From: Tissierellales bacterium
GTDB lineage: Bacteria > Bacillota > Clostridia > Tissierellales > Sedimentibacteraceae
Assembly: GCA_018433765.1 (NCBI GenBank)
Contig: JAHDQO010000021.1
Span: forward strand, 62,001-126,000
Reading direction: 5' to 3'
DNA length: 64,000 nt
Positions 1 to 64,000 of the stretch are shown piece by piece. Numbering within the stretch: the stretch's first letter is position 1; each line of letters starts with the position of its first letter. The notes beneath the pieces were generated by a model that was not told the DNA's origin, did not search any database, and saw only the letters and a program-made list of their open reading frames with translations. A program made the position numbers and the translations under genes.

Positions 1-369
1 GATAATAGTAAACCATATAAAACAAAAAATAATGAAACAATTACTGAACAGCTACGCTTCTCCATTTTGGAAAAAGGAAAAGAATTAACTGGGCCATTTA
101 CAATTAGATACTATATGAAAACTTCAAGTGATGATGTTTCAGTTTACAATCTTGATAATAACAAGTGGAATAAAATTGATGCTGAAATTGATGGAAGTTA
201 TATAGTATTTAAAACTAATCAGACTGAGTTAACCTTTAGTGTTGTTAACATTGATAATAGTATGTTTCTTATAATTAAAGTAATTATTGCTGTTGCCGTA
301 GTAGCTGGCTTAATTATTTTAATTAGAATAAGAAAAAAACGAAAAAATAAACAGTTAGCATCTAATTAA
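1..369 (+). CDS. C-terminal part of a membrane-anchored surface protein (5'-truncated by window edge)
   Basis: The reading frame is open from base 1, so the gene starts upstream of the window; the TTG at 67 is not needed as a start. What is visible is about 80 residues of beta-rich, Asn/Asp-rich sequence ending in a hydrophobic segment of roughly 23 residues and then a basic tail rich in Arg/Lys. This is the layout of an exported protein held in the membrane by one C-terminal helix with a short cytoplasmic tail. No LPXTG sorting motif is visible. The family cannot be named from this fragment. A hairpin with a T-run follows 11 bases after the stop, so it is the last gene of its transcript. Confidence 0.6.
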   Translation, partial: DNSKPYKTKNNETITEQLRFSILEKGKELTGPFTIRYYMKTSSDDVSVYNLDNNKWNKIDAEIDGSYIVFKTNQTELTFSVVNIDNSMFLIIKVIIAVAVVAGLIILIRIRKKRKNKQLASN

Positions 370-380
370 TTCTTAAAATA

Positions 381-423
381 AAAGATTCAGTATAGCTTTA
401 ATGGCTTTTACTGAATCTTTTTT
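381..423. terminator. Rho-independent terminator between convergent genes
   Basis: A perfect 12-bp stem (381-392 with 409-420) and a 16-base loop are followed by a T-run on the plus strand and preceded by an A-rich tract, so it can stop transcription from both sides. It lies between the surface-protein fragment and the convergent MFS gene. Confidence 0.85.
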
Positions 424-433
424 AATACTTCCT

Positions 434-1630
434 TTAACTGCTCTGACTTAGTTGAGTGAATTTTTTTTGAATTACTATCAGTGTTATTAACATAATTGCT
501 GCAAATGTTAATATTACAACTGAAAATCCTAAATTAATACCTATTATATCACTCACAATTCCTAACAGCCAAGGTCCAAGCATACCTCCTATACCAGCAA
601 ATGCAAATAGTACTCCTAATCTAAGAGATACATTATCTTTAGATATTTCAGATACAGCCGCTGTAGTTGTAGGAAAGATAATTGAAATAAATAATCCTGT
701 TAAAGGTACAAGAAATGATATCTCTTTAGGTCCAAATGCTCCCAAAGCTAAACATATTATTGCTGAACTAATGGAATAAATCATTATTTTAATATAACCT
801 ATTTTTTCTATAATAAAACTACAAAAGAATCTACCAAACATTATACCAAAGAAAAATAGTGATAGTGCAATTGAACTTATTGAAATAGACCAACCTTTAT
901 ATTCTTGTAAATATTCAACTATCCAAGATGCAAATCCTATTTCCATACCTACATAACTTAAAATAACTATATTGAATAACATCATTTTTTTTGAAAACAA
1001 TATTGTTTTAATTGTATTGAAATTAATCTTATCTTTTTTTATAATTGGTTTTTTGTAATTTATAAAAAGAAAATATACAATTAATATAGCAAGCATTACA
1101 GCTGACATTCTATAAATAATTTTCCATGATACATTAGCTTGTATTAATTTTCCTGCAATCAAAGGTCCTATCATTGAACCTAAACTGTGGAAAAAGCATA
1201 AGAGTAATAAATATTTTCCTCTTTTATTGCTGTCCGCATATAAATCAACTATCAAAGCATTACCTGCAACTTCAATTACTCCTAATCCTAATCCAACAAC
1301 TATCATCGAAAAACTTAATAATATTAAAACAGCACTATAGGAATATGAAATTACGCCAATGAATAATAAAACTGCTCCTAATATTGTAAGCCATTTTCTT
1401 CCTATCATATCTCCTATGATTCCAGAAAAAATTACTGCAATAAAAAATCCAAAATAAGCTCCTAAAAATATTGTTCCTGCATTTGAGTAGTTAAAGCCTA
1501 GTTCTTGTAATAATATAGATATTGTAGGACCTTTTAAATTATCTACAAATCCAAATATAAAAAATGACAAAAATGCACCTATAGTACCAACTAATAATGC
1601 AGTTGATTTGTTTTTACTCTTATTATTCAT
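434..1630 (-). CDS. MFS transporter, last gene of the putative azasugar operon
   Basis: The 398-residue protein has about 12 hydrophobic segments. The MFS motif A between helices 2 and 3 is visible as GDMIGRK near residues 73-79. It lacks a periplasmic domain or large loop. It begins 53 bases after the GH35-type gene and is the last gene of the block transcribed from 7406, before the terminator at 381-423. Sugar-permease-like MFS members of this size occur in both uptake and export. Because it follows the aminotransferase, phosphatase and dehydrogenase genes, export of an iminosugar product is inferred; uptake of a galactoside for the neighbouring glycosidase is the alternative. Assignment to MFS is firm, the substrate is not known. 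Confidence 0.85.
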   Translation of the reverse strand: MNNKSKNKSTALLVGTIGAFLSFFIFGFVDNLKGPTISILLQELGFNYSNAGTIFLGAYFGFFIAVIFSGIIGDMIGRKWLTILGAVLLFIGVISYSYSAVLILLSFSMIVVGLGLGVIEVAGNALIVDLYADSNKRGKYLLLLCFFHSLGSMIGPLIAGKLIQANVSWKIIYRMSAVMLAILIVYFLFINYKKPIIKKDKINFNTIKTILFSKKMMLFNIVILSYVGMEIGFASWIVEYLQEYKGWSISISSIALSLFFFGIMFGRFFCSFIIEKIGYIKIMIYSISSAIICLALGAFGPKEISFLVPLTGLFISIIFPTTTAAVSEISKDNVSLRLGVLFAFAGIGGMLGPWLLGIVSDIIGINLGFSVVILTFAAIMLITLIVIQKKFTQLSQSS

Positions 1631-1683
1631 TATTTAACCTCCGGTTATTTTGTTTAATTTACTAAATTCTATCCAATCTATTC

Positions 1684-3882
1684 TCAATTCAATATTGTAT
1701 ATTGTCCCTTTTCAAACTTTATGATTGCATCACAACTCTCAATTGTTTTAATAACATCTTTATTGAATTCTATATGTATTGGCTTTGATTTATTAGTTAT
1801 CTCATTTATGCCCTTAATATAGCAAGATTCTATTTTACTATTTCTTATTTTTACTATTGAAAAGCATTTCCCTTCCAGCAATATCTTCAGTTTTTCATTG
1901 TCTATAGGATAGAAGATATGCTGTGAATTTTCATCTCTGTTTATAATAAATATATATTTTATTTTCTCAGTTTTGTTTTCATATTCCGATACATATAATT
2001 TGTTAGATACTTCTCCTATTATTTTTTCATGTTCTATTTTCATACTTTTGTATAATTTATTAATACTCTCTTTATCTGGTTTTATATTGAAATATATTAC
2101 ATTACCATTTTGACTAATATCCTCTTTCTCCTTTTGTAAATCCAAGAATATCTTTTCTTGCAGAATATTGCATTTTTCAAAACATTCATCCATTGTAGGT
2201 ATATCCCAAAAGACTGCTAAATTACCGCCTTTTTCAATATAAGAACACAACAAGGTTTGTACTTTTTTTGATAGAAAAAATCCACCAAAAAATATTAAGT
2301 TATCATACTTGCTAAGTTCATCTAACGAAATAGTTTCTAAGTTCTCAAATTTGAAACTAATATTATCTTCTATAAATTGTTCCATTACTTTTATCATACC
2401 TTCAGAAGCAGATAGAGGTATTTTTCCTAAAATATTATTATCTATTTTCTCTTTATCTGACCAAGAAGTAACTTGTAAATAAGGTATGTATATTCCTAAA
2501 CACACATCAGCTCTTTGCGTGCAATTAAGTAAATCATCTTCGTTATTAAGGTATTGTGTAAATAACTTCAATGAATTGTATTTGTCGGTTTTACTTCCAT
2601 CTACTCTTATTGGTGCTTCTTCACAATAAGGTGGTTCAAAGAAATTGTCTATACTTATATGCTGTTTTGAAATTTCTGCATCAAATTTTAGATTATCGTC
2701 CCATTCCTCTGTTGTGCATATGTTATATACATTAAAACCTGTTGCTCCTGATGCAAGTAGCAAAACTGAATGAAATATAGGTGTTATTGGTTTTGCATAT
2801 GTTTTATCTGTCCATACATGACCCCAATTATCTTCAATATTAGGACCATTAAACCTTTTTGACGTGAATACTATTCTGTTGAATGCATCGTCATCATATA
2901 TAGCGTTACCTGCCCAATTTGTATAGCCGTAGTTAACACTTTTGTAGTTTTCTGGCACTATTCTAGTTAACCAGCTATCATATTCTTTACTTTCTTGACC
3001 ATTGAACAATTCCTTTTTAGATGGAGGATTGACATTTACTAACTTAACTACTTTGCTGCCAAAAATATTAGAATATGTCTCATAAAAATTATTCAAATAT
3101 GACTCCACCCATTTACCCCAGTCAATGTATTCAAATAATGAATTTATATTTGTTATACTGCCAAATTCTCTTGATGGATTTATTTCTTGAAAATTTATAT
3201 ACCTTGTTTTATGCTTTATGTTATACTGTTCAATCGTAACATACTCACTTTCTAGAAACTCTCTAAATCTTTTGATTCCGATATTTGAATAGTCATAATT
3301 CTTAATATCTTGATTTGCTTGACTATACATACCTTCATTACCTATCTGTACACCGATTATTGGTCCTTTAGGATATACATTATGATGTATTATTTTATCC
3401 CATAATATTGAAAACCATTTAATCGCTTCATTGTTAAATTCATCTGCTAATGGCGATGGCAGTATATCTCCTATATAGTTTAGTGGTTTACCTTCATAAT
3501 TTGTTATTGGTTCAATTTTTTTGTTTTTACTTGGTGTAACATAATCAGGCAATCCACCTATAGGTACTTCTCCGTGAATAAAGGGGCCTGGTTTTATTAT
3601 GGCGTATAAATCGTGTTTTTTTACAAGCTGTATGAAGTATTCTAAATTCTTATTTGTTCCTTTCTTATCTATACAATATGTATTATTGTCTCCATTTATA
3701 TGATGACGCCATGGAATATAAAATGTAATAATATCTATTCCTAACTCTTTTATTGCTATAATCTTCTTTTCCCAATTAAGAGCATTATCTCTATAATAAG
3801 GATAGTCACCAGAAATTAGTATTTTAGGTTTTCCATCTATTAATAATTTTCCGTCTAATATATTAATACCTTCTTTTTGCAT
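1684..3882 (-). CDS. GH35-type glycoside hydrolase (beta-galactosidase-like), cytoplasmic
   Basis: The N-terminal 350 residues follow the GH35 (beta/alpha)8 barrel: a first-strand region with DGKPKILISGDYPYY, then GPFIHGEVPIGGLP at 99-112, and the acid/base site QIGNEG with Glu183 where family members usually have QIENE. The likely nucleophile is Glu350 in IEDNWG, matching the family's E-W-G region. The C-terminal half is divergent. There is no signal peptide, so it acts inside the cell. At 732 residues it is within the family range. It sits between the polyol dehydrogenase and the MFS gene. Possible roles are hydrolysis of a galactoside or of a glycosylated iminosugar. The Gly181 substitution next to the catalytic Asn-Glu pair suggests altered specificity. 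Confidence 0.75.
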   Translation of the reverse strand: MQKEGINILDGKLLIDGKPKILISGDYPYYRDNALNWEKKIIAIKELGIDIITFYIPWRHHINGDNNTYCIDKKGTNKNLEYFIQLVKKHDLYAIIKPGPFIHGEVPIGGLPDYVTPSKNKKIEPITNYEGKPLNYIGDILPSPLADEFNNEAIKWFSILWDKIIHHNVYPKGPIIGVQIGNEGMYSQANQDIKNYDYSNIGIKRFREFLESEYVTIEQYNIKHKTRYINFQEINPSREFGSITNINSLFEYIDWGKWVESYLNNFYETYSNIFGSKVVKLVNVNPPSKKELFNGQESKEYDSWLTRIVPENYKSVNYGYTNWAGNAIYDDDAFNRIVFTSKRFNGPNIEDNWGHVWTDKTYAKPITPIFHSVLLLASGATGFNVYNICTTEEWDDNLKFDAEISKQHISIDNFFEPPYCEEAPIRVDGSKTDKYNSLKLFTQYLNNEDDLLNCTQRADVCLGIYIPYLQVTSWSDKEKIDNNILGKIPLSASEGMIKVMEQFIEDNISFKFENLETISLDELSKYDNLIFFGGFFLSKKVQTLLCSYIEKGGNLAVFWDIPTMDECFEKCNILQEKIFLDLQKEKEDISQNGNVIYFNIKPDKESINKLYKSMKIEHEKIIGEVSNKLYVSEYENKTEKIKYIFIINRDENSQHIFYPIDNEKLKILLEGKCFSIVKIRNSKIESCYIKGINEITNKSKPIHIEFNKDVIKTIESCDAIIKFEKGQYTILN

Positions 3883-3909
3883 AAGTATTAACCACCTTTT
3901 TTATATTAA

Positions 3910-3978
3910 TTTCTTAACACTACCTGTGTTAAGAAAATTGTTGTGTTAGTCGATTTATTATTATAAACTAACACAACA
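3910..3978 (-). promoter_or_regulatory. Tandem hairpins between dehydrogenase and GH35 genes
   Basis: Two perfect inverted repeats lie side by side. One has 11-bp arms (3910-3920 with 3926-3936) and a 5-base loop; the other has 12-bp arms (3939-3950 with 3967-3978) and a 16-base loop. All four arms contain GTGTTA or its complement, so alternative pairings are possible. No T-run follows, which argues against simple termination. In the minus-strand transcript they lie just before the ribosome site of the GH35 gene, so they could act in mRNA processing, differential expression or protein binding. Confidence 0.55.
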
Positions 3979-4012
3979 TGTATAAGAAAAATATATAAAA
4001 TAAGATTTGTTT

Positions 4013-5047
4013 TTATTCAAAATTGAATGCTATTTTCATTGCATGTCTTTCTACCGGTTCCTTTGTATTAATATTGTATCCGACAAGCATGCTTAATGCC
4101 TTTTCGTATTCTTCTAAAGGCATCTTATGAGTTATAAGTTTTTCTAACTCATAGTTTTCTGCTAAATCAATAGCTTCTGCGAATACACTATTATAATCAC
4201 CTGCACCTATAATTTGTATTGCATTGTTTGTAATATAAAGTGGTGAAATATTAGCTCTATATTTTGAGTTAAAACCCATAAGTACTATTCTCCCACCTTT
4301 ATCAACTATTTGTAAGGATTCTTCTAAAAGCACACCTGTTACATCAACTACAAGATTTGCTTTTCTATTGTTATTTATAGATTTTATTTTATCTTTATAA
4401 TTCTCGTCTGATGAATCTATTACATTGTCACAAAATTGTTTTGCAAATTCTATTCTATATTTATCTTTTTCAACGATAGTAATGTTTTTAGCTACTTTTT
4501 GAGCTACAATAGCAAATACTAAACCTATTGGCCCTGCACCTAAAATTACAACCGAATCTTCCACTGATAAATTACATGCCCTAATATTGTTTAAAACACA
4601 AGCTAATGGTTCAACAAGTACTGCTTTGTCAAAACTCATACTATCTGGTATTTTATATACAAAATTATCTGGCATAACTATATACTCTGCAAAAGAACCA
4701 TCCATATCTACCCCTACTTCTTTACCAGCTTTATTATCGCATAAATTAAACTTTCCTCTATTACAATAATAACAATCACTATCAAATAATGTAGGGTCAA
4801 TAATTACTCTATCATTCTTTTTAAACTTTGTTACTTTATTACCTACTTCTTCTACTACGCCTACTGCTTCATGTCCCAAAACTACACCTTTTTTCGCGTT
4901 AAAAGTTCCACTAAATATTCTTAAATCAGTTCCACAAATTCCTGAGCTATGAATTTTAATTAAAACATCATTAGAATTACTCACCTTAGGAATTTCTTTC
5001 TCTTTTAATTCAATTTCTTCTATATCTTTAAATAATAATGCTTTCAT
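4013..5047 (-). CDS. gutB1: Zinc-dependent polyol/alcohol dehydrogenase, GutB1-like (azasugar pathway)
   Basis: This 344-residue medium-chain dehydrogenase has catalytic zinc ligands visible as Cys38 (GICGTD), His59 and Glu60 (GHE), and the Rossmann motif GAGPIG at 170-175. The structural zinc lobe has Cys92, Cys95 and Cys103, but the position of the first cysteine is Asp89. The family includes sorbitol, threonine and galactitol-phosphate dehydrogenases. In the known azasugar pathway the equivalent enzyme oxidises the C6 hydroxyl of 2-amino-2-deoxymannitol, which then cyclises. Here the gene follows the phosphatase by 109 bases and has the ribosome site GGAAGGAG. Dehydrogenase family is certain; GutB1 assignment rests on gene order. 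Confidence 0.78.
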   Translation of the reverse strand: MKALLFKDIEEIELKEKEIPKVSNSNDVLIKIHSSGICGTDLRIFSGTFNAKKGVVLGHEAVGVVEEVGNKVTKFKKNDRVIIDPTLFDSDCYYCNRGKFNLCDNKAGKEVGVDMDGSFAEYIVMPDNFVYKIPDSMSFDKAVLVEPLACVLNNIRACNLSVEDSVVILGAGPIGLVFAIVAQKVAKNITIVEKDKYRIEFAKQFCDNVIDSSDENYKDKIKSINNNRKANLVVDVTGVLLEESLQIVDKGGRIVLMGFNSKYRANISPLYITNNAIQIIGAGDYNSVFAEAIDLAENYELEKLITHKMPLEEYEKALSMLVGYNINTKEPVERHAMKIAFNFE

Positions 5048-5156
5048 ATTTATATAACTCCTTCCATTTTCTAATAATTAATAGACTGTGTTATGACTAT
5101 ATAGGGTCTCACACTTCATAAGTAAGTAATTAAAGTCAAATATCTTATACTAACTA

Positions 5157-6086
5157 TTAACATAAGACTTTTTCTATTTCATCAATATTATTTATCCATC
5201 TAATGTTTTCCATAACTGCTGTATGCAATTGCTTATTAGATGCAGCAATACATGATTGAAGGTTTTCTTTTGATATGTCTAACAGTTTTGTTACTCCTAG
5301 ATCACAACCGTATGCATCTGTTATTATAACCCCAGCTTTCTTTGCTATATATACAGCCGCTGCTATATCGTATGGAAACAGATGAAGCAATTGTCCGTTA
5401 CCTACTTTTCTAAATTCATTTTCTAGTTCTGGTACATCCTTCACTAACCTATTTCCAATATCAACATAACAATCTAGCTGTCCAGTGATTATTCTTGATA
5501 TTGAATATGTTGCACTATTAAATATAAAAATTCCTCCTGGATTAGCTGATTTGTCTATTAACTCACCTAAGGAATATGTTATTATCCGAGCCGGATGTCC
5601 ATTAAACTCCATACTCCAAAACATTTTACTTGGTAATATAGTATTGCTTAATTGTAATTGATTATTATTTATTTCTAATCCTGTATGATCTGCATAAAAT
5701 GTTGATTTTGTTTTAAATTCATAAAGCAGAGCATACTTTACATCGTTTATACATGCATCTTCTTTATATAAAGATACTGCAATAGAAAAACATGAACACT
5801 CCAATCCTGCTGCTGCTCCACGAGTTCCGTCAATTGGATCTATTATTAATAAGTATTCAGGATCTTCACATAATTTTTTAAGTCCTTTATCTTCAGAATA
5901 ATAAGCAATTTTCTTATTTGATTTCATTAAAAAGTCATACACTGCATTTTCAGCAATATCGTCAATATCAAATTGTGTATCTCCTCCCGGAGATAGTCCT
6001 GTATTCCTTTTAGCTTTTAATATGTCAAATTTTGATGACACTTCACTGATTACATAGTTTGATAACGTAAATATAAACTCTTTCAT
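5157..6086 (-). CDS. yktC1: Inositol-monophosphatase-family sugar phosphatase, YktC1-like (azasugar pathway)
   Basis: The 309-residue protein shows the metal-binding set of the IMPase/FBPase superfamily: Glu65 in SEDKG, Asp83 and Asp86 in DPIDGT, and Asp240 in the C-terminal PYDIAAAV motif. These coordinate magnesium for phosphate-ester hydrolysis. It starts 9 bases after the stop of the aminotransferase, with a weak ribosome site, so the two are probably translationally coupled. In the gabT1-yktC1-gutB1 pathway this enzyme dephosphorylates the 6-phosphate of 2-amino-2-deoxymannitol. As a lone gene it would be called an inositol monophosphatase; its neighbours argue for the azasugar role. Confidence 0.78.
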   Translation of the reverse strand: MKEFIFTLSNYVISEVSSKFDILKAKRNTGLSPGGDTQFDIDDIAENAVYDFLMKSNKKIAYYSEDKGLKKLCEDPEYLLIIDPIDGTRGAAAGLECSCFSIAVSLYKEDACINDVKYALLYEFKTKSTFYADHTGLEINNNQLQLSNTILPSKMFWSMEFNGHPARIITYSLGELIDKSANPGGIFIFNSATYSISRIITGQLDCYVDIGNRLVKDVPELENEFRKVGNGQLLHLFPYDIAAAVYIAKKAGVIITDAYGCDLGVTKLLDISKENLQSCIAASNKQLHTAVMENIRWINNIDEIEKVLC

Positions 6087-6095
6087 AATGCTTCC

Positions 6096-7406
6096 CTATC
6101 TTTGGAATTCATCCAAAACCTTTTCTAGTTTTGTCATCATTTCGTCACACTCTTCTAATGTTATGTTTAACGAAGGTCTTATCTTGAATACATTTCCAAA
6201 TCCATATAGTGATGTTCTTATCAATAACCCATTTTTTAATGCTCTTTTAGCAATTTCTTTTGTTAGGTTCTTATCAGGTTCTTTTGATTTTTTATCTTTT
6301 ACTATTTCGACTCCAATCATCAACCCTACTCCTCTTACATCACCAATAAAATCATATTTTTCTTTAAATTTATACAATATTTCCATTATGAAATCCCCAC
6401 AATTTGTAACATTGTCAAGGAATTGATCATTATTTATTATATCTAGTGTCTTAACTCCTGCTGAACAGCTTAAAACATTAGAACCATAAGTAAAAGAATG
6501 CAAGTAACCTTCCATTATATTAAATTTTTCTTCCATAAGTATTGCTGCAATCTGAAAACCTGTACCACCCAGTCCTTTTGCAACACTCATCAAATTGGGT
6601 TCAACATCAAAATATTGTGCTGCAAACATTTTTCCTGTTCTTCCTATACCAGTTTGTATTTCATCAAAAATTAATACAATATTTTCTTCATCACATAGCT
6701 GTTTTAACTTATGAAAAAATTCTTTTGGCGGTACTTGGTTTCCACCATTTCCTAATATAGGCTCCATTATTATGCAAGAAACGTTTCCAGATGAACCATA
6801 AATTAAATAATCTCTTATCTGTTCAACACATTTACAATTACATTTAGGATATTCTGATTCTAAATGACATCTATAACAATAGGGATAAGGTATATGACTA
6901 ATATTATTTTGAGAAAAATTGAAAGGTTTTCTTCTAAAGGATAAGCCTGATACTGTCTGCATAAAAATAGTTTGTCCAACATGACTTCTATAAAAACTTA
7001 CTACTTCTCTTTTACCTGTATAATATTGTGCTAGTTTTATAGCACCTTCGTTAGCAGTAGATCCGCTACTTACTTTAGTTGTAACCTTAGTAAGATTATC
7101 AGGTGAAACTTCAATTAAATTCTTTGCTAATTCTAATACTGGTTTGCATAGATATGACGATGACAAATGAACCATTTTATCTGCCTGTTCTTTTACAGCA
7201 CCAATAACTTCTTTGTTTTGATATCCAAGACTTAAATTAAATGTTCCTGCTTCACAATCTATGTACTGTTTTCCTTCACTGTCCCACAAATAAATTCCAT
7301 CACCTGTAACAAATTCAATATTTTTTATGTCTTCCCCTCTAAAGATATAATCCTTTAACTCTTGCACATTTTCATAAGTATTTTTTCTCTTTGCTAAAAC
7401 ACTCAT
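6096..7406 (-). CDS. gabT1: PLP-dependent class-III aminotransferase, GabT1-like (first step of azasugar pathway)
   Basis: The 436-residue enzyme has the class-III layout: GSGSTANEG around 114-121 for the phosphate of PLP, Asp248 in IFDEIQTG for the pyridine nitrogen, and Lys277 in SVAKGLGG for the Schiff base. A cysteine-rich insert (Cys177, 180, 189, 191, 193) resembles one found in a subset of Bacillus-type class-III enzymes. Relatives transaminate 4-aminobutyrate or ornithine; GabT1 of the azasugar pathway transaminates fructose 6-phosphate. It is the first gene of the operon, with a good GAGGAGG site. Family is certain; the sugar-phosphate substrate is inferred from the phosphatase and dehydrogenase genes that follow. 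Confidence 0.8.
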   Translation of the reverse strand: MSVLAKRKNTYENVQELKDYIFRGEDIKNIEFVTGDGIYLWDSEGKQYIDCEAGTFNLSLGYQNKEVIGAVKEQADKMVHLSSSYLCKPVLELAKNLIEVSPDNLTKVTTKVSSGSTANEGAIKLAQYYTGKREVVSFYRSHVGQTIFMQTVSGLSFRRKPFNFSQNNISHIPYPYCYRCHLESEYPKCNCKCVEQIRDYLIYGSSGNVSCIIMEPILGNGGNQVPPKEFFHKLKQLCDEENIVLIFDEIQTGIGRTGKMFAAQYFDVEPNLMSVAKGLGGTGFQIAAILMEEKFNIMEGYLHSFTYGSNVLSCSAGVKTLDIINNDQFLDNVTNCGDFIMEILYKFKEKYDFIGDVRGVGLMIGVEIVKDKKSKEPDKNLTKEIAKRALKNGLLIRTSLYGFGNVFKIRPSLNITLEECDEMMTKLEKVLDEFQR

Positions 7407-7714
7407 AATAAATTCCTCCTCAATATATTTGATTTAATTAGTTGAACTTATACAGTATTTCACAAATATATATCTACTTTATTATTATCATTAAATACTC
7501 TATAACTTTATATTTTGTTATTGATTTATTCATTAATATACTTTATAGTATTTATAATTACCAACTAATAAACTATTTCTATTTTGTTTCTCCTGTATTT
7601 GTCATTTTGTCAACTAATTTCTATTTATGTGATATTTTAGCATGATAGGTTTAGTAAATTTGTCGAATATTCTGTTGTTTTAAAATTTTATGATTTTTTT
7701 TATAATATTTTTGA

Positions 7715-7785
7715 AATAACGAATCGAAATGGTATACATTTTAAATATATATAGTTAAATGTTGTACCAACTGAGCCAGCTTTGA
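7715..7785 (-). other. Possible decayed tRNA remnant in the 7407-7865 gap
   Basis: On the minus strand, 7765-7781 reads as a tRNA D-arm (core GCTCAGTTGGTA), and about 40 bases later 7721-7728 reads TTCGATTC, a T-loop-like element. The D and T stems no longer pair and no acceptor stem can be formed, so it is not a working tRNA. The rest of the 459-base gap is AT-rich; it holds the rpiA terminator and the untraced promoter of the azasugar operon, and no other gene is seen. Confidence 0.3.
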
Positions 7786-7821
7786 TAGATATAATTATAA
7801 TTAATAAAAAAAATAAAAAAA

Positions 7822-7842
7822 GGAAGAGAAAAAATCTCTTCC
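7822..7842 (-). terminator. Terminator of rpiA
   Basis: An 8-bp perfect stem (7822-7829 with 7835-7842) and 5-base loop are followed on the minus strand by a long T-rich tract (7801-7821). Confidence 0.85.
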
Positions 7843-7865
7843 AATCTTACAAGTCATTCTAGCCA

Positions 7866-8534
7866 TTACTTTTTTTCTATTACTTTTACCCCTTTATCTG
7901 TACCTACTATGATTCTATCACACATATTTATAAATAATCCAACTTCTAACACACCTGTAATATTGTTTAGGGTTTTTAAAATATTATTTATATTTATTGG
8001 CTTACCTATGTGTAAATCAGCTATATAATTTCCATTATCGGTAACAAACGTTTTGCCATCTTTTAATCTTAAAACAGGATTTAGAAAATTATCTCTTAAT
8101 GCTTTTAATGTATGCTTATAACCATATGGCAGTATTTCAACTGGTAAAGGAAATTCACCTATATAATCTACTAATTTACTTTCATCCATTATCCAAATTA
8201 CTTCTTTAGCTAAATTGGCTACCATTTTCTCTCTAAAAAGAGCACCCCCACCACCTTTTACAGCATTAAAATCACTATCTATTTCATCAACACCATCTAT
8301 ATCTAAATCTATTTTTTCAACTTCATCTATTGATAATAAGGGTATATTTAATTCTTTAGCAAGTTTTTCTGTACTTTTTGATGTAGCAACTGCTTTAATA
8401 TTCATTCCTTTAGCAACTAACTCTCCTACTTTTCTTATCATATAATAAGCTGTTGAACCGCTTCCTAATCCCAATATCATACCATCTTTAATATACTCTA
8501 CTGCTTTTTCTCCAGCAATTTTCTTTTGTTCCAT
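7866..8534 (-). CDS. rpiA: Ribose-5-phosphate isomerase A
   Basis: The enzyme interconverts ribose 5-phosphate and ribulose 5-phosphate in the pentose phosphate pathway. Visible RpiA motifs are GLGSGSTA near the N-terminus, DGVDEID and KGGGGALFREK, which bind the phosphosugar and carry the catalytic acidic and lysine residues. The start is placed at the ATG at 8534 because GGAGG lies 9 bases before it; an upstream ATG at 8564 would put this ribosome site inside the coding region. The length of 222 residues is normal. It appears to be a single-gene transcript with its own terminator, between the azasugar and restriction operons. Confidence 0.95.
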   Translation of the reverse strand: MEQKKIAGEKAVEYIKDGMILGLGSGSTAYYMIRKVGELVAKGMNIKAVATSKSTEKLAKELNIPLLSIDEVEKIDLDIDGVDEIDSDFNAVKGGGGALFREKMVANLAKEVIWIMDESKLVDYIGEFPLPVEILPYGYKHTLKALRDNFLNPVLRLKDGKTFVTDNGNYIADLHIGKPININNILKTLNNITGVLEVGLFINMCDRIIVGTDKGVKVIEKK

Positions 8535-8661
8535 ATGTAATAACCTCCATATTATTACTACCAATCAAAATTGTTTATTTATTTATATAAATTATATATT
8601 ATCTTTAATGCAACTATGTAATAAGACACAGGAACTTGCTTCAATTTGTTATTTCTTTTGA

Positions 8662-11661
8662 TTATTTTCTAAGTTCTTTAAACAAAACTTCTTCCATCAT
8701 ATTCATTATAAATTTCATCTTTTCTTCATCGCTAAATAAGCTCACAAAGAAATTATCATTTTCTTCATATCTATTTACTGCTACATCTTTAAACTTTTGT
8801 TCATATAAATATTTAAACAGCGATTTATCATTAGATTTAGCGGCATTAACTATTTTTTCATCTTTTGCAAAATCAGATTTCATCTGCTCTAATACTTTGT
8901 CCTGCTCTGTAAACTTAGTTCCAAATCTTTCATTCATCTTTTCAATGATTACAGAAAGTGGATCTTCGTTCTTCTGTTTTGCTCCAACTCCACCTTTTAT
9001 ATTTGCTATATAACATTCATCTGATTCATCTATAGCAATACTGCCTTCAAAAGTTTTAGAAAGCTTATAATATTCAAGTATTACTTTATCTGAAATATCA
9101 ACTTTATTAATTTCACCTTTTGGAAGGCATTTTCCTAGAAACTTAGCATATACAAAAAACTTCTGCATATCCTTATCATACATTTTGCAGACTTGTATGA
9201 TAAATGAATATATACGAACAAAAGTTGAAAGTGTTGACTTAAATTCTTCTCTTTCTGCATTTTCTTTAACACAATATCTATCTAGTGCAGGTTTAATACA
9301 TGCTGAAAGAACTGCTTGTGTATTTTTATTGCTGCGTCCATAGTATATTTGTGCAAAATGTTCTACCTCGGTCTGCTGATATATCTGAAATTCATCTAAT
9401 CCATTTTTCAAATCATATATAACGTTTGGGTCTGTCTCTTGTTCTAATATAGCTGCTTCATAATAAGGTTTAAAAGCTGTCTGTATTTCATCTGCACTAT
9501 TCACAAAATCAAGTACAAAAGTATCTTCTTTACCTATCATTGTTCTATTTAATCTTGATAAAGTTTGTACAGCTTTTACTCCGCTTAATTTTTTATCTAC
9601 AAACATTGTATGTAAAAGAGGTTCATCAAATCCTGTTTGATATTTTTCTGCAACAATTAACATATTAAAATCTTCACTATGAAAATATTCTTTCAATTGA
9701 AATTCTCTAATTGTTTCACCATTTTTGTTTTTATTAATCTTTTCTTCCGTAAAATCATCTTTATAATCATTAACAGTTCCTGAAAATGCAACTAAAACAT
9801 CTAAGTCGTTGTAGCCTTTTTCTTTAATATATCTTCTGAATTCAAAAAGATATCTAACAGCATGAAGTCTTGAAGATGTAACTACCATTGCTTTTGCCCT
9901 GCCGCCTATTTTATTTTTAGTAATACACTTAAAATGTTCTACCATAATTGCAGTCTTTTGAGCTAAATTATGGGGATGCAGACTTTCATATCTTGCAATT
10001 GCCTTTGCACCTTTACTTGAATCTACGTCAGGGTCATCTGCTGCTTTCTTAGCAATTTTATAATACATTTGATATGTAGTGTAGTTCTGCAGTACATCTA
10101 ATATAAAGTGTTCTTCTATAGCTTGTCTCATTGAATAAATGTGAAAAGCTTTGAATTTACCATCAAGTTGTTTTTCTCCAAACATTTGAAGTGTCTTTTC
10201 CTTTGGAGTGGCTGTAAATGCAAAGAATGATAAGTTGCTCAGCTGTCCATGAGAAATAAGTTCATCAACTAACTTGTCTTCATCATCTTTTACTTTTTCT
10301 TCTGCTTCGCTTTCCATCTTTCTGTATTCTTCTAATAGTTCTTCCTTATTTGCTAATGCTTTTTTTAATTTTTTAGATGCTTCACCTGTTTGACTTGAGT
10401 GTGCTTCATCTACTATGATTGCAAAATTTCTGCCGTTTGCTTGAACCTCATTATAGATTACAGGAAATTTTTGAAGTGTAGTTATTATAATTCTCTTTCC
10501 TGCATTGATAGCATCTCTTAAATCAACTGCATGTTTTTTCTTGTCAATACACTCTACAACTCCAAGCACATGGTCGAATTGATATATTGTATCTTGAAGC
10601 TGACTATCTAATATCCTTCTATCTGTAACTACAATTATAGATTGAAATATAGATTCATCACTGCTGTCATGCAGTCCTGCAAGTCTATGTGCAAGCCAAG
10701 CTATGGAGTTGGATTTACCGCTGCCTGCACTGTGCTGAATAAGATAGTTTTTTCCTGCTCCATTTGACTTTACATCTGCAAGCAGTTTTGTCACTACATC
10801 TAGTTGATGAAATCTCGGAAATATCAAGGTTTCTTCTGTATATTTATTTTCATAATTATATTTCTTTTCTTCTTTTTTAAGATGCATGTACTTATTAAGA
10901 ATCTCCATTAATCTATCTTTGCAGAGAACATTTTCCCAAAGGTAAGCTGTTTGATAACCTTCAGGATTTAATGGATTGCCAGCACCTCCAACACTACCGC
11001 ACCCGTTAGAACCTTGATTGAATGGTAAAAAGTAAGTATTTGCTCCATTTAATTTTGTTGTCATATGTACTTCGTATAAATCTACTGCAAAATGAACTAA
11101 TACTCTATTTCTAAATTGAAATATTGTATCTTTACCTGCTCTGTCAAACTTGTACTGGTCTATAGCATTTAAAACACTTTGACCTGTGAATTGGCATTTC
11201 AGCTCCATTGAAACAACCGGTATTCCATTTAAAAATAATACAATGTCTATACTGTTTTCATTAAAAACTGAATAGTGAAGCTGTCTTGTGCAGTGAAGTA
11301 TATTATCATCGTATTGCTTAACTCTTTGAGAATTTATAGAAGTTTCCGGTTTAAAGAAACATACTTTAAACTCAACACCTCTATCCTTAAATCCATGTCT
11401 TAAAACAGCTAATAATCCTCTGTTTCTAACTTCTTTACAGAAACGCTTAATAAAGCTTTCCTCTGCATCTAATTTATAAATTTTACAATATCTTTCCCAT
11501 TCTTTAGGCTGTGTTTTCTTAATAAAATTAATCAAGGTTTCTTTATCTAAGGCTAGTTCTCTATCAAAGTTTTTAGGATTACCTTTTTCATATCCGCCCT
11601 TTGTAGTTAAGTACTCTTCTATGGCTTCTTCAAAAGCTTTTTCTTTTAATTCTGCATCCAT
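8662..11661 (-). CDS. hsdR: Type I restriction enzyme, R (endonuclease/translocase) subunit
   Basis: HsdR translocates and cleaves unmodified DNA. The 999-residue protein carries the N-terminal nuclease core with Asp139, Glu153 and Lys155 (ELK). Two RecA-like motor domains follow, with Walker A GSGKS at 313-317, the DEAH box at 418-421, motif III FTATP, and the late motif QTLSRLNRT. A C-terminal helical domain for binding the methylase complex follows. It starts 2 bases after the hsdS stop, with the ribosome site AAAGGAGG. Length and motifs look intact, so the system is probably active. Confidence 0.95.
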   Translation of the reverse strand: MDAELKEKAFEEAIEEYLTTKGGYEKGNPKNFDRELALDKETLINFIKKTQPKEWERYCKIYKLDAEESFIKRFCKEVRNRGLLAVLRHGFKDRGVEFKVCFFKPETSINSQRVKQYDDNILHCTRQLHYSVFNENSIDIVLFLNGIPVVSMELKCQFTGQSVLNAIDQYKFDRAGKDTIFQFRNRVLVHFAVDLYEVHMTTKLNGANTYFLPFNQGSNGCGSVGGAGNPLNPEGYQTAYLWENVLCKDRLMEILNKYMHLKKEEKKYNYENKYTEETLIFPRFHQLDVVTKLLADVKSNGAGKNYLIQHSAGSGKSNSIAWLAHRLAGLHDSSDESIFQSIIVVTDRRILDSQLQDTIYQFDHVLGVVECIDKKKHAVDLRDAINAGKRIIITTLQKFPVIYNEVQANGRNFAIIVDEAHSSQTGEASKKLKKALANKEELLEEYRKMESEAEEKVKDDEDKLVDELISHGQLSNLSFFAFTATPKEKTLQMFGEKQLDGKFKAFHIYSMRQAIEEHFILDVLQNYTTYQMYYKIAKKAADDPDVDSSKGAKAIARYESLHPHNLAQKTAIMVEHFKCITKNKIGGRAKAMVVTSSRLHAVRYLFEFRRYIKEKGYNDLDVLVAFSGTVNDYKDDFTEEKINKNKNGETIREFQLKEYFHSEDFNMLIVAEKYQTGFDEPLLHTMFVDKKLSGVKAVQTLSRLNRTMIGKEDTFVLDFVNSADEIQTAFKPYYEAAILEQETDPNVIYDLKNGLDEFQIYQQTEVEHFAQIYYGRSNKNTQAVLSACIKPALDRYCVKENAEREEFKSTLSTFVRIYSFIIQVCKMYDKDMQKFFVYAKFLGKCLPKGEINKVDISDKVILEYYKLSKTFEGSIAIDESDECYIANIKGGVGAKQKNEDPLSVIIEKMNERFGTKFTEQDKVLEQMKSDFAKDEKIVNAAKSNDKSLFKYLYEQKFKDVAVNRYEENDNFFVSLFSDEEKMKFIMNMMEEVLFKELRK

Positions 11662-11663
11662 TA

Positions 11664-12920
11664 TTACACCTCCTTTTTACCTGTTACACATTCATATATT
11701 AAGGATTTCTTGTATTCTGTCAGCTTTTTTATTAGTTCTTGCTTTTTGCATATAGCTTTGTCTATTGTTGTGCATTTTTTGTCTAGGTAATTGGATATTT
11801 GTTTTTGTTCTTGAATATTTCCTATTACAATAGCTGCATTCATAACGTCACTAATTGTTATTGAATCGTAAGTAGAACCTTTTGATTTTACATCAAATTC
11901 CTTGTTAATAATATTAATAAAATACCATAATAATTTATTATTAATATTATTAACTCTTAATGCACATAATCCTCTTCCTATAGCATATCTTTTATTTGCT
12001 AAATTTTTAGCACCTACCGGAGCTCTTACTGATAAAAGTATATCATTTGTTTGTACAAATTTATTTGCTTTTTTAGTATACACTCTTTCATTTGGATATA
12101 ATTCTGTAAAATCTGCATTTCCTTGTAGAAAGGGTTCACCTATACCTTCCATATTATAATTATTGGAACTAGGTGACTGACCCATTATTATTTCACAGCA
12201 GTATTTTAATTTGCAAACTTTCCATTCCTCAGGTATCTCCCCAATCCACTCAATACCGCTGTCTTTCATCTTTACATCAGGATTTAATCCTTTTGTTACT
12301 GCTTCTGTTATGATGGACTGCTTGTACTCTTTCAGCTTTTCTATTACCTGCTTCTGTTTTTCTATTGTTTGGTCTATTGTTGTGCATTTGGTGTCTAGGT
12401 AATTGGCTATTTGTGTTTGTTCATCTTTGCTTAGAATTAGTATTATTGTATTACCTAATGTTTGATTATTTAATATAGGTAGCGTAGTGAATAATGCTGT
12501 ATCTTTAATTACATCTATACTAGCTAACATCATATATAGTAAATATTTAGGATTAATACATTTTTTAGGAATAATTGCTGTAATCTGTTGATTTGAACTT
12601 GATTCTCCAGTCGTAAATCCTAGTTTTCCAACTGTTGCTCCAATTCCAACTATTAAAATACAATTAAGTGGAAATATAGGAGCTATATTTTCTTTAATAA
12701 AACTTTTATTTAAATTTCGAGATGATTTATTTAATATTAATGACTCGTTAAAGTCACTAGGAGTAAACCAGTTAAAGTCTCCTTCAAAAACCTCTTTATT
12801 TTTTGTTGATGGTGTTGATCCTGTTTTTAAATATGCATATCTTCTTAATTTTCTTACTTTCCACTCTTCCGGTATCTCCCCTATCCATTCAACTCCGCTG
12901 TCTTTCATCTTCCTAGTCAT
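11664..12920 (-). CDS. hsdS: Type I restriction-modification specificity subunit
   Basis: HsdS sets the DNA target for both methylation and cutting. The 418-residue protein has two target-recognition domains, each opening with a nearly identical segment ending in EWIGEIPEEWKV (residues 5-22 and 218-235) and each followed by a conserved helical spacer (about 169-208 and 375-415) starting QISNYLD or QIANYLD. The two halves recognise the two parts of a bipartite site. It overlaps the end of hsdM by 8 bases. The start has GGAGG 9 bases upstream. The internal repeats are also similar as DNA, which gives a route for domain swapping. Confidence 0.95.
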   Translation of the reverse strand: MTRKMKDSGVEWIGEIPEEWKVRKLRRYAYLKTGSTPSTKNKEVFEGDFNWFTPSDFNESLILNKSSRNLNKSFIKENIAPIFPLNCILIVGIGATVGKLGFTTGESSSNQQITAIIPKKCINPKYLLYMMLASIDVIKDTALFTTLPILNNQTLGNTIILILSKDEQTQIANYLDTKCTTIDQTIEKQKQVIEKLKEYKQSIITEAVTKGLNPDVKMKDSGIEWIGEIPEEWKVCKLKYCCEIIMGQSPSSNNYNMEGIGEPFLQGNADFTELYPNERVYTKKANKFVQTNDILLSVRAPVGAKNLANKRYAIGRGLCALRVNNINNKLLWYFINIINKEFDVKSKGSTYDSITISDVMNAAIVIGNIQEQKQISNYLDKKCTTIDKAICKKQELIKKLTEYKKSLIYECVTGKKEV

Positions 12921-14628
12921 TGAATATTTCCTCCAGTACTCCTTCTAAATCTAGTTCTATATCCATTATTTCAGCCATTATTTCGTCTGATGGTTTTGGA
13001 GGTATATATTTATAAAAGTATCTTGTGAATGGAATTTGATATCCTGTTTTTGTTTTCTTTTCATCTATCCAAGCATCAGATGCAAATGGCAGAACTTCTC
13101 TTTTGAAGTATTCTTGTATATCTTCTTTTAATGGAACATTTTCTGTATCACGAAGTTTAGTATCTGCAACAGGTTTCCCTTTTTTGAGTTCTACTTCTCC
13201 CTTTTCACTTTTTTTTGGTCTTTCTACTACTATTTTTGAAAATCCGAAGTCTTCGTTGTCGAATATTTTACTTATTTTACTTTCTTTGAATTCTCCGTAT
13301 AACTTTGTTATTTCATCTATATAATGTTTAGGTATATCATTTCTTTTGTTGCCTAATGATTTTCTGCGTTTTTCATATAGTTTATTAGCATTGATAAGCT
13401 GTACTTTTCCTTTTCTAAAGCTCGGTTTTTTATTGGACAACACCCATATGTAAGTTGCTATACCTGTATTGTAAAAAATATCATTAGGCAGAGCTACTAT
13501 AGCTTCTAACAAGTCATTTTCTATTATGTATTTTCTTATTTCTGAAGGTCCGCTTCCTGCATCTCCTGTAAACAGAGGTGAACCATTATGAATTATTGCA
13601 ATTCTAGAGCCTTGCGGTTTCATTTTTGATACTGCTGTCTGTAAAAACAGCATCTGTCCGTCACCTACTGCCGGCAGTCCTGCTCCAAATCGTCCTGCAA
13701 AACCAAGTTTTGCTTCGCTCTGTACGGCTTTCCTATCATTTTTCCACTCACGTCCAAAGGGAGGATTTGATAATATATAATCAAATTTATCTCCTTTAAA
13801 TTTGTCATCTGATAATGTGTTACCGTTTTTAATATTATCAGCACTTGCACCTTTGATAAGCATATCTGCTTTGCATATAGCATATGTCTGGTCATTTATT
13901 TCTTGTCCAAATGCTATGAGTTCTGCATTCTTATTAAATTTTTTCAAATAATCTTCTGCAACAGAAAGCATACCCCCTGTACCGCAAGCTGGGTCAAATA
14001 TAGTTTTAGCTATATCTTCTGTTAATAGTTCGCTGTCATTGTAGAACAATATGTTTACCATGAGTTCAATTACTTCTCTTGGAGTGTAATGCTGTCCTGC
14101 ATCTTCATTATGTGCTTCTGAAAATCTCCTTATAATCTCTTCAAATATATAGCCCATTTCAAGATTGGAGATTTTATTTGGATGCAAGTCTGCTTGAGGT
14201 TTAACGAATTCTTGAATTACTATGTACAAAAGGTTTTTTTCTGCGAGTCTGGTTATTTGATTGTCAAAACTAAATTTTTCTATTATATTACGGACATTTT
14301 CAGAAAAGCCGTTTAAATATGCTCTAAAGTTATCTTCAATTCCATCTGGGTCGCTTAGAAGTTTTTGAAAATCAAATTTACTTGTATTATAAAATGAATA
14401 TCCTGATTCTTTACATAAAAATACATCTTTTATTGTAATCTTGCCTAATCTTTCATTTTTGTTTAATACTGCTTCTTTTGTATCAGCTAAGACACAGTCG
14501 AAACGTCTTATTACTGTAAGAGGTAAAATTACTTCGCCGTATTCATGAGGTTTGTACACTCCTGTTAATTTGTCAGCTATTGCCCATATTAAATTGGCTT
14601 TTTCATTTATGTTAGTACTTATACCCAT
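12913..14628 (-). CDS. hsdM: Type I restriction-modification adenine methylase subunit
   Basis: HsdM transfers methyl from S-adenosylmethionine to adenine N6. The N-terminal helical HsdM domain (about 1-150) is followed by the methylase core with motif I DPACGTGG at 214-221 and catalytic NPPF at 290-293. The start is placed at the ATG at 14628, with AAGGAG 8 bases before it; a GTG six bases earlier is too close to the ribosome site. It is the first gene of the M-S-R operon. Length of 571 residues is within the family range. Confidence 0.95.
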   Translation of the reverse strand: MGISTNINEKANLIWAIADKLTGVYKPHEYGEVILPLTVIRRFDCVLADTKEAVLNKNERLGKITIKDVFLCKESGYSFYNTSKFDFQKLLSDPDGIEDNFRAYLNGFSENVRNIIEKFSFDNQITRLAEKNLLYIVIQEFVKPQADLHPNKISNLEMGYIFEEIIRRFSEAHNEDAGQHYTPREVIELMVNILFYNDSELLTEDIAKTIFDPACGTGGMLSVAEDYLKKFNKNAELIAFGQEINDQTYAICKADMLIKGASADNIKNGNTLSDDKFKGDKFDYILSNPPFGREWKNDRKAVQSEAKLGFAGRFGAGLPAVGDGQMLFLQTAVSKMKPQGSRIAIIHNGSPLFTGDAGSGPSEIRKYIIENDLLEAIVALPNDIFYNTGIATYIWVLSNKKPSFRKGKVQLINANKLYEKRRKSLGNKRNDIPKHYIDEITKLYGEFKESKISKIFDNEDFGFSKIVVERPKKSEKGEVELKKGKPVADTKLRDTENVPLKEDIQEYFKREVLPFASDAWIDEKKTKTGYQIPFTRYFYKYIPPKPSDEIMAEIMDIELDLEGVLEEIFND

Positions 14629-14661
14629 TGTCACATCTCCTTATGTTTGTTGTTTTTTAAT

Positions 14662-14805
14662 TGTGTTTTTTAACTTTTGTTATGTTATATATCTTTGATG
14701 TTATTTATTATTAAGATCTTTCGACTTCACTTCGTTTGCTCAAGATGACGAGAATTTGTTACTTACTTGTGAAGTGCAAGATAAACTTTTTTTAATATAG
14801 TTTCT
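14662..14805. repeat. Intergenic repeat, copy 1
   Basis: This is the first of two imperfect direct copies (about 140 bases each, 169 bases apart) in the 540-base gap upstream of hsdM. Each copy contains a core reading, on one strand, as GACTT/ACACTT...GTTTGCTCAAGATGACGAG, which resembles the GTCAT-YTGAGC class of dispersed intergenic repeats. No ORF fits it. Confidence 0.7.
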
Positions 14806-14830
14806 TTTTTTTGATTTCTCTTTTTCTTTC

Positions 14831-14975
14831 TGTGTTTTTTAACTTTTGTTATATTATATATCTTGGATGTTATTTATAGTTAAGTCTCTCGACTACACTT
14901 TGTTTGCTCAAGATGACGAGAGTTTGTTATTTACTTGCTAAGTGAAAGATTACTCTTTCTATCATAGTTCACTAG
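14831..14975. repeat. Intergenic repeat, copy 2
   Basis: This is the second copy, aligned to 14662-14805 with scattered substitutions. The region from 14976 to 15168 is AT-rich with only the toxin-antitoxin terminator recognised. Confidence 0.7.
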
Positions 14976-15076
14976 TTTTGATTATAACATAAATTTGACA
15001 ATATTTATCCTTATTCTATAAATATATTCTATTTTTCCAGTTTAATTTGTTTTATTTATTACCATTTAACCAGTAA

Positions 15077-15102
15077 AAAAAACCGATACTTTATCGGTTT
15101 TT
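15077..15102 (-). terminator. Terminator of the toxin-antitoxin operon
   Basis: An 8-bp GC-containing stem (15081-15088 with 15092-15099), extended by A/T pairs, is followed on the minus strand by a run of T. It can also work on the plus strand. Confidence 0.85.
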
Positions 15103-15168
15103 CACATTATTGACAATACACGCTCAATTGATTTTATAATTTTAACTAATCACTTATAAATAATTAAA

Positions 15169-15432
15169 TTATTCATAATGATCTTTACATTTAATAATCA
15201 CTAAATTGTTATTGGTGTCCATGGCATAAATTAATCTGTGTTCCTTGTTTATTCTACGACTGCAATACCCAGTCAAACCGTGTTTTAAAAGTTCAGGCTG
15301 ACCTATACCCTTAAACATACCATTTCTTTGAATATCCTTTATTAGCTCGTTAATTTTTTTTACTATTTTCTTATCTTTCTTCTGCCATTCTGTATATTCA
15401 CAAAAACTTTTTTCAGTAAAAATTATATTCAA
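15169..15432 (-). CDS. yoeB: Txe/YoeB-family mRNA-cleaving toxin
   Basis: The 87-residue protein aligns along its length with YoeB: a WQ..DKKIVKKINELI helix, GQPELLKH, SRRINKEHRLIY and a C-terminal HY pair. The residues matching the YoeB active site are Glu47, Arg66, His85 and Tyr86. YoeB binds the ribosome and cuts mRNA in the A site. Its ATG overlaps the antitoxin stop by 4 bases, the usual arrangement for this pair. All key residues are present, so it should be functional. Confidence 0.93.
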   Translation of the reverse strand: MNIIFTEKSFCEYTEWQKKDKKIVKKINELIKDIQRNGMFKGIGQPELLKHGLTGYCSRRINKEHRLIYAMDTNNNLVIIKCKDHYE

Positions 15433-15695
15433 TTTGACATTTCCTCCAACTCATCAATCGATTTAATCACAATTTTTCCATGTTCTAATTGCTCTATAGA
15501 TTGATGTAATTCAGCAAAATAATTAGCTTTTTTATAATTTTTTACTTCAAAAGGTAATCCTCCTTGCAATACTGCTTGATGCAGGAAAATATTGATAGCT
15601 TCAGTAGTAGATAAACCAAGTTCATTAAATAATTTTTCTACTTTTTCCTTAAAATCAGGATCAACACGCATATTAATACTAGCAGTTTTAGCCAC
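15429..15695 (-). CDS. relB: RelB/DinJ-family antitoxin
   Basis: The N-terminal half has the ribbon-helix-helix pattern of RelB/DinJ (ASINMRVDPDFKEKVEKLF and a helix with STTEAINIFL). The C-terminal half, rich in Glu, is the toxin-wrapping region. The start is set at the GTG at 15695, 9 bases after AAAGGAG; a TTG at 15704 touches the ribosome site and is unlikely. It neutralises the YoeB-like toxin and, with it, normally represses the operon. The mix of RelB/DinJ antitoxin with YoeB-type toxin is a common hybrid pairing. Confidence 0.9.
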   Translation of the reverse strand: MAKTASINMRVDPDFKEKVEKLFNELGLSTTEAINIFLHQAVLQGGLPFEVKNYKKANYFAELHQSIEQLEHGKIVIKSIDELEEMSN

Positions 15696-15954
15696 ATTTA
15701 TCAACTCCTTTCAATTGTCGAATATATAACCATTGATATTACTTGTTTACATTTTGTATATTAAATCTAACAATATTTTTAATCAATATATTAACAAATT
15801 CTTCAGAATTTTTACACCTTTATTTCACAAACCCTATTACTATTATATTAATATTGTATCGCAAATATTCATCATTTGCAACACAATGTTGTAATAGTTT
15901 TATTACTTTTCATCAAAAAACCTTAATGATCAATTGGAGCTAATAAAAAAAAAT

Positions 15955-15990
15955 AAATTTCCTGAATTTTTATTTTAATTCAGGAAATTT
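15955..15990 (-). terminator. Terminator of the AraC-family gene; 15696-16012 otherwise empty
   Basis: A 14-bp perfect stem (15955-15968 with 15977-15990) and 8-base loop have a T-rich tract on the minus strand. The remainder of this 317-base gap is AT-rich and shows no gene; it must hold the toxin-antitoxin promoter. Confidence 0.85.
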
Positions 15991-16012
15991 TACTTTTTAT
16001 TTAAATTCAATT

Positions 16013-17524
16013 TTATCTTATTTTGGTAATTAAAACCTTTAATACTTCACATGCTTTAGCTTCATAATGTTGTGCTTTTTTTATTAAAGCAGCAAGTTGA
16101 GTTCTAATCTCTTTGTCAGCAAGTCTTAGAGCAACTTCTTCACCATTATATCCTATCAGTTCTCTCATTTTAGTTATACAATCAGCCGCATCTTTAAAAT
16201 GCTTTCCACACTCATTGCATTCTTTTGAGATTTTAGAATTTTCTTCTCCTAAATAATTTATGTATTCAGCAGCATAAAGACGCCCTTCTCCCACCATAAC
16301 TGTGGCATCGCCAAAACACATATTCCTCTCGATTAGTAAAGATAACTGAGCGTTTTTTGGGAAATTTTTATCATCAAGCATTGCATCAGCCCATGCAGAA
16401 TATGCTTTCTGTCCGCCATAATATGAGTCGTATCTGCCATTATAAACATTAACTTTTTCAGTAGTAAGAAGATAAAGAGCGTTTTCAAGCAACTCTTTTA
16501 AAGAAATTGTTTCATCTATTTGCTCACCAACAGACATAACTGCTTCTACATTTTCCCACCAATTGTCACAAATAAAATAACCTGACTCTTCAAAGGTAAT
16601 ATCTTTTGTAAATTCCATACTATCTTGATATAAACTCCAGCCTAGTAAAGTTTCACAGTTATGTTTATACCCTGTTATAATACCTGCTTCAGGTGGACCT
16701 ACAATGCCAAGAGCAATAACAGGACGGCCTTCATCTATTTCTGATTTTATAAGACTTATGAAATCATCTTTAGTACTTGTATCCTTTTCTAAGATTTTGA
16801 ACTTTCGTCCTACTGCTTTAAATGATAGTTCAAAAGGCATTAATGGGTTTTCATAAATATTACGTACATCTACAGCACTCATATCCCAGCCGTTTTCATT
16901 CCATCTCAAGCGAAAAGATGCACCAGATGCAGCCATTATATATGAGTAATTTACAGTTTGCCCCAAATAATCTAAAACAGCTTGTAAACACATTGTAAAT
17001 GGAGTACATTGACAATTATCCTCAAAAGTACGTCCATAATACACTTTTGGTACACCATAAAGAATACAGCTATCTTTTGTTTTTAAATTATCATTCATAT
17101 TATCAACCTCCGATAAATTTAGGAAGGCATCCTTTGAATTATTGAGATTTAAAATAACAGGAGCATATACACCCATACAAATACTCTCTCTTTTGCATTT
17201 AAAATCTGATTTTTTTAGTTCTGAAGGTCTTATACCTGTTACACGCCTAAAAGCTCGAGTAAATGTATCATAGCTATAAAAGTTGTAGTCGTTAGCTATT
17301 TCTGTCAAACTTTTTTTAGTAGTCATAATTTCAAATGCACAATTCGCAATTTTACGAGCCATAATGTAACGAGATAAAGACATATTAGTTTCTTTCTTAA
17401 ATATCTCTCTTATATGTCTATAAGAGTAGTTCAAGCTTTCTTCAAGCTCTTTGAATTCAATTTTTTGCTTTATCCGTTTTTCTACAAAAGTAATGATTGC
17501 ACAGGTTTCAATCAAATAATCCAA
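16013..17524 (-). CDS. AraC-family regulator fused to a BtrH/C39-like domain
   Basis: With the TTG start at 17524 (AAAGGAG 8 bases upstream) the protein has 503 residues. The N-terminal 110 residues are an AraC DNA-binding domain with two helix-turn-helix units, ending in TGIRPSELKK. The rest, about 350 residues, has a Cys-containing region (CTPFTMCLQAVLDYLG, then ASGASFRLRWN) like the BtrH N-terminal/C39-like fold, plus an aromatic segment and a helical tail. AraC proteins usually carry the sensor first and the HTH last; here the order is reversed. The effector domain may bind or process a thioester or peptide, which is inference. Its target genes are not known. Confidence 0.75.
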   Translation of the reverse strand: MDYLIETCAIITFVEKRIKQKIEFKELEESLNYSYRHIREIFKKETNMSLSRYIMARKIANCAFEIMTTKKSLTEIANDYNFYSYDTFTRAFRRVTGIRPSELKKSDFKCKRESICMGVYAPVILNLNNSKDAFLNLSEVDNMNDNLKTKDSCILYGVPKVYYGRTFEDNCQCTPFTMCLQAVLDYLGQTVNYSYIMAASGASFRLRWNENGWDMSAVDVRNIYENPLMPFELSFKAVGRKFKILEKDTSTKDDFISLIKSEIDEGRPVIALGIVGPPEAGIITGYKHNCETLLGWSLYQDSMEFTKDITFEESGYFICDNWWENVEAVMSVGEQIDETISLKELLENALYLLTTEKVNVYNGRYDSYYGGQKAYSAWADAMLDDKNFPKNAQLSLLIERNMCFGDATVMVGEGRLYAAEYINYLGEENSKISKECNECGKHFKDAADCITKMRELIGYNGEEVALRLADKEIRTQLAALIKKAQHYEAKACEVLKVLITKIR

Positions 17525-17650
17525 ATATTGCTCTCCTTTAAATTTTTTTCTTCTTCCGGAAGTGATTATATTATAATGTAAAAAGAACGTCATTGCTCGA
17601 CGTTTTTGACATTCTTTTAGGTTATGATTTTTCTGTTATACATTAAATAG

Positions 17651-17944
17651 TTAGAAATTCAAACATGGAACATCCTTAGGATAGTCATTTGTTTCTTGTT
17701 CTATAATAACTGCTTTTTCATCACTCTCTGATAAAACAAATGTATTTAAATATTCTACAAAAGCATCAGATCTATAGCAGCATCCTTCTTTTTTGCCATC
17801 TTCATACGTCCAATATGAATGATCATTATTCTCATCAAACAGCCAATCAAAAAAATCTAACTGGTATTTTTTTATATCTTTTATTATATTATTTGGACAT
17901 TCAATTATGTCTGAATTAATACAAAATTCTAAAACAACTTTCAT
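17651..17944 (-). CDS. Small hypothetical acidic protein
   Basis: The 97-residue product is acidic and rich in aromatic residues (for example DFFDWLFDENND and a YWTYEDGKKEGCCYR segment), with no membrane helix or signal peptide. No family is recognised. An AAAGGG-type ribosome site lies about 10 bases before the ATG. It lies 126 bases upstream of the AraC-BtrH-like gene on the same strand, so both may be co-transcribed. It has normal codon use for the window and is probably real. Confidence 0.55.
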   Translation of the reverse strand: MKVVLEFCINSDIIECPNNIIKDIKKYQLDFFDWLFDENNDHSYWTYEDGKKEGCCYRSDAFVEYLNTFVLSESDEKAVIIEQETNDYPKDVPCLNF

Positions 17945-18063
17945 ATTAACTTTTACCCTTTCTACTTTAATTCTAATTTAAATTCATTTTTATATTATAT
18001 CTATTCGTACTTTATTTTTCAATAATTTGTTTAATACTTCAATAGATATACCTAAAAATTTTC

Positions 18064-18107
18064 TTGACATTTTCTAGAAAAATGATATGATACATATAAA
18101 TGTATGT
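18064..18107 (+). promoter_or_regulatory. Promoter and probable operator of the TetR-ABC-MFS block
   Basis: A -35 TTGACA (18064-18069) and -10 TATGAT (18086-18091) are separated by 16 bases. Just after the -10 lies an inverted repeat ATACAT-ATAA-ATGTAT, a suitable site for the TetR protein encoded next. A related ACATATATATGTATGT sequence occurs before the ABC gene at about 18808. Confidence 0.75.
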
Positions 18108-18121
18108 AACGGAGGAATATT

Positions 18122-18772
18122 ATGGCTAGAAATAATTATCCTGAAATAACTCATGCTCGCATCTTGGATACTGCAACAAGACTTTTTTTAGAAAAAGGAT
18201 GGGAAGAAACAACAATACAAGATATTGTTGATGAAATTGGTGATATTACTAGAGGTGCATTCTATCATCACTTTAAATCAAAGGATGATATTATTGATTC
18301 TGTAACAACAAACATGTTTAAGAATAATAATCCATTCTATCTTGCCTCTCAAATTGAGGGAGAAAACGGATTAGGAAAACTAAAATTAGCACTCCGTTTG
18401 TCTTTTTCAGATGAAAAGCAGCTAAAACTAGTTCAATCTGCACCTGCTCTAATAAAAAGCCCTAAGTTTATTGCAAAACAAATGGTTGATTGTGTTGACA
18501 CTTTAGCTCCAAATATATTAGCTTTTCTCAATGAAGGAATAAATGATGGTTCAATAGAATGCAAATACCCTAAACAGTTGTCTGAAGTATTCATGATTAT
18601 TATTAACATTTGGTTAAACCCTATTATCTACGAAGTTTCCGAAGATGAATATGTTGAAAAAGTAAAGTTTACACAATATTTACTAAAATGTATGAACCTT
18701 AACATCATTGATAATAAACTGATTGAAAGCTTCCGCTCTTATTATATTCGTGTTCATAAAAAAACTGCCTAA
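18122..18772 (+). CDS. TetR-family transcriptional regulator
   Basis: The 216-residue protein opens with a TetR helix-turn-helix (RILDTATRLFLEKGWEETT, then GAFYHHFKSKDDI). The C-terminal ligand domain is divergent. GGAGG lies 6 bases before the ATG. It is first in a rightward block with an ABC transporter and an MFS exporter, and a palindrome sits in its promoter, so it likely represses itself and, by read-through or the second site near 18808, the transporters. The ligand is unknown. Confidence 0.9.
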   Translation: MARNNYPEITHARILDTATRLFLEKGWEETTIQDIVDEIGDITRGAFYHHFKSKDDIIDSVTTNMFKNNNPFYLASQIEGENGLGKLKLALRLSFSDEKQLKLVQSAPALIKSPKFIAKQMVDCVDTLAPNILAFLNEGINDGSIECKYPKQLSEVFMIIINIWLNPIIYEVSEDEYVEKVKFTQYLLKCMNLNIIDNKLIESFRSYYIRVHKKTA

Positions 18773-18800
18773 ATTATCAAGACAGTTTTTTTATGAACAC
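18750..18800 (+). terminator. Hairpin overlapping the TetR stop codon
   Basis: The 18-bp perfect stem (18750-18767 with 18783-18800) contains the last TetR codons in its 5' arm. A run of seven T is part of the 3' arm. It probably terminates or attenuates transcription between the regulator and the ABC genes. Confidence 0.7.
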
Positions 18801-18837
18801 AAACAAACATATATATGTATGTATGGAGGTTAAGTCT

Positions 18838-19575
18838 ATGATTCAAGATTTTGCAATAATTAGCAACGATATAATGAAAAGCTATAATGGAAAAGAAGTT
18901 TTAAAAAATTGTACAATGATGGTTAAGAAAGGTCAAATTTACGGTTTTCTTGGTCCAAATGGTGCTGGAAAAACTACTGCTTTCAAAGTTCTAACTGGAC
19001 TAATTACTCCTTCTGCTGGCGAAGCAAAAATTATGGGGCTTGATGTGATTAAAAATAAAATTGAAATTCAAAGAATTATTGGAAGTATAATTGAAACACC
19101 TTTATTCTACAATCATCTATCTGCAAGAGATAATATAAAGATTCATCTGGAATACATGGGTATTTATAAAAAAGACATTGAGGGATTATTAAAAATAGTT
19201 GGTCTTCCTAATGCTGGAGAAAAATCTGTTAATCAGTTTTCACTTGGCATGAAACAGCGCTTAGGCATAGCACGAGCTTTGTCACATAGCCCACAAATTC
19301 TTATTCTTGATGAACCTATAAATGGACTAGATCCAATGGGTATAATTGAAATGAGAAAACTTTTAATTTCCTTATCAAAAGAATGTGGGGTAACTATTTT
19401 GATATCAAGTCATATTCTTTCAGAAATTGAGCACATAGCAGATGTCATAGGAGTTATTGTTGAAGGAACAGTTGTGAAAGAAGTTTCTATGTTAAATATA
19501 AAGGATTCTTACCCGAATGGTCTTGAAGAATATTTTTTGAGTATTATCAAAGGGGGAAAAGAATGTTTAGACTAA
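18838..19575 (+). CDS. ABC transporter ATP-binding protein (ABC-2/bacitracin-type exporter)
   Basis: Starting at the ATG at 18838, preceded by GGAGGT at an 8-base distance, the protein has 245 residues. Walker A GPNGAGKT is at 39-46, the signature is SLGMKQR, and Walker B is ILILDEP. It is the single-domain ATPase type found with ABC-2 permeases such as BcrA/NatA. An in-frame ATG at 18793 would start inside the upstream hairpin and is not used here. Its 3' end overlaps the permease gene by 13 bases. Likely substrates are antibiotic peptides or lipophilic drugs, inferred from class. Confidence 0.92.
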   Translation: MIQDFAIISNDIMKSYNGKEVLKNCTMMVKKGQIYGFLGPNGAGKTTAFKVLTGLITPSAGEAKIMGLDVIKNKIEIQRIIGSIIETPLFYNHLSARDNIKIHLEYMGIYKKDIEGLLKIVGLPNAGEKSVNQFSLGMKQRLGIARALSHSPQILILDEPINGLDPMGIIEMRKLLISLSKECGVTILISSHILSEIEHIADVIGVIVEGTVVKEVSMLNIKDSYPNGLEEYFLSIIKGGKECLD

Positions 19576-20267
19576 TGACATTAGAATATAAAAGAACCAA
19601 TTTTAAAGACTACTATATTGCTGACATCGCAATATTGTTTGCTGCTTTTGCCTTTATTTATTTATTTGCCAACCTTCCACGTTTAGAACCGTTAGATCCA
19701 GATATGAATATGTTTTTAACGTATATGAACATAACTTCTCTTTTATGTATGCTGTTTATGGTTATATTTTCAATCTTATCATCAGTAATGTTTTCAAAAG
19801 TAGTGATTGAAGAATATTCAAAACATGCTATACTACTCTTTTCTTATCCTATAAAAAGATTTAAAATTATGTCTGCAAAAATTTTAGTTGTTTCACTATT
19901 TACTATTATTTCAATGCTTATAATTTTAGTACTATCTTTTGGAGTATTTTACTTTACTGAATCATTATATCCATTGGTAAAAGATGTTTTAACTCCAGAG
20001 ATTATTCAACAAACTTGTAAAGTTTCTGTATTATATTCTTTGTGTGCTATATCAATAGGAATTATTTCAATGAGAGTAGGTTTAGGTAAGAAATCTGTGT
20101 CAGTTACAATAGTTACTTCTATAATTATTAGTTCAGTTATATGCAATATTATCGGAATAGCAATGAACACTGATATAATATTGATAGTAATTTCGCTATT
20201 GATTTCTATTATTGCTATAGTAATTGTAATTGATACTAATAAATATGTAGATAATATGGAGGTGTAA
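19563..20267 (+). CDS. ABC-2-type permease partner
   Basis: The 234-residue protein has about six hydrophobic helices and no recognisable catalytic motif, the profile of an ABC-2 permease. It overlaps the ATPase gene by 13 bases and has its ribosome site (GGGGG-AAAAG) inside that gene, so translation is coupled. With the ATPase it would form the exporter. Substrate is not predictable from sequence alone. Confidence 0.85.
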   Translation: MFRLMTLEYKRTNFKDYYIADIAILFAAFAFIYLFANLPRLEPLDPDMNMFLTYMNITSLLCMLFMVIFSILSSVMFSKVVIEEYSKHAILLFSYPIKRFKIMSAKILVVSLFTIISMLIILVLSFGVFYFTESLYPLVKDVLTPEIIQQTCKVSVLYSLCAISIGIISMRVGLGKKSVSVTIVTSIIISSVICNIIGIAMNTDIILIVISLLISIIAIVIVIDTNKYVDNMEV

Positions 20268-20269
20268 AT

Positions 20270-20494
20270 TTGGAAGAAAAATTTGAGAATGCTATTGAAA
20301 ACTTTTTTGAAAATACATTTGGTTCTTTATCGTTAATAAATGAAATCATTTTATCAATTATAATAGCAATCTTATTTATTGCCTACGGTATCAATGCAAT
20401 GAAAAAAAGAACAACTACAGGATGGTCTTTTCTCTTACTCGGAATAGCTGCTATATTCACTTGTTTTATTAAACTGGTTGCAAGCTTTTTCTAG
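20270..20494 (+). CDS. Small two-helix membrane protein of the ABC operon
   Basis: A TTG start at 20270 follows GGAGGTG closely after the permease stop. The 74-residue product has an acidic N-terminus and two hydrophobic segments (about 22-42 and 52-72) joined by a short basic Lys/Arg loop. No family is recognised. Its position directly after the permease suggests an accessory membrane part of the ABC exporter or an unrelated small protein in the same mRNA. Confidence 0.65.
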   Translation: MEEKFENAIENFFENTFGSLSLINEIILSIIIAILFIAYGINAMKKRTTTGWSFLLLGIAAIFTCFIKLVASFF

Positions 20495-20532
20495 TTAAAA
20501 TAATTTATATAACGATATAAAAGGAGTATAAG

Positions 20533-21768
20533 ATGAAAGAAAAATTGTTTAATAGGAATTTCGTACTAATTCTTTTTGGACAGTCAATATCTATGTTAGG
20601 AACAGCAACCTTACGTTTCACATTGTCTCTTTATGTACTTGATATAACTGGATCTGCTGCCATATTCGGAATTTTCGCAGCTATTTCAATGATACCAACT
20701 ATCCTTCTAGCTCCTATTGGAGGTATTATGGCTGATCGATTTAATAGGAGTAACTTGATGGTTATATTAGATATGTTGTATTCTATTATATCATTTTTTC
20801 TATTTCTCACTTTATCTTTGAGTCGTACTATACTTTTGATTGGCATTGTAATGGTACTATTATCTGTTATTTCATCTTTTGAGTCACCAGTAGTTCAATC
20901 TAGTATACCGCTTTTACATAGTAAAAGTAATCTTGTTAAAGCTAATTCAGCTGTAAATACTATAAGTATGGTTGCTAATATGTTAGGACCTATATTAGCA
21001 GGTTTGCTATACGGTTTTTTTGGAGCAAAAAGAGTTATTTTGGTTAGCAGTTTGTGTTTTTTTATTGCTGCTATTTTAGAAATGTTTATTATTATACCAT
21101 TCGATAAATCTAATAAAAAGCAAAATATCTTTGAGACAGTAAAAAGCGATTTAAAAGAAAGCCTCTATTTTATACTAAAAACTCAGCCAAACATTTTTAA
21201 TGCTATTCTTGTTATAGCATCAATCAATACGTTTATATCTTCAATGCTAATTGTAGGTCTGCCGTATATGATTAGAATAATACTTGAGCTAGGCAGTGAA
21301 TTATATGGATTAACTGAAGGAATTATGGCAGCAGCTGGTTTAATTGGAGGTATACTAGCTGGTATTATCGGTAAAAAATTTAAAATTGAAAATATATATA
21401 TTTTACTAGTTATGTCCGGAGTTGGACTTATTCCAATAGGATTATCTTTCTATATGCAATTAAATGCTATGTCTATTTACTTGGTAATTACAATTTGCTG
21501 CATTGGAGTACAAAGTATTCTAAGTTTGCTTTCTATATTTTTATTAACTTCAATTCAGAGTAAAACACCTGCAAATTTATTAGGAAGGGTAATGGCGTAT
21601 GTGGTTACACTATCTACTTGTTCTCAGCCATTAGGTCAAGCAATTTATGGTATTGCATTTGATAGATTTGCAGGTATACTCTATGTTATAGTTTTGTTAA
21701 CTGCATTTACAACTATTTCTATTGGATTCATTTCAAAGAAAACTTTTATATATTTAAGCAATAGTTAA
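20533..21768 (+). CDS. MFS efflux protein (macrolide-efflux/MefA-like group)
   Basis: The 411-residue protein has 12 predicted helices. It starts with FNRNFVLILFGQSISMLGT, typical of the MFS_3 group, and has the motif-A loop GIMADRFNR. Members export macrolides, enterobactin and other drugs. An AAGGAG site lies 8 bases before the ATG. It ends the block that starts with the TetR gene. It is of the same subfamily as the MFS protein at 27069-28343 but not identical. A weak AT-rich hairpin (21776-21811) follows and may end transcription in both directions. Confidence 0.88.
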   Translation: MKEKLFNRNFVLILFGQSISMLGTATLRFTLSLYVLDITGSAAIFGIFAAISMIPTILLAPIGGIMADRFNRSNLMVILDMLYSIISFFLFLTLSLSRTILLIGIVMVLLSVISSFESPVVQSSIPLLHSKSNLVKANSAVNTISMVANMLGPILAGLLYGFFGAKRVILVSSLCFFIAAILEMFIIIPFDKSNKKQNIFETVKSDLKESLYFILKTQPNIFNAILVIASINTFISSMLIVGLPYMIRIILELGSELYGLTEGIMAAAGLIGGILAGIIGKKFKIENIYILLVMSGVGLIPIGLSFYMQLNAMSIYLVITICCIGVQSILSLLSIFLLTSIQSKTPANLLGRVMAYVVTLSTCSQPLGQAIYGIAFDRFAGILYVIVLLTAFTTISIGFISKKTFIYLSNS

Positions 21769-21818
21769 TAATTTCAATTAAGTAAAAACTCTAACACTCA
21801 TAAACTTAATTTAATATA

Positions 21819-23795
21819 TTATAAATTATATTCAATGTCATCGACTACAATGCTTTTTATATTTTCTATATCTATTTTTTCTTCAAATTCACAGGATACA
21901 ACAGTTGTATTATTATCATCAGACCTAGACCCTTTCATACCTAATTCATCTGCTGATCCATCCCAAACATTAAACTCTTTTCCATCTTTAAATGTAAATG
22001 AAAGCTTAGGATTTGGTATTAAGTGCTGTACTTTATTTTCTATTCCTTCAACAACAACCTCATTTTGTGATATAGTTACTTTTTGTGGTGCGTAGTCTGC
22101 TTTTACATATGCTTTTTCATCTAAAATAGCTGTTTTAGTTTCAATTGCAGATAGTTTATCATCTTTAGATAAATTGCCAATTTTTAAATAGTTCATTGGA
22201 TCTACTATTTTATTGTTAATAACGATACTAAAATGGACATGAGGTCCTGTAGCTAGACCTGTAGAACCTACCCTAGCTATTTCTTGTCCCTTAGACACAG
22301 CTTCGTTTTCTTTAACTAGTAATTTACTGCAATGACCATATATAGTGTAATTTTCTTTTCCATGTTTTATAATTATCATATTTCCATAAAGTTTATCAAA
22401 TCCACTATATACAATTGTTCCACTTTCAGAAGCAACTATCTTTTTATTAGCTGGTACTTGTATATCAATGCCCGTATGAAAGTCAACTCCATTATTTAAT
22501 ATATCTTGACTTATTTTAGGTTCCATAACTTTTATATTACCAATTTGACTTTCTTCATATGTAGTTTTTATTTCTTCTTTATCAACTTCTTCAGTGACAA
22601 GAAAAGGATTAATTCTTATTCCATACACACATGCAATTTTCTCATAACCAGGAACAGGCCACATATAATTCATTTTCTTGATATCATTATTCACTGCTAA
22701 ACTATTCTCATTAGTTATATTATCAACTATTGTATCTTCAATTTTATCCTCTGTAGCATTATTAAAAGCAAATATTGTTGTAACTCCTATGCTAGCTATT
22801 GCTATTGCTATCACACAGCTCATAATTTTTTTAAAATTTGAAGATTTTTTAAAATCATAAATCATATTAATTCTCCTTTCTATTCTTTTTCTTCCATTAA
22901 TGATTGATACTGTTGTTAATACATATTTAGGTTTTGACACTATATCTAACAAATTTATAATTGTCATAGCATAACCTTTATGTTCATTGTGTGTAATATA
23001 TGATAATGCTAAATCATCACAAGCTAATTCACTTTCTTCTTTCATCCTTTTTATAGCATATCCAATAATAGGATTAAACCAATATATCATTTTTAAAGCT
23101 ATTAGAACCCAGTTAGTTAAATTATCTTTTCTTAAATAATGTGACAATTCATGAATGAATATATATTCTTTTTGACTTGGTGACAACTTATCTGCACATT
23201 TGTTTGACAACAAAACAACTGGCTTAAAAAAGCCGTAAATACATGGTTGTTCAATAGACTCAACAGACACTATAGAAATCTGTTTTGTTATTCCCATCTT
23301 AAGTTTACACTGATTAAATGCTTCCACGGTTTGGACATTAATATTTGATTTAGATTCTGAAATCATTTTTTTTATTTTAAAATTAATAAAACACATATAG
23401 ATAAAATATCCTATTAAACCGCACAACCATATTAATGAAAGCGAATTTATATTAAAATTAAATATTTGCTTTGTATTTTTTTGTGTAACACTTTTATATA
23501 CTTTATCTTTAGCATCATCTTGAGTAAACTGCACAACTTCAGTTGTATTAATATTTTCAAAAATATTATTAATAGATTCTTCTGTTACCTTAGAAACATT
23601 ATAATTAACAATATCCGGCAATTCGACAGGTATAAAAGGTACCAAAAGACATAATATCAGTACAAACCATAATTTATAAGAACTACTGACATCTATAATT
23701 TTTTTAAACAATTGTTTCATGCAGATAATAAAGATAAATAAGATACTTCCTAAAATAGAAGCAAGCAGTATTTCTTTAAAAAATATGTTAATCAT
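21819..23795 (-). CDS. BlaR1/MecR1-type M56 sensor peptidase with a C-terminal M23 peptidase domain
   Basis: The 658-residue protein has an N-terminal membrane domain (helices near 9-27, 42-58 and 118-137). A cytoplasmic M56 zinc peptidase follows with HELSH at 215-219 and a downstream ESELACDD segment. Another helix lies at about 326-345. Outside the membrane there is an M23/LytM domain with His440, Asp444 (HTGID), and His519-x-His521 (HVHF). A beta-rich C-terminus follows. BlaR1 normally carries a penicillin-binding domain instead; this one carries a peptidoglycan peptidase fold. It overlaps blaI by 4 bases. It likely senses the cell wall and cleaves or inactivates the BlaI-like repressor, by analogy with BlaR1. 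Confidence 0.85.
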   Translation of the reverse strand: MINIFFKEILLASILGSILFIFIICMKQLFKKIIDVSSSYKLWFVLILCLLVPFIPVELPDIVNYNVSKVTEESINNIFENINTTEVVQFTQDDAKDKVYKSVTQKNTKQIFNFNINSLSLIWLCGLIGYFIYMCFINFKIKKMISESKSNINVQTVEAFNQCKLKMGITKQISIVSVESIEQPCIYGFFKPVVLLSNKCADKLSPSQKEYIFIHELSHYLRKDNLTNWVLIALKMIYWFNPIIGYAIKRMKEESELACDDLALSYITHNEHKGYAMTIINLLDIVSKPKYVLTTVSIINGRKRIERRINMIYDFKKSSNFKKIMSCVIAIAIASIGVTTIFAFNNATEDKIEDTIVDNITNENSLAVNNDIKKMNYMWPVPGYEKIACVYGIRINPFLVTEEVDKEEIKTTYEESQIGNIKVMEPKISQDILNNGVDFHTGIDIQVPANKKIVASESGTIVYSGFDKLYGNMIIIKHGKENYTIYGHCSKLLVKENEAVSKGQEIARVGSTGLATGPHVHFSIVINNKIVDPMNYLKIGNLSKDDKLSAIETKTAILDEKAYVKADYAPQKVTISQNEVVVEGIENKVQHLIPNPKLSFTFKDGKEFNVWDGSADELGMKGSRSDDNNTTVVSCEFEEKIDIENIKSIVVDDIEYNL

Positions 23796-24181
23796 TTTTT
23801 CTTACTCCTATTTGATTCTTTTTTTTCTATCAGATTTTTTAAGTATTGAATATCATCTTCTGAAATATTGTCTTGATTAATATAACTGGATAAAAACATC
23901 TTCATAGAACCATCATATACTTTCTCTACAAAAGACTTAGTTTCATAAATCTGACATTCTTCTCTAGATACAAGAGGATAGTATTCTTTAAATCTTGATT
24001 TCTTTTCTACCCCTATAATTTTTTTCTTTTCTAATCTGCTTAGAAGCGTATGGATTGTGTTAGGATTCCAATTGGTTGATTCTAATCTTTTGATAATTTG
24101 ACTAGATATAAGCGGATGGTTTTCCCATAATACACACATAACCTTCCATTCTGCATCAGATATATTTATTTGTTTGTTCAA
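23792..24181 (-). CDS. BlaI/MecI-family repressor
   Basis: The 129-residue protein has the winged helix of BlaI (AEWKVMCVLWE, then NTIHTLLSRLEKKKIIG) and a C-terminal dimerisation helix. It starts with TTG at 24181 behind GGAGGG. BlaI proteins bind TACA-N-TGTA dyads as dimers and are cleaved when the membrane sensor is activated. Two dyads of this type lie directly upstream. The gene overlaps its sensor partner. No beta-lactamase gene is nearby, so what it controls besides itself is unknown. Confidence 0.92.
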   Translation of the reverse strand: MNKQINISDAEWKVMCVLWENHPLISSQIIKRLESTNWNPNTIHTLLSRLEKKKIIGVEKKSRFKEYYPLVSREECQIYETKSFVEKVYDGSMKMFLSSYINQDNISEDDIQYLKNLIEKKESNRSKKK

Positions 24182-24196
24182 ATTTATCCCTCCATT

Positions 24197-24247
24197 ACAA
24201 ATGTAGTTTGCAGTTATATACTACATTTGTAGTTGCTGATTGTCAAG
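24197..24247 (-). promoter_or_regulatory. Promoter P1 and BlaI-type operator of blaI
   Basis: Reading leftward, -35 TTGACA (about 24242-24247) and -10 TAGTAT (about 24219-24224) overlap a 12-bp inverted repeat (24197-24208 with 24221-24232) built from TACAAATGTA elements. This is the standard form of a BlaI/MecI operator. A bound repressor would cover the -10. Confidence 0.8.
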
Positions 24248-24347
24248 TATAAATTCTGAATTTAAAAAGTTACATATATTTATTTTCTTTGCTTTTTTTT
24301 ATCATCTCCATATAAACTATATTTTTTGTTTGCTCTTTTTATCACCT

Positions 24348-24402
24348 CCACTACAAGTGTAGTTTGTAAATACATACTACACTTGTAGTGGCAAATTGTC
24401 AA
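24348..24402 (-). promoter_or_regulatory. Promoter P2 and second BlaI-type operator
   Basis: This is a second, stronger copy of the P1 layout. It has TTGACA (24397-24402), a 17-base gap, TAGTAT (24374-24379), and a 16-bp inverted repeat (24348-24363 with 24376-24391) containing TACAAGTGTA. A GGAGGTGAT sequence follows but no convincing gene. It lies in the 24182-24495 gap, about 160 bases upstream of blaI, and looks like a duplicated control region. Confidence 0.75.
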
Positions 24403-24430
24403 GTATAAATTTTTAAAATTTTATAATAAA

Positions 24431-24466
24431 AAATGGCTGGTAAGTTTATAAACTCTCCAACCATTT
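24431..24466 (-). terminator. Terminator of the PEP-synthase-like operon
   Basis: A 10-bp stem (24431-24440 with 24457-24466, one G-T pair) has a self-complementary centre and is followed on the minus strand by TTTTTTATTATA. Confidence 0.85.
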
Positions 24467-24495
24467 CATATTACTAACTTATACTACTTTTTATT

Positions 24496-27072
24496 TTATT
24501 CATTTATAATCTTTACTATACCATTTGATCCATCAACTTCAAGCATATCACCATCTTTTATTATATCCATGATTCCAAGCATTCCACTTACACAAGGTAT
24601 TCCGTATTCTCTCGCTATTATACCACCGTGCTGAAGTGGCCCACCTACTTCCATTATGACGCCTGCTGCATTTATAAAAATTGGTGTCCAAGATGGTTCT
24701 GTAGCTTTTGTTACTAATATCTCACCTGCATTTAATGGTTTTTCGTATGGAGTTCTAAGCACTTTAGCTCTACCTCTTACAACACCCGGAGCTATTGGAG
24801 AGCCTATCAAATCTCCATCTTCAGCAGTAATTTTAGGTTTAAATATTTTACCTCTGCTGTCTATAACAAGAGGCCAATCCTTAATATGTGCAACTTTCTT
24901 ATAAGGTTCAAGGTTTTTTTCTCTTATAGAATTAAGATCAATATCTTCACCATTTTGGGCTTTAGTAATTTCATCCATGTGAAGATCAAATATATGCCAC
25001 TTATCTTGAAGTCTACCCTCTTTAACAAATTTTTCTCCAATTTCAAGTGCAATATCATGAAGTTTTGCATATATCATTACAATCATATACTTAGGATGCT
25101 CTCTATACCCAAAAGTTGCTTGATAGATTTCTGCCTGTTTCTTAAATTTTTTATCAAAGCCTCCTTTTTTTGCTACAGCAAGCAATTTATTATATGCCTC
25201 TTTTCTTTTTTCTTTTACATTTAAAATCTGACTATCGTTAATATTAATATTTATGAGCTTTTCATATAACAGCGTAGGATCCTCGTATACCCTCTTAGAA
25301 GCAGCATCTATTTCCATAAAGCCTCTTGCACCAAACTTTTCTAAATATTCTGCATAATCGTCCATAAATTCTTTTGAATATGATTTTTGTTTGATTTTTG
25401 TCATAAACTCTTCTACTGATTTAGTTGACTGAAACTCGTCATAAGAAGCTAGTTTAAATAATAAATGACCCATTTCACTAGTTGGATTACCTTCTAAATC
25501 CATACCTAATGCAGTTACAAGTGTCTCGACATCTTTACCTTTAAACATTTTTTTAATTGAACCATATGATGCCATTCCTGCCATCATCATTCCTGCGACG
25601 TCCATAATAGTTTCAAGGTCTTTCATTGTATAATTAACTATATCACTAAATTTTCTTTTCGAATCTAATGCCTTAAGACGTGATAATATATTATCTGCTG
25701 TAATATTATATTCTTTAACAGATTTTCTATAATCCGAGAACTTTGCCTTTATTGTAGAAGGAAGAATTGCGAAAGCCATTTTTACCATGTTTATTTTTGT
25801 TTTTTTCATAGCTTCAGGCATTTTATCTGGTTTATACTCTTTAGCTAAATCTATATCAGCAAATATTTTTTTTACATTTTCATCATAGTTATCTAAAAAC
25901 TTTTTAGCTGCAAAAGAACCCCATCCAATAAGCATATTAGACACATGCACATACTGTCTTCCGTGAACAGTTGGCATAGCTCCATCTAGTGATGTTGGTA
26001 TAATACCACCTTTTAGTCTATCTAACATTATTGTCCATAGTTCCATACCTAAAACAGACATACTATCTGTGAATCCTTGAGTAAGTCCCATTACATCAAT
26101 ATAAATGTTTTTCTTTTCGCCGGGTTTTGTTAAAAGCTCTGGAAATAAAGGGATATATGTTGTAATAGGTCTTGATTGTAATAGATATAATTTATCTTTT
26201 TCAAAAGCCCATTCTGTATCCATAGGCCTTCCGTAATGTTTTTCACATTTTTTAATAAGTTGAGACAGCTGTAAAATCTGCTTATCTGTTAGTGCCTGTT
26301 CTTTAGAATTAATATTATCTTTTTGTATAGTTCCACCATCATCTTTAAGCCACAGTGCAGTTTGTTTATCTCCTATTTTCTTTTCAATAATTTCATTTTT
26401 TACGCTGTTCACAACATAAGTATCAGGTGTTACTATTCCTGAAACTATACTTTCTCCAAGTCCAAAAGAAGCATTAATCATTACTTCATCATAGCAGTTG
26501 TTATTAGGATTTAATGAAAAACCTACACCGCTTACATCGGAAGCAATTTGTTTTTGTACTATAACTGCTATACATGTATTTTGAAGGTTTATGTTATTCT
26601 GTTTTTTATATTCCATTACTCTAAAATCAAAACATGAAGAAAATGCAGAAGCTACAGCTTTCTCAAGTTTATGTGTTGTTATACCAAGAAATGTCTCATA
26701 CATACCTGCAAAACTAGTGCCTTCTAAATCTTCTTCTGGTGAAGATGAACGGACTGCAAAAACTGCACCTGCCTCAAATTCTCTTAGCGCTTTTTCTATC
26801 TCTGCCTTTTGCTGCTCGTTAAACATTAACTGTGCCGCCTTAGATTTTATTATATCGCACTGTTCTTTTGTTACATTTGCAAGTAGTTTTGACCACTCAC
26901 TTGAATTTTTAATTTCTTTTAGCCACAAATTAAAGAATTCAACAGATAAGGCAAAACCTGATGGAACTGGAAAACCTGCAATAGTAGTTTCTATAAGTGC
27001 TTTAGCCTTACCGCCAACTTCATTCAACTTTGGGTTATCTTTAGATGTGAATTTATAAATCATTTTATTCAT
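24496..27072 (-). CDS. PEP-synthase-like / rifampin-phosphotransferase-like enzyme
   Basis: The 858-residue protein has an N-terminal ATP-grasp domain (GGKAKALIE, FAVRSSSPEEDLEGTSFAGMY, QKQIASDVSGVGFS), a long divergent middle region, and a C-terminal swivelling phosphohistidine domain with His815 in GGPLQHGG. It lacks the terminal PEP-binding barrel of true PEP synthase, which is the architecture of rifampin phosphotransferase. That family moves a phosphate from ATP through the histidine to an acceptor such as rifampin. It overlaps the MFS gene by 4 bases and is controlled by the TetR at the head of the operon. Acceptor unknown; drug inactivation is the best inference. Confidence 0.8.
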   Translation of the reverse strand: MNKMIYKFTSKDNPKLNEVGGKAKALIETTIAGFPVPSGFALSVEFFNLWLKEIKNSSEWSKLLANVTKEQCDIIKSKAAQLMFNEQQKAEIEKALREFEAGAVFAVRSSSPEEDLEGTSFAGMYETFLGITTHKLEKAVASAFSSCFDFRVMEYKKQNNINLQNTCIAVIVQKQIASDVSGVGFSLNPNNNCYDEVMINASFGLGESIVSGIVTPDTYVVNSVKNEIIEKKIGDKQTALWLKDDGGTIQKDNINSKEQALTDKQILQLSQLIKKCEKHYGRPMDTEWAFEKDKLYLLQSRPITTYIPLFPELLTKPGEKKNIYIDVMGLTQGFTDSMSVLGMELWTIMLDRLKGGIIPTSLDGAMPTVHGRQYVHVSNMLIGWGSFAAKKFLDNYDENVKKIFADIDLAKEYKPDKMPEAMKKTKINMVKMAFAILPSTIKAKFSDYRKSVKEYNITADNILSRLKALDSKRKFSDIVNYTMKDLETIMDVAGMMMAGMASYGSIKKMFKGKDVETLVTALGMDLEGNPTSEMGHLLFKLASYDEFQSTKSVEEFMTKIKQKSYSKEFMDDYAEYLEKFGARGFMEIDAASKRVYEDPTLLYEKLINININDSQILNVKEKRKEAYNKLLAVAKKGGFDKKFKKQAEIYQATFGYREHPKYMIVMIYAKLHDIALEIGEKFVKEGRLQDKWHIFDLHMDEITKAQNGEDIDLNSIREKNLEPYKKVAHIKDWPLVIDSRGKIFKPKITAEDGDLIGSPIAPGVVRGRAKVLRTPYEKPLNAGEILVTKATEPSWTPIFINAAGVIMEVGGPLQHGGIIAREYGIPCVSGMLGIMDIIKDGDMLEVDGSNGIVKIINE

Positions 27073-28343
27073 TCCTTTTCCTCCTTTTTATCTTCCAATT
27101 TATTTATATTTTTCTCCTTACTAAAGGATACGATAAATCCCATTGAAATAATCATTATAATAACAGCGACAATAAGTATCATTATATAAATATCAATTTT
27201 ATCTAATACCACACCATAAATCAAAGCTCCAAGAGGCATTCCGCCTTTACTGATTATTCCTACTATTGAAAAAACTCTCGACATATATTCATTAGGTGTT
27301 TCTTTCTGTATATATGTCTGCATTGGTATGTTTATGAACATAATTGATGTGTATAAGAAAAACAGCACTGCTGAAAAAAGTATGAAATACTGTAAACTGC
27401 TGTTTCCTAGATATGTCACTATAATAGGCATAATGATAAATGCAAAGCTAATCATCGTGACAACCAATGATACAATTCCAATAAACATCGGCTTCTTTAA
27501 ATCTATGTCTTTTTTTCTCCCTACAAGTATGCTACCTAGCAATGCACCTGAAAATAACACTACTTGTAAATAACCATATTGTCTATCCGAATAGTTTAGT
27601 TCTGTTCTAAAAAATAATGGGAGTACAATACTAAATATTGGCTGAATGAAAGCAAATATGACTAGAAAATATATGCTCAATTTCTTTATTATTGAGTTAT
27701 TTTTAATAAACTTTGCCCCTTCTGCCATATCATGCAAAATCTCACTTATGCCTCCCATAGAGTCAATTTTATTATGCTTATATTTAATCAATATTTCACT
27801 ACTGCTTGATATTAAGAATGAAATACCGTTAATTAGAAAAAGAACAGTAACTCCATACACTGTATAAAGTTGAACAGCTATAAGTGGTGCAACTAATCCA
27901 GATAAAATTCGTAAGGTAGCAACTTTTGAATTAGTTTTATTTAACTCTTCTTTAGGAACAATCTGCGGTATCATTCCTTTTGTTGCGGGATCAAACAAAC
28001 CATACATAAATGAGACAATAACTTGTATTACAAGTAACATAGCTATGTTCATTTTACCGATTGAAGATATATATGCTAGTAATAACACGAATATACCGCT
28101 TACAAAATCAGCTATAACCATTATTATCTTTCTATTAAGTCTATCTCCAATAACACCTGCTATAGGATACATTAGCAATATAGGTAATAACGACAGAAAT
28201 GAGAATAACCCAACGGTTGCTGCAGACCCTCCAATATCAATTATATATAAAGGCATAATTAGCATTTGTATACTTGATCCAATATCAGAAACTACTCTTC
28301 CAAATAAAAGAAGTATAAGATTTTTATTTCTATTTCTTCCCAA
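27069..28343 (-). CDS. MFS efflux protein of the TetR-controlled operon
   Basis: The 424-residue product has 12 helices and opens with RNKNLILLLFGRVVSDIGSS, of the same MFS_3 drug-efflux group as the gene at 20533. The loop GVIGDRLNRK is the motif A region. It starts with TTG behind GAGGTGAG, 25 bases after the TetR gene, and its stop overlaps the next ATG. Co-transcription with a phosphotransferase-like gene suggests combined efflux and modification of one compound. Confidence 0.88.
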   Translation of the reverse strand: MGRNRNKNLILLLFGRVVSDIGSSIQMLIMPLYIIDIGGSAATVGLFSFLSLLPILLMYPIAGVIGDRLNRKIIMVIADFVSGIFVLLLAYISSIGKMNIAMLLVIQVIVSFMYGLFDPATKGMIPQIVPKEELNKTNSKVATLRILSGLVAPLIAVQLYTVYGVTVLFLINGISFLISSSSEILIKYKHNKIDSMGGISEILHDMAEGAKFIKNNSIIKKLSIYFLVIFAFIQPIFSIVLPLFFRTELNYSDRQYGYLQVVLFSGALLGSILVGRKKDIDLKKPMFIGIVSLVVTMISFAFIIMPIIVTYLGNSSLQYFILFSAVLFFLYTSIMFINIPMQTYIQKETPNEYMSRVFSIVGIISKGGMPLGALIYGVVLDKIDIYIMILIVAVIIMIISMGFIVSFSKEKNINKLEDKKEEKE

Positions 28344-28368
28344 CAGCTCACCTCAGTTTTATTGATAG

Positions 28369-28992
28369 TTACTCTTTATAAAATTGTTCTCTAAAAAAAC
28401 TAATATACTCGTCTATTTCATTTATTAATGGTTCTTTTTCAAAGTTTTTACTACTTATTCTAGACGTATCCAAATGCTTTTGTATTATTCCCTTCAAAGA
28501 ATATTTTATTACATTTACCATTTTCTCAACATCTACCCCCTCCTTAACTTGACTAAAATCTAAATTGTAATTATAAAATTTATCTCTAATACCGGGAAAA
28601 AATTCTTCTGTTTGAGTATTAATTGAAGATTTAGATAATTTATCAGCATATTTAGTAAAAAACTCTAACATATAAGGAAATCTTAAAATCTGCTCTACTT
28701 TTATTATTAATGCTTGACGAAGTCGGTTAATAAAATCGCTATCATTCCAGTCTATTTTCTCTTTCAGATCAACTACAACTATTTTTACTGAAAAATATAC
28801 AAGAAAATCAAATAGCTCCTGCTTATCTTTAAAATAATGATACAGCAGTCCTCTTGATATGCCAGCTTGTGCAACCACCATATTTGTTGATGCTTTCTCT
28901 AAATCATTATTGCTAAAAACTTTAAATGCACTGTTTACTATTTTATATACTTTTTCATTTTCTATATCAATGTGTTCAAATCTTTTATCCAT
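28369..28992 (-). CDS. TetR-family repressor, head of the MFS/PEP-synthase-like operon
   Basis: Using the ATG at 28992, which has AAGGAG 8 bases upstream, the protein has 207 residues. An ATG at 29040 would run through the operator and is rejected. The helix-turn-helix is visible as AQAGISRGLLYHYFKDKQEL. The C-terminal half is a helical ligand domain. Its own promoter is wrapped in a 21-bp palindrome, so autorepression with release by ligand is very likely. Confidence 0.92.
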   Translation of the reverse strand: MDKRFEHIDIENEKVYKIVNSAFKVFSNNDLEKASTNMVVAQAGISRGLLYHYFKDKQELFDFLVYFSVKIVVVDLKEKIDWNDSDFINRLRQALIIKVEQILRFPYMLEFFTKYADKLSKSSINTQTEEFFPGIRDKFYNYNLDFSQVKEGVDVEKMVNVIKYSLKGIIQKHLDTSRISSKNFEKEPLINEIDEYISFFREQFYKE

Positions 28993-29017
28993 AATAAATA
29001 ACTCCTTATAAAACAAA

Positions 29018-29068
29018 ATTGACAACTTCTGTCTAATCATATTAACAGATTAGACAGAAGTTGTCAAT
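29018..29068 (-). promoter_or_regulatory. Promoter inside a perfect 21-bp inverted repeat (TetR operator)
   Basis: Arms 29018-29038 and 29048-29068 are exact reverse complements with a 9-base centre. For the minus strand, TTGACA lies in the right arm (29062-29067), followed after 17 bases by TAATAT in the centre. A repressor dimer pair on this site would block both promoter elements. Confidence 0.88.
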
Positions 29069-29108
29069 AATATAAACCTTGAATAGATACTCTTGTTAAT
29101 AAAATAAT

Positions 29109-29172
29109 AAGAGATATAACCAAGTTCATCTGCTATGATATCTTCATAACAGATGAATTGGTTATATCTCTT
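29109..29172 (-). terminator. Terminator of the GntR gene
   Basis: A long hairpin (about 23 bp with one bulged G; 29109-29132 with 29150-29172) is followed on the minus strand by an AT-rich, T-heavy tract. Confidence 0.75.
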
Positions 29173-29268
29173 TTGATAAAGAAAGTAGTAAACTTCTATT
29201 TACTCATCTTTCTCTAAGAACCGAAAGAAAATCAACCATCATTATGTTGACTGTTTATATAAAAAATA

Positions 29269-29937
29269 CTATCTATTGTAATCCTCAAGATCTTTTTCTA
29301 TAAATCTCAACCAATTCTCCTCCATTGCTTGCATAGCTGCTAATCTGTCATTGTTCTCAATGGCTTCTATAATACGGTAGTGCTCTTCGACACTTTTAGA
29401 ACTTGGAACTAATAAGTTGAAATTAAGATTTTCTACACGCCTTGCATATACCAATAGTTGATCATTATAAGTAATAAAATAAGGATTAGCTGAAAGCTTT
29501 AAAAAAACATTATGAAATTCATTGTCTTTTTCCCTAAGTTTCTCAAAATTTCTCTTATCGTTAGCTTGAGACATCTCTTTATTAACAGATTTTAATTGTT
29601 TAATCACATCATTGTCAATTTTATCAAATGAAAACTTTACTGCACCACTATGTATGCAGGAAAGAGATTTGTACACATTACGTAAATCTTCTGTGTCAAT
29701 CAGAGTTACCCTAGTACCTTTACTAGGAATTATTTCCACAAGATTTTGATCTGAAAGCATTTGGAAAGCCTCTCGTACAGGAGTACGGCTTACTGAGAAA
29801 TAATCTGAAATTTTGGTATCAACAAGTTTCTCTCCAGGTCTAAGCGTTCCATCAACTATCCAGTCACGCAGAGTGTCGTATACAATTGTTCTTGCTGATT
29901 TTCTATCTATTGATTTTTTTTTAGGTGGTATTGGCAT
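29269..29937 (-). CDS. GntR/FadR-family regulator (FCD domain)
   Basis: The start is the ATG at 29937 behind AGGAG, giving 222 residues. The winged helix is visible as LRDWIVDGTLRPGEKL and SVSRTPVREAFQML, and the C-terminal helical FCD domain has the metal-binding type of Asp/His positions (residues EFHNVF and EEHYRII). FadR-type proteins bind acidic or amino-acid-derived ligands. It is divergent from the ygeX operon across a 425-base gap, so it is the likely regulator of that pathway. An inverted repeat overlapping the operon promoter is a candidate binding site. Confidence 0.9.
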   Translation of the reverse strand: MPIPPKKKSIDRKSARTIVYDTLRDWIVDGTLRPGEKLVDTKISDYFSVSRTPVREAFQMLSDQNLVEIIPSKGTRVTLIDTEDLRNVYKSLSCIHSGAVKFSFDKIDNDVIKQLKSVNKEMSQANDKRNFEKLREKDNEFHNVFLKLSANPYFITYNDQLLVYARRVENLNFNLLVPSSKSVEEHYRIIEAIENNDRLAAMQAMEENWLRFIEKDLEDYNR

Positions 29938-30097
29938 TTTTCTTTTCTCCTGAATCATTTTCAATCAATTTATTATACTTTGTTACCTTTAAAATTGCAA
30001 ATATTAATATCTTTTCGTTACTGTCAAGTAAAAGTTAACAACTTTTCTCTACATATATGGCTTTAGACACTATATTGATAAATTGTATCTTATTGTA

Positions 30098-30147
30098 AAA
30101 TTCATATAATATTTCTTGTTGACATTATTATATGAATTTGATAATAT
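30098..30147 (+). promoter_or_regulatory. Promoter of the ygeX operon with overlapping 13-bp inverted repeat
   Basis: A -35 TTGACA (30119-30124), a 17-base spacer and -10 TAATAT (30142-30147) are seen. Inverted arms at 30098-30110 and 30127-30139 straddle the -35 and fill the spacer, a plausible operator for the divergent GntR regulator. Confidence 0.72.
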
Positions 30148-30201
30148 GTACTCACAAGCGATATGCAATATATCGCATATCTCATAAATGACTAGATTAA
30201 A

Positions 30202-30342
30202 GGTAGTGTAACGTATCATGTAAAAATAAGTAGCAAAAATATAAACATCAGAACTTAGAAATTCGCATTTTTAGGACATGTTACCAATACTCATAAGCAT
30301 ATCTTTAGAATAAAATTAAGTGTGTTTATTTGACACTACCCG
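30202..30342 (+). promoter_or_regulatory. Structured 5' leader of ygeX (possible cis-regulatory RNA)
   Basis: The transcript from the promoter at 30119 would have about 210 untranslated bases. An 8-bp helix (30202-30209 with 30335-30342) can close the region just before the ribosome site, enclosing smaller pairings such as CATGT (30217-30221) with ACATG (30274-30278). This resembles the closing stem of an aptamer, but no known riboswitch class is recognised. There is no obvious terminator hairpin, so control of translation would be expected if it acts at all. Confidence 0.35.
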
Positions 30343-30361
30343 ATTAAATCAGGAGGATAGA

Positions 30362-31570
30362 ATGAATAATGTAGAAATATTTATCAAAAATCGCAAACTT
30401 CCAAAAAGGGACACGATTAAACTGTTCAGTATGGAAAAAGCAAAAAAAGTTATGAAATATCACCGCAGTTTTGAGCAATACAAACAAACCCCTTTGATTA
30501 AGCTTTCTTCCCTTGCAGAGGAGATAGGAGTAAAGAACATATATATAAAGGATGAGTCAAAAAGATTTGATCTCAATGCTTTTAAGGTGTTGGGTGGTAG
30601 CTATGGAATAGCTAATTGTATAGCTGAAAAATTGGGATGTAATGTAGACGAAATTACTATAGATAAACTTAAAACTCCAGAAGCAAAGGCAAAACTGAGC
30701 GAAATAACCTTCATAACAGCAACGGATGGTAACCACGGAAGAGGCATAGCGTGGACTGCTCGAGAAATTGGTTGTAAGGCTGTTATATATATGCCCTGCG
30801 ATACTGTTCAGAGTAGAATTGACCATGTTAGAAAATTAGGTGCAGAAGTGCACAAAACCAAAATGCATTTTGATGATACTGCTCGTTTTGCATTTGAAGA
30901 ATCAAAGAAAAATAGCTGGATAATGGTACAGGACACAACGTTTGAAGATTATACTGATTTCCCATCATGGTGTATGCAAGGATACACAACTATGTCTTGT
31001 GAAGTATATGAAGAATTAGAAAAACATCATATCAAACCTACACACATATTTATACAAGCTGGTGCTGGATCACTTGCAGGTTCTGTTGCAGGATTTTTCG
31101 GTAGTGTATATGGCGAAAATAGACCAATACTTACTACTGTAGAAGCTAAAAACTGCGGATGTATCAAAGCTACAGCAGAGGCAAACGATAGCAAACTTCA
31201 TATAGTAGAAGGAAATCTCAAAACTATAATGGCAGGACTTTCTGTTGGAGAAGTATGCAGCATAGGTTGGGAAGTACTTGACGAATATGCCGATGCTCAT
31301 GCACTGTGTGATGATACGGTTAGTGCAAAAGGTATGAGAGTACTAGCAGCACCAATAGGTGATGACGAAAAAGTAGTTTCAGGCGAATCCGGATCAGTAG
31401 GTTTGGGTATGTTAGTAGAAGTTATGAGCAATCCTCAACTTAAAGGTATCCGTGATAAACTACAACTTGATGAAAACTCCATAGTGTTGTGTTTCAATAC
31501 AGAAGGAGATACTGACCCTGAAAATTACAAAAAAATAGTGTGGGAAGGGGCATATCCAAATGTCAGATAA
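30362..31570 (+). CDS. ygeX: Diaminopropionate ammonia-lyase
   Basis: This fold-type II PLP enzyme of 402 residues converts 2,3-diaminopropionate to pyruvate and two ammonia. The PLP lysine is Lys75 in NAFKVLGGS, and TATDGNHGRG forms the ring-binding loop. The start is the ATG at 30362, with AGGAGG 7 bases upstream; an in-frame ATG at 30320 lies in the leader. It heads the operon and overlaps the next gene by 11 bases. YgeX and YgeY are neighbours in E. coli as well, which supports the call. Confidence 0.92.
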   Translation: MNNVEIFIKNRKLPKRDTIKLFSMEKAKKVMKYHRSFEQYKQTPLIKLSSLAEEIGVKNIYIKDESKRFDLNAFKVLGGSYGIANCIAEKLGCNVDEITIDKLKTPEAKAKLSEITFITATDGNHGRGIAWTAREIGCKAVIYMPCDTVQSRIDHVRKLGAEVHKTKMHFDDTARFAFEESKKNSWIMVQDTTFEDYTDFPSWCMQGYTTMSCEVYEELEKHHIKPTHIFIQAGAGSLAGSVAGFFGSVYGENRPILTTVEAKNCGCIKATAEANDSKLHIVEGNLKTIMAGLSVGEVCSIGWEVLDEYADAHALCDDTVSAKGMRVLAAPIGDDEKVVSGESGSVGLGMLVEVMSNPQLKGIRDKLQLDENSIVLCFNTEGDTDPENYKKIVWEGAYPNVR

Positions 31571-32768
31571 ATGTTCTAAGAACAAAGATATTGTTTATAA
31601 TATATCTCAAATAAGCGATGAACTTTCTGATGAAATGTTGGAATTTTTCCGCAATTTAGTGCAAATAGAAAGTTACACTGGAAATGAAGGAGAGATAGCC
31701 AAAGTTATATACAATAAGATGCTGGAGTTAGATTATGACAAGGTCTGGCAGGACAAATATGGTAATGTAATAGGCCAGATAGGAAATGGCAGTACCGCAA
31801 TATATTTTGATTCTCACATGGATACCGTGGGAGTAAACGATTCCTCTGAATGGATATTAGATCCGTTTGGTGCAGAAATAAAGGATGGAGATGTTTACGG
31901 CAGAGGCAGTGCAGATATGAAAAGTGGTCTTGTATCCTCAATGTATGCAGGTGCTATAATGAAAAAGCTTGGCTGTGTGAAGGATAAAAAAATATATATA
32001 GCTGCTACTGTTATGGAAGAAGATCTTGACGGAGTTGCAACAATGGAATTACTCAAAAGCTTGGATACTACACCTAAGTATGCCATTATGTGTGAACCTA
32101 CTTGCCTTAATATAGGTATAGGTCACAAAGGTAGAGCGCTGACAAAGATAACAGTAAATGGAAAAGCTGCTCATGGCAGCCGTCCTGACCTCGGTGTAAA
32201 TCCAACATATGCTTTGGCAGAAGTTCTGCAAAGAGTTCAAAGTTGGGGAGAAAAGCTTATGGCAAAAGGCTCCGAAAACAGCACTGTAGCAGTAACAACA
32301 ATAGAAAGCACCACCGATTCTTTTAATTCAATTCCTCGTTCAGCAGCACTGTATATAGATCACAGACTTTCTGTAAATGATAATGAAGCTTCACTTGCAA
32401 GTACTATGGATAAACTTATTGAAGATATAGATGCAGAATGGGAAATTTGTGATTTCCCAGCAAAAACATGGACTGGTGAGCAGTTAATGCTTCATTCAAT
32501 GCATCCTGCATGGGAAATCCCCAAAGAACATGAGTTATCAGTAAGTGCTTTAAAAGCATGTAAGAAGATGGGGAGGCAAAAATCAGAAGCTATAAAACTT
32601 GGTTTTTCCACCAATGCTGTCACAACAGCAGGTAGATGTAAAATACCTACTATTGTTATCGGTCCGGGAGATGTTCAATATGCACATATGACAAATGAGC
32701 ATTGTCCGGTTAAAGATATAACAGACGCATGTAAAATTTATACATATATGTGTCACCTAATCCCTTAA
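31560..32768 (+). CDS. ygeY: YgeY-type M20-family metallohydrolase
   Basis: The 402-residue protein has the two-zinc site of the M20 family: His86 (SHMD), Asp119 (GSADMKSG), Glu153/Glu154 (MEED), Glu in CEPTC, and a late His in QYAHMTNEH. The insertion domain starts near GKAAHGSRP. M20 enzymes remove acyl or aminoacyl groups from amino nitrogen. The pairing with ygeX suggests release of free diaminopropionate, or a related diamino acid, from an N-substituted precursor. The exact substrate of YgeY is not established to my knowledge. Confidence 0.9.
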   Translation: MSDKCSKNKDIVYNISQISDELSDEMLEFFRNLVQIESYTGNEGEIAKVIYNKMLELDYDKVWQDKYGNVIGQIGNGSTAIYFDSHMDTVGVNDSSEWILDPFGAEIKDGDVYGRGSADMKSGLVSSMYAGAIMKKLGCVKDKKIYIAATVMEEDLDGVATMELLKSLDTTPKYAIMCEPTCLNIGIGHKGRALTKITVNGKAAHGSRPDLGVNPTYALAEVLQRVQSWGEKLMAKGSENSTVAVTTIESTTDSFNSIPRSAALYIDHRLSVNDNEASLASTMDKLIEDIDAEWEICDFPAKTWTGEQLMLHSMHPAWEIPKEHELSVSALKACKKMGRQKSEAIKLGFSTNAVTTAGRCKIPTIVIGPGDVQYAHMTNEHCPVKDITDACKIYTYMCHLIP

Positions 32769-32794
32769 AATTATAGAGAGGAGTATGTATTAAA

Positions 32795-34312
32795 ATGGCT
32801 AAAAAACCGCAAGAAAAAAAGGCACTCGGGTTTTCTTCACCGCTTACCCTAGCGATTGCAATGATCGCAGGCTCGGTGGGGACAGGTAACATTTGGAGAT
32901 TTCCTCGTGTTACAGCAACAAATGGAGGTGGAGCATTCGTTATTGCATATGTTCTTCTGATGATTCTAGCAATAATACCTTTAATGATGGGAGAACACGC
33001 AATAGGTCGTGCCACAAGACATGGACTCCCTGGTGCTTTTCGTGACTTCATAGGTACAAAAAAGTCTACTTGGTTTGGTTCTTTCGTATGGACCGTAGTT
33101 GCAATTATGACTGCTTACTATACAGTAGTAGTTGCTTGGGTAGCATACTACTTTGGATTGGCATTGACAAACGGGTACGCAGGAGTTGATAAACAACCGC
33201 TATTTGATTCCGTTACCAATGGTAATATTATTACAGTTATTCTTTTTGCACTTCTTCTGGGAATTGCCGCATATATTGCATATAAGGGTGTTTCCGGCAT
33301 AGAAAAGGCTAATAAAATATTTTTACCCATACTTTTTGTCTGCCTTATAATTATAGCTATTAGAACACTTACACTTCCGGGCACAGCCTCCGGTTTCAAT
33401 TATTTATTTGACTTTGAAGTAAGTAGTTTCTTCAATTTTAAAATGTGGCTGGAAGCACTTACACAGGCTTTATGGTCAGCAGGTCCTGGTTGGGGTATAT
33501 GTATAGCATACGCTGTTTATTCCAATCAAAAATCAGACATTGCACTTGCTTCTACTATCCAAGGACTTGGCGATATTGCTGTAGCACTTCTTTCAGGTAT
33601 AGCTATTATTCCTGCACTGTTTGCTATGTCTTCAAGTCCAACCGAAGCTATGTCTATCTGTGCTTCAGGTAATAACGGCCTTGCATTCATCGCACTCACT
33701 GGAATTTTTGAAAAAATACCCGGCGGTCAAATTATGGGAATGCTGTTTTTCGCATCACTTATAATGGCAGGTCTTTCTTCTATAGTTGCTTGTTTCACAA
33801 TACTTGCACAGCCTTTCGCAGATGCTAAGGTAAATAAGAAAAAGTCTATGTTAGGTCTATTTATTGCAACAGTTATCATTGGTATTCCTTCTGCATGGAG
33901 CATAAACTTTTTCAACAACCAGGACTTCGTCGTTGGTATGGGTATGGTTATAGGTGCTGTATTCTCATGTTATGCACTTATCAAATATGGAACAGAAAAT
34001 GCACGTACAAAACTCATAAACAACAAATACACAGGTATTCATATGAATAAGTGGTGGAACATAGCAGTCACATTTGTTGTACCATTAATGGCTATTATTA
34101 TGTTTAGCTGGTGGTGTATACGTTCCGTGGGCTGGAATCCTGACTGGTGGAATCCTTTTGGAACATATTCTATAGGTACACTGGTATTACAGCTTGGAGG
34201 CATTAGTTTACTTTGTCTGTTATTCAACAATAAGATTGCAGAGTCAGCAGGTCCAAAGCTGTTTGATAATGAAAACTTTCCACCTGTACAAGATAACGGT
34301 TTCAGTAAGTAA
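32795..34312 (+). CDS. Sodium-dependent NSS-family amino acid transporter
   Basis: The 505-residue protein has the NSS signature at the N-terminus (GSVGTGNIWRFPRVT), forming part of the sodium and substrate site in helix 1, and about 12 helices. Family members import amino acids with sodium. It starts 26 bases after ygeY and is followed at once by a MetS-like subunit. By position it takes up the substrate of the YgeX/YgeY pathway. Confidence 0.92.
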   Translation: MAKKPQEKKALGFSSPLTLAIAMIAGSVGTGNIWRFPRVTATNGGGAFVIAYVLLMILAIIPLMMGEHAIGRATRHGLPGAFRDFIGTKKSTWFGSFVWTVVAIMTAYYTVVVAWVAYYFGLALTNGYAGVDKQPLFDSVTNGNIITVILFALLLGIAAYIAYKGVSGIEKANKIFLPILFVCLIIIAIRTLTLPGTASGFNYLFDFEVSSFFNFKMWLEALTQALWSAGPGWGICIAYAVYSNQKSDIALASTIQGLGDIAVALLSGIAIIPALFAMSSSPTEAMSICASGNNGLAFIALTGIFEKIPGGQIMGMLFFASLIMAGLSSIVACFTILAQPFADAKVNKKKSMLGLFIATVIIGIPSAWSINFFNNQDFVVGMGMVIGAVFSCYALIKYGTENARTKLINNKYTGIHMNKWWNIAVTFVVPLMAIIMFSWWCIRSVGWNPDWWNPFGTYSIGTLVLQLGGISLLCLLFNNKIAESAGPKLFDNENFPPVQDNGFSK

Positions 34313-34334
34313 ATTAATTAAGGAGGATAATCAA

Positions 34335-34460
34335 ATGACAACAAAAGCAATAGTAATGATGATTCTCATTCTGGGCGGAGTCTGGGGTGGAATGATAGTT
34401 TCAATGGCTAAACTGCAAAGTATGAATAAAAATCAAGCACTAAAGGAGGATAAATATTAA
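34335..34460 (+). CDS. MetS-like small subunit of the NSS transporter
   Basis: A 41-residue protein starts at 34335 with AGGAGG 9 bases upstream. It has one hydrophobic helix (about residues 5-24, MILILGGVWGGMIVSMA) and a short polar tail, matching the MetS/MmpA family that accompanies bacterial NSS transporters such as MetP. An in-frame ORF reaching back to 34194 overlaps the transporter and is not the gene. It is too short for routine gene callers. Confidence 0.82.
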   Translation: MTTKAIVMMILILGGVWGGMIVSMAKLQSMNKNQALKEDKY

Positions 34461-34461
34461 T

Positions 34462-35619
34462 ATGGACATATTAGAAATTGGCGTACAAGAACTTCAAGGC
34501 AGAATTAATCTCTGTCAAAAAAAGATGAGTGATAAGGGTATGGCAGGTATGGTAGTTACAGGGGACCAAAACATAGCATATTATGCAAATTTTCTAAGCC
34601 CTTGCAGATGGAATACTTTTACAAGACCAACATTTATGTTTATTCCTGTAAAAGGTACAGCTGTCCTATTCACACAGATAATGTTTACACCAGTAGCACA
34701 AGAAAAGGCTACCTGTTATGATCAGAAAAACTTTGACAGCCTTTTAGGACCAACTATTCAAGAACTAGTAGACGTAATGGAAGAACTCCATATGACTAAA
34801 GGTAACATTGGCTTTGAACTTGGACATGAACAGAGAATAGGTTTTCAAGTTGATATGTTCTTATCTCTCAAGGATGCTCTGCCTGATGCTGAGTTTGTAG
34901 ATGCTACAGACATAATCTGGAGTCAGCGTCTTATTAAGTCAGAAGCCGAGATAGCTTGTATTAGACGTGCATGTCAAGCAACAAGTTACGCATTTGACCG
35001 AGTATATGAAAATGTTAAATCTGGCATGACAGAAAGAGATATCACAATGATGGCTCAGAAATATATGATAGATGGCGGCGCTGAACGCCCAGGATTCCAT
35101 ATAATCACAGCTGGTCCTGGTGGATATAACAGAATTTGTGACACAGGAAGAAACCGCAAGTTGCAGGATGGAGATTTTCTCTGGCTGGATATGGGAGCTG
35201 TTTATAATGGCTATTGGGCAGACTTCTGCCGTTCTGGCGTAGTAGGTGAAATCTCTGAAAAGCAAAACCACATGCAAAATCTTGTTCATGAAGTTACAAT
35301 GGAAGCTGCAGAGATGCTTCGCCCAGGTGTAAATGTTAAAGAAGTTGCACAGGCTTGTATTGATGGTATGAGAAAACGTGGCGTAGATGTTAATTTTGAA
35401 TGCGGCCGTATGGGTCATGGTATCGGTCTTAACAGCACTGAACCACCTTCAGTAACAATTCATGACGATTTGATACTTGAAGAAGGTATGGTTATTGCTT
35501 TAGAGCCTGGTATCTCCACAGACTATGGATTATTCGATATTGAAGAAATCTTTGTTGTTAGAAAAAATGGCGGCGAGTGCTTGTCAGACAGTGATAGAAG
35601 ACTTCACATTATACCGTAA
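34462..35619 (+). CDS. M24-family metallohydrolase (Xaa-Pro peptidase / ectoine-hydrolase-like)
   Basis: The 385-residue protein has an N-terminal creatinase-like domain and a pita-bread domain with the five metal ligands visible: Asp243 (LDMG), Asp254 (WADFC), His319 (GHGIG), Glu348 (LEPG) and Glu361 or 362. The family splits Xaa-Pro peptides, creatine and ectoine-type rings. The gene begins one base after the MetS-like stop and ends the operon. In this context it may open or cut the N-substituted diamino acid imported by the NSS carrier. Confidence 0.85.
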   Translation: MDILEIGVQELQGRINLCQKKMSDKGMAGMVVTGDQNIAYYANFLSPCRWNTFTRPTFMFIPVKGTAVLFTQIMFTPVAQEKATCYDQKNFDSLLGPTIQELVDVMEELHMTKGNIGFELGHEQRIGFQVDMFLSLKDALPDAEFVDATDIIWSQRLIKSEAEIACIRRACQATSYAFDRVYENVKSGMTERDITMMAQKYMIDGGAERPGFHIITAGPGGYNRICDTGRNRKLQDGDFLWLDMGAVYNGYWADFCRSGVVGEISEKQNHMQNLVHEVTMEAAEMLRPGVNVKEVAQACIDGMRKRGVDVNFECGRMGHGIGLNSTEPPSVTIHDDLILEEGMVIALEPGISTDYGLFDIEEIFVVRKNGGECLSDSDRRLHIIP

Positions 35620-35636
35620 ATTAAAAAGTAATATAG

Positions 35637-35677
35637 TCCGAACCCTTTACCAGTAGGTTAAGGGTTCGGATTTTTTT
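35637..35677 (+). terminator. Terminator of the ygeX operon
   Basis: An 11-bp GC-rich stem (35637-35647 with 35660-35670) and 12-base loop are followed by seven T. Confidence 0.95.
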
Positions 35678-35754
35678 ACTGAAATCATAGTTAAATTTAT
35701 TACTAAAACTCCTATTTCATTCTTATTCGCGATACACTAAAAAAATATGTGTTA

Positions 35755-37107
35755 TTACCAAAGGGATTTATTTATATTTGCCATTTTCTTATATTCTAGT
35801 TTTAAAAATACAGCACTTAGTATTATAACTACAAGATCTACTATTGGTTGTGTACTCCAAACTGCAGGTAGACCAAATTTCATTGGCATAAGAATCATTG
35901 CTGGAATAAATAAGATTACTTGCCTTAACATTACTAACTTACCAGCTGCTTTTCCATTTCCAATAGATTGGAAGAATGTAATTATCATAATCATAGCTCC
36001 ATATAAGAAAAATACTGAATAAAATATTCTAAAGTCATTCACTCCTGAAACAACTAAATCGTTATTTGTAATAAATAGTCCTAACATTGTTTTTGGGAAA
36101 ACTTCCATAGGAATCCAGAATACCATAGCTAATACTGTAGCACCTAATATGAAAATATTTGTAGCTTCTTTTACTCTTTTATATTGTTTCGCACCATAGT
36201 TAGTACCAACAACTGGCTGTAACCCTTGTGCCATACCCCATAGAGGAATAAAAGAAAAAGCCTGAAGTCTTAGTGAAGCACTCATTATAATTCCATTTGA
36301 GTCTCCTCCGTATTTAAATGCCATTCTAAATAATAATGTTTGCTGTATCATAGATAAAATTTGCATCATCATAGCTGATACTCCAACTTGAAAGACTTCT
36401 AAAGAAATTTGTTTATTTACTCTTATTTTATTTATTTTTACTTTTTTACTTTTCTTTGTAAAATAATATATAGTGATAATAGCTTGTATTATTTGAGATG
36501 TTACCGTAGCTATAGCAGCTCCTTGAACACCTCTATCTTTGAACAAAGTAATCATTATAGGATCTAGTATAATGTTTAATACTGCACCAAATCCCATGAT
36601 TAGCATTGCCTTTTTCATAAGACCTTCGCCACGCATTACCATGTTTGCACTTTGAGTAAAGTTTACAAATATTGACCCTATAAATACAATTCTAAGATAA
36701 TTTACAGCTAAACTAAGAATTTCTCCCTTTGCTCCACTTATTTGTAATAATTGTTTTGCAAAAACAATCCCAATTATAGTAATTATAATTGAAAACAGTG
36801 ACACAAGACTTATAAGATTGCCCATTATATTATCAATTGTTGATTTATCGTTTTTGCCTATGGCTCTTGACAATACAGATGCAGAGCCTACACCAATTAA
36901 AGTTGCTATACCGCTGTTTAAAAATGTTAGTGGATATGCCACAGAAACTGCTGCCATTGCTTTCTCACCAACTAGTTGTCCAACAAATACTCCATCCATA
37001 AAAGTATATAGTCCAATAACTACCATACCAATAATAGCTGGAACACATAATTGAAACATTAACCCTGTAATAGGTTTTGTTAAAAGTTCTTTTCTTGTAT
37101 CTGACAT
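35755..37107 (-). CDS. MATE-family efflux pump
   Basis: The 450-residue protein has 12 helices in two similar halves and the MATE openings LCVPAIIGMVVIGLYTFMDGVFVG and LRLQAFSFIPLWGMAQGLQPVVG-type regions. It exports cations or drugs in exchange for sodium or protons. The start is taken as the ATG at 37107, with GGGAG about 10 bases upstream; a GTG 9 bases earlier is too near the ribosome site. It is divergent from the AraC gene at 37425, which may control it. Confidence 0.92.
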   Translation of the reverse strand: MSDTRKELLTKPITGLMFQLCVPAIIGMVVIGLYTFMDGVFVGQLVGEKAMAAVSVAYPLTFLNSGIATLIGVGSASVLSRAIGKNDKSTIDNIMGNLISLVSLFSIIITIIGIVFAKQLLQISGAKGEILSLAVNYLRIVFIGSIFVNFTQSANMVMRGEGLMKKAMLIMGFGAVLNIILDPIMITLFKDRGVQGAAIATVTSQIIQAIITIYYFTKKSKKVKINKIRVNKQISLEVFQVGVSAMMMQILSMIQQTLLFRMAFKYGGDSNGIIMSASLRLQAFSFIPLWGMAQGLQPVVGTNYGAKQYKRVKEATNIFILGATVLAMVFWIPMEVFPKTMLGLFITNNDLVVSGVNDFRIFYSVFFLYGAMIMIITFFQSIGNGKAAGKLVMLRQVILFIPAMILMPMKFGLPAVWSTQPIVDLVVIILSAVFLKLEYKKMANINKSLW

Positions 37108-37167
37108 TATGTTCACTCTCCCTTTTATTTAAATAATATCTACGCAATGCTCCAATTTTCAGCTTGT

Positions 37168-37230
37168 CTACGAATATTCTTGCTCAATGGTTGCAAGACG
37201 ATGAACTATTGTAATTATACGATGATCCAC
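37168..37230 (-). pseudogene. Short relic of an ABC transporter ATPase (H-loop region)
   Basis: Within the MATE/AraC intergenic gap, a 20-codon frame from GTG at 37230 reads DHRIITIVHRLATIEQ. This matches the switch-histidine segment (IAHRLSTI) at the end of ABC exporter ATPases. The frame is closed on both sides. It is not a copy of either ABC gene at 38500-41946. The AGGAG in front of the GTG may let it be translated as a small leader peptide. The similarity is short, so chance is possible. Confidence 0.35.
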
Positions 37231-37370
37231 CTTCTCCTATTATTGTGACATAGCCGTTAGTACTTATAAAACTTGCACAAAATATGCTCATTTGTTATAA
37301 TTGAAAAGGATTATCAATTTCATTTATATATTATATTCTATATCCTTTCAAAGTCAATACAACTAGTGTA

Positions 37371-37411
37371 TATTTGTCTTTTGAAGGTATATTTTTGTCT
37401 TTTAACGGTAT
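37371..37411 (+). promoter_or_regulatory. Direct repeats before the AraC gene (probable autoregulatory site)
   Basis: Two 20-bp direct copies (37371-37390 and 37392-37411, 17 of 20 identical, core TTGTCTTTT and GGTAT) are 21 bases apart, i.e. two helical turns. AraC proteins commonly bind such tandem sites. The second ends at the ribosome site, so binding could block expression of the gene. Confidence 0.65.
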
Positions 37412-37424
37412 TGGAGGTAGTATA

Positions 37425-38393
37425 ATGTCAGATGTACAAAGAAATATGCATGAAACTTGTTTATCACAAACTGGTTTCTATAGAGATAATAGTAATAATG
37501 AATATCCAAAGGAATGGATTTGCTATACTCTTTCTCCTAAATTAGGTAAAGGTCATTATTGGGTTTATTATTGTAGTAATCTATTTTCTATATCTATAAT
37601 GGATTTTTATTTTTATGAAGATTTGCTGTTTAAGTACGATCAACCTCATTATATAAGTATTAATTATTATGAGTCAGTTTCTGGAGAAGAGTTAAAACCT
37701 TATAAAAGATTGTCATCTTCATATATAAAGGCGCATTTTGGAAATGGTTTGTATCAGGCTTCATTCCATAAAAACATACCTGTCCGCTGCATAGGCATAA
37801 TAATTATGCCTGAATACTATGAAGATTACCTTAAAGCTAAATATCCAGGCGAATATGAAAACCCTCTTAATGCTTTTTTAAGTGTTGATGGTTCAACAGA
37901 TTTTCCTGAATTAGTTTATTTACTTAATCAAATTAAAAACTGCCGTTTTACAGGAGCCTATTCTAAACTCTTCTATGAGAGTAAAGTAGCAGAAGCAATA
38001 TCTCTTATTGTACAGAAAACTAAAGATAATACCCCAGCATATGCAGCGAAACAAACTTCACAACAAGATTTAGAAAATTTGGCATCTGTCACTGCATATA
38101 TTAACGATCATTTTGGTTTTGATATTCATTTAGATTATTTAGCTAAAATAGCCTGCATGGGAAAAACAAAATTAAAATATACTTTTAAAAATGTTTATAA
38201 ATGCACAATTTTTGAATATATAACAAATAAACGCATGAGTCATGCAGAACACCTGCTTGCAAATACTGACTTAAGTATTAATCAAATTTCCCAAATAATT
38301 GGTTATAAGAAAGCAAGCAGTTTTTCTGAAACTTTCCGTAAAAACACTGGAATCTTACCAAGTGAATATAGAAAATTATCTAATTCCAGATAA
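37425..38393 (+). CDS. AraC-family regulator, PchR/siderophore type
   Basis: The start is the ATG at 37425 behind GGAGGT, giving 322 residues. The first 220 residues form the sensor region of the PchR-like type, and the C-terminal 100 residues carry two helix-turn-helix units, ending with the typical SFSETFRKNTGILPSEYRKL. PchR-like regulators respond to siderophores and control export or uptake genes. It is next to a MATE pump and a pair of ABC exporters of the YbtP/YbtQ-like layout, which fits a role in controlling one or both. Confidence 0.9.
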   Translation: MSDVQRNMHETCLSQTGFYRDNSNNEYPKEWICYTLSPKLGKGHYWVYYCSNLFSISIMDFYFYEDLLFKYDQPHYISINYYESVSGEELKPYKRLSSSYIKAHFGNGLYQASFHKNIPVRCIGIIIMPEYYEDYLKAKYPGEYENPLNAFLSVDGSTDFPELVYLLNQIKNCRFTGAYSKLFYESKVAEAISLIVQKTKDNTPAYAAKQTSQQDLENLASVTAYINDHFGFDIHLDYLAKIACMGKTKLKYTFKNVYKCTIFEYITNKRMSHAEHLLANTDLSINQISQIIGYKKASSFSETFRKNTGILPSEYRKLSNSR

Positions 38394-38396
38394 AAT

Positions 38397-38421
38397 AAAA
38401 AGAGCCTTATAGACTCTTTTT
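38397..38421 (+). terminator. Terminator of the AraC gene
   Basis: An 8-bp stem (38397-38404 with 38414-38421) with a T-run follows directly after the stop codon; it may also serve the convergent ABC genes. Confidence 0.75.
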
Positions 38422-38499
38422 TCTAGTTTTTTATTTATTAGTATCTTATCATAAACTTTTGTTACATAAATTCAAGATTTTCTAAAAATTTAAATTTTT

Positions 38500-40212
38500 T
38501 TACTGCACATAATATGCATACATATTATTATAGACACCTTTTAATTGAATAAGTTCTTCATGATTTCCCTTTTCTATAATTTTTCCATCTTCGACTACTA
38601 AAATATTATCTGCGTATTTAATACTTGAAAGCCTATGGGCAATAACAATTAATGTTTTATTTTTTACAAGTTCACTAATTGCTTCTTGTATATAAAGTTC
38701 GTTTTCAGGATCTACACTTGATGTTGCTTCATCTAACAATACAATTGGTGCATCTTTCAATATAGCTCGTGCAATTGAAATCCTCTGTTTTTCTCCTCCT
38801 GAAAGCGTAGCTCCTCCTTCGCCAATCATTTCATCATAACCGTTTGGAAGTTCAGTAATAAAATCATGACATCTTGCTTTCTTTGCTGCTTTAATTACAT
38901 CTTCTCTTGTAGCACCTTCTAACCCAAATGCAATGTTGTTAAAAATTGTATCTTGAAACAAATATACATTTTGGAACACCATACTAATATTAGACAGCAA
39001 AGAATCCAGCGACATATCTTTTATATTTATTCCGTCTATTTTTATTTTGCCTTTTTCTATATCCCAAAATCTCGCAATTAAATTTGTAATTGTACTCTTA
39101 CCACTTCCAGATTTTCCAACTAATGCTGTAAATGTATTTTCATCAATTTTAAAACTCATATCTTTAATAACTTCATTTTCATCATAGGAAAAACTAACAT
39201 GATCAAACTCAATATTAAAATTCTTAATTTCATGTTTATTATCCACATTCGTCAATTCGTCAGCTTCCATTACCTCATCAAACCTATCCAAACCGGCTTT
39301 TAGTATTCCAAACCTTGCAACACCATTAATAATTGTTACTAAAGAGCCAAGTGAAACTGAACTAAAAATCAACATACCTAAAGCTAAATCTTTGGAAATC
39401 GAACCAAAATAATATAAAATTAATGTTGCTAAAATTAATATCCCTGTACTTACAGTATAAGAGGAATCAGTTAAAATTCTTGGAAGTAAATATTTTTTTT
39501 CAAATGTTAGCGCCTTTTCCTTTGTATCTATAAAAACACCGTCTAAATCTACGTTCTTAGTATCTTCAATACTAAATGCCTTTATAGTTGGCATACCTTT
39601 TATAAATTGCACCACTGAATTTGATAAATTTCCAAATTGATCTTGTCTTATTTTGCCATGCTTTGTGTTTATTTTATCAAGATATTTTACAGCAAAATAA
39701 CCAACAAGTATTATGGCTACATAAACAATGCAAAGATTCACATTAATGTACAGCATTGCAATAGCACTTAGAAATATACCTATATAACTATTTATAAGCT
39801 GTCCCAAAAACGTCATTGCATTATCTTCAATGAATATTAAATCAGTAGTCAATATAGATATGATATTCCCCATATTATCTTCTGAAAAATATCCCATTGG
39901 TAATTGCTTTAAATGGTTAACCAATTTTTTCCTTTGCCTTGCAAAAATATCTAATCCTTTAGCAGATTGAAGACCGTCAATTATTCTTCTAAATACTCCT
40001 CTTAATACAATACCTATTAACATTATTATAGATATCCAGACTATTTTATCAACACTTAATTTTCCATTTAAATATATATGTACAGAATAAAATACTAACA
40101 TATACGGAACAAATATTGTTATGTTCTCTAAAAAACTAAATACAATACTTAAAATTAGACTTTTTCTGTCATCTTCAGCAATCTTTAATATTCTTATAAT
40201 AATTTTAAACAT
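38500..40212 (-). CDS. ABC exporter half-transporter (membrane + ATPase), second of the pair
   Basis: The 570-residue protein has a six-helix ABC_membrane domain (about 1-300) and an ATPase domain with Walker A GKSGSGKS, signature LSGGEKQR, Walker B IVLLDEATSS and switch His in IAHRLSS. It begins 9 bases after its partner gene. The two unequal half-transporters would form a heterodimer, as in siderophore and drug exporters of the YbtPQ/IrtAB type. All catalytic motifs look intact. Confidence 0.92.
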   Translation of the reverse strand: MFKIIIRILKIAEDDRKSLILSIVFSFLENITIFVPYMLVFYSVHIYLNGKLSVDKIVWISIIMLIGIVLRGVFRRIIDGLQSAKGLDIFARQRKKLVNHLKQLPMGYFSEDNMGNIISILTTDLIFIEDNAMTFLGQLINSYIGIFLSAIAMLYINVNLCIVYVAIILVGYFAVKYLDKINTKHGKIRQDQFGNLSNSVVQFIKGMPTIKAFSIEDTKNVDLDGVFIDTKEKALTFEKKYLLPRILTDSSYTVSTGILILATLILYYFGSISKDLALGMLIFSSVSLGSLVTIINGVARFGILKAGLDRFDEVMEADELTNVDNKHEIKNFNIEFDHVSFSYDENEVIKDMSFKIDENTFTALVGKSGSGKSTITNLIARFWDIEKGKIKIDGINIKDMSLDSLLSNISMVFQNVYLFQDTIFNNIAFGLEGATREDVIKAAKKARCHDFITELPNGYDEMIGEGGATLSGGEKQRISIARAILKDAPIVLLDEATSSVDPENELYIQEAISELVKNKTLIVIAHRLSSIKYADNILVVEDGKIIEKGNHEELIQLKGVYNNMYAYYVQ

Positions 40213-40221
40213 ATTCTCCTC

Positions 40222-41946
40222 CTATACCGAGAACTTATAGTCAAGACTTTTGACATATCTATTCCACAATTGACTATACTTAGAATTATCTAATAATATG
40301 TCATGCGGTGCATTACCAATTAATTTTCCTTTATCAATAAGCATAATGCTATCCATTTCTTTTATGTTTGAAAGCTTATGTGCAATAGTTATCAATGTTT
40401 TGTTTTTAGTTAAATTAATAATTGCTTTATTTATTAAAACATCATTTTCAGAATCAGTAAAAGAAGTAGCTTCATCTAAAATAACTACATTAGCATCTTT
40501 AAGCATTGCTCTCGCTATTGTTATTCTCTGACGTTCTCCACCAGATAATTTACTTCCACTATCTCCTACATTTGTGTCATAACCATTTTCCATACGCATT
40601 ATAACATCATGACAATGCGCACTCTTGCAGGCCTCTATTATTTCTTCGTCTGTTGCATCAGGTTTTGCTATTAAAAGATTTTCTTTAATAGTTGTGTTAA
40701 ACAAGAAATTATCTTGGGATACATAACTAATAGAAGACATTAATTTGCTAAGTGATATCTCACGAATATCAACACCACCAAATTTTATTTGTCCTTTATT
40801 TACATCCCAATAATGCATGATTAGCTTTCCAATAGTGCTTTTACCACTACCGCTTTCTCCAACAATACCAACTTTTTTATTCTCAGAAATTTTAAAACTC
40901 ATATTATCGATAACTATAGCATCATCATATGAAAAAGTAACATTGCTGAATTCAATATCATTTGAAGAAACTTCTGCATCTCTGTTTCCAACTGTAATCT
41001 CAGGCTGTTCAAATTCTTTCTCCAGTTTCTCTATTTTTTTAACTACATTATAAAGAACAGGAAAATAGTTCATTAATTTCAACAATGGTGTACTAATACT
41101 CAATGCAAGAATAATACAAAATAATAAAACAGAAATTTTTATTGTATTCATATAAACCATATACATTCCAATAGGTAAAATGAATATAATTGTTGATGGT
41201 ATTACAGACTGAAAAACTGCCATATAATTCCAGTTAACTTTGTACCAATTAACAGTGAATTTTCTGTAGTTTTCAATTGAATCATTAATTTTTTTGCTGG
41301 ACTTCTTAGTTTTGTTGAACACTTTAACTACTTCCATTCCTGATACATATTCAATTATTGATTTGTTTAGATTAATCAAAGACTTTTGATATTGTTCTGA
41401 TTTTGTTTTTCCACTTTTCACCATGCCGCTCATACTTAAAATCCCTATTGGAATAGTAAGCAAACTTAACAGCCCCATTCTATAATCTACAATAAAAATA
41501 GCAATATATACACATATACACGAAACGAAATACGGTAACCCTTCTGGTATTCCATGAGCCAGAAGTAGTTCAATATTCTCAATATCATCTGCAAAATTTT
41601 GACGATATGCACCAGTTCCTTTAGTTAATATAGAACCTAAAGATATCCTTTTTAGTTTTTGTGATAATTTACTACGTATATTAAATAAAGTATTATAAGC
41701 AAAAATATGAGAATGGTCTAATCCAAACGAAAATAACAAAGATTTTAACAAATACAAAGCAATAATACCTAACCCAAAAAATAGAATACTATCCATTGTT
41801 AAATTAGATTCAATTATTACTGATATAAGTCGATATAAAAAATAAAATGCTCCTATTTCACTTAATACACTCAAAAATATCATGCCAATTGCTATATAAG
41901 CATGTGATTTATATTTTCCTGAATAACTAAACAGTTTTTCTAACAT
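40222..41946 (-). CDS. ABC exporter half-transporter, first of the pair
   Basis: The start is the ATG at 41946, which has GAGGAG about 8 bases upstream; a longer ORF running back to 42003 overlaps the TetR gene and lacks a ribosome site. The 574-residue protein has a six-helix domain and an ATPase with Walker A GESGSGKS, signature LSGGERQR, Walker B VVILDEATSF and IAHKLSN. In the Walker B region the residue after EAT-S is Phe where the partner has Ser, a mild asymmetry. It is regulated together with the TetR gene just upstream. Confidence 0.92.
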   Translation of the reverse strand: MLEKLFSYSGKYKSHAYIAIGMIFLSVLSEIGAFYFLYRLISVIIESNLTMDSILFFGLGIIALYLLKSLLFSFGLDHSHIFAYNTLFNIRSKLSQKLKRISLGSILTKGTGAYRQNFADDIENIELLLAHGIPEGLPYFVSCICVYIAIFIVDYRMGLLSLLTIPIGILSMSGMVKSGKTKSEQYQKSLINLNKSIIEYVSGMEVVKVFNKTKKSSKKINDSIENYRKFTVNWYKVNWNYMAVFQSVIPSTIIFILPIGMYMVYMNTIKISVLLFCIILALSISTPLLKLMNYFPVLYNVVKKIEKLEKEFEQPEITVGNRDAEVSSNDIEFSNVTFSYDDAIVIDNMSFKISENKKVGIVGESGSGKSTIGKLIMHYWDVNKGQIKFGGVDIREISLSKLMSSISYVSQDNFLFNTTIKENLLIAKPDATDEEIIEACKSAHCHDVIMRMENGYDTNVGDSGSKLSGGERQRITIARAMLKDANVVILDEATSFTDSENDVLINKAIINLTKNKTLITIAHKLSNIKEMDSIMLIDKGKLIGNAPHDILLDNSKYSQLWNRYVKSLDYKFSV

Positions 41947-41978
41947 ATATTCATCTCCTCTGCTGATTTTAATATTTT

Positions 41979-42590
41979 CTAATAGCCAAGTACATCTTTC
42001 CAATTAAAGAATAATGCTATTTCTTCTGCATATTTAAGAGCTTTTTCCCTAGTGAAATTATGCATAACCGGTTCTATCAAAACAGTCCAATATGCTGATA
42101 ACAACATATGCAAAGTATCATAATCAATCATTTTTTTACTCAAACCTCTTTTATAAACTTCTTTAGAGAATTCGTAGGTTGATTTTGTTACATCTTCAAC
42201 ATGTCTATGCAAAAAATTATGATGTTTTGTCCCTTCTGAAGAAATCAACAATAATCTTAATCCTTCATAATTATCGTAAAGAAAATTAATTTGAAACTTA
42301 TATGTTTCCACTGGATTATCCCAAATTCTTATTAGCTCTTTATCATTTAACAGATTAATACTTCTTTTTATACGTCCAGAACCAAAATCTCGAATTTTTT
42401 TATAGGCTGGTTCGACCACAGCATCGAAAAGTTCAGCTTTTCCTTTATACCTTTTGTATAAAGCACCTGTAGTAACTCCTGCATTTTCACAAATTGTTTT
42501 TACTGAAGCTCCTAGAAAACCTTTCTCAAGAAATTCTTTCGTAGCACTTTTCAATATTTTTGGATTTAACGTGACATCTTGTATAGACAT
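41979..42590 (-). CDS. TetR-family repressor of the ABC exporter pair
   Basis: The 203-residue protein shows a TetR helix-turn-helix (ENAGVTTGALYKRYKGKAEL) and a helical ligand-binding half. TAAGGAG lies 8 bases before the ATG. It is the first gene of the operon, 32 bases before the first ABC gene. Inverted TGATAATC sequences lie between its promoter and the start, so it likely represses the operon. Confidence 0.92.
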   Translation of the reverse strand: MSIQDVTLNPKILKSATKEFLEKGFLGASVKTICENAGVTTGALYKRYKGKAELFDAVVEPAYKKIRDFGSGRIKRSINLLNDKELIRIWDNPVETYKFQINFLYDNYEGLRLLLISSEGTKHHNFLHRHVEDVTKSTYEFSKEVYKRGLSKKMIDYDTLHMLLSAYWTVLIEPVMHNFTREKALKYAEEIALFFNWKDVLGY

Positions 42591-42606
42591 TTTTATCTCC
42601 TTACTT

Positions 42607-42675
42607 TGATAATCAGATTACCGATAATTAGATTATCAGTAAAATTAGTATATATTAACTTTTTATGCTTGTCAA
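42607..42675 (-). promoter_or_regulatory. Promoter and operator of the TetR-ABC operon
   Basis: Reading leftward, -35 TTGACA (42670-42675), 17 bases, and -10 TATACT (42647-42652). Downstream of it are inverted TGATAATC/GATTATCA arms (42607-42614 and 42631-42638) around a second internal dyad, a likely TetR operator. Confidence 0.78.
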
Positions 42676-42707
42676 CATAATTTAATCTACATCGTTCCAT
42701 AAAAAAA

Positions 42708-42736
42708 GAGACTAATCTTAAATAAAGATTAGACTC
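42708..42736 (-). terminator. Terminator of the TetR gene at 42776
   Basis: A 12-bp stem with one A-A mismatch (42708-42719 with 42725-42736) is followed by seven T on the minus strand. Confidence 0.85.
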
Positions 42737-42775
42737 ATAAACGCTTTAATACTATTTGTAACTTACAGCATTTTT

Positions 42776-43396
42776 TTAATCATAATTTATTAATCCATTC
42801 CAAGCTCCATATATAACACCAGCAAGTTCATCTACATATTCATCTGCTTGTTCACGAGTTACATCATCTAATATTATTTCTTCTATAATAATAAAGAATA
42901 GCGATAAAATCATATGTACTGAAACATGTGAGAATTTTTTACTACATCCTATACTCTGACTTAAAGACTCTAACAATGATAAACACAGTTCTGTATATGT
43001 ATTTATAACTCTATCTTTGAAATTTTCCATACTTGAACCTTTTGAGCAGCAGAGCAATAATTTATAGTCATCTTTTTTAGGGTATATTAAATCAAACAAT
43101 TGTACAATAACTTCTCTGCTAACTTGTTTGCTGAAAGCTTGCTCTATATTGTTAGTGTTTCGTTTAAATCCATCCATAGTCATATTCATTTGATTAAATA
43201 ATTTCTTTGCAGTAGGATTTACTATGGCCTCAAAAACTGCGTTTTTATCTTTGAAATATGTATAAATTGTACCAGAAGATATACTCGACTTTTTGGCTAT
43301 AGTACGAATAGTTACATTTTCAAAACCTTTGTCCAAGAATTCTATTTTAGCAAATTTTAATATTCTATTACTCACTGATTCTTTTTTTACTTGCAA
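42776..43396 (-). CDS. TetR-family regulator
   Basis: The 206-residue protein has a TetR helix-turn-helix (AKKSSISSGTIYTYFKDKNAV) and a divergent ligand domain. It starts with TTG at 43396 behind AGGCTAAAAGGA. Its promoter region (43425-43482) is present a second time at 46140. No transporter is directly linked, so its target is unknown. Confidence 0.85.
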   Translation of the reverse strand: MQVKKESVSNRILKFAKIEFLDKGFENVTIRTIAKKSSISSGTIYTYFKDKNAVFEAIVNPTAKKLFNQMNMTMDGFKRNTNNIEQAFSKQVSREVIVQLFDLIYPKKDDYKLLLCCSKGSSMENFKDRVINTYTELCLSLLESLSQSIGCSKKFSHVSVHMILSLFFIIIEEIILDDVTREQADEYVDELAGVIYGAWNGLINYD

Positions 43397-43424
43397 TCCT
43401 TTTAGCCTCCAATACTAATCAACG

Positions 43425-43482
43425 ATTAATATCGTATACTACTCTTTTTAATAAGTCAAGAATAAAACAATAGCTTTCACAT
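43425..43482 (-). repeat. 58-bp direct repeat, copy 1, with promoter
   Basis: The repeat carries, on the minus strand, TTGACT and TACGAT separated by 17 bases, which is the likely promoter of the TetR gene at 42776. A copy with one substitution and one inserted A lies at 46140-46198 in the same orientation. Confidence 0.85.
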
Positions 43483-43494
43483 ATAAATCTTTTT

Positions 43495-43986
43495 TTAAAT
43501 ATCATTAAAATAATACTTACCATAATGATATATACTTACAACAAAACAAATAATTACGAAAAAAGCTAAAGGGTAAAGATCATTATGTGCTATAAATCCC
43601 CATTCCAAAATACTTAAATTCACACCATTATCTCCTATCTTTAACTCTGGATTAATAAGTGTAATAAAATAAGCTATTAAAATAATTCCTAGAGTTATTG
43701 AAATCCCTATAGTTCCGATAAGTAAATTCTTATTTAGTTTTTTATTGTTATATCTTTTTGATATATATTCATCCTCTTCTTGATTCTCTGTATTATATTT
43801 TAATAAATAGTCCGTTGAAACATTGAAAATATCACTAAGCTTAACAATATTATCAATATCCGGAACAGAGTCACCTGTTTCCCATCTGGATATTGCTTGT
43901 CTAGATAATCCTATTTTTTCGGATAATTGTTCTTGAGATAAACCATTTTTCTTTCTCAATAATTTAATTTTATTATTTATCGACAT
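43495..43986 (-). CDS. XRE-family HTH protein with two membrane helices
   Basis: The first 65 residues are a lambda-repressor-type HTH (KNGLSQEQLSEKIGLSRQAI and DIFNVSTDYLL). Residues 88-110 and 135-155 are hydrophobic helices, so the DNA-binding domain is tethered to the membrane. The total is 163 residues. GAAGGAG lies before the ATG. It lies just inside the segment bordered by the direct repeats. The next gene upstream on this strand is the TetR at 44254, and the 267-base gap between them shows nothing clear. Confidence 0.88.
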   Translation of the reverse strand: MSINNKIKLLRKKNGLSQEQLSEKIGLSRQAISRWETGDSVPDIDNIVKLSDIFNVSTDYLLKYNTENQEEDEYISKRYNNKKLNKNLLIGTIGISITLGIILIAYFITLINPELKIGDNGVNLSILEWGFIAHNDLYPLAFFVIICFVVSIYHYGKYYFNDI

Positions 43987-44253
43987 AATTAATCGCTCCT
44001 TCTTTATATCTTTAGATGGCTATTAAAACATCTAATAAATATTCTATCTCAGAAATGATTATAATAACTACCAATGCAACCTTGAATTTACGCAACTATT
44101 AATTTCATACTTGTTTTTTTATTCCTTAAAGTTTATGTATAATCTCACTTTCTATTTAAATTATAAATTTATAAACTAGCATTTGATAATAATTTCCGTT
44201 ATCAATTATACGACATTTTCATTATAATATCCACACATAAATATAAAACAAGT

Positions 44254-44814
44254 CTATTTATCAAACCGTATCCCTTTAAATGTTTTTTCTAAAACTTCTG
44301 CTAACTGATTTGGTGTCTGCTTGCTTCCACTCAAAACCCAATATGTCAGTAAGCTCCATAAGCCTCCTGAATTAAAAGCTAATGCACAAGTTGATTCTTC
44401 TTGAGATTCATACAAAGATATATCAGGTGTATACAAAAAAGCTACTTCTGGAAGTCTATTAAGATATTCATTAAATATAAAATCATCCAATTCATTTTTA
44501 TTATAAAGTAGTAGTACATCTATATGTTTATACCAAAAACTATAATATGCCTCTATCATATTGCGATAATTTTCGTTAGATTTTGTCAACATCTCATTTA
44601 TAAACTCCTGCATGATCTTTTTAGTGAAAAGAGAAAGAATTTCTTCTTTAGTTTTAAAATTACGATAAAAAGTTCGTCTTGCAACCTGTGCTTTTTCACA
44701 AATTTCTTTAATTGTAATACTTTTATATTCTTTTTCCTTCATTAATTCCAACAGTGCTGTTGTCATCATTTTTTTAGATCTTTCTGCATTTGGATGTGAT
44801 TGACCTTTTCTCAT
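44254..44814 (-). CDS. TetR-family regulator divergent from an alpha/beta hydrolase gene
   Basis: With the ATG at 44814 (AGGAG 9 bases upstream) the protein has 186 residues. The helix-turn-helix reads CEKAQVARRTFYRNFKTKEE, of the Dha/AcrR-like group. An ATG at 44883 would begin inside the divergent promoter and is rejected. It shares a 162-base control region with the hydrolase gene; TGTCAC elements near 44848, 44923 and 44942 are possible binding sites. It probably controls the hydrolase. Confidence 0.88.
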   Translation of the reverse strand: MRKGQSHPNAERSKKMMTTALLELMKEKEYKSITIKEICEKAQVARRTFYRNFKTKEEILSLFTKKIMQEFINEMLTKSNENYRNMIEAYYSFWYKHIDVLLLYNKNELDDFIFNEYLNRLPEVAFLYTPDISLYESQEESTCALAFNSGGLWSLLTYWVLSGSKQTPNQLAEVLEKTFKGIRFDK

Positions 44815-44886
44815 ATTATTTCTCCTATCTAACCTACTACATAGTGTCACACTTTTTAATATTATGAAGCACTTTTCTTGCATCTA

Positions 44887-44915
44887 TTGCTCATTTATCA
44901 ACATTATTATATACT
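44887..44915 (+). promoter_or_regulatory. Promoter of the alpha/beta hydrolase gene
   Basis: TTGCTC (44887-44892), a 17-base spacer and TATACT (44910-44915) are seen; an AATGTCACAT sequence follows directly and could be the operator for the divergent TetR. Confidence 0.6.
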
Positions 44916-44976
44916 AAACATAATGTCACATATTAGCTTTAATGTCAATCACATTTTACTAAAAGGAGGTTTAAAG

Positions 44977-46041
44977 ATGAAAAAAATAAAAAAAATTCTA
45001 AAAATAGTTGGGATAACTATATTAGTATTAATTTTAGTTTTAGGTATAATATTTGCTGTTTATTGTATTAAAAATACTTACTATTACGAATGGGGAATAA
45101 AAAAAGTATATAAAGCTGGATTTACACAAAAACAGATAACTACTGATAACAAAACTATTCTAAATTACGCAGAAGGCCCTGACAATGGTCCTGCTTTGTT
45201 ACTGATACATGGTCAGGGCGGCGACTGGACAAGTTATATGAAAAATCTTTCTGAGCTTAGTAAGTATTATCATATTTTTGCAGTAGACTGTCCCGGTCAT
45301 GGAGGCAGCAGCCATGATTCTTCCAAATATAGTGCAAATGCTATAGGTACAGACTTTACATGGTTTATTGAAAATGTAATAGGAGAACCAGCTGTTGTAT
45401 CTGGACATTCTTCAGGCGGATTATTAACTGCATGGATAGCTGCTAATTCACCTGAAAATGTGCTTGGTATAGTTCTTGAGGATCCGCCACTTTTTTCATG
45501 TGAAGATAACCGAAAAGAGAAAACTTATAACTACATTGATTTATCCGCTTGCTGTCATACATTTTTAAATCAATCAAAAGAAACTGATTTTACACTTTGG
45601 TACTTTGAACATCAAGCAATGTGGAGTTTTTTCCCTGACAATGCAAGGATAAATATATGTAATTATGCTAAAAAATATAGGAAATCTCATGATGACAGTC
45701 CGCTCAAAATTATGTATTTGCCACCTTATATTATGGGCATTTTTACTTGTATTGATAATTATGATCCACTGTTTGGTAAATCATTTTATGACGGAAGTTG
45801 GATGAATGATTTTAACCATGCTGAAACATTGTCAAGGATTACTTGTCCTGTAGTACTGATACATGCTAGTTACTCTTATAGTGATGATGGCATTTTACAA
45901 GGAGCAATGAATGACGATGATGCTGAATTGGCAAATTCATTGATGCAAAACAGCACACTTATTAACATAGAATCTCAGCATTGGGTTCACTTTTTAAAAC
46001 CTAAGAAGTTCAATAAAATTTTGATTGATTTTTTAGACTAG
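44977..46041 (+). CDS. Membrane-anchored alpha/beta hydrolase
   Basis: Starting at the ATG at 44977 behind AAAGGAGG, the 354-residue protein has a basic N-terminus and one long hydrophobic helix (about 12-34), so the catalytic domain is likely outside the membrane. The fold is indicated by LLLIHGQGGDW, the nucleophile elbow GHSSGG and a final His in ESQHWVHF. Substrate unknown; the family covers esterases, lipases and amidases. It is controlled by the divergent TetR and lies inside the repeat-bordered segment. Confidence 0.85.
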   Translation: MKKIKKILKIVGITILVLILVLGIIFAVYCIKNTYYYEWGIKKVYKAGFTQKQITTDNKTILNYAEGPDNGPALLLIHGQGGDWTSYMKNLSELSKYYHIFAVDCPGHGGSSHDSSKYSANAIGTDFTWFIENVIGEPAVVSGHSSGGLLTAWIAANSPENVLGIVLEDPPLFSCEDNRKEKTYNYIDLSACCHTFLNQSKETDFTLWYFEHQAMWSFFPDNARINICNYAKKYRKSHDDSPLKIMYLPPYIMGIFTCIDNYDPLFGKSFYDGSWMNDFNHAETLSRITCPVVLIHASYSYSDDGILQGAMNDDDAELANSLMQNSTLINIESQHWVHFLKPKKFNKILIDFLD

Positions 46042-46055
46042 AAAATAAATTTTAA

Positions 46056-46083
46056 GAAGAAGACAGCAAATGCTATCTTCTTC
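46056..46083 (+). terminator. Weak terminator of the hydrolase gene
   Basis: A 12-bp stem with one mismatch (46056-46067 with 46072-46083) and a 4-base loop follows the stop, with only a short T-rich tail. Confidence 0.5.
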
Positions 46084-46139
46084 AAATATTTATCTAGTTA
46101 CTATATCAAAATACATAGTTCCTGAATTTGGCTAAAATA

Positions 46140-46198
46140 ATTAATGTCGTATACTACTCTTTTTAATAAGTCAAGAATAAAAACAATAGCTTTCACAT
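46140..46198 (-). repeat. 58-bp direct repeat, copy 2 (orphan promoter)
   Basis: This is nearly identical to 43425-43482, including the minus-strand TTGACT/TACGAT promoter. Here the promoter points into the 3' end of the convergent hydrolase gene and has no gene of its own. The rest of the gap (46199-46537) is AT-rich without a gene and must hold the promoter of the sigma-54 activator. Confidence 0.85.
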
Positions 46199-46537
46199 TC
46201 GTAATTATTTCAACTGTACAACTCTAGCAGTATCTTATACATAATATTATTATAATGGAATTATATACTTTTTATGATATAATATATAATATTAGTTTTA
46301 TTATAGTAATTTAATGTTAAATTTACTATTTTATAATAATTATTATTATAATATCTGAGCATTATAACTAATTTCTTAAATTATTCATATCATTATAAAA
46401 TCATCTATCAATTATATTTTTATAAACATAATCTAAATTAAATTCATCTTTTTAAAGTTATTATAAGATTCTTCGCACTATATTCAAACATGTTAACAAA
46501 TGTCACTATATTGTATTATGAAAGGAGTTTTCTACAT

Positions 46538-48307
46538 ATGGATGCTTATGAAAATACTATTCAAAATATAATTCAAGAACCAAATGCAGCTAAAGATTTA
46601 ATAAACAACATTTTTGATTTAACTAATCAAGGTTTAGCTTTAATAGATAATAAAGGAATTATTATAAAACATAATACTGTTTTACAAGATGTTTTAAGAG
46701 TGAAGAAAAAATTACTTGGTACTTCCTTATATGAATTAATACCAAGTTACATGCAATATAATAAAAAAAACGATATTGAATTAGAATATAATAATAGAAT
46801 ACTTAAAATTACATGTAAATCTATAAATTTGACACAAAACATGTTTAAAATTTTAACTATTGTAGATAAGCAACCTTCACTAAATGAATGTAAAAAAAAT
46901 TTCAACGAAGAATCTATTAACGAAATATACAAGATTATTATAAACTCTATTGACGAAGGTATTCATGCAATTGATTCAAATGGCAATATTATTATTTATA
47001 ACTCTGCTTTAGAAGAATTAGAAGATTATAATGCTGATGAAGTAATTGGAAAACATGTAAGCTCAATTTATAACTTAAACAGTAAAACTAGTATTTTATT
47101 AAGAGTATTAGATAAAGGTACACCTGTTTTAAACTATCATCAGAATTACACAACTAAAAATGGAAGTGTTATCAATGTTGTTACCAGCACATATCCTTTA
47201 TATTCTAAAGGTAAGTTAGTAGGTTCTGTTGCAATCTTAAAAGATTTTACAGCTTTTAAAAAATTATCTGAACAATTATTTAATTTACAAAAAGAAATTA
47301 CTAATATAAATAATAAAAATAAAAACTATAATTTAAATATTATAGGAGCAAATAAAAAATTTCTAGAAAGCTTAACTTGGGCTAGAGCAGCAGCTAACAC
47401 TAATTCTTCTGTCCTAATATTTGGTGAAACAGGAACTGGTAAAGAAATATTTGCTAAGTATATACATTATAGTGGTATATATTCTAATGGTCCTTTTTTA
47501 GCAATAAACTGTGCAGCTATTCCAGAAAGTTTATTGGAAGGGTTATTATTTGGAACTGTTAAAGGTGCATTTACAGGAGCAGTAGATCGTATAGGTTTAC
47601 TGGAACAAGCTAATAATGGAACATTCTTTTTAGACGAGCTAAACTCTATGCCTTTATCACTACAAGCTAAACTGTTAAGAGCTATTGAGGAAAAGAAAAT
47701 AAGAAGACTAGGAGGGAAAAACGAAATTGATATTAATCCTCACATAATAAGTAGTTGTAATATAGACCCAATGGTTGCAGTTAAGAAAAAAAAATTACGT
47801 CAAGACTTGTTTTTTAGATTAGCTGTCATTTATATACGTATACCCCCTTTACGTGAAAGATTAGATGATATTGAATTATTAACTAATTATTTCATAAATA
47901 CATTCAATAAATGCTTAAATAAAAATGTAAAGGCATTGAGTAATGAAGTATTAAAAGCTTTCTGTAAATATAATTGGCCCGGTAACATACGACAACTAAA
48001 ATATACTATTGAAGGTGCTATGAATATATTAACAGAAGATGATTCATATATTGAAAAGAGACATATTCCTAGATATGCTGACTTGTTTAAAGAACAAAAA
48101 CAAAATATTATGAGTACTACTGAAAATAGTAACTATGATTCATGCTCTTCAGATAAGAATTTATTCGATATGATTGAATTAGAAGAAAAAAATAGAGTAA
48201 TCAATGTATTGAAAAGGAATAGAGGAAATATAACAAAGTCAGCAAAAGAATTAAATATAAGCAGACAAAATTTACAATACAAAATTAAAAAATTTAAATT
48301 GAAATAA
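46538..48307 (+). CDS. Sigma-54-dependent activator with two PAS domains
   Basis: The start is the ATG at 46538 behind AAAGGAG, giving 589 residues. Two PAS-like sensor domains (about 20-110 and 130-240) are followed by an AAA+ domain with Walker A GETGTGKE (296-303), the sigma-54 contact loop GAFTGA (343-348) and Walker B GTFFLDE (361-367). A Fis-type HTH lies at the C-terminus (about 545-589). It is like RocR/PrdR-type activators of amino-acid or amine use. It is convergent with the methyltransferase operon, which has a -24/-12 promoter, so it is the likely activator of that operon. Confidence 0.93.
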   Translation: MDAYENTIQNIIQEPNAAKDLINNIFDLTNQGLALIDNKGIIIKHNTVLQDVLRVKKKLLGTSLYELIPSYMQYNKKNDIELEYNNRILKITCKSINLTQNMFKILTIVDKQPSLNECKKNFNEESINEIYKIIINSIDEGIHAIDSNGNIIIYNSALEELEDYNADEVIGKHVSSIYNLNSKTSILLRVLDKGTPVLNYHQNYTTKNGSVINVVTSTYPLYSKGKLVGSVAILKDFTAFKKLSEQLFNLQKEITNINNKNKNYNLNIIGANKKFLESLTWARAAANTNSSVLIFGETGTGKEIFAKYIHYSGIYSNGPFLAINCAAIPESLLEGLLFGTVKGAFTGAVDRIGLLEQANNGTFFLDELNSMPLSLQAKLLRAIEEKKIRRLGGKNEIDINPHIISSCNIDPMVAVKKKKLRQDLFFRLAVIYIRIPPLRERLDDIELLTNYFINTFNKCLNKNVKALSNEVLKAFCKYNWPGNIRQLKYTIEGAMNILTEDDSYIEKRHIPRYADLFKEQKQNIMSTTENSNYDSCSSDKNLFDMIELEEKNRVINVLKRNRGNITKSAKELNISRQNLQYKIKKFKLK

Positions 48308-48311
48308 ATAT

Positions 48312-48355
48312 AAACAGATAGATCAATGTTTAGTTATACAATGCTCTATCTGTTT
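48312..48355. terminator. Bidirectional terminator between activator and methyltransferase operon
   Basis: A perfect 10-bp stem (48312-48321 with 48346-48355), extended by one more pair, is followed by T on the plus strand and T-rich sequence on the minus strand. Confidence 0.85.
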
Positions 48356-48368
48356 TTATAATTAAAAA

Positions 48369-49340
48369 TTATATTTTATTTTCTTTCCATTCTCTTCCAA
48401 TCTTCATGAACGCTTCAATATTTTCTAGTGGAGTTTCAAGTGCCAAATCGCATCCTGTACTTAGTACAAAATTGTGCACTCCATCCATAGTTTTTATGAA
48501 TCGCCTTGTATATTGTTCTACTTCTAAAGGAGTTCCCTGTAACAATATACTTACAGGATCAACGTTTCCTATTAAAGTCATATCTTTTGGAACTTTCTCT
48601 GACAGCTCTTTAAAATTCATAGGTGAATCTAAACTTAGTCCTACTGCACCAGACTCACACATGCCTTGAACAAGGTGGTTTGTATTTCCACATATATGTA
48701 GTATTATTGGTTTGTTATCAACATTTTTCAATATTCTTTTAAATGGATTTAACGAATTTTCAATATAGCTTTTAGGTGAAAGTAACATTGCAGTTGGCTC
48801 GAGTATTATAACTGAATCGGCACCTGCACTAAATAAAGCATTTGAATACTCACTAATAATATCTACACTAAAATCTAACAGTTTTTTTATTATTTCTGGG
48901 TTTGTTACTGTAGCCATAGATGCATCAGTAACACCCATCATTTCACCTACTAAAGTAAAAGGTCCTATAGCATAAGCATACTTAGCTACCTTATCCGGAA
49001 GTTCTTCAGCCATTTTCCTAACAACATCTATAAAAACATTCATCCTTCCATCAACGCCATTATAGCTTTTCTTCATATCTTTTAACTCTTCTTCAGTTTT
49101 TATAGGATGTATTTTAACTGCTGGATTATCATTTTCAGGAAATTTAAGTTTCATACCTAAAGAATCTGCTTCAACTGTCAAATCCATAAATGGAATAATA
49201 GCATCAGGTTTAAATCTTTTATATAATTGGTAAAGTGTTTCAAATTGTATGTCAGCATTAGTAAGATTCTGTTTTAGGGTTGTTTTTGTAAGTTTAGTTC
49301 CTGGTGCACCAAGTAATGGTACAACCATTTTTTTTACCAT
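48369..49340 (-). CDS. MtaA/uroporphyrinogen-decarboxylase-family corrinoid methyltransferase
   Basis: The 323-residue protein has the UroD-type barrel and the zinc site of MtaA/MtbA enzymes: His215 and Cys217 in HICGN, and Cys297 in STGCDL. In methylamine systems such a protein moves the methyl group from the corrinoid protein to its final acceptor (coenzyme M in archaea, tetrahydrofolate-type acceptors in bacteria). It is the last gene of the operon. The thiol or pterin acceptor is not certain here. Confidence 0.88.
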   Translation of the reverse strand: MVKKMVVPLLGAPGTKLTKTTLKQNLTNADIQFETLYQLYKRFKPDAIIPFMDLTVEADSLGMKLKFPENDNPAVKIHPIKTEEELKDMKKSYNGVDGRMNVFIDVVRKMAEELPDKVAKYAYAIGPFTLVGEMMGVTDASMATVTNPEIIKKLLDFSVDIISEYSNALFSAGADSVIILEPTAMLLSPKSYIENSLNPFKRILKNVDNKPIILHICGNTNHLVQGMCESGAVGLSLDSPMNFKELSEKVPKDMTLIGNVDPVSILLQGTPLEVEQYTRRFIKTMDGVHNFVLSTGCDLALETPLENIEAFMKIGREWKENKI

Positions 49341-49376
49341 TTATTAACCTCCTTTATTTCACCGACTAACTAATTT

Positions 49377-50165
49377 TTATACATGTCCATAATAATCTCT
49401 GTGAGATACTACTGACCATGCATAGTCCAATAATGTTCCCCAGCTGAATACAGGCAGGTCAACAGCTCTTTGTACAGCTCTAGCAAATGGCTGCATTCCA
49501 GTACATTCTAACATTATTGCACCAACATTTTTATTTTTATTTACAAGTTCTTTTGCTATTCTTACCATATCCTTTTCTGACTCATCATAAAAACTTTCTG
49601 GAATTTTAGGTCTTTTTTCATGATCCCATAATGTATCAAATTGAGGACATCCGTATTCATCCATTGAACCTGCAATGACAAAGTTACTATTCAAATCTAT
49701 TCCTACATTTTGCAAATGTGCATCTGTTAAAAATCTTTTTTGTGCACATATTATTCCAACTTGTTTATTTGGTCCTATGAGTTTTTGAATAAATGGAACT
49801 TGAAGTAAACTTGACATAAATACTGGCACATCTACATATCCTGCAACATCTTTTTGGAAATAGGCAAAATATCCACATTCTGCTGCAATTGCTTTACATC
49901 CCATGTCTTCTAGATTTCTAGCAGCACGTAAAATTGGCTCTCTACATGGACTTTTATCTTGTTCCCATATTAAATTATAACAATTAACATCTTTTGCTAT
50001 CTCATATTGAATTGGGAAACCCCATGCACTTGCATTTCTAACGTCTCCCGGGAATCCAGGATAAACATCATCTAAAATCATAATACCTATACCCATACCA
50101 TAACATTTATGATTTTTTCGTGTTTTAATGTAGTTAATTCCTAAATCTCGACTTTGTCTAAACAT
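49377..50165 (-). CDS. Asp/Glu/hydantoin-racemase-superfamily protein
   Basis: The 262-residue protein has the two cysteines of this superfamily, Cys97 in AAECGYF and Cys221 in LECTGMQ, in two similar halves. Members include aspartate and glutamate racemases, maleate isomerase and arylmalonate decarboxylase. GGGAGG precedes the ATG. Its place between the MttB-like and MtaA-like genes suggests action on the amino-acid product of demethylation. The reaction cannot be named. Confidence 0.85.
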   Translation of the reverse strand: MFRQSRDLGINYIKTRKNHKCYGMGIGIMILDDVYPGFPGDVRNASAWGFPIQYEIAKDVNCYNLIWEQDKSPCREPILRAARNLEDMGCKAIAAECGYFAYFQKDVAGYVDVPVFMSSLLQVPFIQKLIGPNKQVGIICAQKRFLTDAHLQNVGIDLNSNFVIAGSMDEYGCPQFDTLWDHEKRPKIPESFYDESEKDMVRIAKELVNKNKNVGAIMLECTGMQPFARAVQRAVDLPVFSWGTLLDYAWSVVSHRDYYGHV

Positions 50166-50235
50166 GATTCTTCCTCCCTTTTTTATAAAAAATACCTGCT
50201 TGAGTAAGAATTTTTCTTACTCAAGCTCATTATTA

Positions 50236-51741
50236 TTATTTTTTGCATCTCTTTTCTGCTTCTTCAACTAAAATATCTAGCTGTTCTATTATATCATCAG
50301 TAAGCTTTTGCGGCTGATGTTCTTCTAGAATTTTCTTAGCTCTTATATTTAGTTTTTGCCTATAAGTAAGTGAACCTGAGTTTTTCCAGTCTTCGTAATT
50401 GCTTCTCTCTATTGTTTCAGGATACCAAAATTCTTTGCGGAAATTATCCATAGTATGCTTTTCATTCAAGAAGTGTCCTCCCGGTCCAACTTTTTCAATT
50501 ACGTCTAATCCCAGTGCTTCATCATCAACTCTTACACCTCTCATAATGCTTCTAACCTCACCTATAATTTCATCACCCATACAGAGTGCTTCTAGTGATC
50601 CTACCATACCACCATCCATATAGCCTACATCATGAATTATATTTCCACCACTCAATGCAGCTGTATATATTGTAATAGCCTGATCTATTCCAACTTGTTC
50701 ATCTAAAATACACGAGTCCGTACAACCAGCGGTACTAAAAGTTGGAATATTAAGATATTTAAATAAATCAACTGTTGCAGCATGCATAACTGCAAATTCA
50801 GGTGAACCATAACACATAACTGTAGTTTTCATATCCATATTAGTAATTACTCCACCACAAATAAAAGGAGCTCCCGGATTTTTTAATTGACTAATTACTA
50901 ATCCTGCTAATGTATCTACAGCACCTACTATTACTGTTCCTGCTCTTGTTGCCGGACCTGTAGCACCTGCTTGAACTGCCGGAGTATAATTCTGTGGTAA
51001 TCCTTTTTCAGCAAGATATAATAATTTATCTACTGCTTCATATGTATGAACAAAAGGTGTAGTAGGCTCAGAATAAATTAAAACATTTGGATTCATTTGA
51101 AGTTCTTTTTCTCCGCCAGCTACTACTTCAAACATCTTAATGATTGTATCTAAATTATCCCTGTCAAATGCCCAAGTTACTATTGGCTTTGTTGTATTTT
51201 GCAGCATAGCATGAACTTCATGAACATCTGCTAAATCAGAAGTGCAGTCAGATATATTTGCTAAAGACATACAAAAGTCTATATTTGGAAGTGCATCGAC
51301 TACTTTTGCTGTGTTTAAAACATCATTTTTAACTACAGGTCGTCTTTCTCCTGTATTTACATCTATAAAGTTTAGCAAGGTTGGACCCGGGCCAAAATAA
51401 GCATTATTTCTTTCTAAGAATAATTTGCGTTTTTTATTTCTATTGGATAAAACTATACGAGATGGTGATGATGCTATAGCCTTTTTAACAACATGAGAAG
51501 GTATTTTTACTGTTATCCCATCATCTTCAACCCAGCAACCTGCATTTCTGAGTAATTCAACTGCTCCTTTATGGTGAATTTGCATACCGACATTTTCCAT
51601 AACTTCTAAAACCGCATTATACAATCTTTCACATTGATTTTCATTAAGTACTCGAAATTGAATAGAATTATTTGACACTTGATTAGTTCTAATACTATCG
51701 TCTAGTTTCACAGCTCTTTTGTTTCTTCTTTTTATAGCCAT
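50236..51741 (-). CDS. MttB-superfamily methyltransferase without pyrrolysine
   Basis: The 501-residue protein is a trimethylamine-methyltransferase (MttB) homologue, recognised from its barrel segments GPGPTLLNFIDVNTG, TPAVQAGATGPATRAG and TAGCTDSCILDEQVG. True trimethylamine enzymes use an in-frame amber codon for pyrrolysine; this frame is uninterrupted and runs to a TAA, placing it with the betaine-demethylating group (MtgB for glycine betaine, MtpB for proline betaine, MtcB for carnitine). It would move a methyl from a quaternary amine to the corrinoid protein encoded in the same operon. Substrate undetermined. Confidence 0.92.
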   Translation of the reverse strand: MAIKRRNKRAVKLDDSIRTNQVSNNSIQFRVLNENQCERLYNAVLEVMENVGMQIHHKGAVELLRNAGCWVEDDGITVKIPSHVVKKAIASSPSRIVLSNRNKKRKLFLERNNAYFGPGPTLLNFIDVNTGERRPVVKNDVLNTAKVVDALPNIDFCMSLANISDCTSDLADVHEVHAMLQNTTKPIVTWAFDRDNLDTIIKMFEVVAGGEKELQMNPNVLIYSEPTTPFVHTYEAVDKLLYLAEKGLPQNYTPAVQAGATGPATRAGTVIVGAVDTLAGLVISQLKNPGAPFICGGVITNMDMKTTVMCYGSPEFAVMHAATVDLFKYLNIPTFSTAGCTDSCILDEQVGIDQAITIYTAALSGGNIIHDVGYMDGGMVGSLEALCMGDEIIGEVRSIMRGVRVDDEALGLDVIEKVGPGGHFLNEKHTMDNFRKEFWYPETIERSNYEDWKNSGSLTYRQKLNIRAKKILEEHQPQKLTDDIIEQLDILVEEAEKRCKK

Positions 51742-51776
51742 TTAAACTTTCCTCCTTATACAAAATAATTTCAATA

Positions 51777-52799
51777 CTACAAAGGTAGTTTTTTACCTAT
51801 GTTATTTGATATTGCTCTATCAAATATTTCTCTGCCTACAACTACATCACAAACTGACATACCAATATTACTGCACACTATCAATTCATCTTTTGATTTT
51901 CTTCCTTCTTTGATTCCAGCTATTATTTCGCCTGTTTCACACTTAATATTAGGAAGTCCATCAGGAAAATATCCCATACCGTCAAATAATTTATGTTCTT
52001 CAATACTATCTACAATATATTTATCAGCTCTTTTTGTAATTGCAGGATCCCAGAAAGTATTCAAATCACATGGTAGTATAGTCTGTCCTTTAGATATCCA
52101 TTCATCTTTTACAATTGAAAGAGTTTCCCTCAATATAATGGTAGCAGAACTTAATACTTCACAACTTTTAGCCACTTCTTCAGGATTTTTACCTTTTACT
52201 ATTTCTACATCAATCTTTGGTTGTACGTTTTTAATTAAATTATCTATTGTTTTTTCATTTACATCATATACATATATTTTTTTTATTTTTTTTAATGTAT
52301 GAACTATAAACTTAATATGTTCAGTTCCTTGAACTCCACATCCAAACATTCCAAATGTTTCAGCATCTTGATGTAAACTAACTGCTGCTAATGAAGTAAC
52401 TGCAGGAGTTCTCATAGCAGTAAGCCATGTAGAATCCATAATAGCAATAGGACAGCCTGTTGATACATCATTCAATATAAGTAATCCTGTAGTCTGAGGT
52501 AAATTAAATTTAGCCGGATTATTAGGATAGCATTCTATCCATTTCATACCAAGAGCATATTTTGATGGTACATACGCTGGCATAGCATGAAAAAATACTT
52601 CTTCAAATGGATGTACACCTATTTTTGCAGGCATTTCGTACTCTTTCTTACCATGTGCAACTAGAGCATCTTTAGTTAAATCTAATATGTCATTTTCATT
52701 AATTCCTAATCCAATTACTTCATCTCTAGTTAAATACAAAATTTCCTTACCAACATTAATATTTTTTAAAATATCTTCATGATCTTGATTAAAATTCAT
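51777..52799 (-). CDS. Ornithine-cyclodeaminase/mu-crystallin-family dehydrogenase
   Basis: The 340-residue protein has the OCD/mu-crystallin pattern, with MDSTWLTAMRTPAVTS and the NAD-binding GCGVQGTEH region. The family includes ornithine cyclodeaminase, ketimine reductases, pyrroline-2-carboxylate reductase and opine-like dehydrogenases. It has GGAGG before the ATG and lies between the corrinoid protein and MttB-like genes. It most likely processes the demethylated amine or imino acid by NAD(P)-linked chemistry. Such an enzyme is not a usual part of MttB operons. Confidence 0.88.
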   Translation of the reverse strand: MNFNQDHEDILKNINVGKEILYLTRDEVIGLGINENDILDLTKDALVAHGKKEYEMPAKIGVHPFEEVFFHAMPAYVPSKYALGMKWIECYPNNPAKFNLPQTTGLLILNDVSTGCPIAIMDSTWLTAMRTPAVTSLAAVSLHQDAETFGMFGCGVQGTEHIKFIVHTLKKIKKIYVYDVNEKTIDNLIKNVQPKIDVEIVKGKNPEEVAKSCEVLSSATIILRETLSIVKDEWISKGQTILPCDLNTFWDPAITKRADKYIVDSIEEHKLFDGMGYFPDGLPNIKCETGEIIAGIKEGRKSKDELIVCSNIGMSVCDVVVGREIFDRAISNNIGKKLPL

Positions 52800-52860
52800 T
52801 TCGTTATCCTCCTATTATTAAGTTTTTAAATTAGACGGTTTTGACTGATTTTAATTGTCA

Positions 52861-53508
52861 TTAAACAGCTTGCATGCAGCTAATTAATCTATTTGCTAAT
52901 TCTATAGCGGCACTAGCATTGTTTGAATAGCTAGCATCAATTTCGTCTGCATATTTTTCTGTGACAGGTGCACCACCTATCATAACTTTTAAATTGCCAT
53001 ATAAATCATTTTCTTTTAATAATTCAATTGTTTCTTTCATTGCTGGCATAGTAGTTGTGAGCATAGAGGACATTCCAACTATATTGGGATTGTGCTCTTT
53101 AACAGCTTGAATAATTTCTTCAGGTTTAACATCAACTCCAAGGTCTATAACCTCATATCCTGAACTTTCCATCATCATTATTACAAGTTTCTTACCTATA
53201 TCATGAAGATCTCCTCTAGCTGTAGCAAATACAGCTTTTCCAGCTTTTTGTACATCTCCCTCTTTAAGCAGTGGCTTTACTATTTCCATACCTTTGTTCA
53301 TTGCTTGAGAAGATATTAATACTTCTGGAACAAACATTTCGAAATTTTTAAACAATTCTCCTACTTCGTTCATTCCTACTATTAAGCCATTATTAATTAT
53401 TTCTTTTGGCTTCATACCTTGGTTTATGGCTTTCTGTACCAAATTCTCAACTTCATCAGCCATTCCATTTACTACACTTTCTGCTATCTGTTCATATAAT
53501 TCACTCAT
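52861..53508 (-). CDS. Methylamine-type corrinoid protein (MttC-like)
   Basis: The 215-residue protein has an N-terminal helical cap (about 1-85) and a Rossmann-like cobalamin domain with the cobalt-ligand motif Asp100-Leu-His102-Asp-Ile-Gly105. It accepts the methyl group from the MttB-like enzyme and passes it to the MtaA-like enzyme. GGAGGT precedes the ATG. No corrinoid activase (RamA) gene is in the window, so reactivation must come from elsewhere. Confidence 0.95.
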   Translation of the reverse strand: MSELYEQIAESVVNGMADEVENLVQKAINQGMKPKEIINNGLIVGMNEVGELFKNFEMFVPEVLISSQAMNKGMEIVKPLLKEGDVQKAGKAVFATARGDLHDIGKKLVIMMMESSGYEVIDLGVDVKPEEIIQAVKEHNPNIVGMSSMLTTTMPAMKETIELLKENDLYGNLKVMIGGAPVTEKYADEIDASYSNNASAAIELANRLISCMQAV

Positions 53509-53605
53509 GATTTATACCTCCTATTTTTTATAAAATATAATATCTATAAATAAATATAGATTTATTATCAAAAAACCAAAATGTTAGAAAACCTTTTCCA
53601 AACAG

Positions 53606-55189
53606 TTATGACTTATCAGTTACAGATTCATTTTCCGAGTTTACAGTTAAGTCATATTTTTTGTAATTCTTCATAGCTTTTACATAAGATACAGCCACTG
53701 TAAGTTGTATAACTAATATAGGTAATCCACATACTATAACACTTGTTTGTAAAGCTGAAATACCTCCGCCAATTAATAAGACGTAAGCTAAGATTCCCAT
53801 AGCAAGACCCCAAAATATTTTCATTGGAGCCGGTGCTTCTACTTCTTCTCTTGTCTTACCAAACCCAACAGTAGTCATTGATGCAATAGTTGAAGTCATT
53901 GAATTAGCCAGCGTTACAAAAGAAATTGATACTGCAAGAATCCCTAGAATCATAGTAAGCGATGAAAGAGGTAACTGCTTAAACAAAGCAAATAAAGCTA
54001 CTTCTATCCCACTTTCAGATATTAATTTTGATATCCCTGCATTTTTAAAATGTTCTAAATATATACTTGAACTTCCAAATACACCAAACCATATCATCCC
54101 AAATGCTGATGGTGCGATCAGATTTACTGTAACTACTTCTCTTATTGTTCTTCCATATGAACACCTTGCAAAGAACAATCCTACTAATGGTCCAAATGAT
54201 AACCACCATGCCCAATAAAAAATACTCCAATTACTTGTCCAACCGCTTTTACCCATTGGATCTAAGTATAATGATATATTTAGTAAATTAGAAAAATAAT
54301 CTCCTATAGAAGTTACTGTACTATTTAAAATATGTACTGTTGGTCCAAAAACTAGCATAAAAGCAATCAAGAAAAAATATAAATAAGCATTACTTTCACC
54401 CAAAAACTTGATACCTTTTTGAAGTCCTGTATAACTTGACATGGTATAAACAAAAGTTAATACCATAATAATGACAAACCAGACTAGTTTAGTGGGATTA
54501 ATATTCCATAAGAATTTCATTCCCCCTCCAATCTGCATAGTTCCTAATCCCAGCGAAGTAGCTACTCCACCTACAATAGCAAAAATAGCTATTGCATCTA
54601 TCAAATTACCTAATTTTCCATTAATTTTATTACCAGCCAATGGATACAAAGCACTACTTACTTTATAAGGTTTTTTGCAGTTGTAAAAGATAAAAGCAAG
54701 TGGCACAGCCATGCTTACATAAATACCATAAGTGTGGAACGACCAGTGAAAAAATGAATACCACAAAGCACATTCTCCAGACTGAATAGATTTTGGTGCA
54801 ATTCCTAAAAAAGGTGGTGGGTTAATGTAATGATCCATAGGTTCAGCCACTCCATAAAAAACAATTCCTATAGCTATACCCGCACAAAGTGAAATAGCGA
54901 ACCATGAAAAAGTACTTAATTCTGGTTTTGCATCAGGACCCCCCAATTTAATATTTCCGTACTTACTAAAACCTGCCCAAATAGTAAACAACAAAAGTAT
55001 TGTAGTACCTGATGCATAGAACCAGCTGAAATATTTAAGTACCCAATCTAAGACGGCGGATGCTCCTTTTTCAAATCCAACTGGATTAAATAATCCAAGC
55101 AGCACTGCGATAATTAGTATTATTGCTGGTGGAAAAAATATTTGTTTGTTAATCATTTCCCAAAAACCCTTTTTCCTTATCCGATCCAT
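53606..55189 (-). CDS. BCCT-family betaine/carnitine/choline-type transporter
   Basis: The 527-residue protein has 12 helices and the BCCT motifs GIAIGIVFYGVAEPMDHY and a tryptophan-rich FFHWSFHTYG segment that lines the trimethylammonium pocket. It imports quaternary amines. It is the first gene of the operon, with AAGGAGG before the ATG and a sigma-54 promoter about 55 bases upstream. It supplies the methylated substrate of the methyltransferase genes that follow. Confidence 0.95.
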   Translation of the reverse strand: MDRIRKKGFWEMINKQIFFPPAIILIIAVLLGLFNPVGFEKGASAVLDWVLKYFSWFYASGTTILLLFTIWAGFSKYGNIKLGGPDAKPELSTFSWFAISLCAGIAIGIVFYGVAEPMDHYINPPPFLGIAPKSIQSGECALWYSFFHWSFHTYGIYVSMAVPLAFIFYNCKKPYKVSSALYPLAGNKINGKLGNLIDAIAIFAIVGGVATSLGLGTMQIGGGMKFLWNINPTKLVWFVIIMVLTFVYTMSSYTGLQKGIKFLGESNAYLYFFLIAFMLVFGPTVHILNSTVTSIGDYFSNLLNISLYLDPMGKSGWTSNWSIFYWAWWLSFGPLVGLFFARCSYGRTIREVVTVNLIAPSAFGMIWFGVFGSSSIYLEHFKNAGISKLISESGIEVALFALFKQLPLSSLTMILGILAVSISFVTLANSMTSTIASMTTVGFGKTREEVEAPAPMKIFWGLAMGILAYVLLIGGGISALQTSVIVCGLPILVIQLTVAVSYVKAMKNYKKYDLTVNSENESVTDKS

Positions 55190-55242
55190 ATATACCTCCT
55201 TCTTTTTATTTGATCTTTATTAACACTGGTATATATAAATAA

Positions 55243-55259
55243 TGCAAATAGAATGCCAA
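55243..55259 (-). promoter_or_regulatory. Sigma-54 (-24/-12) promoter of the methyltransferase operon
   Basis: On the minus strand the sequence reads TTGGCATTCTATTTGCA. The GG and GC pairs are 12 bases apart, as required for sigma-54, and fit TGGCA-N6-TTGCA. It lies 54 bases before the BCCT start. A sigma-54 activator gene is encoded at the other end of the operon. Confidence 0.88.
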
Positions 55260-55324
55260 AATATATTTAGTTGATATTTCACTGATAAATACACACTTAT
55301 ATTTTTAAATGTAATTTTTAGATG

Positions 55325-55366
55325 CAAAAAAACGCAAGATACATAAAAAAACGCAAAAAAACGCAA
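55325..55366 (-). promoter_or_regulatory. Probable activator-binding repeats upstream of the sigma-54 promoter
   Basis: Three direct copies of AAAAAACGCAA (with ACGCAA at 55332, 55351 and 55361) lie about 70-125 bases upstream of the sigma-54 promoter, where enhancer sites for such activators are expected. The copies are 19 and 10 bases apart. A related TAGCGTAAA follows at 55381. Confidence 0.6.
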
Positions 55367-55412
55367 ATCATTTTGTAGTGTAGCGTAAATTAAATAAAAT
55401 ACTGCACAATAA

Positions 55413-55437
55413 AACCCGCAAGCATCGCTTGCGGGTT
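55413..55437 (-). terminator. Terminator of the Dlt-like operon
   Basis: An 11-bp GC-rich perfect stem (55413-55423 with 55427-55437) and 3-base loop are followed on the minus strand by TTTT. Together with the sigma-54 sites it accounts for most of the 373-base gap. Confidence 0.92.
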
Positions 55438-55562
55438 ATTTATTTAAACTGCTTTTAGCATAAATATATTCTTAATTGTCTATTTTGCTATAATCTATTA
55501 TACTAATTGAAGGATCGTATAAAATTAAGATGATTTTGTATTAAACTAAAAGCAAGCGACAT

Positions 55563-56525
55563 TTATATTTTTGAACAGCTAAATTCGGTTATATTTTTGT
55601 AAAAATGATCTACAACATCATTCCAATGCTTATATTTCTCATGACTTCGTCTGTCAGCTAAAAGCAAACTATATTTTTTACGTAAATAATCTCCAATATA
55701 TAATGTTGATCTTTCAGCACCATTAACATTCATATGGTTTCCGTTATCACGAAAATCTTTTGAAAAATCAATCCTATAACTGCTGTCCTTTTCATTTAAA
55801 TCTATAAAAGGTATATTGTTTCTAATTGAAAAATTCTTAATAAAATTATGTTTTGCATAATTCCACGAAGAAGCACTAGGTAGCTCCAAAAACACAATTT
55901 CAATATTATTCTTTCTGCATATTTGTATAAAGTGTTTAAGATGTCTTAAATTACGTCTGGGTATAGGAAGCGGTCTTGAATCTTTACTACCCATGTAATT
56001 TTCATTCTCAAATTTATATATATTATTTGAATAAACATACCCTTTAGCTATATCATATTTTCTTGTTCTGTCAGGTATAGTATAAAAATCTCTAAATTTA
56101 AGCTCTTTCCATCTTACATGAAAGGTAAAAGGTGCAAGCAAAATATTAGTATTATCAATAGGCTTATAGGTTTTTTCATACAGACAGTCAACCTCAAGAA
56201 TAACTAACTTTGGTTTTTGAGTTCTCAGTGTTTGCTTCAATAATTGATTTATTTGACCAATTGTCTGCAATGCAGTTCCTGAAGCATATGATGTAAATCC
56301 ATATTGATCATATAATTTAGCTGGTATGAATCCAGCATAAACATCAGAATTACCAAACACCATTATATCAATTGAATTCTTTGGTTCTGCTAGAAAACCC
56401 ATACCTCTATAATAACTTGATCCACCTGAATCATTAATTGATTTAGGTGAAACAACTAAACATATATATATATACAATGCAGCTGTAACTAAAATACAGC
56501 AAATCACCGTTATAACCTTTTTCAT
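55563..56525 (-). CDS. DltD/AlgX-like SGNH-fold protein
   Basis: The 320-residue protein has an N-terminal signal anchor (about 4-25) and an SGNH-hydrolase-like body. Ser60 in FGNSDVYAGF is the likely nucleophile, and Asp260/His264 in DNGNHMNVNGA complete the site. In DltABCD-type systems the DltD protein helps transfer the acyl group outside the membrane. It starts one base after the MBOAT gene and has GGAGG before the ATG. It is the last gene of the cluster. Whether the acyl group is D-alanine is not known. Confidence 0.78.
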   Translation of the reverse strand: MKKVITVICCILVTAALYIYICLVVSPKSINDSGGSSYYRGMGFLAEPKNSIDIMVFGNSDVYAGFIPAKLYDQYGFTSYASGTALQTIGQINQLLKQTLRTQKPKLVILEVDCLYEKTYKPIDNTNILLAPFTFHVRWKELKFRDFYTIPDRTRKYDIAKGYVYSNNIYKFENENYMGSKDSRPLPIPRRNLRHLKHFIQICRKNNIEIVFLELPSASSWNYAKHNFIKNFSIRNNIPFIDLNEKDSSYRIDFSKDFRDNGNHMNVNGAERSTLYIGDYLRKKYSLLLADRRSHEKYKHWNDVVDHFYKNITEFSCSKI

Positions 56526-56526
56526 A

Positions 56527-58080
56527 TTAGAAACCTCCGTAAATTGGATCAGGTGGAATATATCCTAACCCATAAGCACCAAATATAATTACAACACAAA
56601 ACGCAGTAAAACAAATCCAATATTGACTGTAAAGTGAAAGAGTATTAAATTTACTTTCAACATTATAGCCTTTTAACTTAATGAATGCAGAAATCAATAT
56701 TATAGAGAATGAAATAATAAAAAGAATCAATTCTTTAGAATCTATTACTTCATAAAGCTGAAACTCTGCACTTTTTGAAAAAACAGAACTTATCATATGA
56801 ACAAATATACTTAAATTCTCTGCACGGAACATAAGCATTCCTATTCCTACTAGTAAAAGAGTCTTTGTAATACTCAGTGTTTTGATAACTATATTTTCAG
56901 AGCTTATATTATATTTTAGTAATATTTTATCTGCAATGGGTGAAAGCAGATTGAATATTATCATAAGAACAAAATAATAAAGTCCGTAAACAATATATTT
57001 TGAACTTGCACCATGCCAAAGTCCAGTTAAAAACCAAACAATAAACAATGGAATTGTAACTATTAAAAAATTCGCAGCAACTGGATTAATTTTTTTAACT
57101 ATTTTGTTTAATAATTTGGAAGTTGATACGGGATAAAATATATAATCACGAAACCAACTACCAAGAGAAATATGCCATCTTCTCCAAAAGTCTCCAACAT
57201 TTCGTGCCAAGAAAGGCATATCAAAGTTTTTTGAAAGCTGGATACCAAATATTTTAGAGATACCACCAGCTATATCTATATATCCTGAAAATTCAGCGTA
57301 AAGCTGTATTGTATATACAATCATGCCCATAATAACAATGATTCCACCATAATTTGAATAATTATTAAAGATTTCATCAGAAACAATAGCAGCACGATTT
57401 GAAACCATGAATATTTTAAACAATCCCCATATCATACGCCCAATACCATTATAAAGATTTTTACCTTTTATGTTTTCACCACTAGTCATTTGAGGTATTA
57501 ATGAATCATATCTTCCAAATGGTCCTTCATGCAGCTGGGGGAAAAAGCTTATAAACAAAGCAGTTTTCAAAATATTCTTTTCTGCTTTGAACTTTCCTCT
57601 TAGTACATCAACTACATAACTTATAGCATTTAAAGTATAATAAGAAATTCCAAGAGGTAAAGCGATACTTATTACCGGAGCTGAAACATTTACTTTTAAT
57701 AAGCTAAAAAACTTCACACTAGATGATGCAAAAAAATTAAAATATTTTAATATTAATAAAATTCCAATGTTTATAAACACATATATTGCTAGGATAATAC
57801 GTTTTTTTGTTTTAATTTTAGCCTTTAATTTTTTTCGCTCCTGTTTTGAAAGTCCTTCAGGGCTGTAACTCTGAGAAATCTTATCTATGATTATTGCGGC
57901 TACATATGTTGTTACTATAGTTGTTATAAGAAAAGCCGTACCAAATCCACAGAATAATCCATAACTTATAAGACTTGCTACTAGCAATATAATGTAACGA
58001 AATTTCTGTGGACTAACAGCATAAATTATGGCTGTTACAAGGGTAAATACTACAAAAAATATTAAAATAAGATACGGCAT
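56527..58080 (-). CDS. DltB-like MBOAT O-acyltransferase
   Basis: The 517-residue protein has about 11 membrane helices and the MBOAT signatures HEGPFGRYDSL (184-194), RRWHISLGSWFRDYIFYP (300-317) and the active-site His356 in LTGLWHGAS. Family members move an acyl group from a carrier protein or lipid to a polymer outside the cell. It lies 6 bases after the carrier-protein gene. In DltB and AlgI this is the membrane pore/transferase. Confidence 0.92.
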   Translation of the reverse strand: MPYLILIFFVVFTLVTAIIYAVSPQKFRYIILLVASLISYGLFCGFGTAFLITTIVTTYVAAIIIDKISQSYSPEGLSKQERKKLKAKIKTKKRIILAIYVFINIGILLILKYFNFFASSSVKFFSLLKVNVSAPVISIALPLGISYYTLNAISYVVDVLRGKFKAEKNILKTALFISFFPQLHEGPFGRYDSLIPQMTSGENIKGKNLYNGIGRMIWGLFKIFMVSNRAAIVSDEIFNNYSNYGGIIVIMGMIVYTIQLYAEFSGYIDIAGGISKIFGIQLSKNFDMPFLARNVGDFWRRWHISLGSWFRDYIFYPVSTSKLLNKIVKKINPVAANFLIVTIPLFIVWFLTGLWHGASSKYIVYGLYYFVLMIIFNLLSPIADKILLKYNISSENIVIKTLSITKTLLLVGIGMLMFRAENLSIFVHMISSVFSKSAEFQLYEVIDSKELILFIISFSIILISAFIKLKGYNVESKFNTLSLYSQYWICFTAFCVVIIFGAYGLGYIPPDPIYGGF

Positions 58081-58086
58081 ATCACT

Positions 58087-58314
58087 TTACTCTCCATCAA
58101 GCATAGTTACTAATTTATATATACTTTTTACTGAATTAAAATTTTCAGGTATAAGATGAATAGGCGTAATTTCAATGTCAAACTCATCATTTAGCATAGC
58201 TACAAGTCTTGCAATATTAAGTGAAGTTAATATTTTCCCATCTACGAGATTTTCTGCATTTTCATAATCTACTCCTGGTTTTATAGTTGATAAAATTTCA
58301 TATATTCTTTCCAT
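58087..58314 (-). CDS. Acyl carrier protein (DltC-like)
   Basis: The 75-residue acidic helical protein has the size and pattern of a carrier protein. The expected phosphopantetheine serine is Ser31 in KILTSLNIARL, where most carriers have Asp-Ser-Leu; here the residue before Ser is Thr. AAAGGAG precedes the ATG. It lies between the ligase and the MBOAT genes, the classic DltA-C-B grouping, and a phosphopantetheinyl transferase gene in the same operon would load it. Confidence 0.82.
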   Translation of the reverse strand: MERIYEILSTIKPGVDYENAENLVDGKILTSLNIARLVAMLNDEFDIEITPIHLIPENFNSVKSIYKLVTMLDGE

Positions 58315-58326
58315 TTTAATACTCCT

Positions 58327-59841
58327 TTATTTTTCTAAAATTATTTTTTTTAATAGTTTACGGTCTATTTTACCATTTGCATTTTTAGGGAATTCATCGA
58401 ATGCTTCATATTTATGTGGACGCATATATTGAGGTAGTAATTTTTCAGCAGTCACTTTCAAAGTATTTATAAGCTTTTCATTACCTTCATAAGCTAATAT
58501 CAATTTGTCATCTTCACTGTTGTAAATACAAACAGCAAGCTCTACACCATTAACTGCACTAAAAGCTGACTCAATTTCTCCTGATTCAATTCGATATCCC
58601 ATATGTTTAATTTGAAAATCTTTTCTTCCTAAATATTCGAGTTCACCTTTTTTATTCTTTCTCACCAGATCTCCTGTTTTATAAACTATTTCAGGGAACT
58701 TGTTATGCAAAGGATTCTGTACAAACACTTCATTAGTCTTTACTTTATTTCTATAATAGCCACTTGCAACAAACGGCCCTGAAACATAAAGTTCTCCTTC
58801 CACTCCATTTGATACTTCGCATCCTTTTTCATCAAAAACAAACAAACGACTATTGCTGCAAGGTACACCAATAGGTAAAGTCTGTGAATCTAAAAATTCA
58901 CGATCTACAATGTAATATGCACAGATATCTGTCGTTTCTGTAGGCCCAAAAAGATTTGCATACAATAAATACGGAAAATATCTCTTCCAATAATTAAGAT
59001 ATTTTACAGGCATGACCTCTCCTGCAAACATCACTTTTTCTAGATATTTAGGTTTACAGTATTTAAACAAATCAAATTTTACAGCCATACCTAAAGCCGA
59101 TGGAACCCAATAAATAGTATTTACTTTTCGCTCATTCATAAATTCAACAAGCTTTACAGGAAATGTGAAATATTCCTTCGGTATCATTTGATATGCACTG
59201 CCTTTAAAAAAAGAAGCGAACAAATCGGTAACTGACATACTAAAATACAGCGGTGTTTGAGAACCAAATACTGTTTTCTCATCTATTTTAAAACAGTTAA
59301 TAAACCAATCAATATAACTAATAACATTAAGGTGAGTAATCAACACACCTTTTGGACTTCCTGTAGAACCTGACGTGAATATAGAATATGCAGGATCAGT
59401 TGATAGAAGCTGTGACCTAATATTTTTAAGTAGTTTATTATCTATTTGAGTTTTTGTAGAATTTTCAAAATCTATTTTAATAAATGCACCTTTAAAATTA
59501 TTAACAATTTCATTAAATTCTGATTCATAAATTACTGCTGCCGGAGAAAGAATATCCATTATTTTGGAAATTCTTCCAATAGGTGATTCACAATCTAGAA
59601 CAACGTAAAAATTTCCACTATATAAAGCTCCTAACATTGCAGCAGGTATATTTCTGCCTCTTTTCATAAGAATTGCAATAGGACTTCTTAAAGAGTCATT
59701 TTTTGCAATTGCTGTACCTATAGCTTGTGCTTTTTTCTGTAGCTGATTATAGGTAATTTCACAATCATTATCACCAACAGCAATGTTTTGAGGATATGAG
59801 TTAACTGTTTTTTCAAAATAATCTAGTATCGTTTTGTTCAT
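58327..59841 (-). CDS. DltA-like adenylating ligase (amino acid or acyl to carrier protein)
   Basis: The 504-residue ANL-family enzyme has the A3 loop FTSGSTGSPKGV, the A5 motif LFGPTETT, the A7/A8 region YKTGDLV and GYRIESGEIE, and the C-terminal Lys in NANGKIDRK. Its length and motifs match D-alanine--carrier ligase (DltA) more than long-chain acyl-CoA synthetases. It activates an acid with ATP and loads it on the carrier protein encoded next. It overlaps the phosphopantetheinyl transferase gene by 29 bases. D-alanine is the expected substrate but other amino acids are possible. Confidence 0.88.
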   Translation of the reverse strand: MNKTILDYFEKTVNSYPQNIAVGDNDCEITYNQLQKKAQAIGTAIAKNDSLRSPIAILMKRGRNIPAAMLGALYSGNFYVVLDCESPIGRISKIMDILSPAAVIYESEFNEIVNNFKGAFIKIDFENSTKTQIDNKLLKNIRSQLLSTDPAYSIFTSGSTGSPKGVLITHLNVISYIDWFINCFKIDEKTVFGSQTPLYFSMSVTDLFASFFKGSAYQMIPKEYFTFPVKLVEFMNERKVNTIYWVPSALGMAVKFDLFKYCKPKYLEKVMFAGEVMPVKYLNYWKRYFPYLLYANLFGPTETTDICAYYIVDREFLDSQTLPIGVPCSNSRLFVFDEKGCEVSNGVEGELYVSGPFVASGYYRNKVKTNEVFVQNPLHNKFPEIVYKTGDLVRKNKKGELEYLGRKDFQIKHMGYRIESGEIESAFSAVNGVELAVCIYNSEDDKLILAYEGNEKLINTLKVTAEKLLPQYMRPHKYEAFDEFPKNANGKIDRKLLKKIILEK

Positions 59842-60511
59842 ATGACTGCTCCTTATTAATTTGGTTTATTTTTGGGAAAGCATCGTTACATTCACTGCAA
59901 ACTGATATGACATGCTTTCCTAAAATATAGCTGTTAACAAAACATTCGTTAATTTTATCATTTTGTATAAAAATAGGTCTTAAATAATTATTGTTTTCTA
60001 TATTTTTTGTTGGTGTTACATCAAGAATATTAATAGGATAATCAATACCTCTTCCAATGCATTTTATATAGCTTTCTTTTCTAGTCCACATCAAACTAAA
60101 TGCAGTATTCATAAATTTAGATGTTTTGATATACTCTTGTTCTTTCTTAGTGAAAAAGTATTTCATAACTTTACTATCAAAATCTTTAACTTCTTCGCAG
60201 TCAATGCCTATCTTATGTGTCTGTTCCACAGCAATAGCAAGACAATCTCCTGCATATGATCGGCTTACCGAGATATCTGGGTAATCCTCTATATAAGGCT
60301 TTTCTCCAATACCACCTCTAAAACATGGAGCAGGAATGCCTAAGTTTATAGAAGTAAATTGGGAAACTAACTGCTCTGCTACTAAAAATCTTTCTTTATC
60401 ATTTTTGTCAGCGAAAACTTCTGCACGCTTCAATCTTTCATTTGAAATAAAAGACTTATTTAATTGTTTAGAATTAACTGTAAAATTTTTAATTAATGCC
60501 AATGCTTTCAC
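59813..60511 (-). CDS. Sfp-type 4'-phosphopantetheinyl transferase
   Basis: The 232-residue protein has the Sfp motifs GIDCEEV (Asp104, Glu106 for magnesium) and WTRKESYIK (142-150; Glu146). The CoA-binding motif that usually has Ser-His-Ser is Ser-Arg-Ser at 83-85. It adds the phosphopantetheine arm to the carrier protein. It starts with GTG at 60511 behind GGAGGTG and is first in the operon. A dedicated Sfp enzyme is not usual in canonical dlt operons. Confidence 0.9.
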   Translation of the reverse strand: MKALALIKNFTVNSKQLNKSFISNERLKRAEVFADKNDKERFLVAEQLVSQFTSINLGIPAPCFRGGIGEKPYIEDYPDISVSRSYAGDCLAIAVEQTHKIGIDCEEVKDFDSKVMKYFFTKKEQEYIKTSKFMNTAFSLMWTRKESYIKCIGRGIDYPINILDVTPTKNIENNNYLRPIFIQNDKINECFVNSYILGKHVISVCSECNDAFPKINQINKEQSYEQNDTRLF

Positions 60512-60652
60512 AAATTCACCTCCAAACCTGAAACATAGTTTACCATCTCAAAATTAAGAAACCTTAAATTTTATATTAAAATTTCTTAATGTTTGAAATA
60601 AAATTATTATTTTACTTATATTTAAATTTGTGAATGTATTAGAATTTAAAGA

Positions 60653-60679
60653 AAAAGACCGCTTTTTAAGCGGCCTTTT
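60653..60679 (-). terminator. Terminator of the two-component/hydrolase operon
   Basis: A stem of about 12 bp with one mismatch (60653-60664 with 60668-60679) has a short loop and five T on the minus strand. The 60512-60652 gap before it also holds the untraced promoter of the Dlt-like operon. Confidence 0.88.
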
Positions 60680-60697
60680 AATTAATTAATTTTGTAT

Positions 60698-61357
60698 TTA
60701 TTTATTGCAAACTTTAATAATATATTTTGCTATAATATCACTGTTAACAATATAACTGCTGTGTGTGTGATAATTAAAAACTTTTAATTCACTATTCTTT
60801 ATATTTTGTTTAATCAATTTAATATGCTTTCTTGAAATAACATCAAAACTACCTGCAGTTATATATGTAGGTGTATTTATTTTTAAAAGATCATCTAGCG
60901 GAATATTCGGCTCTTTTAACATCATCTCGATTTTTTTAGATTTTGTAAAAGCATATCTCAATTTCATAAAGCTTCTTGCATAAAATCTTAAGCCTTTGGG
61001 ATTAATGTTAGGGCCGCTCACAATAAGCTTAGAAAACAAATGAGGATATTGTGAAGCAAGAATAATCCCAACAATACCTCCATCGCTGAACCCATAATAC
61101 ACAGGGTCCTCAATATTTAGCTGGCAGATAAACTCATATATGTCTGATGCAAGGTCTTTATAATGAATCTGAGGAACCTTTGAGCTGTTTCCATGATCTC
61201 TAAAATCAACAGAATATACTGTAAAATACTTTTCAAGAAGTGAAACAGAGCGGTTAAAGATTTCATGAGTTTCACCATTTCCATGAAGCATAATCAAGGG
61301 TTGTCCTTGACCGCTTTTTTTATAAAATAAAGTAACTTCGTTAATTTTAATAAACAT
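60698..61357 (-). CDS. Cytoplasmic alpha/beta hydrolase
   Basis: The 219-residue protein has LIMLHGNGET near the N-terminus and the nucleophile elbow GFSDGG. The catalytic His is expected in the YHTHSSYI region near the end. It lacks a signal peptide. It begins 2 bases after the histidine kinase gene, so it is part of that operon. The family is broad (esterases, haloperoxidase-like, thioesterases). A thioesterase role for the nearby carrier protein is possible but only suggested by position. Confidence 0.82.
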   Translation of the reverse strand: MFIKINEVTLFYKKSGQGQPLIMLHGNGETHEIFNRSVSLLEKYFTVYSVDFRDHGNSSKVPQIHYKDLASDIYEFICQLNIEDPVYYGFSDGGIVGIILASQYPHLFSKLIVSGPNINPKGLRFYARSFMKLRYAFTKSKKIEMMLKEPNIPLDDLLKINTPTYITAGSFDVISRKHIKLIKQNIKNSELKVFNYHTHSSYIVNSDIIAKYIIKVCNK

Positions 61358-61359
61358 AA

Positions 61360-62964
61360 TTATTTTTCCTCTTCTATAAGTGGTAATGTAATTTCATATA
61401 TTACAGAAAATCCATCTATTTGCTCGTGTAAAAGCTTAATATCGCCCATATGAGAATCAACAATTTTCTTTACTATAGCCATTCCTAGACCTGAACTTTT
61501 AACTTCACTGCGTGATGCATCTCCTACAGAAAATGGATTAAAAATGATTTTCTTTAACTCATCGGGAATTCCTACACCATTATCTCCTATTCGTATAACG
61601 CAGTTTGCTTTTCTTTTTTCAAGCACAAATGAAATAATTGTTCCTTTCTCATTATATTTCACTGTATTAGATATAATATTCTCAAACACTCTTTTCATTT
61701 CAAATACATCAAGCATGCAAAATATACCTTGATCAGGTATTTGTATATCAAGCTCAAATCCTAAAAATTCAAGTTCGTTATATTTTTCAATAAAATAGTT
61801 TCTTGCAAATTCACATATATTTGTTTTTACAGCTTTTATTTTAAAGTCAGGTCTTTCAAGCTTGCTGTATTCGCTAAAAGTATTTATAAGCTCGGCAAGT
61901 GAATTTGATTTTTTATAAATGGTATTAAGATATTCACCAAGTTCTTCATCAACTACTTTTTTATCAGTAATTGCTTTAGCATAACCTTTTATAACTGTTA
62001 TAGGTGTTTTTAAATCATGAGAAATATCAGCAAGCATTTTTTGCTTTTGCTGTTCAGCTGCAACACGCTTTTTTTCAGCTTCGTTTAATTTTGTCGCCAT
62101 ATCATTAAAGTTATGACAAATTTCCTCAAATTCTCTTGGACCTTTGTATTCAATAAGCTTATTAGTTTTACCTTCAGCAAAGCTTTCAATAGCATCGTTT
62201 AAAATATCCAAAGGCTCTTTTGCTTTTTTATAAAGACTTTTAAAGAAAAGAAGTACTGCAAATATAAAAAAGATTATATATGCATAAACAATATACTTGA
62301 TGATTCTAGGTGAAGAAAAAAAACCATTAAAATCTTCAATGTTTATACAGAAAACAGCATTGTTAATTTGTCCATCTATTCCTGTATAACTCAGCTTTGA
62401 AATTTCATATATTTCTTTGTATTTGCCCGTTAATAAGTTAAAATCAAATTCAGAAAATTGCTTTTTTATATTTGGCATATCTGTAAATACAATATTAAAA
62501 TTATCATCAGCTATTATATTTGATATTATTATAGTATCGCTATCATCATCCATTGTCTCATATGATACAATGGTATATTTATTATCATCTAGACCTACAT
62601 ACTCAGTTTTTGATATAGTAACACCTGTATCTATTTTAGGAATTAACTCTATTTGTTCTTCACTAAGATTAAATGTTTCTGCTTCTTCACTTCTATAAAT
62701 TATATTGTTGTTTTCATCAAAAACAGCAAAATACCCACCTTGTCCTAGTACTCGTTCTCTGTCAAAATATTCATAATCACCTTCTATAAAATAATCTTTA
62801 TAATCATTAACGGCTAAAAAATAATCATTTGTAAAGTCATAAAATACTATAATTAATCCAACAATTAACGCAATAATAAGTACTACAAGGACAACCACAG
62901 AAAATATAATAAAATTTCTAACAATTATTCCAAAAAAACCGAGACTTTTTCTACTTGTTCTCAA
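61360..62964 (-). CDS. Membrane sensor histidine kinase
   Basis: The 534-residue protein has helices at about 14-40 and 222-241 that bracket a 180-residue extracellular sensor, a HAMP region, a dimerisation domain with phospho-accepting His316 in ADISHDLKTP, and an ATPase domain with N, G1 (GDNGVGIP), F and G2 (SSGLGMAI) boxes. It starts with TTG and overlaps the regulator gene by 14 bases. It is of the OmpR-linked type that responds to envelope stress or antibiotics. The signal is unknown. Confidence 0.95.
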   Translation of the reverse strand: MRTSRKSLGFFGIIVRNFIIFSVVVLVVLIIALIVGLIIVFYDFTNDYFLAVNDYKDYFIEGDYEYFDRERVLGQGGYFAVFDENNNIIYRSEEAETFNLSEEQIELIPKIDTGVTISKTEYVGLDDNKYTIVSYETMDDDSDTIIISNIIADDNFNIVFTDMPNIKKQFSEFDFNLLTGKYKEIYEISKLSYTGIDGQINNAVFCINIEDFNGFFSSPRIIKYIVYAYIIFFIFAVLLFFKSLYKKAKEPLDILNDAIESFAEGKTNKLIEYKGPREFEEICHNFNDMATKLNEAEKKRVAAEQQKQKMLADISHDLKTPITVIKGYAKAITDKKVVDEELGEYLNTIYKKSNSLAELINTFSEYSKLERPDFKIKAVKTNICEFARNYFIEKYNELEFLGFELDIQIPDQGIFCMLDVFEMKRVFENIISNTVKYNEKGTIISFVLEKRKANCVIRIGDNGVGIPDELKKIIFNPFSVGDASRSEVKSSGLGMAIVKKIVDSHMGDIKLLHEQIDGFSVIYEITLPLIEEEK

Positions 62965-63643
62965 TTTTATATCCCAGCCCTTTCACAGTTTTTATATATT
63001 GATTTTCATTTTGATTAATTCCAATTTTTTCACGCAGATGTGAAATATGTACAGTTATTGAATTATCATCACTTTTAAAATATTCACCTTTAATATGCTC
63101 ATTTATCTGTACTTTAGAAAAAATTCTTCCCGGTTCCTTCATTAGAAGTGCAAGAATTTTAAATTCTGTAGCTGTCAGGAAAATTTCTTCTTCATTTTTT
63201 ACAAGTCTGAAATTGTTTGTACCAAGAGTTAAGTCACCTAAATGCATAACTCCCCTACCATTTTCATTTCCACTTAATTTATAATGCCTTCTTAATGAAG
63301 CATTTACCCTTGCAACAATTTCAAGTGGACTAAAGGGTTTGGTAATGTAATCGTCAGCACCTATATTAAGTGCTAATATTTTATCCATGTCCTCATCTTT
63401 TGCAGATAAAATAAGAACAGGCATATTACTAATCTTTCGAATTTCTCGAGTTAGTTCATAACCGTCCATTTTTGGCATCATAATATCAAGGATTGCAAGA
63501 TCAATATTATTTTCTTTTACACAGGAAAGGGCGTCAATACCATTATGTGTAACAAAAACATTATATCCTTCAGCTTCAAGATATAGTTTTAATACTTTTG
63601 ATATTTCAGGGTTATCTTCAGCGACAAGTATTGTGTTATTCAT
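62951..63643 (-). CDS. OmpR-family response regulator
   Basis: With the ATG at 63643 (AAGGAG upstream) the protein has 230 residues. The receiver has the acidic pair Glu9/Asp10, phosphoacceptor Asp53 in LDIMMPK and the Lys in TKPFSP. The winged-helix domain ends with KTVKGLGYKIENK. It works with the adjacent kinase. The nearest candidate target is the Dlt-like operon downstream, since such systems often control D-alanylation; no binding site was identified. Confidence 0.95.
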   Translation of the reverse strand: MNNTILVAEDNPEISKVLKLYLEAEGYNVFVTHNGIDALSCVKENNIDLAILDIMMPKMDGYELTREIRKISNMPVLILSAKDEDMDKILALNIGADDYITKPFSPLEIVARVNASLRRHYKLSGNENGRGVMHLGDLTLGTNNFRLVKNEEEIFLTATEFKILALLMKEPGRIFSKVQINEHIKGEYFKSDDNSITVHISHLREKIGINQNENQYIKTVKGLGYKIENK

Positions 63644-63818
63644 AAATGTCTCCTTCATACTTTTTTTCAACATTTAGACTCTAGAATAATTATTAGTCTA
63701 TTTGTTCTACTAGATTAAAATTTTAATAATTATAGCACAAATCACACTATGTGTATATTATTCTCAGTGTATATAATAATATCCTTTAAATAAAAATTTA
63801 AAAAATATGCTGATATAG

Positions 63819-64000
63819 CTAACTATTGGTACTCTTAAAATTATCTAAAACAAGTATGTCCTGCACATCAAACATTGTATTAAGTGACAAAAGAATTGCA
63901 ATAAAAATATTTAAGTATCTAGTCACAAAGATAGCAAGCATAATAGCAATCTGATACATAATAGCATCCATAGGAACACTACCACCAAGAATTTGACCTG
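63819..64000 (-). CDS. fetB: C-terminal end of a FetB/YbbM-like permease (5'-truncated by window edge)
   Basis: The minus-strand frame is open from the window edge to a TAG at 63819-63821, giving 59 residues. It begins GQILGGSVPMDAIMYQIAIM and continues with hydrophobic sequence and a polar tail. This matches the C-terminal end of the FetB/UPF0014 family, the permease of an iron-export ABC system, which ends in a TGQILGG...YQI segment. The remaining gene lies outside the window. The 175-base gap to the response regulator is AT-rich and holds the promoter of the two-component operon, not traced. Confidence 0.6.
   Translation of the reverse strand, partial: GQILGGSVPMDAIMYQIAIMLAIFVTRYLNIFIAILLSLNTMFDVQDILVLDNFKSTNS

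Follow-up and report, generated by a model that had tools for sequence, protein, structure and literature searches.

A candidate five-gene azasugar operon that includes a GH35 gene in a Tissierellales bacterium

Known azasugar clusters and the locus of this study

Azasugars inhibit glycosidases and serve as drug leads; in the accessible part of a 2021 survey their natural role is described as not settled (PMC8382821). In the same part of that survey, gabT1-yktC1-gutB1 is the azasugar signature of Bacillus, and B. velezensis and its relatives make deoxynojirimycin, and B. subtilis 168 is reported to be without the cluster. The epimerase and the reductase that follow the three-gene stage are left open by the Bacillus studies as presented there. 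In addition, the clusters of Paenibacillus and Chitinophaga have the order aminotransferase-dehydrogenase-phosphatase with a HAD phosphatase (DAB-1 in C. pinensis). Clostridium three-gene clusters are also listed in this part of the survey (PMC8382821), and thus the three-gene core is of a known kind. What is new here is the GH35-linked form of the azasugar cluster.

We analysed a window of 64,000 nucleotides from a Tissierellales genome. Five genes lie on the minus strand of this window between positions 434 and 7406, in the order aminotransferase, phosphatase, dehydrogenase, GH35 and MFS transporter (Table 1). This run is probably a five-gene azasugar (iminosugar) operon that includes the GH35 gene, and the azasugar part of this reading is, judged from sequence, very probable. 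The first-pass annotation had placed a class-III aminotransferase, an IMPase-family phosphatase and a zinc polyol dehydrogenase at 4013-7406, with 9 bases between the first two genes. Pfam confirmed the three genes on the minus strand, and the gap (6087-6095) is as claimed. However, that interval stops too early, and the GH35 and MFS genes were missed.

Table 1. Features of the putative operon and its borders (positions in the window)
Feature	Position	Strand	Remarks
Aminotransferase, GabT1-like	6096..7406	-	First operon gene; 436 aa; Pfam PF00202 Aminotran_3 E 1e-90
IMPase-family phosphatase, YktC1-like	5157..6086	-	309 aa; Pfam PF00459 Inositol_P E 2e-16
Zinc-dependent polyol dehydrogenase, GutB1-like	4013..5047	-	344 aa; Pfam PF08240/PF00107; ADH_N E 6e-30
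GH35-family glycosidase or transglycosidase	1684..3882	-	Pfam GH35 PF01301 E 1e-26; GLMA_2nd E 3.5e-20
MFS transporter, presumed exporter	434..1630	-	Pfam MFS_1 E 5e-44; export direction inferred
Terminator-like hairpin and T run after rpiA	7822..7842	-	Upstream limit of unit
Inverted repeat (perfect, 13 nt) and T run after MFS gene	380..421		Arms 380-392 and 409-421; downstream limit of unit
Two palindromes sharing TAACAC/GTGTTA words	3910..3978		Dehydrogenase-GH35 gap; 3910-3936; arms 3940-3950 and 3968-3978

By reading, a Shine-Dalgarno-like sequence precedes each of the five genes. The two palindromes are a possible operator or possible RNA hairpins. Terminator-like sites in positions 1-9000 numbered two against a shuffle mean of 1.7, which is no excess over shuffles. 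The gene upstream of the operon, rpiA, is unrelated. The window had no Rfam match and no tRNA genes, and the 8 kb past the window edge contained no match to any of the five operon proteins.

The aminotransferase, phosphatase and dehydrogenase

For the comparison with Bacillus we used locus L125, which is called Bacillus-type by its gene order and not by name. Its MFS, sulfate permease and bile-acid symporter neighbours are as described for B. velezensis FZB42. In FZB42, according to the accessible part of the survey, tRNAs lie upstream of the MFS gene (PMC8382821), and the 16 kb of L125 had no tRNA genes; thus, L125 is matched to FZB42 by its other neighbours. The window shares with this type of cluster the three families and their order, as previously proposed, the IMPase-type phosphatase and a nearby MFS gene. 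The identities to L125 were 58% (over 401 residues) for the aminotransferase, 53% for the phosphatase and 40% for the dehydrogenase. However, the window run has a GH35 gene and a same-strand downstream MFS gene, lacks the sulfate permease and bile-acid symporter genes, and belongs to a different host. The Paenibacillus and Chitinophaga clusters are homologous in the aminotransferase (44-48%) and the dehydrogenase (32-36%), but differ in gene order and have a HAD-type instead of an IMPase-type phosphatase, the arrangement also seen in locus L018.

The relatives in Clostridium cibarium (L019) were closer, with 69% identity for the aminotransferase, 69% for the phosphatase and 57% for the dehydrogenase; the window dehydrogenase is 34% identical to a GutB1-annotated protein of P. 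polymyxa. The 58% of the aminotransferase to GabT1 of L125 is above both identity thresholds in the accessible part of the survey, 40% (membership) and 50% (PMC8382821). The consensus given there is SGNXFRXXXFPNXXXXXXXLXVPXPYCXRC, and by manual count the aminotransferase matches 11 of its 16 fixed positions in a stretch two residues shorter, a length also seen in L125. The residues SG, FR, F, P, PYC and RC are kept, and the changes are N to L, PN to NF, L to S and V to I; this partial agreement counts against the azasugar reading. The phosphatase gene 9 bases downstream is of the PF00459 type, one of the two types (PF00459 or HAD) expected in a three-gene cluster, and the zinc dehydrogenase carries the expected PF08240/PF00107 domains.

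The phylogenetic tree of 50 sequences (the window and 49 chosen loci, near-duplicates and weak paralogues omitted by choice; sequences taken from tblastn, with X in place of any stop) placed the aminotransferase within the azasugar-type clade. A branch with 100/100 support separates this clade from L002, a paralogue in the same genome, and from six further class-III relatives. Among the paralogues of this genome, the one with the highest score shares 33% identity (242 versus 993 bits), and another class-III aminotransferase encoded there matched as a partial stretch (42% over 222 residues). The accessible part of the survey names ValM as a known relative of GabT1 (PMC8382821), which would allow an aminocyclitol (ValM-type) pathway. 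This is extremely improbable, since an actinobacterial clade that lacks the SG.xFR motif, presumed to be ValM-like, is separate from that of the window, and no cyclase was found among the neighbouring proteins scanned. This phylogeny and the comparison to L125 make up the sequence part of the refutation check named in the first-pass annotation, and its azasugar-gene reading is supported at that level.

The expected positions are present in all three enzymes, as had been claimed for their catalytic residues: K277 and D248 in the aminotransferase, E65/D66, D83-P-I-D86-G-T and D240 in the phosphatase, and C38, H59 and E60 in the dehydrogenase, with roles that we take from the respective families. 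The metal-site residues of the phosphatase are invariant in 6/6 aligned sequences. One detail differs: of the four structural-zinc cysteines usual in such dehydrogenases, the first is replaced by D89, likewise in L019 and L020.

By homology to the Bacillus pathway, the aminotransferase would add an amino group at C2 of a ketose phosphate (fructose 6-phosphate is the most likely one), the phosphatase would strip the phosphate, and the zinc dehydrogenase would oxidise the freed C6 hydroxyl. The amino-aldehyde would then close spontaneously into a nojirimycin- or mannojirimycin-type ring, and the MFS protein may export the product.

Fold and active site of the GH35 protein

The profile, the fold and the catalytic glutamate pair (E183 and E350, invariant in 9/9 cluster sequences) all place the fourth protein in GH35. 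No signal peptide was seen by reading. The first Foldseek match of its AF2 model (mean pLDDT 83) was 7vkz (E 1.9e-40), the Ignavibacterium beta-1,2-glucosyltransferase IaSGT complexed with 1-deoxynojirimycin, and IaSGT chains are the nearest folds (7vkz_A: Z 33.8, rmsd 3.0, 622 residues, 24% identity). By alignment, the window protein has Y55, E105, N182, E183, N285, E350 and Y386. It shares with IaSGT of I. album, as described in the accessible part of the source (PMC8861115), the glutamate pair, the Asn before the acid/base and the Tyr/Glu of subsite -1. On the acceptor side, however, Leu100 (or Met) and Arg349 of the IaSGT type are replaced by H103 and H355; according to the same part of the source, many homologues do not conserve Arg349. 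The IaSGT gene lies beside beta-1,2-glucan genes, whereas the GH35 gene of the window lies beside azasugar-type genes (PMC8861115, accessible part, for IaSGT).

The archaeal GlmA exo-beta-D-glucosaminidases are also similar (5gsm_A: Z 33.9, rmsd 3.7, 656 aligned) and have the same glutamate pair, but Asp178 of TkGlmA, thought to read the 2-amino group, corresponds to Asn182. Among the nine cluster sequences, N182 is invariant and N285 is kept in six, with Pro in L027, L030 and L032. H103 is invariant in all nine, while characterised relatives have Leu, Met or Cys.

We tentatively propose that the GH35 enzyme acts on the azasugar itself, a possibility suggested by the linkage, the fold and the deoxynojirimycin complex of the nearest structural relative. 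The substrate could be an azasugar glycoside, with a beta-linked sugar added by transglycosylation or taken off, and such action might keep the inhibitor masked inside the cell. The more specific idea, that the product of this operon family of Clostridia, actinobacteria and a myxobacterial MAG is a glycosylated azasugar (pseudo-disaccharide) formed by a dedicated GH35 transglycosidase, is speculative and rather unlikely.

Distribution of the GH35-linked loci

In the best 80 of 123 aminotransferase relatives, the GH35 gene adjoined the aminotransferase gene in eight loci, again from Clostridia, a myxobacterial MAG and actinobacteria. These loci were found through the aminotransferase, so this count is not an unbiased sample, and reverse searches starting from GH35 were used to offset it. 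In the own-class sample, GH35 at E 1e-30 was found in 1/391 genomes, the own genome only, and none of the 390 other genomes had the aminotransferase at E 1e-95 or better. In the class sample around Lysinibacillus, GH35 at E 1e-25 was found in 1/348 genomes and was distant (27%). Among chosen genomes, 9/16 had a GH35 match, and in 9/9 the best-match coordinates were those of the copy adjoining the aminotransferase; one genome (G447) had one further, weaker match elsewhere. GH35 was absent from the Bacillus-type loci L125-L127, whose genomes, presumed to belong to this class sample, are not among its GH35 matches, and thus GH35 is unnecessary for azasugar synthesis. The Paenibacillus, Chitinophaga and Pedobacter loci surveyed had no GH35 match either.

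The pairwise identities of GH35 correlated with the aminotransferase identities (rho 0.85, 28 pairs) and with the phosphatase identities (rho 0.90, 21 pairs), while the divergence of the dehydrogenase did not follow that of the aminotransferase (rho 0.29); L023, a near copy of L022, was left out, and because the sequence pairs are not independent, the correlations are given without p-values. This bears on a second explanation, in which the azasugar is made but GH35 is an ordinary beta-glycosidase that withstands the inhibitor made by the cell (self-protection) without ever acting on this product. A housekeeping stand-in would not have to diverge in parallel with the aminotransferase and phosphatase, and the invariant H103 hints at a special substrate. 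Yet a glycosidase gene adjoins a glycosidase-inhibitor pathway, both catalytic glutamates are retained, and a GH35 relative in Nonomuraea (31% identical to the window protein, 37% to that of L026) has the same His and catalytic motifs and adjoins an ABC sugar importer. We consider self-protection somewhat unlikely.

Within 10 kb of the Nonomuraea gene there was no aminotransferase, phosphatase or dehydrogenase match. The idea that this GH35 type is confined to azasugar-gene neighbourhoods was thus rejected, and the importer setting suggests that part of this GH35 group is catabolic. Meanwhile, the window-type phosphatase or dehydrogenase was not matched near five aminotransferase relatives (L021, L024, L025, L028 and L031; 54-65%), and in L024 a HAD-family gene adjoins. 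Thus, neither gene alone is diagnostic. The run itself ends with MFS and GH35 genes and might, like the Nonomuraea locus, be catabolic, with MFS glycoside import, GH35 cleavage, and then breakdown by the dehydrogenase, phosphatase and aminotransferase. This is highly improbable, because the upstream trio is homologous to biosynthetic enzymes in the same order, and MATE genes lie between the dehydrogenase and GH35 genes in L022 and L026; MATE proteins are usually exporters.

The Pseudobutyrivibrio loci L022 and L023 contain GH35 and dehydrogenase genes with no IMPase match. In L022 and L026, GH35 is followed downstream by a glycosyltransferase 2 gene, and some near aminotransferase relatives have kinase-type, glycosyltransferase 2 and DUF6271 neighbours, which suggest other routes for an aminated sugar. 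The three genes could accordingly yield an aminopolyol or amino sugar that stays free as a building block (e.g. for a surface glycan) and no ring-closed azasugar. However, the window and all eight other GH35-linked loci have the dehydrogenase that is expected to produce the aldehyde, and ring closure of the amino-aldehyde is spontaneous by established chemistry. A free building block is therefore improbable, and ring formation is the preferred reading.

In the nearest 60 host relatives, all aminotransferase matches at E 1e-60 were at most 38% identical, and the cluster looks gained or widely lost in the host lineage. At E 1e-20, the aminotransferase had matches in 47 records of the phage collection (all at most 33% among the 20 matches listed), and 0/7 candidate stretches of viral contigs were a relative; there is thus no sign of phage carriage. 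In the open PMC literature, azasugar and GH35 occurred together in one paper, on a chitinolytic Streptomyces.

Azasugar-type genes in Clostridia were found in C. cibarium, Anaerosacchariphilus, Anaeromicropila and Pseudobutyrivibrio (aminotransferase, dehydrogenase and GH35; one record is, by its title, from water-buffalo omasum). Clostridial azasugar genes would put glycosidase inhibitors among polysaccharide-degrading bacteria. The GH35 enzyme may have a part in completing the azasugar product, masking it or making it tolerable, and this recurrent partner offers a concrete and testable way into masking, self-protection or late tailoring, which are open in the Bacillus studies as far as the accessible text goes. 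If the glycosylated product proves true, a retaining glycosidase-fold enzyme, of a class that the product would inhibit, would be a tailoring enzyme.

The five-gene run and the azasugar signature

The aminotransferase gene opens a run of five genes, which are separated, in order, by gaps of 9, 109, 130, and 53 bases; the first of these gaps agrees with the 9 bases given in the first-pass annotation. By reading, a Shine-Dalgarno-like sequence precedes the start of all five genes. Terminator-like matches around the run were no commoner than in shuffled sequence, and thus its limits rest equally on position and pattern. In addition, the 8 kb past the window edge held no more matches to the five proteins. 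Two adjacent palindromes with a common TAACAC/GTGTTA word lie between the dehydrogenase and GH35 genes (window 3910-3978).

Features of the five-gene run and its flanks (window coordinates)
Feature	Position	Strand	Remark
Aminotransferase	6096-7406	minus	first gene of run
IMPase-family phosphatase	5157-6086	minus	second gene of run
Zinc dehydrogenase	4013-5047	minus	third gene of run
GH35 enzyme	1684-3882	minus	fourth gene of run
MFS transporter	434-1630	minus	fifth gene of run
Hairpin with T run	7842-7822		3′ of unrelated rpiA gene, upstream side of run
Perfect 13-nt inverted repeat with T run	380-421		3′ of MFS gene

In Beal and Horenstein 2021 (PMC8382821), the three-gene azasugar cluster is defined by an aminotransferase, a phosphatase (PF00459 or HAD), and a dehydrogenase (PF08240/PF00107/PF16912), and the Bacillus order is aminotransferase-phosphatase-dehydrogenase. 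As Bacillus-type reference we chose locus L125 (genome G621) by gene order, no named B. velezensis being among the best 80 of 123 relatives in a named-genome scan. Its neighbourhood (MFS gene, the three genes, sulfate permease, and bile-acid symporter) is that described for FZB42. The window proteins stand in the same order and were 58% (aminotransferase, 401 residues), 53% (phosphatase, 312 residues), and 40% (dehydrogenase, 339 residues) identical to those of L125, which bears out the gabT1-yktC1-gutB1 families and order claimed at first pass, and their catalytic residues are intact. Identity to the cluster on a P. polymyxa plasmid, which includes a GutB1-annotated dehydrogenase, was 45% for the aminotransferase and 34% for the dehydrogenase. 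Furthermore, the window aminotransferase keeps 11 of the 16 fixed positions, counted by hand, of the consensus given in PMC8382821. The best-scoring paralogue in its own genome was 33% identical, and a second, at lower score, 42% over a 222-residue stretch. At dehydrogenase position D89, the first structural-zinc cysteine position, Asp is found in the window, Clostridium cibarium, and Anaerosacchariphilus; the remaining five of the eight aligned sequences have Cys there.

Azasugar clusters have already been tabulated for Clostridium (eight matches; PMC8382821) and for Streptomyces (PMC8466323). HAD-type clusters, in the order aminotransferase-dehydrogenase-HAD phosphatase, were also seen in the C. 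cibarium genus (L136 and L137) and in Anaeromicropila genome G451 (L138). Thus, the three-gene core adds a new member to a known kind. Genome G451 carries its HAD-type azasugar-like cluster together with the GH35-linked type.

Elsewhere in the window, 48369-55189 encodes on one strand an MttB-type methyltransferase, a corrinoid protein, a URO-D-type protein, an ornithine-cyclodeaminase-like protein, and a BCCT transporter, and resembles an operon for betaine or methylated amines. Type I restriction-modification genes occupy 8662-14634 (R subunit by Pfam, S and M subunits by reading). An AMP-binding enzyme with neighbours read as an MBOAT protein, a DltD-like protein, and a phosphopantetheinyl transferase lies at 55563-60511, possibly for D-alanylation or related acylation.

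Phylogeny and distribution of the aminotransferase

In an IQ-TREE phylogeny of 50 sequences (49 chosen loci and the window), the window aminotransferase grouped with those of C. cibarium and Anaerosacchariphilus (support 94/83), and two Ruminococcus sequences joined next (98/99). This clade shares one large group with the azasugar-type aminotransferases of Bacillus type, Streptomyces, Paenibacillus, and Chitinophaga, and a 100/100 branch splits that group from seven further class-III enzymes, which come from the own genome and relatives. The phylogenetic check suggested at first pass therefore places the enzyme inside the azasugar-type group.

Meanwhile, the loci of the Ruminococcus pair, Lysinibacillus, Virgibacillus, and P. 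cymbidii had no match to the window phosphatase or dehydrogenase. Pfam scans found amino-acid-kinase genes beside such aminotransferases in Lysinibacillus (L024), Ruminococcus (L025), and Virgibacillus (L031), NDK-like genes in L024 and L025, a HAD-family gene in L024, and glycosyltransferase 2, DUF6271, and MATE genes in L025. The aminotransferases of L024, L025, L031, L028 (Ruminococcus), and a further locus, L128, all without those two matches, are 54-65% identical to the window aminotransferase and possibly belong to an aminated-sugar pathway that is yet to be described. Thus, the aminotransferase alone is no proof of azasugar synthesis, and the full three-gene set is much stronger.

At E 1e-95, the own genome was the single one among the 391 of the own-class sample to give an aminotransferase match. 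At E 1e-90, matches came from 18 of the 348 genomes in the class sample centred on Lysinibacillus, from 4 of 68 in the C. cibarium genus, and from 2 of 250 in the Anaerosacchariphilus family, the centre genome being counted each time. None of the host's nearest 60 relatives had a match above 38%. These results indicate that the cluster is patchy. Three of the 18 Lysinibacillus-class matches (L107-L109) have the window-type phosphatase and dehydrogenase, 13 a dehydrogenase match only, and two neither.

Linkage and active site of the GH35 enzyme

Linkage to GH35 recurs. Among the best 80 of 123 relatives kept from a named-genome scan via the aminotransferase, GH35 adjoins the aminotransferase in eight loci: C. 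cibarium, Anaerosacchariphilus, two Pseudobutyrivibrio, Anaeromicropila, an Archangium MAG, an actinobacterial MAG, and Streptomyces piniterrae. Within the same 80, all eight have a dehydrogenase match and six an IMPase-type phosphatase, and 6 of the 13 loci with such a phosphatase carry GH35. The eight aminotransferases are scattered over several separate parts of the 50-sequence tree, so the link is either long-lasting or remade over long distances. The two Pseudobutyrivibrio loci (L022 and L023) have aminotransferase, dehydrogenase, and GH35 with no IMPase-type phosphatase match, and L022 has a MATE gene between dehydrogenase and GH35. A PHP-domain gene lies 3′ of GH35 in C. cibarium (L019) and in L026, followed by a ROK gene and a glycosyltransferase 2 gene, respectively.

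Pairwise identities were correlated across the window and seven loci (Spearman; pairs are not independent and the coefficients are descriptive). The coefficient was 0.85 for GH35 against the aminotransferase (28 pairs), 0.90 for GH35 against the phosphatase (21 pairs), and lower, 0.46, for GH35 against the dehydrogenase (28 pairs). Agreement between dehydrogenase and aminotransferase was likewise poor (0.29), and the dehydrogenase may have been replaced in Anaeromicropila and Pseudobutyrivibrio.

The window GH35 type was found in 1 of 391 own-class genomes at E 1e-30, its own, and in 1 of 348 genomes of the Lysinibacillus class sample at E 1e-25, a distant match (27%). In a reverse search of 16 chosen genomes, nine had a GH35 match, and in all nine the best match agreed in its coordinates with the copy beside the aminotransferase; genome G447 had an additional weak match elsewhere. 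The link is not exclusive, however. Nonomuraea gerenzanensis has a relative (L142:10001-11611) that shares the His and catalytic motifs and is 31% identical to the window enzyme and 37% to that of L026. It lies directly 3′ of an ABC sugar importer, made up of a solute-binding protein gene and two permease frames, and no window-type aminotransferase, phosphatase, or dehydrogenase match was found within 10 kb.

The acid/base E183 and nucleophile E350 are invariant in nine aligned GH35 sequences. The AF2 model from this alignment (mean pLDDT 83, pTM 0.88) best matched the Ignavibacterium album beta-1,2-glucosyltransferase IaSGT, the Foldseek top row being its 1-deoxynojirimycin complex (7vkz_A, E 1.9e-40). 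In VIA-align 2, rows 1-11 were all IaSGT or archaeal GH35 chains (Z 35.3 to 32.3), with Z 33.8, rmsd 3.0, and 622 aligned for 7vkz_A. According to PMC8861115, IaSGT transfers glucose without hydrolysis, its E343G mutant bound deoxynojirimycin at subsites -1 and +1, and its Asn175 takes the position of the Asp that is credited, in glucosaminidases, with recognizing the amino group. Against the residues named there, the window enzyme has Asn (N182) at the Asn175 position and Y55, E105, N285 (kept in 6 of 9 cluster sequences), and Y386 as the remaining subsite -1 residues. However, it has H103, invariant in all nine, where IaSGT has Leu100 and TkGlmA Cys101, and H355 where IaSGT has Arg349. With N182 where GlmA has Asp, and both histidines unlike IaSGT, by these residue criteria it fits neither the GlmA-type glucosaminidases nor IaSGT proper, and it may act on a special substrate.

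A proposed pathway

We found no description of a GH35-linked azasugar cluster in the open-access literature, and the term GH35 is absent from PMC8382821 and PMC8466323; a single other open-access paper mentions both azasugars and GH35. We rate the GH35-linked form as a new version of an already known type of cluster. In the proposed pathway, the aminotransferase would aminate C2 of a ketose phosphate, the phosphatase would then dephosphorylate the product, and the dehydrogenase would oxidize C6, upon which the ring would close spontaneously. The MFS transporter would export the product. The GH35 enzyme may act on an azasugar glycoside; its possible roles are to attach a sugar, to remove one, or to serve as an insensitive stand-in glycosidase.
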